DNA of 37,649 bases from Terriglobia bacterium (GTDB taxonomy: Bacteria > Acidobacteriota > Terriglobia > Acidiferrales > UBA7541): contig JAIQGC010000030.1 in the NCBI GenBank assembly GCA_020072805.1, positions 1-37,649 on the forward strand, written 5' to 3'. Position 1 is the first letter of the stretch; the number at the start of each line of letters is the position of its first letter. Below, piece by piece: positions 1 to 37,649 of the stretch. The position numbers and the translations under genes are program-made. Below the pieces are notes generated by a model. The model did not search any database. It was not told where the DNA came from and saw only the letters and a list, made by a program, of their open reading frames with translations.

Positions 1-142
1 CCTCCTGTCGCTCCGGGGAACTTTCCCCCGGCAACCATCTCCCCGTTTTCTCTCTCTTTCATCCTACCGGATTCCGTTTCGCCCGGCGGTTTTCCCGTAT
101 CTTCTCTTTTCCTTTTCGTTACGCCCCGCTCCGCGTCCCCCC
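1..142. other. Left-edge stretch, no convincing complete gene
   Basis: No complete coding region is visible. On the - strand an ATG at 62-60, preceded by GGTAGG, opens a frame that stays open to the window edge (20 codons). It is too short to recognise and does not look like the start of a LytTR-type response regulator, which would be the expected partner of the kinase at 143-1465. An imperfect inverted repeat at 13-31 (CCGGGGAA / TTCCCCCGG) could form a hairpin but has no T-run on either side. Confidence 0.2.
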
Positions 143-1465
143 CTACTTCCTCGCTTCTTCCATCGCCGTGACCACTTCCGGAATGTCGATGTGGATTAGC
201 GCTCCTTTTCCCGAACGACTGCTGATGATCAGCTGGAAATCGGTTCCATAAAGCACCTGCAGACGCTCGCGCACATTGCTCAGTCCGATTCCTCCCCCGT
301 CCGGGCGGGAAATCTTCTCTTCGGAAAAGCCCACGCCGTTGTCTTCGATCTCGATGTGCAGCCTCCCGTCTCTCTTCGCCGTGCGCAACTGGATCTTCCC
401 TCCATCGAGCTTGGGCGCCAGCCCGTGTTTCAGGCAGTTTTCCACGATGGGCTGCAGCAGCATGCTGGGCACGAACGCTTCGAGAGTGTCCTCGCCGAAC
501 TCCTTCACGATTTCCAGATTGTCCTGTCCGAACCGCGCCACTTCAATGTCCAGATAATCGTCGATAAATTGCAGCTCCTCGCGCAGCGGCACGAACGTCT
601 CGTGCTTGCGCAGCAGCCGCCGCAGAATATTTCCCAGCTTCAGCACCACCACGCGGGCCATGTCCGGATCGAAGCGGATCAGCGCCGAAACCGTGTTCAG
701 CGTGTTAAATAGAAAATGCGGATTGATCTGCCTGGAGAGTGCGTCCATGCGCGCCTCCAGCAGCAACTGCTGGTGCCTCTCCAGGTTCATCTCAATGCGC
801 GTGTTGTTCCAGATTTTCAGCGGTATGGCCACCGCCATCAGCGTCGTCAGCACGTCCAGCCCCAGCGTCCATTCCCGGCTGTGCCCGATCGCAAACAGCC
901 ACGTCGGCTTGGTCGCCCGCACCAGCGCCACCCGCCCGATCTCCAGCAGCACGCAGCTGAACAGCGGCAGCAGTTCCCAGGAAATCACCGCCTGCCGCAG
1001 CAGCCGCACCGTCGCCCGCGGGATATTCAAAAAGGTGAACGGGCCGAAGTTCCAGATGTCTTCCTTGTTGGGAATCGCCTGCCGGATCAGCCCCCCCAGC
1101 AGTCCCGCCGCCGAGGCCACTGGCATCGAAAGCCATTCGTGGTTCATGAACGCCGGCAGGCTGATGATCGCGCCGCCGATCGGCCCCACCACGCGCCCTC
1201 CCAGCAAGCCCAGCAGGAACGACCCTTCCAGCATCAGGTCGGCAAAACGGTAGGGAAATCCGCTCAGCCGCAGCGCCACTCCGATCACCAGCGGCGGCGT
1301 GATGAAAAACATCATCTTCAATTTCTGATCGGAATCGCGCTCCTCGGTGAAGAGCACCTTGCGAAACACCGTCCACCGCGCCAGCAGCGCCGCGAACGCC
1401 GAGGCTGTGCCCAGCTTCAGCAGCAGGATGAACAGCAGTTCTTTGATGGAGGAAAGCGTTTCCAT
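143..1465 (-). CDS. LytS/YehU-family membrane sensor histidine kinase
   Basis: This 440-residue protein is a membrane-bound sensor kinase expected to autophosphorylate and pass phosphate to a LytTR-type regulator. The first ~215 residues hold about five to six hydrophobic segments of the 5TM-LYT type (for example 7-29, 52-68, 80-102, 163-182 and 203-216). The kinase core follows: the His_kinase signature SRQINPHFLFNTLN at 244-257 with His250 as the likely phosphoacceptor, the N-box VENCLKHG at 341-348 (Asn343), the G1 box DNGVGF at 375-380 and the G2 box GGIGLSNVRERL at 391-402. The start is ATG; the purine run GGGAAGAGG lies 17 bases upstream, too far to be an ideal ribosome-binding site. 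Its partner regulator is not visible and may lie left of the window. It is divergent from ribA. The family assignment is firm and the signal sensed is unknown. Confidence 0.9.
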   Translation of the reverse strand: METLSSIKELLFILLLKLGTASAFAALLARWTVFRKVLFTEERDSDQKLKMMFFITPPLVIGVALRLSGFPYRFADLMLEGSFLLGLLGGRVVGPIGGAIISLPAFMNHEWLSMPVASAAGLLGGLIRQAIPNKEDIWNFGPFTFLNIPRATVRLLRQAVISWELLPLFSCVLLEIGRVALVRATKPTWLFAIGHSREWTLGLDVLTTLMAVAIPLKIWNNTRIEMNLERHQQLLLEARMDALSRQINPHFLFNTLNTVSALIRFDPDMARVVVLKLGNILRRLLRKHETFVPLREELQFIDDYLDIEVARFGQDNLEIVKEFGEDTLEAFVPSMLLQPIVENCLKHGLAPKLDGGKIQLRTAKRDGRLHIEIEDNGVGFSEEKISRPDGGGIGLSNVRERLQVLYGTDFQLIISSRSGKGALIHIDIPEVVTAMEEARK

Positions 1466-1495
1466 ATTGGCGGCCGGCCGCGCCTCTTCCCGTTT

Positions 1496-1524
1496 ACGCT
1501 AGCCAATCCCCTGCGCGATGTAAA
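1496..1524 (-). promoter_or_regulatory. Candidate sigma70 promoter of the LytS-type kinase
   Basis: On the - strand, TTTACA (1524-1519) and TAGCGT (1501-1496) are separated by 17 bases, and the predicted transcript would start about 24 bases upstream of the ATG at 1465. The -10 is a weak match. A perfect 12-bp palindrome GCGGCCGGCCGC at 1470-1481 lies in the short leader and could be an operator or a leader hairpin, although GC-rich palindromes of this size arise easily in GC-rich DNA. Confidence 0.35.
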
Positions 1525-1571
1525 GCGTCCGCTCCGGCGCTGTTGCCCGCGCGCAAGCACTGCTCTTCCCC

Positions 1572-1598
1572 TTGCCCGTTTCCCGACCCTGCTATACT
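1572..1598 (+). promoter_or_regulatory. Candidate promoter of ribA, probably leaderless
   Basis: A -10 element TATACT (1593-1598) lies only 11 bases before the ribA ATG at 1610. The best -35 is TTGCCC (1572-1577), at a short spacing of 15. Transcription would start about five bases before the ATG, and no Shine-Dalgarno sequence precedes the start codon, so the mRNA would be leaderless or nearly so. The nuoA promoter at 3134-3162 has the same -10 to ATG geometry. Confidence 0.45.
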
Positions 1599-1609
1599 GG
1601 ATCTTTCCT

Positions 1610-2245
1610 ATGCGCGCTAAATCACAATCCAAAAAGCATTCAAAGCATCACGCAGCCCCGCGCCTGGTGGCCACCGCCGCGCTCCCCACGCAATGGGGCC
1701 GCTTCACCATTTGCGGCTTCGCCGGCCGCGGTCCCCTGGAAGAAGCCGTCGCGCTGGTCCGCGGCAACCTGCGTTCCGGCCCCGCCCCGCTCGTCCGCAT
1801 CCATTCCCAATGCTTCACCGGCGACGTGCTCAGCTCGCAGCGCTGCGATTGCCGCGCCCAGCTCGAACTCTCCCTTCGAAAAATCGGCAAGGCCGCCAGC
1901 GGCATCCTGCTCTATCTCCCGCAGGAAGGCCGCGGCATCGGCCTCATGAACAAACTCCGCGCTTATCAATTGCAGGACAAAGGCATGGACACCGTCGAAG
2001 CCAACGAATCCCTCGGCTTTGCCGCCGACGCCCGTGAATATCGCTTCTCCGCCGAAATCCTCAAAAAACTCGGCGCCCGTAGAATCCGCCTGCTCTCCAA
2101 TAATCCCGAAAAAGTGAAACAGATCGAAGCCGCCGGCGTTCGCGTCGTCGAGCGCGTCCCCTGCCAGCCAGCCGTTTCCAAAGGTTCCCGCTCCTACCTC
2201 AAAACCAAAAAAGCCAAAATGGGCCACCTGCTCGAAAACCTGTAA
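1610..2245 (+). CDS. ribA: GTP cyclohydrolase II (RibA)
   Basis: This 211-residue enzyme converts GTP to 2,5-diamino-6-ribosylamino-4(3H)-pyrimidinone 5'-phosphate, formate and pyrophosphate, the first step of riboflavin synthesis, in the cytosol. The family zinc ligands are visible as Cys68, Cys79 and Cys81 in HSQCFTGDV...RCDC, followed by QEGRGIGLMNKLRAY (105-119), the Asp140/Arg142 pair and the C-terminal TKKAKMGHLLENL. It is a stand-alone GCHII, close to the ~196 residues of E. coli RibA, with no fused DHBP synthase domain; the first ~28 residues are a basic, poorly conserved extension. The open frame continues far upstream, but ATG 1610 is the only sensible start because family similarity begins near residue 28 and a promoter sits just before it. 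It converges on thiS with a 9-base gap. No riboflavin-synthesis neighbours and no FMN riboswitch are visible. Confidence 0.95.
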   Translation: MRAKSQSKKHSKHHAAPRLVATAALPTQWGRFTICGFAGRGPLEEAVALVRGNLRSGPAPLVRIHSQCFTGDVLSSQRCDCRAQLELSLRKIGKAASGILLYLPQEGRGIGLMNKLRAYQLQDKGMDTVEANESLGFAADAREYRFSAEILKKLGARRIRLLSNNPEKVKQIEAAGVRVVERVPCQPAVSKGSRSYLKTKKAKMGHLLENL

Positions 2246-2254
2246 GCCCCCGTT

Positions 2255-2467
2255 CTACCCGCCACCCACGAACTGCACGATCTCGTAGCAGTCTCCCGCG
2301 GCTATCCGCGTTTCCGCCCAGGCCCCTCGCGGCAAAATTTCACGGTTGCGCTCGATGGCCACGCGCCCGCCTTCCAGCCCCAACTCCCGCAGCAGGTCCG
2401 CCACCATGGCTCCCTCGGTCACCTGCCGCCCTTCTCCATTCACGACAATACTCACCGCAGTTATCAT
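2255..2467 (-). CDS. thiS: Sulfur carrier protein ThiS
   Basis: This 70-residue ubiquitin-fold protein carries sulfur as a C-terminal thiocarboxylate for thiamine thiazole synthesis. The family pattern is clear: an initial strand with VVNGEGRQV, the VADLLRELGL helix (22-31), VAIERNREILPRGAW (36-50), an acidic/aromatic patch near 59-63, and the essential C-terminal Gly-Gly (here QFVGGG) that is adenylylated and thiolated. The start is ATG 2467, with the purine-rich GAGAAGAGA just upstream. It lies 20 bases after the gene at 2488-3078 and probably shares its transcript. No thiG, thiF or thiH lies nearby, so the thiazole synthase partner must be elsewhere. MoaD is the main alternative, but the ILPRGAW segment and the length favour ThiS. 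Confidence 0.88.
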   Translation of the reverse strand: MITAVSIVVNGEGRQVTEGAMVADLLRELGLEGGRVAIERNREILPRGAWAETRIAAGDCYEIVQFVGGG

Positions 2468-2487
2468 TTTTTCTCTTCTCGCTCCGC

Positions 2488-3078
2488 TCAGGATTTCGCC
2501 TTCGCCCGCAATAGAAACCTCCGCTGCGCCGCCCCCGCTCGTATCACCAGCGCCGCTTCTCCCGCTCCCAGCGCCGGCATCGCAAAATCGAGTTCCGCCC
2601 GGCCATCCTCGCCGCTCTTCGCTGCGGCCTTTGTGGCCTCCGCCGCACCTTCGATCTCCGCCTGGATCTCCGCTCCGGCAACCGGCTCCTGCGATTCCTT
2701 CTCCAGCAGCCGCACCTCGAGATGGGCGTGCCCCTTCGCCAGCCATCCCTGCGGATTCAGAAAATCCAGCTTCCACTCCGCCGCCGGCTTTGGCTGTTCC
2801 GCCGCTTTCGCCGCCGGCCGGCCATCCAGTTGCACTTTCCCCGCCCGCACTTCGTCCACTACCCGATGATGTTGCTCATCCACGCGCTTCTGCAGCTGCG
2901 CCTCATTCTCCAGCGTGATCGGCAGCATCTCCGCAAAACCCACCGAGCGCCGGTGCAGCACGCGCCCCTTCAGAAAAACCAACGAATCAATGAATGGATG
3001 CCCCGATTTCCTGGCCTCCGTCTGCACGTGGTAAGTGACCCCTTCCCACACGGCATTACTGTTGTGTCCAGTGACCAT
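2488..3078 (-). CDS. Conserved protein of unknown function with an HVQTE motif
   Basis: I do not recognise a function. The 196-residue protein begins with a compact conserved-looking block, MVTGHNSN...YHVQTE, then a segment ending in GRVLHRRS, of a kind I recall from uncharacterised proteins in Acidobacteriota and related phyla. An amphipathic stretch with LQKRVDEQHHRVVDE follows (about 75-90), then a Pro/Ala/Lys-rich linker (~95-110), and the last ~90 residues look like a beta-rich, Ig- or carboxypeptidase-regulatory-like domain. No signal peptide or membrane segment is seen. The start is chosen at ATG 3078 because conservation begins there; a TTG at 3114 would add 12 residues. It is immediately upstream of thiS in the same direction and divergent from the nuoA promoter. 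The shared promoter region contains TATAAT on its strand (3163-3158) but no good -35. Confidence 0.7.
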   Translation of the reverse strand: MVTGHNSNAVWEGVTYHVQTEARKSGHPFIDSLVFLKGRVLHRRSVGFAEMLPITLENEAQLQKRVDEQHHRVVDEVRAGKVQLDGRPAAKAAEQPKPAAEWKLDFLNPQGWLAKGHAHLEVRLLEKESQEPVAGAEIQAEIEGAAEATKAAAKSGEDGRAELDFAMPALGAGEAALVIRAGAAQRRFLLRAKAKS

Positions 3079-3133
3079 TGCCCGGGAATAGCCCTCCGCT
3101 CCGCTCTCGGCCAACCTCGCCCGAATCAGCGAT

Positions 3134-3162
3134 TTGACCCTCCGGCTTTCTGACGCTATTAT
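3134..3162 (+). promoter_or_regulatory. Sigma70-type promoter of the first nuo operon
   Basis: TTGACC (3134-3139) and TATTAT (3157-3162) are separated by exactly 17 bases, a strong consensus match. The nuoA ATG at 3174 starts 11 bases after the -10, so transcription would begin about five bases before it, and no Shine-Dalgarno sequence precedes the ATG. This suggests a leaderless first cistron. The site overlaps the 5' region of the divergent gene at 2488-3078. Confidence 0.65.
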
Positions 3163-3173
3163 ACCTCTTTGCC

Positions 3174-3545
3174 ATGGACACCTCGTACCTTCAAGCTTAC
3201 GCGCCGTTGCTGCTCTTCTTCAGCCTGGTCGCTATTTTGGCCGGGGTTCTTCTGAGTCTTTCCAGCCTGGTTGGCTGGCGCCGCCCCAGCCGCGCCAAGC
3301 AGCAGCCCTACGAATGCGGCATGGAGCCCACCGGAGACGCCCGCGAACCCTTCTCCGTCAAGTTCTACCTTGTCGCCATGGTCTTCATTTTGTTCGACGT
3401 AGAGGCCATCTTCCTCTACCCCTGGGCTTTCGTTTTTCGTGAATTGCAGTGGTTTGGCTTTATGGAGATGGTCCTTTATATCGCCATCCTCCTCGTTGGG
3501 TACCTTTATCTCTGGAAGAAGGGCGCGCTCGACTGGCATCACTAG
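3174..3545 (+). CDS. nuoA: NADH-quinone oxidoreductase subunit A (cluster 1)
   Basis: This 123-residue membrane subunit of complex I helps form the quinone-chamber junction with NuoH. Three hydrophobic helices are visible (about 8-34, 62-86 and 93-113). The family motifs are present: PYECGMEP (45-52) in the loop after helix 1, with the conserved Cys48, and FDVEAIFLYPWA (74-85) with the acidic residues of helix 2. It is the first gene of the eleven-gene cluster 1 and the only nuoA in the window. The expected next gene, nuoB, is missing: 24 bases after the nuoA stop comes nuoC. The start is ATG 3174, directly behind the promoter and without a ribosome-binding site. Confidence 0.95.
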   Translation: MDTSYLQAYAPLLLFFSLVAILAGVLLSLSSLVGWRRPSRAKQQPYECGMEPTGDAREPFSVKFYLVAMVFILFDVEAIFLYPWAFVFRELQWFGFMEMVLYIAILLVGYLYLWKKGALDWHH

Positions 3546-3569
3546 CCGGGCCCCTCGGGACACTATAAC

Positions 3570-4049
3570 GTGGCGGAAAACTCACAGCAGAGCACTCCGG
3601 TTGTCGCTGAACATCTCCGTTCCTGGAATCCCCGGGCCGTCGAGTCGGTCCTCGAATTCCACGGGGAAATCACCATCGTCGTCCCCCGCGAACTCCTTCG
3701 CAGCGCGGCCGAACGCCTCCGCGACGACTCCAGCCTCCAGTTCAATCTCCTTTCCGACATGACCTGCGTGGACCGCTTCCCCGCCGAACCTCGCTTCGAG
3801 CTCAACTATCACCTCACCTCCATCTCCCGCCGCGAAAAAGTCCGCATGCGCGTGGCCGTCCCCGGCGACAATCCCGTGGCCGACTCCGTCACCTCCGTCT
3901 GGCCCGGCGCCGGATGGATGGAGCGCGAAGTGTTTGACCTCTTTGGCGTGCGTTTCAGCGGGCACGCCGATCTGCGCCGCATTCTCCTCCCCGATGACTG
4001 GGAAGGCCACCCGCTGCGCAAGGATTTTCCAGTCGAAGGGCAGCGCTGA
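3570..4049 (+). CDS. nuoC: NADH-quinone oxidoreductase subunit C (cluster 1)
   Basis: This 159-residue peripheral-arm subunit packs against NuoD and has no cofactor. The signature is clear in the second half: an LSDMTCVD turn (61-68), EREVFDLFGVRF (118-129), GHADLRRILLPDDW (131-144) and HPLRKDFP (147-154). The start is GTG 3570, preceded by CGGGA at 3556-3560; no better in-frame start exists without losing the N-terminal helix. NuoC and NuoD are separate genes here, 57 bases apart, unlike the NuoCD fusion of E. coli. The second NuoC (27777-28415) is only moderately similar and carries a long N-terminal linker, so the two are not a recent duplication. Confidence 0.93.
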   Translation: MAENSQQSTPVVAEHLRSWNPRAVESVLEFHGEITIVVPRELLRSAAERLRDDSSLQFNLLSDMTCVDRFPAEPRFELNYHLTSISRREKVRMRVAVPGDNPVADSVTSVWPGAGWMEREVFDLFGVRFSGHADLRRILLPDDWEGHPLRKDFPVEGQR

Positions 4050-4106
4050 GCGCTGCGGCAGCCGCACGCGTTGCAAAAAGGACTGATGCGAAAGGGACTC
4101 AGCTAG

Positions 4107-5303
4107 ATGACAACGGTAGAAACCGCCACCGGCCCGGCCAAGACCATGGTCCTCAACATGGGACCGCAGCACCCGTCCACCCACGGCGTGCTGCGCATCC
4201 TCCTCGAACTGGACGGCGAAACCATCGTCAAGGCCATCCCCGACCTCGGCTACCTGCACACCGGCATCGAAAAAACCTGCGAGGCCAAGACCTACTCCCA
4301 GGCCATCACCCTCACCGATCGCATCGACTACCTCGCCCCTCTTTCCAACAATCTCGGCTACTGCCTCGCCGTCGAAAAGCTTCTCGGCCTGGAAGTCCCC
4401 AAGCGCGCCCAATACATCCGCGTCCTCCTCGCGGAAATGACCCGCATCGCCTCCCACCTGGTCTGGCTGGGCACCCACGCCATCGACCTCGGCGCCATGT
4501 CCGTCTTTCTCTACTGCTTCCGCGAGCGCGAGGAAATCCTCAAGATTTTCGAAATGGTCGCCGGCCAGCGCATGATGACCAGCTATTTCCGCATCGGCGG
4601 CCTGGCCCTCGAGCCCCCCACCGGCTGGCTCCGCGCCGTGGACCGCTTCGTGCGCATGATGCCCGGCCGCATCGACGACTACGAAACCCTGCTCACCGAA
4701 AACCGCATCTGGATGGCCCGCACCCAGGGCGTCGGCCGCATCAATCTCCAGGACGCCATTGCCCTCAGCATGACCGGCCCGGCCCTGCGCGCGGCCGGCC
4801 TCGCCTATGACAATCGCAAGCTCTTCCCCTATTCCAGCTACAAGGAATTCGATTTCCAGGTTCCTGTGCGCACCGAATCCGATTGCTACGCCCGCTACAT
4901 GATTCGCATCGCGGAAATGCGCGAAAGCCTCAAAATCATCCGCCAGGCCATGGACAAGATTCCTGCCGAAGGCCCCATCCGCGCCGAAGCCCCCGGAATC
5001 GTTCCCCCGGGCCGCGAAAAAATGAAGACGGAGATGGAAGCCCTCATCTACCACTTTAAAATTTTCACCGAGGGTTTTTCTCCCGCACCGGGAGAAGCCT
5101 ACGTCACCATCGAGTCTCCCCGCGGCGAACTGGGCGTCTTCGTCGCCAGCGACGGCACTCCCAAGCCTCTGCGCGTGCATTTCCGCACGCCCTCCTTCGT
5201 GAATTTGCAGTCCCTTCCCAAAATGGTGGAAGGGCAGATGATCGCCGACGTCATCGCCTGCATCGGCACCATTGATATCGTTCTCGGCGAGGTCGACCGA
5301 TAG
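4107..5303 (+). CDS. nuoD: NADH-quinone oxidoreductase subunit D (cluster 1)
   Basis: This 398-residue 49-kDa-type subunit forms, with NuoB, the site where cluster N2 reduces quinone. The quinone-site residues are present: His26 in [10 protein letters not shown] (corresponding to Thermus Nqo4 His38) and Tyr75 in DRIDYLAPL (corresponding to Tyr87). The typical ending [16 protein letters not shown] is intact, so the protein is full-length. The start is ATG 4107, with AAAGGGA about ten bases before it. Relative to NuoD2 it has an extra ~30-residue stretch near 290-320 (rich in E, P and M) before the conserved C-terminal part. A 176-base gap separates it from the next gene, the longest within this operon. 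Without a NuoB partner nearby it must pair with one encoded elsewhere. Confidence 0.96.
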   Translation: MTTVETATGPAKTMVLNMGPQHPSTHGVLRILLELDGETIVKAIPDLGYLHTGIEKTCEAKTYSQAITLTDRIDYLAPLSNNLGYCLAVEKLLGLEVPKRAQYIRVLLAEMTRIASHLVWLGTHAIDLGAMSVFLYCFREREEILKIFEMVAGQRMMTSYFRIGGLALEPPTGWLRAVDRFVRMMPGRIDDYETLLTENRIWMARTQGVGRINLQDAIALSMTGPALRAAGLAYDNRKLFPYSSYKEFDFQVPVRTESDCYARYMIRIAEMRESLKIIRQAMDKIPAEGPIRAEAPGIVPPGREKMKTEMEALIYHFKIFTEGFSPAPGEAYVTIESPRGELGVFVASDGTPKPLRVHFRTPSFVNLQSLPKMVEGQMIADVIACIGTIDIVLGEVDR

Positions 5304-5479
5304 GGAGCAATAGATCGACCGGCAGGGCGCGCAAGAGTATCGGCCGCAAGGCCGCGCAGCAGATGGGCAGTCGTTGCAAGAGTACGTAGTGGTGGAATTT
5401 AGCTGTCATTCTTGGTCCCGGTGTCTTTGCCCGCCGGAGCCTCGGAAGCGCAGCCAGAACAGGAATCGAGACGCTGAAC
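5304..5479 (+). other. 176-base gap between nuoD and nuoEF
   Basis: No coding region is visible. The nonamer GCAAGAGTA occurs twice, about 45 bases apart. The string CTGTCATTC at 5402-5410 matches the first bases of the repeat element at 15233-15293 and may be a decayed copy or chance. A weak promoter-like pair TTGCAA/ATTTAG lies around 5375-5403. The rest of this operon is tightly packed, so a gap of this size may mark a lost gene, an internal promoter or a repeat insertion. Confidence 0.3.
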
Positions 5480-7294
5480 ATGCAGCTTTCTCCACAACTC
5501 GCCAAGCGCTTTGAATCTCTCGAAAACCGCTATCCCGTCAAGCGCTCCGCGCTCATCCCCATGCTGATCTACGCCCAGGACGAATACGGCTACGTCAGCG
5601 ACGACATGGTTGACGAGATCGCCCGCCGCCTCGGCCTCAATAACGTCCAAGTCGAAGAGACCCTCGCCTATTACTCCATGCTCCGCCGCAAACCCATGGG
5701 CAAGCATCACGTCCAGGTCTGCACCAACGTCGCCTGCATGCTCCGCGGCGGCTACGACATTCTCGAGCGCGCCAAGCGCCGCCTCGAAATCGGCCACAAG
5801 GAAACCACCAAGGACGGCGTTTTCTCCCTCGAGGAAGTCGAATGCATCGGAGCCTGCACCGGCGCTCCCGCCATGCAGGTCAACTACGACTATTACGAGG
5901 ATCTCACCCCTTACAAGTTCGACCGCATCCTCGAAGACCTCGACGCCGGCCGCAAGTCTCCGCCCGTCCCGGTCATCACCGGCGCTCTCCACCCGCGCCA
6001 TCCCCTCGAGACTCCGCTCATCAGCAAGCGCTGGGGCATCCCCAATTCCCGCAGCATCGACGTCTATCTGCAGCACGATGGCTACAAGGCACTTGAAAAA
6101 GCCCTCAAGCAGATGACTCCTGAAACCATCATCGACGAAGTCAAGAAATCCAGCCTCCGCGGCCGCGGCGGCGCGGGCTTTCCCACGGGCATGAAGTGGA
6201 GCTTCGTCCCCAAGGATTCCCCCAAGCCCAAGTACGTCATCTGCAACGCCGACGAAAGCGAACCCGGCACCTGCAAGGACCGCCCCCTTCTCGAGATGGA
6301 CCCCCACCAGCTCATCGAAGGAATGATCATCGCCGGACGCGCCATCGGCTCCCACCGCGGCTTCATCTATATCCGCGGCGAATACCGCTACGTCCTGGAC
6401 ATCGTGGACGCCGCCATCGCCGAAGCCTATGCCCGCGGCTATCTCGGCAAGAACATTCTCGGCTCCGGCTTCGATTACGACCTGCTCATTCACACCGGCG
6501 CGGGCGCCTACGAGTGCGGCGAGGAATCCGCCCTCATGGAATCCCTCGAAGGCAAGCGCGGCTATCCCCGCATCAAGCCTCCCTTCCCCGCCGTCGTCGG
6601 CCTCTACGGCTGCCCCACCATCATCAACAACGTCGAGACTCTCAGCTCCGTTCCCCACATCATTCTCGAAGGCGGCGAATCCTACGCTAACCGCGGCACC
6701 CCCAAAAACGGCGGCACCCGCATGGTCTGCGTCTCCGGCCACGTCAATAAACCCGGCATCTACGAAGTTCCCCTCGGCTTCAACATGAAGCGCTTTATCG
6801 AGGAGGTCGCCGGCGGCATCCCCGGCGGCAGAAAACTCAAGGCCGTCATCCCCGGCGGCAGCTCCTGCCCGCTGCTCAAGCCCGAGGAAATCGATATCCC
6901 CATGGACTACGATTCCGTCGCCAAGGCCGGCTCCATGCTCGGTTCCGGCGGCATGGTCGTCGTCGACGATTCCACCTGCATGGTGGACCTCGCCCGCCGC
7001 ATCATGCACTTCTACGCCCACGAATCCTGCGGCTGGTGCATCCCCTGCCGCGAAGGAACCACCTGGCTCCGCAAAATGCTGGAACGCTTCCACGCCGGCG
7101 ACGGCCGTCCCGAGGACATTGACATGGTCGGCGAACTCGCCAGGAACATGTTGGGCAAGACTTTTTGCCCGCTCGGCGACGCCGCCGCCATGCCCACCAT
7201 CAGCATCATCACCAAGTGGCGCCACGAATTCGAAGAGCACCTGAACGGCCGCTGCGCTTATAAACAGGCCGAATCCCTGGCCGGTGCGCGGTAG
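5480..7294 (+). CDS. nuoEF: Fused NADH-quinone oxidoreductase subunits E and F
   Basis: This 604-residue protein joins the 24-kDa and 51-kDa subunits in one chain; it oxidises NADH at FMN and passes electrons to NuoG. Residues 1-165 are NuoE, with [2Fe-2S] (N1a) ligands Cys81, Cys86, Cys122 and Cys126. Residues ~180-604 are NuoF: the Gly-rich FMN/NADH loop RGRGGAGFPTGMKW (227-240), NADESEPGTCKDR (256-268), GAYECGEESALMESLEG (342-358), and N3 [4Fe-4S] ligands Cys517, Cys520 and Cys523 (SCGWCIPC) plus Cys563. The frame runs through the junction (VITGALHPRHPLET, ~165-178) without a stop or frameshift signature. Such fusions are known from HoxF-type hydrogenase diaphorases and some bacterial complex I clusters. 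The C-terminal ferredoxin-like domain of HoxF is not seen, and the setting is a nuo operon. The start is ATG 5480, with a weak ribosome-binding site. nuoG follows after 6 bases. Confidence 0.96.
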   Translation: MQLSPQLAKRFESLENRYPVKRSALIPMLIYAQDEYGYVSDDMVDEIARRLGLNNVQVEETLAYYSMLRRKPMGKHHVQVCTNVACMLRGGYDILERAKRRLEIGHKETTKDGVFSLEEVECIGACTGAPAMQVNYDYYEDLTPYKFDRILEDLDAGRKSPPVPVITGALHPRHPLETPLISKRWGIPNSRSIDVYLQHDGYKALEKALKQMTPETIIDEVKKSSLRGRGGAGFPTGMKWSFVPKDSPKPKYVICNADESEPGTCKDRPLLEMDPHQLIEGMIIAGRAIGSHRGFIYIRGEYRYVLDIVDAAIAEAYARGYLGKNILGSGFDYDLLIHTGAGAYECGEESALMESLEGKRGYPRIKPPFPAVVGLYGCPTIINNVETLSSVPHIILEGGESYANRGTPKNGGTRMVCVSGHVNKPGIYEVPLGFNMKRFIEEVAGGIPGGRKLKAVIPGGSSCPLLKPEEIDIPMDYDSVAKAGSMLGSGGMVVVDDSTCMVDLARRIMHFYAHESCGWCIPCREGTTWLRKMLERFHAGDGRPEDIDMVGELARNMLGKTFCPLGDAAAMPTISIITKWRHEFEEHLNGRCAYKQAESLAGAR

Positions 7295-7300
7295 GAACCC

Positions 7301-9553
7301 ATGGCTGAACAGACCACAGAACAAAAACTCGTCACCCTGAAGATCAATGACCGCGAAGTTCAGGTCGCTCCGGGCACCCTCGTCATCGAAGCCACACGCC
7401 GCATCGGCACCGAGGTTCCCTCCTTCTGCTATTACCCCGGTCTCTCCCTCCAGGCCGCCTGCCGCATGTGCCTGGTCGAAGTCGAAAAAATGCCCAAGCT
7501 GCAGACCGCGTGCACCCTCGTCGCCACCGAAGGCATGGTCGTGCGCACCGATTCCGAAACCGTCCGCCAGGCCCGCAAGGCCATGCTCGAATTTCTCCTC
7601 GCCAATCACCCCCTCGACTGCCCCGTCTGCGACAAGGGCGGCGAATGCGAACTTCAGGACATGGTCTTCCGCTACGGCGCGGACACCAGCCGCTTTGTCG
7701 AGGAAAAGCTCCACCGCCCCGAGGAAAAGTGGTCCGACCTCGTCTATTACGACGCCCCGCGCTGCATCCTCTGCTTCCGCTGCGTGCGCGTCTGCGATGA
7801 AGGCATGGACGTGAAAGCCCTCGGCGTGGGCATGCGCGGCGTCAACAGCATCATCACTCCCAACCGCGGCGACCATCTCGAATGCGAAGAATGCGGCATG
7901 TGCATTGACATCTGCCCCGTCGGCGCTCTCACCTCCGGCGCTTATCGCTACAAGACCCGCCCCTGGGAAATGCAGTACGTTTCCACCGTCTGCACCCATT
8001 GCTCCAACGGCTGCAAGACCACTCTCAGCGTCCGCAACCACGAGATCCTGCGCGCCAATAACCGCGACCTCTCCGGCATCAACAAGGACTTTCTCTGCGT
8101 CAAGGGCCGCTTCGGCTTCGACTTCACCTCTCACCCCGAGCGTATCCGCCAGCCCCTCCTCCGCAAGGACGGCAAACTCTATCCCGTCTCCTGGGAAGAA
8201 GCCGCCACGGCCGCCGCCACTCGCTTGAAGCAGGTCTTCGACTCCGCGGGCCCCGATTCTATCGGCTTCATCGGCTCCAACCGCACCTCCAACGAGGAGA
8301 ACTATCTCCTCCAGCGCCTCGCCCGCGCCAGCTTCGGCACCAACAACATTGACCACCACCGCACCGCCGACTACGCCGGCCTGCTCTCCGCTCTCGGCGA
8401 AGACGCCGCTTCCAAGCAGCTCACCATGGGCGATCTCGAAAACGCCCAATCCGTTCTGCTCATCGGCAACGACCCCACCGACCAGAATCCCCTCGTCGCC
8501 TGGCAGATCCGCTCCGCCATCCGTCACAACGGCGCGCGCCTATATATCCTCAACTCCAGCGAAATCCGCCTCAAGCGCAAGGCCACTCAGTTCGTGAAGC
8601 TGCTCCCCCGCCAGGAAGCCGCCGCCGTTCGCTGGCTGGCCACCGGGCAGGAACCGCTTCCCACCGACATCGTCACCGCTCTCACTTCGCTGAAAGCCGC
8701 CCTCGAAGCCGAAACCGATCTGGCCATTGTCTTCGGCTCGGAACTTTCCGGCGCGGCCATCACCCAGCTCGCCGCCTTCGCCTCCAAACTTTCCGCCCGG
8801 GTCCGCTTCATGGCCCTCGGCGATTACGCCAATTCCCGCGGCGCCGCCGACATGGGCCTGCTCCCCGACCGCTTCCCCGGCTACGCTCATCTCGATGACC
8901 GCGCCGCCCACGGATCTTTCGAAAAGCTCTGGGACGCCAAGATCCCCTCCAAGCCCGGCCTGACCGCTCCCGAAATGGTCGAAGCCGCGCAGTCCGGCAA
9001 GCTCAAGGCTCTCTACGTCGTCGGCGCCAATCCGCTGCTCCATTTCGGCAAGCGCGACGGCAGCCGCGGCAGCCTCGGCCTGCTCATCGTCCACGAACTC
9101 TTTCTTACTGAAACAGCCCAGCAGGCCGACATCGTCTTCCCCGCCGCAGGCGCCTACGAAAAAGACGGCACCGTCACCAACACGTCCGGCGAACTCCAGC
9201 TTCTCCACAAAGCCGCAGAAGTCATGGGCCCGCGCAGCGATTTCGACCTGCTCCGCATCCTTTCCCACCAGCTGGAAAAGCTGGGGCTAGGAAAAGCCTT
9301 CCATTACCGCGGCTCTGAAGCCGTTTTCGACGAGATTCGCAAGACCGTCAAAGGGTATGATGTTCCGCGGGCCGGGCTCGCGACCGGCGGCGCCGAGCAG
9401 TCGCGCATCTCCATCTCGCGCAACGGCCACGCCCCGTACGACGTTCCCGCGAACCTCATCCGTACCGCCCAGGACACCCTCTTCACCAGCGGCACCCTGG
9501 GCCGTTACTGCACCATGATGCAATCCTTACCGGAGAGCGAACCCAAGCCGTGA
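7301..9553 (+). CDS. nuoG: NADH-quinone oxidoreductase subunit G with an additional ferredoxin-type cluster
   Basis: This 750-residue subunit carries electrons from NuoF towards NuoI. N-terminal cluster ligands: N1b [2Fe-2S] Cys43, Cys54, Cys57, Cys71; N5 His103, Cys107, Cys110, Cys116; then two complete CxxCxxCxxxC motifs, Cys155/158/161/165 and Cys195/198/201/205. Classical NuoG keeps only the first three of these and the last one for N4, so this protein can bind two [4Fe-4S] clusters here, as FeFe-hydrogenase and formate dehydrogenase subunits do. Cys231, Cys234, Cys238 and Cys266 have the CxxCxxxCx27C spacing of the off-path N7 cluster. The remainder (~230-700) is the molybdopterin-oxidoreductase-like fold without its cofactor; the length is close to Thermus Nqo3 (783). 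The start is ATG 7301. The stop overlaps the nuoH GTG (9550-9553), indicating translational coupling. Confidence 0.95.
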   Translation: MAEQTTEQKLVTLKINDREVQVAPGTLVIEATRRIGTEVPSFCYYPGLSLQAACRMCLVEVEKMPKLQTACTLVATEGMVVRTDSETVRQARKAMLEFLLANHPLDCPVCDKGGECELQDMVFRYGADTSRFVEEKLHRPEEKWSDLVYYDAPRCILCFRCVRVCDEGMDVKALGVGMRGVNSIITPNRGDHLECEECGMCIDICPVGALTSGAYRYKTRPWEMQYVSTVCTHCSNGCKTTLSVRNHEILRANNRDLSGINKDFLCVKGRFGFDFTSHPERIRQPLLRKDGKLYPVSWEEAATAAATRLKQVFDSAGPDSIGFIGSNRTSNEENYLLQRLARASFGTNNIDHHRTADYAGLLSALGEDAASKQLTMGDLENAQSVLLIGNDPTDQNPLVAWQIRSAIRHNGARLYILNSSEIRLKRKATQFVKLLPRQEAAAVRWLATGQEPLPTDIVTALTSLKAALEAETDLAIVFGSELSGAAITQLAAFASKLSARVRFMALGDYANSRGAADMGLLPDRFPGYAHLDDRAAHGSFEKLWDAKIPSKPGLTAPEMVEAAQSGKLKALYVVGANPLLHFGKRDGSRGSLGLLIVHELFLTETAQQADIVFPAAGAYEKDGTVTNTSGELQLLHKAAEVMGPRSDFDLLRILSHQLEKLGLGKAFHYRGSEAVFDEIRKTVKGYDVPRAGLATGGAEQSRISISRNGHAPYDVPANLIRTAQDTLFTSGTLGRYCTMMQSLPESEPKP

Positions 9554-10800
9554 CCGACATCATCAACATCCTCCGCCAGCATTCCTTTCTCGTCATCGCA
9601 CTGGTCAAGTGCGGCCTGCTGCTGTTCATCCTTCTCACCGTGCTGGCCTACCTCAGCCTGTTCGAGCGCAAGGTTCTCGCCCACATTCAGTCCCGCTGGG
9701 GCCCCTACCGCGTAGGCCCGCACGGCCTCCTGCAGCCGCTCGCCGACGGCCTCAAATTTCTTTTCAAGGAAGACCCCATGCCCGCCGGGGTGGACCGCTT
9801 CGTCTTTCTGCTTGCGCCCTTTCTCTCGCTCGCGCTTGCGCTGACCTCGCTCGCCGTCATTCCCTTCGGCCCGCAGCCGCTGCGCTTCTCCATACTGGGC
9901 ACGCAGTACGAAACCTCGCTCGGCATCGTCGACCTCAATATCGGCCTGCTCGTCCTCTTCGCCATCACCGCCCTGGGCGTCTATGGTGTGGCCCTCGCCG
10001 GATGGGCTTCCAACAGCAAATATCCTCTCCTCGGCGGCCTGCGCAGCTCTGCGCAAATGATGAGCTACGAGCTGGCCCTCACCATGTCCGTCGTCGGCGT
10101 CATCCTTATGGCCGGCAGCTTCAATCTCCGCGAAATCGTCACCGCCCAGGAAGGCCGCATGTTCTTCGGCCTGCTTCCCCGCTGGAACGTCATCGCCGGA
10201 CCCTTTCCCCAGATCATCGGCTTCTTCTGCTATTTCGTTGCGGCCATCGCCGAAACCAACCGCGCCCCCTTCGACCTTCCCGAAGCGGAATCCGAACTCG
10301 TCGCCGGCTTCAACACCGAATACGCCAGCTTTAAATTCGCCATGTTCTTCATGGGCGAATACGCCAACATGATCACCGTCTCCTGCCTCGCCACCATCAT
10401 GTTCTTCGGCGGCTGGACCTCTCCCTTCCCCTCCGCCTGGTCCTGGACCCACTTCATCCCCAGCGCCCTCCTCGCCGTTCTCGGCGTCCTTCTCTTGATC
10501 GACGGCATTCGCTACGAAACCATTCTCGGCAAGCTCGTCCTCCCCGGCGTCGGCACGGCCCTTTGCGCCCTCTCCGCGCTGCTGCTGTTCTTCGCTCCCG
10601 TCAACAACTACATCCAGGGGCCGTTCTGGTTCCTCCTCAAAGTTTTCATCTTCATCTTTTTCTACGTGTGGATGCGCGGAACTCTCCCGCGCTTCCGCTA
10701 CGACCAGCTCATGGCCATTGGCTGGAAAATTCTGCTGCCGCTTTCCATCGCCAACGTCCTGCTGACCAGCCTGGGGATTCTCAAGTGGGGGCTCCGCTGA
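9550..10800 (+). CDS. nuoH: NADH-quinone oxidoreductase subunit H (cluster 1), enlarged
   Basis: This membrane subunit forms the quinone-access channel. The family hallmarks are FERKVLAHIQSRWGPYRVGP (38-57), the acidic loop [20 protein letters not shown] (235-254) and RGTLPRFRYDQLM (376-388). At 416 residues it is about 90 longer than E. coli NuoH. Much of the extra length is an insert at ~295-352, between GGW and the FWFLLK helix, containing two hydrophobic stretches (303-319 and 330-350) likely to be extra membrane helices. NuoH2 has a comparable insert, so it predates the split of the two clusters or is lineage-specific. The start GTG 9550 overlaps the nuoG stop. nuoI, which normally follows, is absent: nuoJ starts 34 bases downstream. 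Confidence 0.95.
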   Translation: MTDIINILRQHSFLVIALVKCGLLLFILLTVLAYLSLFERKVLAHIQSRWGPYRVGPHGLLQPLADGLKFLFKEDPMPAGVDRFVFLLAPFLSLALALTSLAVIPFGPQPLRFSILGTQYETSLGIVDLNIGLLVLFAITALGVYGVALAGWASNSKYPLLGGLRSSAQMMSYELALTMSVVGVILMAGSFNLREIVTAQEGRMFFGLLPRWNVIAGPFPQIIGFFCYFVAAIAETNRAPFDLPEAESELVAGFNTEYASFKFAMFFMGEYANMITVSCLATIMFFGGWTSPFPSAWSWTHFIPSALLAVLGVLLLIDGIRYETILGKLVLPGVGTALCALSALLLFFAPVNNYIQGPFWFLLKVFIFIFFYVWMRGTLPRFRYDQLMAIGWKILLPLSIANVLLTSLGILKWGLR

Positions 10801-10834
10801 TGCGCTCGCCGGCCCAGGGGGAGATTCGCGCGCT

Positions 10835-11329
10835 ATGACACCGCAACTCATCGTTTTCTTCGTGCTCGCCGCGCTCGCCGTTCTCGGCGCCGTCACGCTC
10901 ATCGCCGCGCGCCATCCCATTCACAGCGCGCTGGCTCTCATCGTCGTCATGGTCGCCCTCGCCGGACTCTACCTGCTGCAAGGCGCCGAATTCGTCGCCG
11001 CCGTCCAGATCATCGTCTATGGCGGCGCCATCATGGTTCTCTTCGTCTTCGTCATTATGCTTCTCAACGCCGGCGAGGAAGAGCGCACTTCCCTCTCCCG
11101 CATCGCCCGCGTCGCCGGCATTCCCCTGGCCCTGGCTCTTTCCGGATTCCTCGCCGCCGCCGTCCTGCGCTCCTCGCACGCCGCGGCCCAGGCCCCCGTG
11201 ACCGCCGCTTCCACCCGCGGGCTTTCCATGCTCCTGTTCCGGGAATTCGTCTTCCCCTTCGAGCTCACCTCCTTCTTAATCCTTGTCGCGATTCTGGGCG
11301 CGCTGGTTCTCGCCCAGCGGGAGAATTGA
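10835..11329 (+). CDS. nuoJ: NADH-quinone oxidoreductase subunit J (cluster 1)
   Basis: This 164-residue membrane subunit links the quinone chamber to the pumping arm. About five hydrophobic helices are visible (1-21, 25-46, 51-72, 88-108 and 137-160). The third contains the conserved VQIIVYGGAIMVLFVFVIML (54-73), whose Tyr-Gly-Gly pi-bulge is a hallmark of the family. The start is ATG 10835, behind GGGGGAG at 10817-10823. The stop lies one base before the nuoK ATG. In most nuo operons nuoI sits just upstream; here the 34 bases after nuoH hold nothing but the ribosome-binding site. Confidence 0.93.
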   Translation: MTPQLIVFFVLAALAVLGAVTLIAARHPIHSALALIVVMVALAGLYLLQGAEFVAAVQIIVYGGAIMVLFVFVIMLLNAGEEERTSLSRIARVAGIPLALALSGFLAAAVLRSSHAAAQAPVTAASTRGLSMLLFREFVFPFELTSFLILVAILGALVLAQREN

Positions 11330-11330
11330 C

Positions 11331-11633
11331 ATGGTTCCGGCCGGCTACTACCTCGTCCTCAGCGCCATCCTCTTCGGTTTGGGGATCGTCGCCTTCGTCT
11401 TTAAACGCAATATCATCACCATCTTCATGTCCATCGAGCTCATGCTCAACGCCGTCAACCTGGCCTTCGTCACCTTTAGCCAGGTTCTCGGCAAGCTCGA
11501 CGGCCAGGTTTTTGTCCTGTTCGTCATCGTGGTCGCCGCGGCGGAAGCCGCCGTCGGCCTCGGCATTATTATCCTAATCGCGCGCCATCGGCAGTCTCTG
11601 AACGTCGAGCGCATGGATCTGATGAAATTCTGA
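11331..11633 (+). CDS. nuoK: NADH-quinone oxidoreductase subunit K (cluster 1)
   Basis: This 100-residue, three-helix subunit is the smallest antiporter-like component of the pump. Both conserved membrane glutamates are present: Glu36 in FMSIELMLNAVNL and Glu72 in [11 protein letters not shown]. The length equals that of E. coli NuoK. The frame is open 48 bases further upstream, but ATG 11331, with GGGAG eight bases before it, gives the family-typical N-terminus. It follows nuoJ by one base and its TGA overlaps the nuoL ATG by one base (TGATG), so nuoJ-K-L are probably translationally coupled. Confidence 0.95.
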   Translation: MVPAGYYLVLSAILFGLGIVAFVFKRNIITIFMSIELMLNAVNLAFVTFSQVLGKLDGQVFVLFVIVVAAAEAAVGLGIIILIARHRQSLNVERMDLMKF

Positions 11634-13630
11634 TGCTCATACTCAACCATCTCTGGATCATTCCCCTGCTGCCCCTTCTCGGCGCGGCCATCAACGGCCT
11701 AAGCGGCCTCTTCGGCGCGAAATGGCCCAATAAGGCCGTTACTGCCGTCGCTATCGGCTCCACCGGCCTCTCGTTCCTCGCCGCCCTCGAGTGCGTCCGC
11801 GAATTCCTGAATCTCCCCGCGGCCCAGCAGGCTCTCCCCTGGGTGAAGCAATATTTCACCTGGATCGCCGCCGGAACCTTCCGCGCCGGCTTCGACCTCC
11901 AGATCGATCACCTCACCATCGTCATGCTCCTCGTCGTCACCGGCGTCGGCTGGCTCATCCACATCTACGCCACCGGCTACATGTCCCACGAAGGCGGCTA
12001 CTACCGCTTCTTCTCCTACCTCAATCTCTTCATGTTCTTCATGCTCATTCTGGTCATGGCCGCCAACTACGTTCTCCTCTTCGTCGGCTGGGAAGGCGTG
12101 GGCCTCGCCAGCTATCTGCTCATCGGCTTCTACTTCCTGAAAAAGTCCGCCTCCGACGCCGGGAAGAAAGCCTTCATCGTCAACCGCATCGGCGATTTCG
12201 GCTTCATGCTCGGCATGTTCCTCCTCTTCCGCACCTTCGGCTCGCTTGATTTCGTCACCGTCTTCGACAAAACCCGCGAACTTCCCGCCGACGCCCTCGG
12301 CCAGTTCGGCATCCTCACCATCTCCTGCCTCCTCCTCTTCATGGGCGCCACCGGCAAATCCGCCCAGCTGCCCCTCTACGTCTGGCTCCCCGACGCCATG
12401 GAAGGCCCCACGCCCGTCAGCGCCTTGATCCACGCCGCCACCATGGTCACCGCCGGCGTCTACGTGGTCGCCCGCTCACACATTCTCTTCACCCACGCGC
12501 CCACGGCCATGCTCGTCGTTGCCAGCGTCGGCGCCGCCACCGCTTTCTTCGCCGCCACCATCGGCCTCGTGCAGACCGACATCAAAAAAATTCTCGCCTA
12601 CTCCACTGTCAGCCAGCTCGGCTACATGTTCCTGGCCTGCGGCGTCGGCGCCTTCTCCGCCGGCATCTTCCATCTCATGACCCACGCCTTCTTCAAGGCC
12701 CTGCTCTTCCTCGCCGCCGGAAGCGTCATCCACGCCATGGGCGGCGAGCAGGAAGTCACCCGCATGGGCGGTCTCAGCGGCAAAATTCGCTGGACGTACT
12801 TCACCATGCTCATGGGCACCCTGGCCATCGCCGGCGCTCCCGGCTTCGCCGGTTTCTTCAGCAAGGACGCTATTCTCTTCAGCGCCTTCCAGCACGCCCC
12901 CGGTGGCCGCATCCTCTATGCTGTCGGCCTGGCCAGCGCCCTGATGACCGCCTTCTACATGTTCCGACTCATCTTCCTCACCTTCCACGGCAAGCCCCGC
13001 TTTGACGAACATCACGTCCACGTCCACGAATCGCCCAAGAGCATGCTCGGCCCCCTCGTCGTCCTGGCCCTGCTCTCCATCATCGGCGGCTGGATGGCCG
13101 CGCCCTCCTTCTGGGGCGGCACGGACCACTTCACCGCGTTCCTCGCCCCCGTCTTCGGCGCCGAAGCCGCTCCGGAAGCCGCCACCGCCGCCGTTTCCGA
13201 AGCCGCAGAGCACTCGCTCGAACTCACCCTTGCCGGAGTCGCCGTCGCCACCGCCTTCCTCGGCTTCTTCCTGGCCTTCTGGCTCTATCTCCGCAGGCCC
13301 GGCGTCGCCGACCAGATCGCCAAGTCCGCCAAGGGCGCCTACACCACCCTGCTCAACAAATACTACGTGGACGAACTCTACGCCGCCGTCATCATCCGCC
13401 CGCTCGTGTGGATCTCGGACAACGTCCTCTGGCGCGCGGTGGACGCCTCCGGGATCGACGGCGCGGTCAACGGCGCCGCCGCAGGCACGACCGCCCTCGG
13501 CGACCGCCTCCGCCGCGCGCACTCCGGCAACACCCGCAGCTACGCCGTCTGGGTGGTGATTGGCGCGCTCCTGATTCTTGCTGTGATCTTCTGGCCGATG
13601 CTCAAGCCGGCCGCTGGAATGGTGCCCTGA
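11633..13630 (+). CDS. nuoL: NADH-quinone oxidoreductase subunit L (cluster 1)
   Basis: This 665-residue distal antiporter-like subunit pumps protons and carries the long lateral helix. Typical features are GYMSHEGGYYRFFSYLNLF (115-133), the pump glutamate Glu154 in VGWEGVGLASYLLIGFYF, KKAFIVNRIGDFGF, YVWLPDAMEGPTPVSALIHAATMVTAG-type residues in the central helices, and a C-terminal lateral helix followed by a final membrane segment (~640-660). A loop at ~505-525 is rich in Ala and Glu. The start ATG 11633 overlaps the nuoK stop. nuoM follows after one base. It is similar in plan to NuoL2 but 52 residues shorter. Confidence 0.96.
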   Translation: MLILNHLWIIPLLPLLGAAINGLSGLFGAKWPNKAVTAVAIGSTGLSFLAALECVREFLNLPAAQQALPWVKQYFTWIAAGTFRAGFDLQIDHLTIVMLLVVTGVGWLIHIYATGYMSHEGGYYRFFSYLNLFMFFMLILVMAANYVLLFVGWEGVGLASYLLIGFYFLKKSASDAGKKAFIVNRIGDFGFMLGMFLLFRTFGSLDFVTVFDKTRELPADALGQFGILTISCLLLFMGATGKSAQLPLYVWLPDAMEGPTPVSALIHAATMVTAGVYVVARSHILFTHAPTAMLVVASVGAATAFFAATIGLVQTDIKKILAYSTVSQLGYMFLACGVGAFSAGIFHLMTHAFFKALLFLAAGSVIHAMGGEQEVTRMGGLSGKIRWTYFTMLMGTLAIAGAPGFAGFFSKDAILFSAFQHAPGGRILYAVGLASALMTAFYMFRLIFLTFHGKPRFDEHHVHVHESPKSMLGPLVVLALLSIIGGWMAAPSFWGGTDHFTAFLAPVFGAEAAPEAATAAVSEAAEHSLELTLAGVAVATAFLGFFLAFWLYLRRPGVADQIAKSAKGAYTTLLNKYYVDELYAAVIIRPLVWISDNVLWRAVDASGIDGAVNGAAAGTTALGDRLRRAHSGNTRSYAVWVVIGALLILAVIFWPMLKPAAGMVP

Positions 13631-13631
13631 G

Positions 13632-15377
13632 ATGCCTGCTGGACATTTGCTTTCGGTTCTGATCTTCTTCCCCGCGCTCGGCGCTCTGGCCCTGCTGATC
13701 CTTCGCGGCGATGACCACGTCTGGATTCGCCGGGTAGCTCTTGCCGTTTCCCTCGTCGAATTCGCTCTCTCCCTCCTCCTTGTCCCCGCCGTTCCCGTAG
13801 GCTCTTCCGCTTATCATCTCGAGGAACTGCGCGCCTGGATCGCCTCCCCGCCCATTCACTATCACCTCGGCGTTGACGGCATCAGCCTCTTCCTCGTCAT
13901 CCTCACCACGTTCCTCACCCCCATCTCCATCCTGGCCTCCTGGAAGAGCATCCAGCACCGCGTGAAGGAATTTTTCTTCATGCTCCTCCTCCTCGAAGTC
14001 GGCGTCGTCGGCGTCTTCCTCTCCCTCGACCTCTTCCTCTTCTTCCTCTTCTGGGAAGTGATGCTTCTTCCCATGTATTTCCTCATCGGCATCTGGGGCC
14101 ACGAGCGCCGCATCTACGCCGCCGTAAAATTCGTCCTCTACACCATGGCTGGCTCCATCCTCATGCTCGTCGCCATCGTCTGGCTCTATACCATCACCGG
14201 CACCTTCGACCTCCCCACCATCCAGACCATGCTCCAGGCCGGCTATGTCTCGCTCTCTCCCCGCGCCGAATTGCTGCTCTTCTCCGCCTTCTTCCTGGCC
14301 TTTGCCATCAAGGTTCCCCTTTTCCCGCTGCACACCTGGCTGCCCGACGCTCACGTCGAAGCCCCCACTGCCGGCTCCGTCATCCTCGCCGGCGTCCTCC
14401 TCAAGATGGGCACCTACGGCATGCTGCGCTTCTGCCTGCCGCTGTTTCCCGCGGCCTCCCGCCGCGCGGCTCCTCTCGTGGCCACTCTCGCCATCATCGG
14501 CATCATCTACGGGGCGCTCGTGGCCCTCGTTCAGCCCAATCTCAAAAAACTCGTCGCCTACTCCTCCGTCAGCCACCTCGGCTTCGTCGTCCTGGGCATT
14601 TTTGCCTTCAACAACATCTCTCTCCAGGGCGCGGTCTACCAGATGCTTAACCACGGCATCTCCACCGGCGCGCTCTTCCTCCTCGTCGGCATGCTCTATG
14701 ACCGCCGCCACACCTTTGAGATTTCCGATTTCGGCGGCCTCTCCACTCCCATGCCCCGCCTCGCCGCTTTCTTTCTCTTCGTGGCCCTCTCTTCCCTGGG
14801 CCTGCCCATGCTCAACGGCTTCGTCGGCGAATATCTGATTCTTCTGGGCACTTCCCAGGCCAGCGTCAAATGGGCCGCCTGGGCCGCTCTCGGAGTCATT
14901 CTCTCCGCCGGCTATCTCCTCTGGTCCTATCAGCGCGTCTTCTACGGCCCCGTGACCCACGCCAAGAACAAGGAACTCCCCGACCTCTCCGCGCGCGAGC
15001 AGTGGATCCTCGTCACCATGGCCTTCGTCGTCCTCTGGATGGGCATCGGCTCGCTCGATTTCACCAGCCGCTTCGCCGCCTCCTGCCAGAACGTTCTCAC
15101 CCAGATGGAACGCCCCCAGGCCCAGGAAGCCGCCGCACCCAAACCCGCCGCCACCGTGGTAGATGCTGTGCCTGCCGCAGCCTCTTCCACCGCGCCAGCC
15201 GCGGTCGTGGCCCCAGCCATCTACCACGACACTGTCATTCCGGGCGGAGTCCCGGCGAATTCTGCCGGGACGAAGTCGAGGAATCTCTCTTCGGCTCCGA
15301 CTTCGTCTCCCGCTCGACGCAACACCCCGGCATCGCCGGCAACCCCAACTTCATCGGAAAGGCTTGGAAACCGCTAA
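13632..15377 (+). CDS. nuoM: NADH-quinone oxidoreductase subunit M (cluster 1) with a repeat-derived tail
   Basis: This 581-residue antiporter-like proton-pumping subunit has the pump glutamate Glu142 in FWEVMLLPMYFLIGIWG and the lysine-containing AIKVPLFPLHTWLPDAH of the central channel, and is normal up to about residue 495. The remaining ~85 residues are not NuoM-like. First comes an Ala/Pro-rich stretch (~495-530). Then residues 534-554 are translated from a dispersed repeat element (15233-15293) with inverted arms, and the last ~27 residues are Ser/Pro/Arg-rich with no hydrophobic helix. This suggests the original stop was overrun or replaced after the repeat inserted. The tail would face the membrane edge or solvent and is probably tolerated. 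NuoM2 (536 residues) lacks the repeat-derived part. The stop directly abuts the nuoN ATG. Confidence 0.95.
   Translation: MPAGHLLSVLIFFPALGALALLILRGDDHVWIRRVALAVSLVEFALSLLLVPAVPVGSSAYHLEELRAWIASPPIHYHLGVDGISLFLVILTTFLTPISILASWKSIQHRVKEFFFMLLLLEVGVVGVFLSLDLFLFFLFWEVMLLPMYFLIGIWGHERRIYAAVKFVLYTMAGSILMLVAIVWLYTITGTFDLPTIQTMLQAGYVSLSPRAELLLFSAFFLAFAIKVPLFPLHTWLPDAHVEAPTAGSVILAGVLLKMGTYGMLRFCLPLFPAASRRAAPLVATLAIIGIIYGALVALVQPNLKKLVAYSSVSHLGFVVLGIFAFNNISLQGAVYQMLNHGISTGALFLLVGMLYDRRHTFEISDFGGLSTPMPRLAAFFLFVALSSLGLPMLNGFVGEYLILLGTSQASVKWAAWAALGVILSAGYLLWSYQRVFYGPVTHAKNKELPDLSAREQWILVTMAFVVLWMGIGSLDFTSRFAASCQNVLTQMERPQAQEAAAPKPAATVVDAVPAAASSTAPAAVVAPAIYHDTVIPGGVPANSAGTKSRNLSSAPTSSPARRNTPASPATPTSSERLGNR
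15233..15293 (+). repeat. Dispersed intergenic-type repeat inside the 3' end of nuoM
   Basis: The element begins TGTCATTCCGGGCGGAG and ends CGAAGTCGAGGAATCTC. Its centre is a perfect hairpin, GTCCCGGC (15249-15256) and GCCGGGAC (15264-15271), with a 7-base loop. A shorter relative with the same ends lies at 16912-16941. Sequences of this form are recalled as abundant intergenic repeats in Acidobacteriota and other GC-rich genomes; copy number in this genome cannot be seen from one window. Confidence 0.6.
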
Positions 15378-16799
15378 ATGTTTCCTCCGCGCGAAGAATT
15401 CCTGCGTGTCCTGCCCATCCTCATCTTTTGCGGAGGCGGGACTCTGCTCATGCTCCTCCAGCCCTTCCTGCGCTCCAGGACCGCCTTCTCCCTCCTGGCC
15501 CTCGCCGGCTCTCTCACCGCAGTGGTTTCCGTGGGCTGTTCCGCCGCCCATCCCGGCGCGGCTTTCTACGGCCTTATTGGATCCGACCCCGCAAGCGTTT
15601 TCTTTGAATTCCTCGTCGGCGCCGTCGCCTTCCTCGTCATTCTCGGTTCCGCCTCCTACCTCGAACGCGAAAGTCTCGCTCCCGCCGAATTCTACGCCCT
15701 GATCTTCTTCGCCGCCGCCGGCATGTGCGTCCTGGCCTCCGCCCGCGAAATGCTCACCGCCTTCATCGGTCTCGAAATGAGCTCCATTTCCAGCTATATC
15801 CTCGCCGGCTACCGCCGCGAATCCCCCAAGGCCGCCGAATCCGCCCTTAAATATTTCCTTCTCGGCTCCTTCGCCACCGCCTTCTTTCTCTACGGCATTG
15901 CCCTGCTCTACGGCTCCACCGGCACCACCGTCATCGCCCAAATGACGCCCCTGGCCCCCGGCCTCCTCCCCAAGCTCGGCCTCGCTCTCCTCCTCATCGG
16001 CCTGTCCTTCAAGGTTGCCGCCGCTCCCTTTCAGCTCTGGACCCCCGACGTCTATGAAGGCGCTCCCACGCCCGTTACCGCGCTCTTCTCCGCCGGCCCC
16101 AAAGCCGCCACCTTCGCCCTGCTCCTGCGCATCTTCGTCGAAATGCCCCTGGCCGCCGGGGAGTGGACCCGCATCTTCTGGATTCTCGCCGTCATCACCA
16201 TGTTCGCCGGAAACCTCGGCGCGCTTCTCCAGACCAACGTAAAGCGCATCCTGGCCTACAGCTCCATCGCCCACGCCGGCTATATCCTGGTGGCCTTCGC
16301 CGCCTCCAATGAGATCGGCGTCGCCGCAGTTCTCTTCTATCTGCTGGCCTACGCCGCCGCCAAGCTCGGGGCTTTCTCCGTCGTCGCCCATCTCGGCGGC
16401 GCCGGCGAAAAGCGCATCGAACTCGACGACTTCGCCGGTCTCGCCCAGCGCCAGCCCATCGCCGCCGCGGCTTTCAGCCTCTTCCTCCTCTCCCTCCTGG
16501 GCATTCCTGTCACCGCCGGATTCTTCGGCAAGTTTTACATCTTCAAAGCCGCCCTGGCCTCCCACCTCATCGGCTTGGCCGTCCTCTTGGGCGTCAACAG
16601 CGTCATCGCCGCCTACTACTACCTCCGCCTCATCATCGTCATGTACATGCGCGAACCCAAGGAGGAAACCGCCGCGCTGCCTTTCCCCGGCGCCGTGACA
16701 ACCGTCCTCGCCCTCTGCGCCCTAGCCACCGTCTACTTCGGCCTCTTCCCCAACCACATCATCGCCTTCGCCTCCAACCCCCGCCTCTTCGGCCACTGA
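15378..16799 (+). CDS. nuoN: NADH-quinone oxidoreductase subunit N (cluster 1)
   Basis: This 473-residue antiporter-like subunit sits between NuoK and NuoM in the pump. It has the expected ~14 hydrophobic helices, FIGLEMSSISSYILAGYRR with the pump glutamate in helix 5, SALKYFLLGSFATAF, the lysine-containing LSFKVAAAPFQLWTPDVYEGAPTPV-type segment, and NVKRILAYSSIAHAGYIL in the second half. The start ATG 15378 is immediately after the nuoM stop. It is the last gene of cluster 1 and ends 240 bases from the convergent atpE. No T-tailed terminator follows on the + strand; the hairpin at 16831-16850 is the only candidate. Confidence 0.96.
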   Translation: MFPPREEFLRVLPILIFCGGGTLLMLLQPFLRSRTAFSLLALAGSLTAVVSVGCSAAHPGAAFYGLIGSDPASVFFEFLVGAVAFLVILGSASYLERESLAPAEFYALIFFAAAGMCVLASAREMLTAFIGLEMSSISSYILAGYRRESPKAAESALKYFLLGSFATAFFLYGIALLYGSTGTTVIAQMTPLAPGLLPKLGLALLLIGLSFKVAAAPFQLWTPDVYEGAPTPVTALFSAGPKAATFALLLRIFVEMPLAAGEWTRIFWILAVITMFAGNLGALLQTNVKRILAYSSIAHAGYILVAFAASNEIGVAAVLFYLLAYAAAKLGAFSVVAHLGGAGEKRIELDDFAGLAQRQPIAAAAFSLFLLSLLGIPVTAGFFGKFYIFKAALASHLIGLAVLLGVNSVIAAYYYLRLIIVMYMREPKEETAALPFPGAVTTVLALCALATVYFGLFPNHIIAFASNPRLFGH

Positions 16800-16830
16800 T
16801 CCCTACCCAGCCTTTTCTTCTGAATCGTGG

Positions 16831-16850
16831 GGGCACGGCACGACGTGCCC
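16831..16850 (+). repeat. Hairpin GGGCACG/CGTGCCC after nuoN
   Basis: A perfect 7-bp inverted repeat (16831-16837 and 16844-16850) with a 6-base loop lies 31 bases after the nuoN stop. It has no following T-run, so it is not a classical terminator. Similar 'GGGGCACG...CGTGCCC' elements recur between genes of many GC-rich bacteria, and I read it as a repeat that may still protect the 3' end of the nuo transcript. Confidence 0.45.
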
Positions 16851-16911
16851 GCATGCAGCATCGGCACGCTTCCCCGCCTCGTCCTCCCCCCGCCGCGCTC
16901 TTGCCTTTGCC

Positions 16912-16941
16912 TGTCATCCCGACCGCAGTGGAGGGATCTCT
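16912..16941 (+). repeat. Short copy of the TGTCAT...GGATCTC repeat
   Basis: TGTCATCCCGACCGCAGTGG followed by AGGGATCTC matches the two ends of the element inside nuoM (15233-15293) without its central hairpin. It lies in the convergent gap between nuoN and atpE, the usual location for such repeats. Confidence 0.55.
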
Positions 16942-16969
16942 CTTCTCTTTTCTTACGGCCATCCCAACC

Positions 16970-17013
16970 GCAAAAACAAAAAGAGCCCGGAAGCTCTCGC
17001 CTCCGGGCCCTCT
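16970..17013 (-). terminator. Rho-independent terminator of the nuo-atp operon
   Basis: Read on the - strand, a GC-rich hairpin (arms 17012-17002 and 16991-16983, core TCCGGG pairing with CCCGGA) is followed by CTTTTTGTTTTTG at 16983-16971. It begins 27 bases after the atpE stop (17040) and is a good intrinsic terminator. It shows that transcription is meant to end after atpE rather than continue into other atp genes. Confidence 0.75.
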
Positions 17014-17039
17014 GCAATCCAGTTAAGTTAAATTGTCCC

Positions 17040-17351
17040 TTACACCTTGACGAAGATGATCACCAGCGTCAGAAGCGCCAGCGTCTCGATAAACACCAGG
17101 CCGAGAATCATCGACGCGCGAATCGCGCCCGTCGCCCCCGGATTCCGCGCAATGCCTTCGCACGCCGCGGCCGCCACCCTGGACTGCCCCAGCGCTCCGC
17201 CAAATGCCGCCAGCGCCATCCCGAACCCGGCGGCAATCGCCACCAGCCCGCTCTTTTCGCCCGCCGCCGCTCCTCCGGCCTGCGCGAACGCTCCCGGCGC
17301 CAGCAGCAGCGCCGTTACCAGCACGGTCATAATGCTTATTGCTTTCTTCAT
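17040..17351 (-). CDS. atpE: ATP synthase Fo subunit c with signal-like N-terminus
   Basis: This 103-residue c-ring subunit carries ions across the membrane. Residues 1-24 (MKKAISIMTVLVTALLLAPG, then AFAQ) look like a cleavable signal peptide, explaining the length versus the usual ~79; such leaders are known in some phyla. The mature hairpin has helix 1 (~35-60), the polar loop ACEGIARNPGATGAIR (63-78) and helix 2 (~80-102) with the ion-binding Glu89 in GLVFIETLAL. Gln56 in helix 1 and Thr90 after the glutamate fit part of the Na+-binding pattern, but the tyrosine further along helix 2 is Leu, so proton use is at least as likely. The start is ATG 17351, with AAGGAG seven bases upstream. It is the last gene of the operon, followed by a strong terminator; atpF and the F1 genes are not here. 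Confidence 0.94.
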   Translation of the reverse strand: MKKAISIMTVLVTALLLAPGAFAQAGGAAAGEKSGLVAIAAGFGMALAAFGGALGQSRVAAAACEGIARNPGATGAIRASMILGLVFIETLALLTLVIIFVKV

Positions 17352-17467
17352 CGCCTTCTCCTTCACAATGCCGCCAGGAGGTGGTTCCCGGACATCCCTC
17401 GTGCAGCCGGGCTCACGCTGTAGCAGCAAATTCTTTTCCCGCTTTTGTAGAGGCCGGGCGGAATTTA

Positions 17468-17484
17468 TCCCGACCCGGTCGGGA
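17468..17484. promoter_or_regulatory. Palindrome in the atpB-atpE intercistronic region
   Basis: The perfect inverted repeat TCCCGACC-C-GGTCGGGA lies in the 176-base gap between atpB and atpE, about 115 bases before the atpE start. The gap is much longer than the 9-31 bases typical of this operon. The c subunit is needed in about ten-fold excess over a, so this could be a processing or stabilising hairpin, or part of an extra promoter region; no clear -10/-35 pair was found. Confidence 0.35.
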
Positions 17485-17527
17485 GCCCGGCTCTTTTGCC
17501 CCGGCTCTTTCTGGCCCCGTCCGGCTC

Positions 17528-18343
17528 CTAGTGCTCGTCCGCCGTCGCCATCCCCAAATAAATCGCCGGCAGCAGCGTGAACACATACGTCTGAATAATG
17601 GCCACGAACATATGCAATCCCAGAAACGCCAGCGGAATCGTCGCCGGGAAAACCGCCACGATCATTCCCAGCACCGGGCTCTTGCTCCACCCCGCCATCA
17701 TCGGCGGCACCAGCAACGACAGGAAAATCACGTACAGCAGGTCGCTCGCGAAAATATTGGCCCAGAGACGCACCGTGAGCGAAAGCACGCGCGCGCACGT
17801 GCTGATGATCTCCACCGGAAACATCAGCGGCGAAAGCCACCAGATCGACCCCGCAAAATGGCCCAGATACCCGCCCACGCCATGATGCCTCACGCCGTGC
17901 CAGTTGAAATAGACGAACGTCAGAATCGCGCACGCCAGCGGCACTGTCAGCTGCCCCGTCGGAAACGAGAACAGCGGAAACAGGCCCAGCAAATTCGAGA
18001 ACAGAATGAAAACCGAAACCGACCCCACCAGTGGCAGATAACGCGCCGCCTCGTGCCCCGTATTCTCCTCGAGCAAATCCTGGATACCGAATCCCAGCGG
18101 ATTCTTCAGCAGCAATTCCGCCATCTGCTGCGCCCCGCCCGGCTTCTCCACCGACAGCTTCGTACGCAGCCACAACACCAGCACCGTCCCCAGCACCAGC
18201 ACCACCAACGACATCACCACCTGCTCGGGAATCGGCAGCTCGACATTGTCCGGCTGAATATGCAGCGCATGCAGCAGCGCCAGCGCCAATCCGCCAAAAT
18301 AGTGGTTTACAAGGTGCGTCAACCCGCTTACGTGTTCTTCCAT
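17528..18343 (-). CDS. atpB: ATP synthase Fo subunit a
   Basis: This 271-residue membrane stator provides the two half-channels for ion flow past the c-ring. The essential arginine is Arg192 in VLSLTVRLWANIFASDLLY, matching E. coli Arg210. The late helix has Gln251 in AIIQTYVFTLLPAIYLGMA, the counterpart of E. coli Gln252. Hydrophobic helices are at about 42-59, 103-124, 130-147, 200-217, 223-243 and 246-265. The start is ATG 18343, preceded by the purine run GAGAGAG, nine bases after the atpI stop. It sits after atpZ and atpI, the usual order, but is directly downstream of a complex I cluster. Confidence 0.95.
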   Translation of the reverse strand: MEEHVSGLTHLVNHYFGGLALALLHALHIQPDNVELPIPEQVVMSLVVLVLGTVLVLWLRTKLSVEKPGGAQQMAELLLKNPLGFGIQDLLEENTGHEAARYLPLVGSVSVFILFSNLLGLFPLFSFPTGQLTVPLACAILTFVYFNWHGVRHHGVGGYLGHFAGSIWWLSPLMFPVEIISTCARVLSLTVRLWANIFASDLLYVIFLSLLVPPMMAGWSKSPVLGMIVAVFPATIPLAFLGLHMFVAIIQTYVFTLLPAIYLGMATADEH

Positions 18344-18352
18344 GCGCTCTCT

Positions 18353-18775
18353 CTATTCCGAAGGATGCAGTATCTCGATCACGCTGACCGCGAGCGTCGC
18401 CGCTCCCAGCGCGCAAAGTCCCACTAACATGCTCAAAATGGGGACTTTACCTGCAACAAAAATAACATAAATCCCGGCCGCGAGCAAACCGTAGCGCAGC
18501 CCGAAGCCCAGCCACGTCCGCAGCGGAACCTTTACCCTCGGCGCTTCTTCTCCCGACTTTCCCTCCGCGTACAACTGCATCGCGTCCAGCCCTTGCCGCA
18601 GCCAATGAAAATTCAGCCAGCCCAGCCCGCCGCCCACCGCAATCCCCAATCCCCACCGCCACCCATGCGTGAACGCCACCACCGCTCCCGCCGCCACGCC
18701 CAGCGCCGGGGTCAGCCAGGCAATCCGGCGCTCGGCCCGCGCGAAGCGCTGGCCTTCACTGTCCTTTTTTCCCAT
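18353..18775 (-). CDS. atpI: AtpI-like ATP synthase accessory protein
   Basis: This 140-residue protein has four hydrophobic segments (about 19-36, 40-57, 88-108 and 112-133) and a charged cytoplasmic loop (60-86), the pattern of the AtpI/ATP synthase I chain family, which helps c-ring assembly or Mg2+/Ca2+ uptake. Similarity is by architecture and position between atpZ and atpB rather than by a strong motif. The frame is open 45 bases further upstream, but those residues (Cys-rich, non-hydrophobic) are out of character. ATG 18775 overlaps the end of atpZ by 20 bases. Its stop lies nine bases before the atpB start. Confidence 0.75.
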   Translation of the reverse strand: MGKKDSEGQRFARAERRIAWLTPALGVAAGAVVAFTHGWRWGLGIAVGGGLGWLNFHWLRQGLDAMQLYAEGKSGEEAPRVKVPLRTWLGFGLRYGLLAAGIYVIFVAGKVPILSMLVGLCALGAATLAVSVIEILHPSE

Positions 18776-19037
18776 CCCCGTCACCCGGCAGCCTCCGCAG
18801 CACGTCGCGCACTCCCGCATAGAATCCCAGCGCCCCGAACACCAGCATCAGCACCGGCTTGGTGTGCAGCCAGCGGTCCAGAAAATATCCGATCAGCCCA
18901 CCCACCAGAATCGCCGACACCATCACGAACGGCAATTCCATGGCCATGGCGAACTGCCGCGCAAACGCCGGTTCCTGCCGCTTGCCCGGCTCCTTCCCTT
19001 CCGCTTGTGAGTTCTTATCTTCCAATGGAGAACGCAA
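18756..19037 (-). CDS. atpZ: AtpZ-family ATP synthase accessory protein
   Basis: This 93-residue protein has two membrane helices (about 32-51 and 60-76) separated by GYFLDRWLHTKP (50-61), the characteristic AtpZ/AtpI-type hairpin with GFYAGVRDVLRRL at its end. AtpZ works with AtpI in assembly of Fo or in divalent cation transport. No ATG lies early enough: the frame gives TTG at 19037 or TTG at 19025, the first ATGs being inside the first helix region, so one of the two TTG codons is used. Either choice overlaps the 3' end of nuoN2 (stop at 19015-19017), which ties the atp genes physically to the nuo genes. A 20-base overlap with atpI follows. Confidence 0.75.
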   Translation of the reverse strand: MRSPLEDKNSQAEGKEPGKRQEPAFARQFAMAMELPFVMVSAILVGGLIGYFLDRWLHTKPVLMLVFGALGFYAGVRDVLRRLPGDGDGKKGQ

Positions 19038-20622
19038 ACCGCGCCAGTTGCGCGAAGGGTTCAGGATAAACCCCCGCGGCCAGAGTTACAAACACCGCCA
19101 CCGTCAGCGCCACCGCCTGCCCCAGACTCATCACCGGATGCGGCGCATCCCCCGGCGCCTTCATCCATGCGTGCACCACCACGCGGAAATAATAATAAAG
19201 CGCGGGAACGATATACAGCGCGGCAATCACCGCCAGCACGGGATGCTGAGTATTGATGAGCGCCTGCAAAATATAATACTTGGCCATGAACCCCGCCGTC
19301 GGCGGTATCCCCGCAAGCGACATCATGAAAATCAGCAGCAGCACCGCCGCCGCCGGACTGCGCTGGTACAGGCCGTTCAAATCCTCCAGCTCGTCGCCGA
19401 TCAATCCCTTGCGCCGCAGGACGATCACCAGGGCGAACGCCCCAGTCGTCATGAACAGATAGACCATCAGATAGTAAGCCAGGCCTTGCAGGCCCACCGC
19501 GCTCCCCGCCGCCAGCCCCAGCAGAATGTACCCGCTGTGCGCAATCGAGGAATAGGCCAGCAGCCGCTTCACGTTGGTCTGGGTGATGGCCGCCAGATTT
19601 CCCCACGTCAGCGAAGCCACCGCCACCGCCGCCACCACGTAGAGCCATTGCGCGTGCGTGGCCCCGAAGACCGCCACGAAAATCCGCACCATCATGGCGA
19701 AGCTGGCCGCCTTCGACGCCACGCTCACGTAGGCCGCGATGGGCGTGGGCGCTCCTTCGTACACGTCCGGGGCCCACTGGTGAAACGGCGCCGCAGCCAC
19801 TTTGAAAAACAGTCCCGCCGCCACGGTCATAAACGCCAGCACCGGCAGCACCTGCCACAGAAACGGGTCGTGCTGCGCGATTCCCGGCAGTTGCGTTTCC
19901 AGAGAGCGGCGCACCTGCTCTCCCATCGCCCCGCCCATCTGCGTCATCTTCACTAACTCCATCACACGCACGCGCTCGGCCAGTCGCGTTCCGATTCCCT
20001 GGATGTTCGTCGAGTCGCCGATCCCGTAGAGCAGCGAAAAACCGTACGCCAGAATCCCGGAGCTGAAAGCCCCCAGCAGCATGTACTTCACCGCCGCCTC
20101 GTTCGAACGCCGCTCCCGCCGCAAGAATCCCGTCAGCACGTAAAAGCTGATGGCCATCGTCTCCAGCCCCAGAAACAACACCACCAGATCGTTCCCGCTG
20201 GCCATGAACATCATGCCCGCGCAGGCAAACAGCATCAGCGCGTAGTATTCGCCGTGATGCTCCTCTTCAATTTCCAGATATTTTACGGAGAGCAGCGCCA
20301 CCAGGGCCGTGGCCGCCAGAAACAGCGCCGAAAAAAAGATCGCGAAGGGGTCCACGAAAATACTGTCATGAAATCCCGCCAGCCCTCCGGCTTTCTCTCC
20401 CATTTCCGCGCGCACGCTCAACTGAATATACAGCCGCGAAAGCGCGTAGCCGCTGAATACCGTTCCCATCAGCGCCAGCACCGCGTTCATGTACTTGGTT
20501 TTCGCATCCATCCAGAAATCGATCAGCAGGATGCCCAGGCCGAACAGCACCAACTGCAACTGCGGCATGATCAGCACCAGGTCCTGCCGGTTGAAACTGA
20601 ATGGATTGGGGACGGTAGGCAT
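19015..20622 (-). CDS. nuoN: NADH-quinone oxidoreductase subunit N (cluster 2)
   Basis: This 535-residue antiporter-like pump subunit is intact, with FLGLETMAISFYVLTGFLRR (pump glutamate in helix 5, near 154), AAVKYMLLGAF, LFFKVAAAPFHQWAPDVYEG with the channel lysine at 274, and NVKRLLAYSSIAHSGYIL. It is 62 residues longer than NuoN1. Most of the difference is an insert at ~210-255, a soluble Arg/Glu/Met/Gln-rich loop between two helices (after LLYGIGDSTNIQG) that NuoN1 replaces with a few residues. The start is ATG 20622, nine bases after the nuoM2 stop. The 3' end overlaps atpZ. Confidence 0.96.
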   Translation of the reverse strand: MPTVPNPFSFNRQDLVLIMPQLQLVLFGLGILLIDFWMDAKTKYMNAVLALMGTVFSGYALSRLYIQLSVRAEMGEKAGGLAGFHDSIFVDPFAIFFSALFLAATALVALLSVKYLEIEEEHHGEYYALMLFACAGMMFMASGNDLVVLFLGLETMAISFYVLTGFLRRERRSNEAAVKYMLLGAFSSGILAYGFSLLYGIGDSTNIQGIGTRLAERVRVMELVKMTQMGGAMGEQVRRSLETQLPGIAQHDPFLWQVLPVLAFMTVAAGLFFKVAAAPFHQWAPDVYEGAPTPIAAYVSVASKAASFAMMVRIFVAVFGATHAQWLYVVAAVAVASLTWGNLAAITQTNVKRLLAYSSIAHSGYILLGLAAGSAVGLQGLAYYLMVYLFMTTGAFALVIVLRRKGLIGDELEDLNGLYQRSPAAAVLLLIFMMSLAGIPPTAGFMAKYYILQALINTQHPVLAVIAALYIVPALYYYFRVVVHAWMKAPGDAPHPVMSLGQAVALTVAVFVTLAAGVYPEPFAQLARFAFSIGR

Positions 20623-20631
20623 GGCCGCCGG

Positions 20632-22242
20632 CTACTTCGCCGGCTCCTCCACATTGACTTTCTCCGACCGCGGGATACTGCCGGCAACCGGCAGAGGCCC
20701 ATCGATGGGTGATTTCACTTCCGCGCTCTTGTAGTAGCCCGGATTGACCATTTCGACGATCAATTGCACGGGCTTCTCCAGATAGCGGAAGAACGGCTTG
20801 GGATAAATGCCGATCCAGAAGGCCAGGACCACCAGCGGCAGAAGCGTGGCGTACTCGCGCAGGTTCAGGTCCGGCAATTTCTCGTTTTCCGGCTTGGTCA
20901 CCGCGCCGAACATTACCCGCTGATAGAGCCACAGCAGATACGCCGCTCCCAGGATCACGCCCAGCGCGGCCCATGCTGCCCACGTTTTGTTGACCTCGAA
21001 GACTCCGCGCAGGATCGTAAACTCTCCGATGAAGCCGTTGAGCAGAGGCATGCCCAGGGAACTGAGGCTGACGATCATGTAGATGGCCGCGAAATTGGGC
21101 ATGGGCGTGGAGAGTCCGCCGAATTCGGAAATCAGGCGCGTGTGCCTGCGCTCGTAGAGCACGCCCACGATCAGGAACAGCGCCCCGGTGGAAATTCCGT
21201 GATTGATCTGCTGCAGGATGCTGCCGGCCAAGCCGTGCGGGGTCAGCGCGAAAATTCCCAGCGTGCAGAAGCCCAGATGGCTCACTGAACTGTAGGCGAT
21301 CAGGCGCTTCATGTCTTTCTGCATCATGCACACCAGCGCGCCGTAGACGATGCCCACCAGCGAGAGCAGCACGACGATGTGAATGATCTTCCCGCGCAGG
21401 GCCGCGTCGGCGGGAAGCAGCGGCAACGAGAAGCGCACAAAACCGTACGTGCCCATTTTCAGGAGAACACCGGCCAGAATCACCGAGCCCGCCGTGGGCG
21501 CTTCCGTATGCGCGTCCGGCAGCCAGGTGTGGAACGGGAACATGGGCACCTTGATGGCAAAGGCAAAGAAAAATCCCCAGAAGAGCCAAACCTTCAGCCC
21601 GTCCGGAAACTGCTGCGCCGCGGCCAGCAGCGTGGGGACGTCAAAGGTAGGCGGCGCGCCGCTCTTGGCGGCGTTGAAATACACCGCCAGAATTCCCAGC
21701 AGCATCACCACCGAGCCCGCCAGCGTGTACAGGAAGAACTTGATGGCCGCATACAGGCGTCGCTCGCTTCCCCACACGCCGATCAGGAAGTACATGGGCA
21801 CCAGCATCACTTCCCAGAAGACGTAGAAGAGGAAAAAGTCGAGCGACAGAAACACGCCCAGCATGCCCGTCTGCAACAGAAGAAAGAGAATGTAATACTC
21901 CTTCTTGCGCAGTTGGATCGCCTTCCACGACGAGAGAATCGAAATCATTCCCAGCAGCGTGGTCAGCAGCACGAGAAGAAAGCTGATGCCGTCCATGCCC
22001 AGCGAATAGTGCGCGCCGATGGAGGGAATCCAGTCGGCGTTTTCCCGGAACTGATAGCCGGCCACATCCGGGCGAAAGCGGGCCAGCAGCGGCAGCGAAA
22101 CGACAAACCCCAGCACGCCGAAGACGTTGCCCAGAACGCGGTGGGCGTTCTCCATGGCCCGGGGCACTAGCAGCAACAGCAGCGCCCCGGCCAGCGGCGT
22201 GAACAGAATCACGCTCAGCAGATGATGATCTAGAAGAGCCAT
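20632..22242 (-). CDS. nuoM: NADH-quinone oxidoreductase subunit M (cluster 2)
   Basis: This 536-residue antiporter-like pump subunit has Glu144 in FWEVMLVPMYFLIGVWG, exactly the position of the pump glutamate of E. coli NuoM, and AIKVPMFPFHTWLPDAHTEAPT for the central lysine channel. A hydrophilic tail of about 30 residues (ending VNVEEPAK) follows the last helix but contains no repeat, unlike NuoM1. The start is ATG 22240-22242, with GAAGAG close upstream, 12 bases after the nuoL2 stop. Sequence divergence from NuoM1 is large, so the two clusters are old paralogues or came from different sources. Confidence 0.96.
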   Translation of the reverse strand: MALLDHHLLSVILFTPLAGALLLLLVPRAMENAHRVLGNVFGVLGFVVSLPLLARFRPDVAGYQFRENADWIPSIGAHYSLGMDGISFLLVLLTTLLGMISILSSWKAIQLRKKEYYILFLLLQTGMLGVFLSLDFFLFYVFWEVMLVPMYFLIGVWGSERRLYAAIKFFLYTLAGSVVMLLGILAVYFNAAKSGAPPTFDVPTLLAAAQQFPDGLKVWLFWGFFFAFAIKVPMFPFHTWLPDAHTEAPTAGSVILAGVLLKMGTYGFVRFSLPLLPADAALRGKIIHIVVLLSLVGIVYGALVCMMQKDMKRLIAYSSVSHLGFCTLGIFALTPHGLAGSILQQINHGISTGALFLIVGVLYERRHTRLISEFGGLSTPMPNFAAIYMIVSLSSLGMPLLNGFIGEFTILRGVFEVNKTWAAWAALGVILGAAYLLWLYQRVMFGAVTKPENEKLPDLNLREYATLLPLVVLAFWIGIYPKPFFRYLEKPVQLIVEMVNPGYYKSAEVKSPIDGPLPVAGSIPRSEKVNVEEPAK

Positions 22243-22254
22243 ACTCTTCGCCTT

Positions 22255-24408
<2,154 letters not shown>

Positions 24409-24439
24409 GCTCCGCCCCGACTCTCTTTCTCTTGCAGCG

Positions 24440-24742
24440 CTACCATTTCAGCAAATCCATTTCATCCGCCAGGACCGTTTCGCGGTTGCGGAAAAAGGCG
24501 ATGATGATGCCCAGGCCCACGGCGGCTTCCGCCGCGGCGTCGGTGATGATGAATACGGCGAAGGCCTGCCCGGCGGCGTCGCCATAGAGCCGCGAAAACA
24601 CCACCAGGTTGATATTCACCGCGTTGAGGATCAGTTCGATGGACATCAGGATGACGATGACGTTGCGGCGCGTCAGAACGCCCACGACGCCAATGATGAA
24701 CAGCGCCAGGCTCAGAATCAGATAATGGCTTACCGGCAGCAT
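24440..24742 (-). CDS. nuoK: NADH-quinone oxidoreductase subunit K (cluster 2)
   Basis: This 100-residue three-helix pump subunit keeps both membrane glutamates: Glu36 in [13 protein letters not shown] and Glu72 in [11 protein letters not shown]. Its length equals NuoK1 and the two align without gaps, but many other positions differ. The start is ATG 24742, seven bases after the nuoJ2 stop (24750). Confidence 0.95.
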
Positions 24743-24749
24743 CGTTCCC

Positions 24750-25268
24750 TCACACCTTCTTCTTGGCCATTACCACGGCGCCGATCATGGCCACGAGCAA
24801 CAGTAGCGAAGCGATTTCAAAGGAGAGCATGTACGGCCCGAACAGGCTCCGGGCCACAGCCTCGGCGTTGGGGGGCAGGCTTTCTGCCGCGGGCACGCCG
24901 CGCACCAGCAGACCCTGGCCGGGCAGTTTTCCCGCGCGCCAGAGCATGGCTCCCACTTGCCCGGCCAGCGCCAGGGCCAGAGCCAGCGCCACCCACTTCT
25001 GACGGCTGTACTGAATCTGCTGCGCGGCCACGTCCAGGTTTACCAGCATGATGACGAAGATGAACAGCACCATGATCCCGCCGACGTAGAGAATAATCTG
25101 CACGATGAAGAGAAACTCCGCGCGCAATTGCAGAAAAATCCCCGCGGTGGCCAGCAGCGTGGTGGTGAGGAAGATGGCGCTGTGCACGGCGCTGCGCCGG
25201 GTGATCATCAGCAGCGCCGAGCCCACGGCGATCGCCGCGAAGAAATAGAAAATCACCTTATCCAGCAT
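24750..25268 (-). CDS. nuoJ: NADH-quinone oxidoreductase subunit J (cluster 2)
   Basis: This 172-residue membrane subunit has five hydrophobic helices, with the family pi-bulge helix VQIILYGGIMVLF-like at ~56-70 ([20 protein letters not shown]). The loop between helices 4 and 5 (~112-142) is longer and more polar than in NuoJ1. The start ATG 25268 overlaps the 3' end of nuoH2 by 11 bases, leaving no room for nuoI, which usually lies between H and J. Confidence 0.93.
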
Positions 25269-26610
25269 AGGCGTCCCCTGCGGCTCCCTGCCGCAACTGC
25301 TCCTCGCGCTTCAGCTCCGCGCGCACCAGGACTCCGGCCACCGCGAGCGTCATCAGCGTGGTCAGGCCCAGGGCCAGCGCCAGATGCATGCCGCGCTCCC
25401 AGTGCAGCACAAGAGCAATGCCGATGCCCATCACGTTGACGATGGAGACGGGAATGAGGAAATACCATCCCAAGCGCATCAGCTGGTCGAAGCGGTAGCG
25501 CGGCAGCGTGAAGCGCAGCCACATGAACAGATAGATGTAGCCGCCGACCTTCAGCAGAAACCAGAACGCTCCGTGAATTCCCGGCTTCATCCAGAGCGCC
25601 TGGGCCACGAAGACGGGTGCCAGCAGAGCTGCGGCGAGCGCCGCGCACAATCCGGCCACGGCCACCATCACGAGTTTCTGCACGGCCACCGGCTGTTTCG
25701 GAGCGCGATACAGGCAATATCCTGCCACGCCCAGCAGCAGCGCTCCCGGCAGGCAATCGAGCGCCGTTCCGGCTGCGCCGCCCACTCCGGCGAAGGGCCG
25801 CAACCACCCGCCGAGAAAAATCGTGGTGGCCACCGACCCCACCACCATCATGTTGGCGTACTCCGCCAAGAAATAGAGGGACCAGCGGAATCCGCTGTAC
25901 TCGGTCATGTAGCCGGCCACCAGTTCGGATTCCGCTTCGGGAAGATCAAACGGCGCGCGGTTGGTTTCGGCAATCGAGGCCACCAGATAAATGAAGAACG
26001 CCACCGGGGCGAGGGCCACGAACCATACACCCTGCTTCGCCTGCTCCTCGACCAGCGCGCGGATTTGCAGGCTTCCGCCCAGGAGCAACCCGCTGACCAG
26101 GGCCATGCCCGCCGCCGTCTCGTAACTCACCAGTTGCGCGGCGCTGCGCAAAGCGCCCATCAGCGAATAATGGCTGTTGGAGGCCCAGCCGCCCAGGACA
26201 ATTCCGAATATGCCCAGCGAGCTGATGCCCGCCACGAAGAGAATCCCGACGTTGATATCCCTGGCGATCTGAAACGCCGGGCCGATGCCCACGGGGGCCA
26301 GCGCCAGCATGCCCGCGGTCACCGAGACGAGCGGGGCCAGCCAGAAGATCCACACGTCCGCCTTTTCCGGGATGATGTCTTCCTTGAGCAGGAGCTTGAC
26401 CGCGTCAGCGATGGGCTGTAGCAGCCCGTGGGGACCGACGCGCATGGGCCCCAGGCGGGCCTGCATGTCCGCCATGACCTTGCGCTCGACCAGCACCACG
26501 TACCCCGCCACCAGGGGAAGCACCGCAACGATCACCACGCCATAAATAACCGGCAGCGTATACGGCGAGGCCAGCACGGCCTTCAGCAGCTCCTGGAGTC
26601 CGTGCGTCAT
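25258..26610 (-). CDS. nuoH: NADH-quinone oxidoreductase subunit H (cluster 2), enlarged
   Basis: This 450-residue quinone-channel subunit has [20 protein letters not shown] (41-60), [20 protein letters not shown] (215-234) and [13 protein letters not shown] (366-378), all intact. It is ~125 residues longer than E. coli NuoH, for two reasons. There is an insert at ~272-347 with two hydrophobic stretches (287-301 and 309-334), at the same place as the insert in NuoH1. There is also a C-terminal extension with one more hydrophobic segment (~408-430) and a charged tail. The start ATG 26610 overlaps the nuoD2 stop (ATGA). Confidence 0.95.
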
Positions 26611-27764
26611 CGGTCCACTTCCCCGAGCACGATATCCAGCGTCCCGATGATGGCCACCACGTCGGCGACCAGATGGCCGCGGGCCATTTTGTCGAAGGCC
26701 TGCAAATTCACGAACGAGGGCGGGCGGATGCGCACGCGGTAGGGCTGCACCGTGCCGTCGCTCACGATGTAGTAGCCCAGTTCGCCCTTGGGCGCTTCGA
26801 TGGCGTGATAGACCTCGCCCACGGGCGGCTTGAGAACTTTTCCCACCTTGGCCAGGATGGGCCCAGCGGGAATTTTTCCGATGGCTTGGCGACAGATGCG
26901 CACCGACTGGCGCATCTCTTCCATGCGCACCACGTAGCGGTCGAACGTGTCGCCGTTTTTGCCGATGGGAATGTCGAATTCGAATTGGTCATAGGCGGCA
27001 TAGGGCATGGCCTTGCGGATGTCCCATTGCACGCCGCTGGCGCGCAGCACCGGGCCGGTCACGCCCATGGCAATGGCGTCCTCGCCGGAGAGCACGCCCA
27101 CGCCTTTGGTGCGCCCAAGCCAGATGCGGTTGCCGGTGAGCAGGTCTTCGTATTCGACGATGCGCTTGAGGAAATCGGCGCAGAAGCGCTCGACGTCCTT
27201 CTCCATCGTGTCATAGGCGTCGTACTGCAATCCGCCGATGCGGAAGGCATGGGTGGTGAGCCGCGCGCCGCAGTATTTCTCCAGAATTTTGAGAATCTCT
27301 TCGCGTTCGCGGAAGCAATAGAAGAGCGGGGTGAGCGCGCCGATATCCAGGGCATGGGTGGCCAGCCAGAGCAAGTGACTGGCGATGCGTTGCAGTTCGG
27401 TGAGGAGCGTGCGAATCACTTTGGCCCGCGGCGGCGCTTCCACGCCCATCAGTTTTTCGACCGCCTCGCAGTAGCCCAGGCCGTTGCTCACCGCCGCGAC
27501 GTAATCCATGCGGTCCACGTAGGGGGCGAACTGCTGATAACTGCGGTGCTCGGCGATTTTTTCGACGCCGCGGTGCAGATAGCCGATGACGCACTCGGAG
27601 CCGGCCACGCGCTCGCCATCGAGCTTCAGCTTCACGCGCAGGACGCCGTGCGTCGAAGGATGCTGCGGCCCCATGTTGAGGATCAGCTCGTCGGCGCCCA
27701 GCAGCGTATGCGGCGCGCTTCCGCTGCCTGCTTGGCCCGCTCCGTTTTGCGTTGTCTCCGCCAA
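26607..27764 (-). CDS. nuoD: NADH-quinone oxidoreductase subunit D (cluster 2)
   Basis: This 385-residue quinone-site subunit has His39 in [10 protein letters not shown] and Tyr88 in DRMDYVAAV, the counterparts of the quinone head-group ligands, and the ending [14 protein letters not shown] is intact. It starts with TTG 27764: GGAAGAGG five to six bases before it is a good ribosome-binding site, and the first ATG (residue 31) would cut off the conserved [10 protein letters not shown] strand. A Gly/Ser-rich leader of ~18 residues precedes the conserved part. The 12-base gap to the nuoC2 stop holds the ribosome-binding site. As in cluster 1, no nuoB is present to supply cluster N2. Confidence 0.95.
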
Positions 27765-27776
27765 TCGCGCCTCTTC

Positions 27777-28415
27777 CTACTGCCCGCTCTGGATGCCCAG
27801 ATTTTCCCGCACCCAGGCTTCGTCCTGCTTGAGGATGTCGTAATCCTTGCGCAGAGGAAAACCCTGCCACTCCTCTGGGAGCAAAATGCGTTTCAGGTCG
27901 GGATGCCCGGCAAACGGTATCCCGAACATGTCGTAGACTTCGCGCTCGAGCCAGTTGGCCGTGGGCCAGATCCCGCTCACGGTGGCCACGCTTTCCCCCT
28001 CGGCGGCGTGCACCTTGAGGCGCAAGCGGGAGTTGTGCGCGAAGGAATAGAAATTCAGGATGACATCGAAGCGCTTCTCGCGCCGGGGCCAGTCCACGGC
28101 GGTCAAATCGCTGAGCAAATTGAATTTTTCCTCGTCGCGGGTGTAGCGGGCAATTTCCTCAAGGCGCTCCCGCTCCACCAGCAGGATGGCTTGCTTGCGG
28201 TCCTCGACGGCCTCGCGCACCGCTTCGCCGAAACGCGCGCGATAGCGCTGGACGAGGGCATTGTCGAGGGGAACGGGCGCGGGAGGCGCCGCTTTGGGTG
28301 GAGGGGGAGGCGGGGCAGGTTTTACAGGAGTTCCGGCGGCTGACGGCGCCGCTCCCGCAGGCGGCTCGCCCGCGGCTCCAGCATCTGGCTGTCGGTCTTT
28401 CGGCTCGTCGCCCAT
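27777..28415 (-). CDS. nuoC: NADH-quinone oxidoreductase subunit C (cluster 2)
   Basis: This 212-residue subunit is the first gene of the second complex I cluster. Residues 1-~48 are a Pro/Ala/Gly-rich linker that includes a run of seven prolines interrupted by lysines and alanines, with no counterpart in NuoC1. The NuoC domain follows: [11 protein letters not shown] (~99-109), [27 protein letters not shown] and FPLRKDYD near the C-terminus. The start is ATG 28415, 48 bases or so after the predicted transcription start. nuoA and nuoB, which would normally precede it, are absent: the next gene upstream is a response regulator. Confidence 0.94.
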
Positions 28416-28449
28416 AGCCCCGGTGGAATCAGCCGCTTACACGCTAAAA

Positions 28450-28468
28450 GCGCATCAATCCTATGCGC
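28450..28468. promoter_or_regulatory. Inverted repeat at the nuo-atp transcription start
   Basis: A perfect 6-bp inverted repeat, GCGCAT (28450-28455) and ATGCGC (28463-28468), with a 7-base spacer, lies directly downstream of the -10 of the cluster 2 promoter and covers the predicted start site. The placement suits a repressor operator or a 5' leader hairpin. Confidence 0.35.
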
Positions 28469-28470
28469 CG

Positions 28471-28499
28471 TTTCTAACACACCCCTTGCACCGCGTCAA
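28471..28499 (-). promoter_or_regulatory. Sigma70-type promoter of the second nuo-atp operon
   Basis: On the - strand, TTGACG (28499-28494) and TAGAAA (28476-28471) are separated by exactly 17 bases. Transcription would start near 28464, giving a ~48-base leader before the nuoC2 ATG at 28415. It lies in the 173-base gap after the response regulator gene, so the nuo-atp operon has its own promoter even though the upstream sensory genes point the same way and no terminator separates them. Confidence 0.6.
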
Positions 28500-28588
28500 T
28501 CAGGAACGCACTTTTCTCCACGGAAAATCCTTGAACTTGATTCTGATTTCAGGCGGGAGTTACCACCAACGCGGACTCCGAGCGGCAA

Positions 28589-29971
28589 CTACTCCTCCTG
28601 CCCTTCTCTTTCCTGCACTTCCTTGAGCCGCGCTTCGACGCTGTCGGCCACTTCCGGGTAGAGTGTCCGCACGCAATCGGGACAGATACCGTGGCTGAAC
28701 TGGGTGTCCGTGTGTTTTCTGACGTACTCCTCGATCTGGCTCCAATAGCCCTTATCGTCGCGGATTTTTTTGCACGCCGAACAGATGGGCAGCATGGCGC
28801 TCAGGGTCTTCACGTTGGCCAGAGCTCGCGTCAGCTCCTGCACCAGGTTTTCCCGCTCTTCCTGCGCCAGTCGGCGAGCCGTCACGTCCCGGAAAAAGAT
28901 CGAAGCCCCTTCCGGCGAGGGATAGACATCCACTTCAAACCATGTATTAAACGGCGGATACAGCTCCTCGAAATGCACCAGCTCGCCATTCTCCACTGCC
29001 TTCATGACTTCCTTATAAAACGGCGTCCCCAGGGCTTCCGGAAAGACCACCCACAAACTTTTCCCCAGCAGATCTTCCCGCGCATGCCGCCACAGCGTCA
29101 CCGCATGGTCGTTCAAGTAGGTGATGCGCGCTTCCCGGTCCACCGCGGCGAAGGCGTCCGTCACGCTGGCCAGGATCTCCTGGACCAGGTGGCTGGCCTC
29201 GCGGCTTTTCTCCTCGGCAATTTTGCGCTTGGTGATGTCCTGCACCGTTCCGGCCATGCGCACCACGTTTCCGCCGCCGTCGCGGAACACTTGCGCCTGC
29301 TCATGCACGTAGCGCATCTCGCCGTCCGGCCGCACCACGCGGTGCTCGATGTTGTAGGAACTCTTTCCCTTAAAGGCTTCCTGGACGGAGCGGTCCACGT
29401 ACCCGCGGTCTTCTGCATGCACGAAACTCAGGAAGGCCTCGTAGGTCGCCCCGAATTCCTGAGGATTCACCCCGAAAATTCGGTAAATTTCGTCCGACCA
29501 GTACAGCTCGTTCTTGGCTACGTCCCAGTCCCAATTTCCGATATGCGCAATGCGCTGGGCTTCCGCCAGGCGCGCTTCGCTGGCCCGCAGCTTGCGCTCC
29601 ATGCCGTGCTTGTAGAGGGCCGTCTCCACGGTGGCCCGCAGTTCGGTCTCATTGAAAGGCTTGACCAGAAATCCGTAGGGCTCGGTGTGCGCCGCCTGCC
29701 GCACCATCTCCGGGCTGGAATAGGCCGTCAGATAAATGACCGGAATTCCGTTTTCCCGCATCTTGCCCGCGGCTTCGATCCCGTTCATTTCTCCGGCCAG
29801 ATTGATGTCCATGAGGGTCAGATCCGGATGCAGATCCACGATTCCCCGCACGGCATCTTCTCCGCGCGCCATCGTTCCGCACACATTGTAGTCCTGCAGC
29901 TCGAGGCGGTCCTTCAACTCCATGGCGATCAGCGCTTCGTCTTCCACGATCATGATTCTGGCCTTACTCAC
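28589..29971 (-). CDS. Response regulator with two PAS domains and a C-terminal zinc ribbon
   Basis: This 460-residue protein receives phosphate but has no DNA-binding or kinase domain. REC (1-~120) has the acidic pair Glu10/Asp11, phospho-acceptor Asp55, Thr82 and Lys104. PAS 1 spans ~131-250 (with IGNWDWD and a PAC-type DGGGNVVRMAGTVQDITKRK), PAS 2 ~265-370. The C-terminus holds Cys397-x2-Cys400 and Cys430-x2-Cys433 around GYWSQIEEYVRKH and FSHGICPDC, a likely zinc ribbon. This module is recalled as recurrent after PAS domains in environmental bacteria; its role is not known to me. The start is GTG 29971, preceded by GAGGGG. It follows the kinase gene by 62 bases and is probably its partner. 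Output may be by protein contact. Confidence 0.88.
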   Translation of the reverse strand: MSKARIMIVEDEALIAMELKDRLELQDYNVCGTMARGEDAVRGIVDLHPDLTLMDINLAGEMNGIEAAGKMRENGIPVIYLTAYSSPEMVRQAAHTEPYGFLVKPFNETELRATVETALYKHGMERKLRASEARLAEAQRIAHIGNWDWDVAKNELYWSDEIYRIFGVNPQEFGATYEAFLSFVHAEDRGYVDRSVQEAFKGKSSYNIEHRVVRPDGEMRYVHEQAQVFRDGGGNVVRMAGTVQDITKRKIAEEKSREASHLVQEILASVTDAFAAVDREARITYLNDHAVTLWRHAREDLLGKSLWVVFPEALGTPFYKEVMKAVENGELVHFEELYPPFNTWFEVDVYPSPEGASIFFRDVTARRLAQEERENLVQELTRALANVKTLSAMLPICSACKKIRDDKGYWSQIEEYVRKHTDTQFSHGICPDCVRTLYPEVADSVEARLKEVQEREGQEE

Positions 29972-30033
29972 GTCCCCTCATTCCCGCTGCGTTCTCCGCA
30001 GTCCTTTCCTTGTTCCCGGCATCGCCGCCTATT

Positions 30034-33000
30034 TCAGTCCGCCGGGGCAAGTTCATTCGCCTCGGCCGCCCGCACCGGCATGGGAATCTCGAGAAGCACC
30101 GAGGTGCCCCTGCTGCTGCGCATTTCCATGGTCCCGTTCAACTGCAGCAGCAGGCCGCGAATCAACTGCATGCCAAAACTGGCGGACTTGCCCGTATCCA
30201 ATTCCTGGGGCAGCCCCACGCCCGTATCCGTCACGGCGATTTTCAGCACGTCTCCGTCCCGCCGCGCCTTCACGCGCACCAGCCCTCCGCGCCCCTGGGG
30301 AAAAGCGTGCTTGTAGGCGTTGGTCAGCAGCTCGTTCACGATCATGCCGCAGGGCAGGGCCACTTCCATGGCCAAGGCGATCTCTTCGGCATCCACTTCG
30401 ATATCGATCCTGCCCTGGGAAATGGTGCTGTTCTGGCGCAGGGCCGCGGCCAGAGCCCTCACGTGCTCCCCAAAATCGATGCGCGCCAGATCCCCCGAGC
30501 GGTGCAGGGTCTCGTGCACCATGATCATGGAACGCAGGCGGTCCTGCCCTTCCTGGAAAACGGTGATGTCTTCCGCATTCTTCATCTTCTTGGACTGGAA
30601 ATAGAGCAAACTGGAGATGATCTGCAAATTGTTCTTCACGCGGTGATGGACTTCGCGCAGAAGAATCTCTTTTTCCCGCAAGCTGGCGGCCAGGCGCTCC
30701 TCCGCCTCATGCCTCTCGGTGCAGTCGGTGATCGTGCCGGTCACACGCACCGGCCGCCCCGTGGCATCGCGCACGGCTTCTCCTCGCGAAAGCACCCAGC
30801 GGTAAGTCCCATTCTTGTGGCGCAGGCGGCATTCAAAATGGAACGGCATGCGCTCCTCGAAGTGCCGCCGCACCGCCTCTTCCACCGCCGCCTTGTCCTC
30901 CGGATGGATCAGTCCAAAAAACGTTTCGTCCTTATTGGCCAGCTCTTCGTCCCGATACCCGAGAATTTCCTTCCACCGCGGAGACATATAATCCTCATGC
31001 GTCACTACGTTCCAGTCCCAGATCCCGTCGTTCACCCCGCGCTCGACCAGCGCGTAGCGCTCTTCGCTCACGCGCAAGGCCTCTTCTGCTTTCCGCTGCT
31101 CGGTAATGTCCTCGCCAATCCCAGCCACGCGGTAAATGTTGCCCTTTGCGTCCAGGATCGGAAACGCCCGGATATGGAACCAGCGCATTTCGCCCTGTTG
31201 ATCCAGCATGCGCACCACTTTATCGAATCCCCTTGAGACATTCTCCGCCGTGGCCTTCCGCACCATGGCTAGATCTTCGGGATGCGCAACCTTGAACAGT
31301 TGCCGGAAATCGGAACCAATCGGGGGCTTATGCCCGAGCAGGCGCTCCCACGCCGGATTGGCGTAGAGCAGCGCGCTCGACGTTGGCGACGCCTCCCGCA
31401 CCCACAGCAACTCCGGAAGATTCGTCCCCAGCTCCCGGAACAACTGTTCGGACTCCCGCAGAGCCTCCTCCGCCTTCCTGCGTTGCGCGATTCCTTGCGA
31501 CCTCTCCATTTCCGTGGCGATGCGCTGGCCCAGGATGCGCAGCAACTTCTGATCCTCCTCCGTGAACTCACGGGCCTTGTCGTCGAGCAGGCAGGTGATG
31601 GCCAGCACTTCCCCATCGCTGCCCAGTGCGGGGAATCCGCAGTAGGAAAAAGCATTGTGCTCGCGCAGGAAGGAGGCCTCGGGAAACTTCTCGGACACGT
31701 AGTCGAACACGCGGATGTCCTTCTCCCGCTCCACATTCGCGCAGGGGGTAATCGACAGAGGGCACTGCCCCGCATCCCGGAAGGTCTTTCCGCCCGCATA
31801 CACCGCGCGGAAGATCAGATCCTTTCCGGAAACCTCCGACAGGCACACCACGCGCACATCAAAGAGTTCCCCGATCATCCGCGCCACGTGCTCGAATATG
31901 TCGGCCGGGTCCCCGGACAGCTTCAGGCTCAGTTCGGAGAGCCGGCGCAACTGCTCCCGCCGCATTCTTTCCCGCCGCTCGGCTTCCTTGCGCCCGGAGA
32001 TATCCGCAAAAAATACCGAGAGCCCTTCAGGCGAGGGATAGATATTTATCGCGTTCCACATCTCGAAAGGCGGATAGTAATAGTCGAATCTCACCGGGAC
32101 CTGCTCGCTGGCCGCGCGCCGCAGGCCCGTTTCCAGGATCGTTCCCACCACTCCCGGAAACATCTGCCAGACCGTCTTCCCCAGTATCTCCTCCCGCTTG
32201 GCGCGCAACTGCACTTCCCCCGCATCGTTGACGTAGGTGTAGCGGAACTCCCCATCCAGCGCCACAAACGGGTCCGCAATGCTCTCCATCAGATGTTTCA
32301 GCCGCGTATGCGCTCGCGTCAGTTCCTCTTCCGCTTGCTTTCGTTCCGTGATGTCCTGCACCGAACCGCTCATGCGCACGGCTTTGCCGCGTTCATCCCG
32401 CTCAATCTCTCCCCGCGCATGCAACGCCAGTTCCGTTCCGTCTCGCCGCTGGATCCGGAATTGGATGTCATAGGGCTTGCGGCCCTCCAGCGCCTCTCCC
32501 ACCTGCTTCTGCAATTCCTCGCGGTCTCCCGGAAACACAAGATCCAGAAACTTTTCGAACGTGGGAACAATCTCGCCGGACTGGAAACCTAGAATCTGGA
32601 AGGTCTCCTCCGACCAGTGCAACTCTCCGCTCACCGCGTTCCAATCCCAGTTGCCCATGTGCGCGATTCGTTGCGCTTCCGTTAGCCGCCGCTGGCTTGC
32701 TCTCAGATCGTCCTGCACTGCTTTTCGTCTTGTGAAGTCCCGCAGTACCACCACCCCGCCCTGCAGCGTTCCATCCGCATCCCGCAGCGGCCTGCCGGAA
32801 CACAACACCCAGCGTCCCTCATTCTTATCGCGCGGGTGAACATACATCTCGACGTTTTCCACGGTCTCTCCGTGGCACGCCCGCACCAGGGGCAACTCCT
32901 CGCCGCTCAGCAGCGTTTTTCCGTCGGCGCGGTAGAGCCCGTAATACGCCGCGCGTTCCTCCGGCGGCAACCCCTTCTCGGCAACTTGCGGATGCCGCTC

Positions 33001-33756
33001 CGCCGCGGCCGTATTGCGCATGATCACTCTGCCGCTCGGGTCCCCCACCAGTATCTCGTCGCTGATGGCGTTAAAGACGGACTCGATCAGATTTTCGCTC
33101 CCCGCCAGCGCGCGCTCCGCGCGCCTCCGCGCTTCGGCTTCCTGGTTCTGTAGCCACAGCGCCAGCAGCAGCGCCGCAAACGTCCCCAGCACAACCGCCA
33201 CATTCAAGCGGTTGGAAACCTGCAAGCCCCTCGAAGCCGCATCCATCCGCTGGAGCAGCAGTCCTTTTTCCCGGTCTTCAAATTGGTGCAGTCCCTCGTC
33301 GATCCTCTCGCCCAGCGCCTGGCTCTGTTCCCGGTAATTCCTCTGGGCCTCTTCATCCACGCCCTTCTTCCGTCGCACTTCGATGGACTCGCGCATCAGG
33401 CTGAGCCGCGTCCGCAGCAGCGCCTCAATTCCTCCCACTCGCTCTTGTTCATCGGGGTTGTCCGTGGTCAGCTTCTTCAGCGCGTCCAGGTGCCCCAGCG
33501 CCTCCCGGCTTTCCTTATCGAATTGCCCGGCAATCGATTCGTCGCCGTACAGCACGTATCCGCGGCGCGCCGCCACCGCGCTGCCCAGATGCACCCGCAC
33601 GCCCGCGACCTGCTCCAGCACTTCATGCGCGTGCGCCACCCAGCGATCATTCGCCACTAGCCGGCGAATCTCGTGATAGGAAATCCATGCAAGCACACCC
33701 AGAGCGACAAAGATTATTCCGAACAGAAAATTTGTCTTGCTCTTACGAAGCAACAC
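30034..33756 (-). CDS. CHASE3, multi-PAS/GAF HisKA_2 sensor histidine kinase
   Basis: This ~1240-residue membrane kinase has helix 1 (~9-26), a CHASE3-like extracytoplasmic helical domain (~35-175, including the RRGYVLYGDE segment), helix 2 (~184-204), PAS domains at ~220-345, 360-475 and 483-595, a GAF domain (~605-755), further PAS domains at ~768-890 and 895-1015, and the HisKA_2 core LREVHHRVKNNLQIISSLL (1033-1051) with His1037 or His1038 as phosphoacceptor. The ATPase domain (~1130-1228) has N-box NELLTNAYKHAF and DTGVGLP. One PAS pair matches PAS 1 of the downstream regulator closely (IAHMGNWDW versus IAHIGNWDW), suggesting shared origin. The start GTG 33756 is chosen because GGAG lies five bases before it; a TTG at 33795 would add 13 residues. 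The signal is unknown. Confidence 0.9.
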   Translation of the reverse strand: MLLRKSKTNFLFGIIFVALGVLAWISYHEIRRLVANDRWVAHAHEVLEQVAGVRVHLGSAVAARRGYVLYGDESIAGQFDKESREALGHLDALKKLTTDNPDEQERVGGIEALLRTRLSLMRESIEVRRKKGVDEEAQRNYREQSQALGERIDEGLHQFEDREKGLLLQRMDAASRGLQVSNRLNVAVVLGTFAALLLALWLQNQEAEARRRAERALAGSENLIESVFNAISDEILVGDPSGRVIMRNTAAAERHPQVAEKGLPPEERAAYYGLYRADGKTLLSGEELPLVRACHGETVENVEMYVHPRDKNEGRWVLCSGRPLRDADGTLQGGVVVLRDFTRRKAVQDDLRASQRRLTEAQRIAHMGNWDWNAVSGELHWSEETFQILGFQSGEIVPTFEKFLDLVFPGDREELQKQVGEALEGRKPYDIQFRIQRRDGTELALHARGEIERDERGKAVRMSGSVQDITERKQAEEELTRAHTRLKHLMESIADPFVALDGEFRYTYVNDAGEVQLRAKREEILGKTVWQMFPGVVGTILETGLRRAASEQVPVRFDYYYPPFEMWNAINIYPSPEGLSVFFADISGRKEAERRERMRREQLRRLSELSLKLSGDPADIFEHVARMIGELFDVRVVCLSEVSGKDLIFRAVYAGGKTFRDAGQCPLSITPCANVEREKDIRVFDYVSEKFPEASFLREHNAFSYCGFPALGSDGEVLAITCLLDDKAREFTEEDQKLLRILGQRIATEMERSQGIAQRRKAEEALRESEQLFRELGTNLPELLWVREASPTSSALLYANPAWERLLGHKPPIGSDFRQLFKVAHPEDLAMVRKATAENVSRGFDKVVRMLDQQGEMRWFHIRAFPILDAKGNIYRVAGIGEDITEQRKAEEALRVSEERYALVERGVNDGIWDWNVVTHEDYMSPRWKEILGYRDEELANKDETFFGLIHPEDKAAVEEAVRRHFEERMPFHFECRLRHKNGTYRWVLSRGEAVRDATGRPVRVTGTITDCTERHEAEERLAASLREKEILLREVHHRVKNNLQIISSLLYFQSKKMKNAEDITVFQEGQDRLRSMIMVHETLHRSGDLARIDFGEHVRALAAALRQNSTISQGRIDIEVDAEEIALAMEVALPCGMIVNELLTNAYKHAFPQGRGGLVRVKARRDGDVLKIAVTDTGVGLPQELDTGKSASFGMQLIRGLLLQLNGTMEMRSSRGTSVLLEIPMPVRAAEANELAPAD

Positions 33757-34157
33757 CGGCTCTCCGCACTTTCCAGGCGAACTGTACCGAAGCAATACGA
33801 TCTTCAGCTACGCAAGCCCTTTCCTCTCACCTCAAATTTTCGCTCCGTCCAACCATTTTCCCATCACTATAGCTAGCCTGAATTGTCCAATACGGACAAT
33901 AGTACTCTCTCTAAATGCGGACAAACCGAGGATGCGCTCTTCATTTGAATCCTTTAATTATTTTCTTCGTTCCGCTCTCTATGCTTCACGTTCCTTGACA
34001 TTCAACTACCGCACTTCTCACAACTCCGCCGCCAATCGCCCGCCGACACACGCTCTTCTAACTATCGGCACAATCTTTTCCCGCTTTGCACCTGATTCCG
34101 GCGCATCTTGACTTTCTTCCCGCCCCGGACCACGATTCTCCCCGGCGCTCATTCACC
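33757..34157. other. 401-base divergent intergenic region
   Basis: I see no convincing gene here; the region is visibly richer in A and T than its neighbours and codons in the open frames look random. It contains the inverted repeat at 33882-33900, a third CGGACAA at 33918-33924, a TATAGT on the - strand at 33871-33866, and TTGACA at about 33995 on the + strand without a good -10. It must hold the promoters of the kinase (-) and of the K+ channel (+). Confidence 0.5.
33882..33900. promoter_or_regulatory. Operator-like inverted repeat upstream of the kinase gene
   Basis: ATTGTCC (33882-33888) and GGACAAT (33894-33900) form a perfect 7-bp inverted repeat with a 5-base spacer. A further CGGACAA lies at 33918-33924, exactly 25 bases beyond the CGGACAA of the right arm, so two sites may lie about two and a half helical turns apart. 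A - strand -10-like TATAGT (33871-33866) without a -35 lies just downstream, so the repeat could be an activator site for the kinase operon. Confidence 0.45.
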
Positions 34158-35162
34158 ATGACCATCCGCACGCGCATGACTCTGGCCCTGATCTTCCTGG
34201 GGGGACTTATTTTTTTCGGCTCGGCGGGCTTCCATTACCTGGAAGGCTGGGCCTGGTTCGACGGTTTCTACATGACCATCACCACCATGTCCACGGTGGG
34301 CTACGCGGAAATTCATCCGCTCTCGCACGCCGGCAAGCTTTTCAACAGCTTCCTGATCATGGCTTCGGTGCTGGGCGGAGGCTTTACCATTGCCACGTTC
34401 ACCCAGGCGTTGCTAGAATTCGAATTCGGCAAGCTCTTCGGGCGCACCCGCATGCAACGTGAAATCGCCAAACTCACCGGGCACTACATCGTCTGCGGCG
34501 CCGGGCGCGTGGGGCGCACGGTGGCGCGGGAACTGCGCGCCCGCGGACAGAAATGCCTGATCATCGAGCGCGACGCGGCGCGGGCCAAATGGGCCGAAAC
34601 GGAAGATTTTCCGGTGGTCATCGGCAACGCCTCCTCCGAGGAAAATCTCAGGCTCGCGCAAATCTCGCGCGCCGAGGGGCTGGTCACCGCGGTGAGCTCC
34701 GACGCCGAAAATCTTTACATCGTGCTCACCGCGCGGGGACTGCGCGCCGATCTGCGCATCATCGCCCGCGCCAGCGAGGATGACGCCACCTCCAAATTCC
34801 TGCGCGCAGGAGCCTCGCAGGTGATTTCTCCCTACAGCTTTGTGGGCCATCGCATCGCCCAGCTCCTGGTCAGCCCCAATGTTCTTGATTTCATCGACGC
34901 CGCCGTCGGCGCCGAACGGCTGGACGTGGAAATCTCCGAAGTGCAGATCCAGGCGCAATCAGCTCTCGCCGGAAAGGCCATCGCCGATACCGTCATCCGC
35001 CAGCAGGCCGGGGTCATCGTGCTCGGACTGAAATCGCCCGGCGGCCCTATGCTCTTCAATCCCGTTCCGGAAACTCCGATTCAAGCCAACGACTACCTGA
35101 TCGTCATCGGCAGCGATTCCCAGATCAAGAAACTGGAAGCGCTGGCCTCCGCGCCCGCCTGA
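34158..35162 (+). CDS. Two-helix potassium channel with RCK (TrkA-N/TrkA-C) domain
   Basis: This 334-residue membrane protein is a probable ligand-gated K+ channel. Helix 1 (~7-26), pore helix and selectivity filter TVGYAE (46-51), helix 2 (~62-86), then an RCK domain: Rossmann motif GAGRVG (114-119) with Glu137 at the end of strand 2, as expected for NAD(H)-type nucleotide binding, and a TrkA-C domain (~253-330). The filter has Ala50 where typical channels have Gly (TVGYGD). The start ATG 34158 precedes the first helix directly; the frame is open to a TTG at 34086, but the extra residues are not hydrophobic or conserved in character. No ribosome-binding site is obvious. A bidirectional terminator follows at 35194-35221. 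Confidence 0.92.
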   Translation: MTIRTRMTLALIFLGGLIFFGSAGFHYLEGWAWFDGFYMTITTMSTVGYAEIHPLSHAGKLFNSFLIMASVLGGGFTIATFTQALLEFEFGKLFGRTRMQREIAKLTGHYIVCGAGRVGRTVARELRARGQKCLIIERDAARAKWAETEDFPVVIGNASSEENLRLAQISRAEGLVTAVSSDAENLYIVLTARGLRADLRIIARASEDDATSKFLRAGASQVISPYSFVGHRIAQLLVSPNVLDFIDAAVGAERLDVEISEVQIQAQSALAGKAIADTVIRQQAGVIVLGLKSPGGPMLFNPVPETPIQANDYLIVIGSDSQIKKLEALASAPA

Positions 35163-35193
35163 GTCGCCGCGAAAACAGAGTCCCACAAACAAA

Positions 35194-35221
35194 AAGGAAG
35201 CCCGCTGCTCCAGGCTTCCTT
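35194..35221. terminator. Bidirectional terminator between the K+ channel and the acyl-CoA dehydrogenase genes
   Basis: AAGGAAGCC (35194-35202) and GGCTTCCTT (35213-35221) form a 9-bp perfect stem with a 10-base loop. On the - strand it is followed by TTTTTGTTTG, on the + strand by TTTCC then a T-rich stretch. It can end transcription of both convergent genes. Confidence 0.75.
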
Positions 35222-35249
35222 TCCAAACTCTTTCTTCTTTACTCTCTTC

Positions 35250-35282
35250 TTCCTCTGTGCCTCTGCGTCTCTGTGGCGAATC
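35250..35282. repeat. CTCTGTGCCTCTGCGTCTCTGTGG-type dispersed repeat
   Basis: The stretch CCTCTGTGCCTCTGCGTCTC followed by TGTGGCGAA closely resembles a short 'CTCTGTG' repeat recalled from many Acidobacteriota and other environmental genomes, usually between genes. It lies between the terminator and the stop of the acyl-CoA dehydrogenase gene. Copy number cannot be judged from this window. Confidence 0.4.
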
Positions 35283-35289
35283 TTTCTTC

Positions 35290-37089
<1,800 letters not shown>

Positions 37090-37168
37090 GCTGTCCTCCA
37101 GGTGCGGCTGGTGAGGCGGTTTGCACCTGTCCGTGGCGAGTGGCGGCGGTCAGGCGCTTCTGCCGACT

Positions 37169-37198
37169 ATCTTACTCCCGGCCCGGCGCGCCCGGCAA
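37169..37198 (-). promoter_or_regulatory. Promoter of the acyl-CoA dehydrogenase gene
   Basis: On the - strand, TTGCCG (37198-37193) and TAAGAT (37174-37169) are 18 bases apart. The start site would be near 37162, giving a leader of ~73 bases. The -35 lies inside the palindrome 37189-37208. Confidence 0.5.
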
Positions 37199-37208
37199 TT
37201 GCCGGGCG
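37189..37208. promoter_or_regulatory. Perfect 20-bp palindrome at the acyl-CoA dehydrogenase promoter
   Basis: CGCCCGGCAATTGCCGGGCG is fully self-complementary and overlaps the -35 TTGCCG of the promoter at 37169-37198. This position fits a repressor operator, for example of a fatty-acid responsive TetR- or GntR-type regulator; no such regulator gene is in the window. It could instead be a palindromic intergenic repeat. Confidence 0.45.
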
Positions 37209-37242
37209 GACAGTGTTCCTGGCCGGCAAAGGCTTGACCATC

Positions 37243-37258
37243 GCCCGTAAATACGGGC
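37243..37258. repeat. Hairpin GCCCGT/ACGGGC
   Basis: A 6-bp perfect inverted repeat with a 4-base AAAT loop lies just downstream of the stop of the truncated gene at the right edge (stop at 37265). No T-run follows on the - strand, so it is at best a weak terminator or a 3'-end hairpin for that gene. Confidence 0.35.
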
Positions 37259-37264
37259 AAAAAC

Positions 37265-37649
37265 TCAGTGCGCCGCCGCCGGATTTTTTCCCTTCTCCGG
37301 AAAGAAAATCAGCAGAAGATTCGAGGGAACATCGCGCATATTCGCAACCATTCCCCGCGAGCCGCCTGGAAGCCAGAGCATTCCTCCCGTGGTCAGGATC
37401 ATGGGCGGCTTGCCTTCCTGCTCGATCTTGATGGCGGCCTGCTCGAGCGCCGCCAGGAGAAGGCCGCGGCCCGTTGCGGCGAGCTCCGTTTTCTGCGTTC
37501 CGGCGTCTAGCTTGGCCAGTTCCACGCGCGCGTCATCCGTTTCAAACAGCGGCCGAGACGCGTAGCCCTTCTGGGAGGTTTCCTGGCACGGTCCCGCATC
37601 GCCGGGAACGATCTTTGCACACAGGTTGCGTACCGCGCCCTGCGGCTCG
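37265..37649 (-). CDS. Partial unrecognised protein, truncated at the window edge
   Basis: The - strand frame is open from the right edge to the stop at 37265, so at least 127 C-terminal residues of a gene that begins outside the window are present. A GTG at 37525 could give an 86-residue protein, but the frame upstream is equally coding-like, and no ribosome-binding site precedes the GTG. The sequence has hydrophilic parts, an Ala-rich helix (GRGLLLAALEQAAIKIEQEG) and a short hydrophobic motif near LTTGGMLWLPGG, then LLLIFFPEKGKN at the end. I do not recognise it. Two cysteines occur in the N-terminal visible part. It is co-oriented with the acyl-CoA dehydrogenase, 175 bases upstream. Confidence 0.55.
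   Translation of the reverse strand, partial: EPQGAVRNLCAKIVPGDAGPCQETSQKGYASRPLFETDDARVELAKLDAGTQKTELAATGRGLLLAALEQAAIKIEQEGKPPMILTTGGMLWLPGGSRGMVANMRDVPSNLLLIFFPEKGKNPAAAH

Follow-up and report, generated by a model that had tools for sequence, protein, structure and literature searches.

A dispersed hairpin repeat lies in frame within the variable C-terminal tail of an acidobacterial NuoM

How a normally intergenic repeat comes to lie in frame near the end of a core respiratory gene, and whether the residues it supplies matter, is the question raised by the first nuoM copy in a window of 37,649 nucleotides (the whole stretch of DNA analyzed) from a soil acidobacterium with a genome of 3.98 Mb in 157 contigs. 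The gene (positions 13632 to 15377, plus strand; delimited by open reading frame [ORF] and gene models) encodes 581 residues, and nuoN (15378 to 16799, plus strand) begins directly after its stop codon (TAAATG). Residues 7 to 491 are covered by TIGR01972, the model for the NuoM subfamily, and no Pfam family matched the final 96 residues at E values of up to 10, in agreement with a first-pass annotation of this DNA in which the last ~85 residues were described as not NuoM-like. The tail outside the model (residues 492 to 581; 15105 to 15374, plus strand) was variable in relatives and was predicted to be disordered from residue 498 on, with pLDDT values of <50 for residues 498 to 581 (AlphaFold2, alignment of 30 sequences). 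Two facing sets of complex I genes are present in the window, one on the plus strand (4107 to 16799) and one on the minus strand (19018 to 28415), the latter comprising a second NuoM, a NuoL-like and a further antiporter-like subunit, NuoH, the 49- and 30-kDa subunits, and a NuoJ-type gene.

A covariance model built from 20 copies of the repeat identified at least 74 matches in the 3.98-Mb genome (E values of up to 0.01), at least 38 of them full length (53 bits or more); these counts are lower bounds, as 150 of 3,826 first-look candidates were scored. The sequence is thus dispersed and not unique, as the first-pass annotation had supposed. In nuoM, a full-length copy (15234 to 15292, plus strand; 77 bits, E = 5.5e-19), delimited by covariance model, end pattern, and copy alignment, lies in frame from residue 535, where its translation begins VIPGGVPANSAGTKSRNL. 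The consensus of the 20 copies starts with GTCATTCCGA and ends with GAGGAATCTCTCTTC, and the two-end pattern GTCATYCCGN{15,44}GAGGRATCT gave 29 exact matches in the genome (one of which covers two adjoining short copies) and none with a reversed control. Downstream of nuoN, a short form of the repeat is found at 16913 to 16945 (16912 to 16939 by pattern; plus strand; 41.5 bits). The conserved ends and internal hairpin, the in-frame position in nuoM, and the shorter copy after nuoN had all been noticed earlier and were borne out by these searches. Matches were present in all 36 genus genomes searched, this one included, at numbers ranging from at least 1 to at least 138 per genome (at least 70 in this genome; E values of up to 0.001), each being a lower bound from at most 150 scored candidates.

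The inner hairpin of the nuoM copy (15249 to 15271, plus strand), recognized by fold, alignment, and covariation, pairs GTCCCGGC (15249 to 15256) with GCCGGGAC (15264 to 15271), a stem sequence of its own that is still fully paired. In the covariation set, which consisted of 20 sequences chosen by their fit to the end pattern and from which the structure itself was drawn, 98.2% of cells were paired and both sides had changed in 9 of 14 pairs; neither value was reached in any of 500 shuffles. The outer stem was ATTCC/GGAAT only. The predicted RNA fold of 15225 to 15300 was more stable than that of shuffled sequences (z = −2.73; 0 of 200). A possible second hairpin (15269 to 15307, plus strand), proposed from the sequence, would join GACGAAGTCG (15269 to 15278) to CGACTTCGTC (15298 to 15307) in the 3′ flank, and BLAST matches extend to 15303; upon inspection by eye of the flanks of 38 copies, a related 3′ extension was seen in about half of the other copies. 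With respect to the terminal inverted repeats and target-site duplications that mark MITEs, the copies had only this outer stem, the same flanks showed no consistent duplication by eye, and the insertion boundaries in nuoM were not fixable. Among the short-form copies L006, L007, L010, L013, and L018, several had complementary flanks by eye, GCTGAAAAA-like before and TTTTTCAGC-like after, which suggests a larger composite element.

NuoM tails were compared with those of relatives. A NuoM search matched 60 of 61 genomes, and 30 loci were read, namely, that of this genome and those of 29 of 35 congeners. A variable tail was present in all 30 genes; counted from residue 494, it measured 88 residues in this genome, 77 in congener G033, and between 30 and 63 in the remaining 28. 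In the closest relatives (G009 and G007; 86% identical), the tail had 38 residues and lacked the repeat, and these two genes and the one studied here all ended ERLGNR-TAAATG. The tail of the NuoM studied here contains an additional stretch of about 50 codons; the repeat provides about 20 of these and does not account for about 90 of the 150 extra bases. When 15117 to 15377 was compared with the genome by BLAST, repeat-type matches ran from about 15226 to 15303, and beyond these limits there were a few 20- to 27-base matches with E values of 0.13 or worse among the 40 of 101 candidates scored. The insert was seen in this genome only and in none of the 29 congeners. Because the nearest relatives without the insert share the ERLGNR-TAAATG end, the repeat, as judged from these alignments, sits inside a tail older than itself and did not create that tail. 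The first-pass annotation had taken the repeat to extend the protein at its end, a claim that gave way to an insertion within an older, variable tail with ERLGNR, the stop codon, and nuoN kept. Its account of the nuoM 3′ end held in that relatives had a tail but did not carry the same one as a conserved domain. The tail as a conserved domain was rejected: only the last codons were conserved in relatives, no Pfam family matched, and disorder was predicted. Just upstream of the dispersed repeat lies an 11-bp perfect inverted repeat, CGTGGTAGATG/CATCTACCACG (15155 to 15165 and 15218 to 15228), of which no further copies were found in the genome among the 40 of 101 candidates scored in the same BLAST search.

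The conserved end of nuoM looks, from its sequence, like the ribosome-binding site of nuoN. The last codons in most congeners were GAA AGG CTx GGA xxx CGC TAA ATG, and GAAAGG (15357 to 15362, plus strand), which reads Glu-Arg in the nuoM frame, is on this codon pattern the likely binding site. GAAAGG falls within the sequence complementary to the 16S rRNA 3′ end. Among the 30 tails, 26 had Arg as the fifth codon from the stop, encoded by AGG in 25 of them; in the rest of these genes, AGG made up 12 of 607 Arg codons. The genes are related, so that a binomial value for the comparison is not a probability. In the other 5 of 30 tails, AGG was replaced at this position. AGG lies 15 nt from the nuoN ATG, which is long for a Shine-Dalgarno site. 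In G033, the tail contained a 26-nt short form of the repeat (22.2 bits, E = 0.0023), and the frame at the gene end differed, yet AAAGGCTG stood at the matching place and the TGA stop overlapped the nuoN ATG. This suggests that nucleotide letters were kept rather than residues. G033 is not a clean natural test, because its nuoN (locus L110), otherwise collinear, has an in-frame TGA at codon 241 from the ATG at 4216, which is either a sequencing error or a real lesion.

A wider set of named NuoM relatives, mostly Acidobacteria metagenome-assembled genomes with several labeled gp2 or Candidatus Acidiferrum, comprised 80 loci kept of 556 confirmed, including 13 contigs already read as congeners. 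An ORF of >100 codons started between −12 and +30 of the nuoM stop in 76 of the 80, and a Shine-Dalgarno-like word preceded it in 43 of these 76, versus 48 of 2,740 gene-body control windows; the other 33 had no scored binding-site word. In many acidobacterial nuoM genes outside the genus (e.g., L124, L141, and L166), GGAGG precedes a nuoN ATG placed 8 bases ahead of the nuoM stop; this −8 spacing was present in 36 of the 80 loci. Because the nuoN ATG there overlaps the nuoM end with GGAGG, the recurrent NuoM ending like EVA(N/D)AR corresponds to the nuoN start region. What would pass for a conserved C-terminal motif here appears to be mostly the ribosome-binding site of the next gene, so that annotators should not call such tails domains, and conservation of peptide and of RNA seem separable at the junction of two operon genes.

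Our preferred explanation, which we consider probable, is a neutral in-frame insertion of the dispersed repeat into a translated spacer at the nuoM end. A small hairpin repeat of this genome and genus would have inserted at the nuoM 3′ end in this lineage and, together with flanking DNA, would have added about 50 codons, introducing neither a stop codon nor a net shift in frame. It would have gone into the older tail, disordered and sequence-free, that separates the last membrane helix from the nuoN start signals. Ribosomes would read through this tail, presumably making the long protein, and would stop beside the nuoN start codon. Held fixed would be the last 20 or so bases, the nuoN ribosome-binding site in the nuoM frame; if translation of nuoN is coupled to termination of nuoM, the frame would have to stay open. 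The repeat was probably tolerated because what is conserved at the tail end resembles a start signal for nuoN, and the inserted residues are most likely without a function of their own. A core respiratory protein would thus be able to acquire dozens of repeat-derived residues with no visible sign of selection on them.

In a rival reading, the repeat-derived tail would have been co-opted, with selection acting on the additional residues or on the RNA hairpin for a role in complex I or in setting the pace at which translation enters nuoN. From the last base of the inner stem (15271), it is about 85 nt to GAAAGG (15357) and about 105 nt to the nuoN ATG (15378). For GAAAGG, the predicted mean openness came to 0.44 when the repeat was present and to 0.55 for the 3′ part by itself, compared with 0.22 and 0.36 in the two relatives that lack the repeat. 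Because of these values, an effect of the hairpin on the nuoN start would be at most mild. The hairpin as a mask on the nuoN start was rejected, being too far upstream for simple masking and, in the folding model, leaving openness little changed. Of the strong hairpin that had earlier been placed just before nuoN, the strength stood up against shuffles, and the position did not, given the distance to the ATG. The full pairing of the nuoM copy with its own stem sequence and a frame open to the native end speak for co-option; we consider it unlikely, given an insert not conserved in 29 congeners, a tail with predicted disorder and no family match, a poor codon score in and after the repeat, and a nuoN start predicted to be little affected.

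A codon-usage score trained on 18 genes of the window called 1 of the 38 full-length copies coding, namely, the nuoM copy, at each of three thresholds, at which 391, 376, and 340 of 525 random positions in the same loci were called coding. With 1 of 38 copies called coding against 376 of 525 random positions, the repeat family is an intergenic one from which the nuoM copy departs. This upholds the earlier view of a normally intergenic repeat. A weakly scoring ORF on the opposite strand terminates inside the L087 copy. Along nuoM, the score dropped from +26.3 (100 codons before the repeat) to −3.7 (19 codons within) and −20.8 (27 codons after). Both this drop and the failure of all 37 other full-length copies to be called coding would fit a NuoM that ends earlier, or a frameshift that leaves the tail untranslated and the repeat effectively intergenic. 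We consider this quite improbable, since the NuoM frame runs to the native end without a stop, the last codons there share the frame used in the relatives, and recently inserted noncoding DNA is expected to score poorly. Very improbable is an assembly or binning artifact of this metagenome-derived or draft genome: the insert was judged from the assembly alone, the genome is in many contigs, and repeats cause misassembly, but both flanks correspond to nuoM and nuoN of congeners within a single open frame, the native end picks up again exactly, and the stem of the nuoM copy is unlike that of every other aligned copy and was therefore not copied from another locus by the assembler.

In-frame insertions of comparable elements are already known. 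REP elements (GTAG- and CGTC-tagged families) are described as small hairpins of high copy number that lie mostly between genes, some copies falling within ORFs (PMC3733652). The present repeat is like them in its high copy number, its covarying hairpin, and the noncoding call for 37 of 38 full-length copies. Unlike canonical REP elements, it has no GTAG or CGTC tag at the hairpin foot in the consensus of 20 copies (CGTC occurs only inside the stem), and no RAYT (TnpA_REP) gene stood beside a copy at the loci of three Y1_Tnp genes. These three genes were found in the genome by a PF01797 search, and two had a RAYT-like Y-motif by eye; no paired repeat ends were present in the 2.1- to 3.3-kb loci around them, one of which begins near a contig end. 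As mobilizer of the repeat they were rejected, none lying beside a copy, and no link is claimed. Rickettsia palindromic elements (RPEs) are described as palindromic repeats in frame in working genes, many RPEs being in genes (PMC3733652). By that description, the present repeat is similar in lying in frame in a conserved gene and in being absent from the copies of relatives, but it is another repeat in another phylum, and 1 of 38 full-length copies of its family is in a gene. In Coxiella, QMITE2 at the end of enhC is reported to give the last 33 residues in frame, followed by a stop (PMC5896051); here too the repeat supplies C-terminal residues in frame, but the native nuoM end is kept after the insert. 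The insertion described here falls in a complex I gene and leaves the native end of that gene intact. Class 3 TnpA_Y1-associated hairpins of Acidobacteria are described with the foot CnGA and about 600 copies in Solibacter (PMC6006769). The present repeat is likewise acidobacterial and of high copy number, with CCGA before the stem in 18 of 20 aligned copies of its genome, but the nuoM copy has CCGG, and the three Y1_Tnp genes were not class 3-like by eye and had no copy beside them. From that account, such hairpins are a possible origin of the repeat. Among open-license PMC papers, no record of the repeat was found in the matches listed for its sequence words or for acidobacterial repetitive extragenic palindromes, and no paper was found on the NuoM C terminus in Acidobacteria.

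Two of 97 nuoM loci matched the repeat model, those of this genome and of G033 (the set excludes 13 named loci on contigs already included). In the bryobacterial NuoM at L141, the tail contained an unrelated palindrome with a 23-bp stem, a stretch that gave 106 BLAST matches in its genome (arms and strands counted separately). Repeats in the NuoM tails of three lineages (this one, G033, and L141) are a recurrence and do not prove a hotspot. There was no support for NuoM tails being a general hotspot of palindromes, as stems of >10 bp were present in only 2 of 76 distinct tails, those of L141 (23 bp) and of this genome (11 bp). The latter stem is the inverted repeat upstream of the dispersed repeat, not the hairpin of the repeat itself. 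Control gene-body segments had a 12-bp stem once among 380.

Beyond the neutral insertion in this one gene, we tentatively propose, at somewhat less than even confidence, that the NuoM end of Acidobacteriota is a translated spacer in which only the RNA letters of the nuoN start signals are selected, while the rest evolves like intergenic DNA and unrelated repeats settle there repeatedly, as in this genome, G033, and L141. The G033 tail would then be a natural frameshift whose end was kept as RNA and not as peptide. If this is true, past insertions of repeats can be read from the tail of a core respiratory subunit. The NuoM tail at L155 (around 4076 to 4138) consists of more than 110 residues of tandem short units, e.g., NQAHPNQ.
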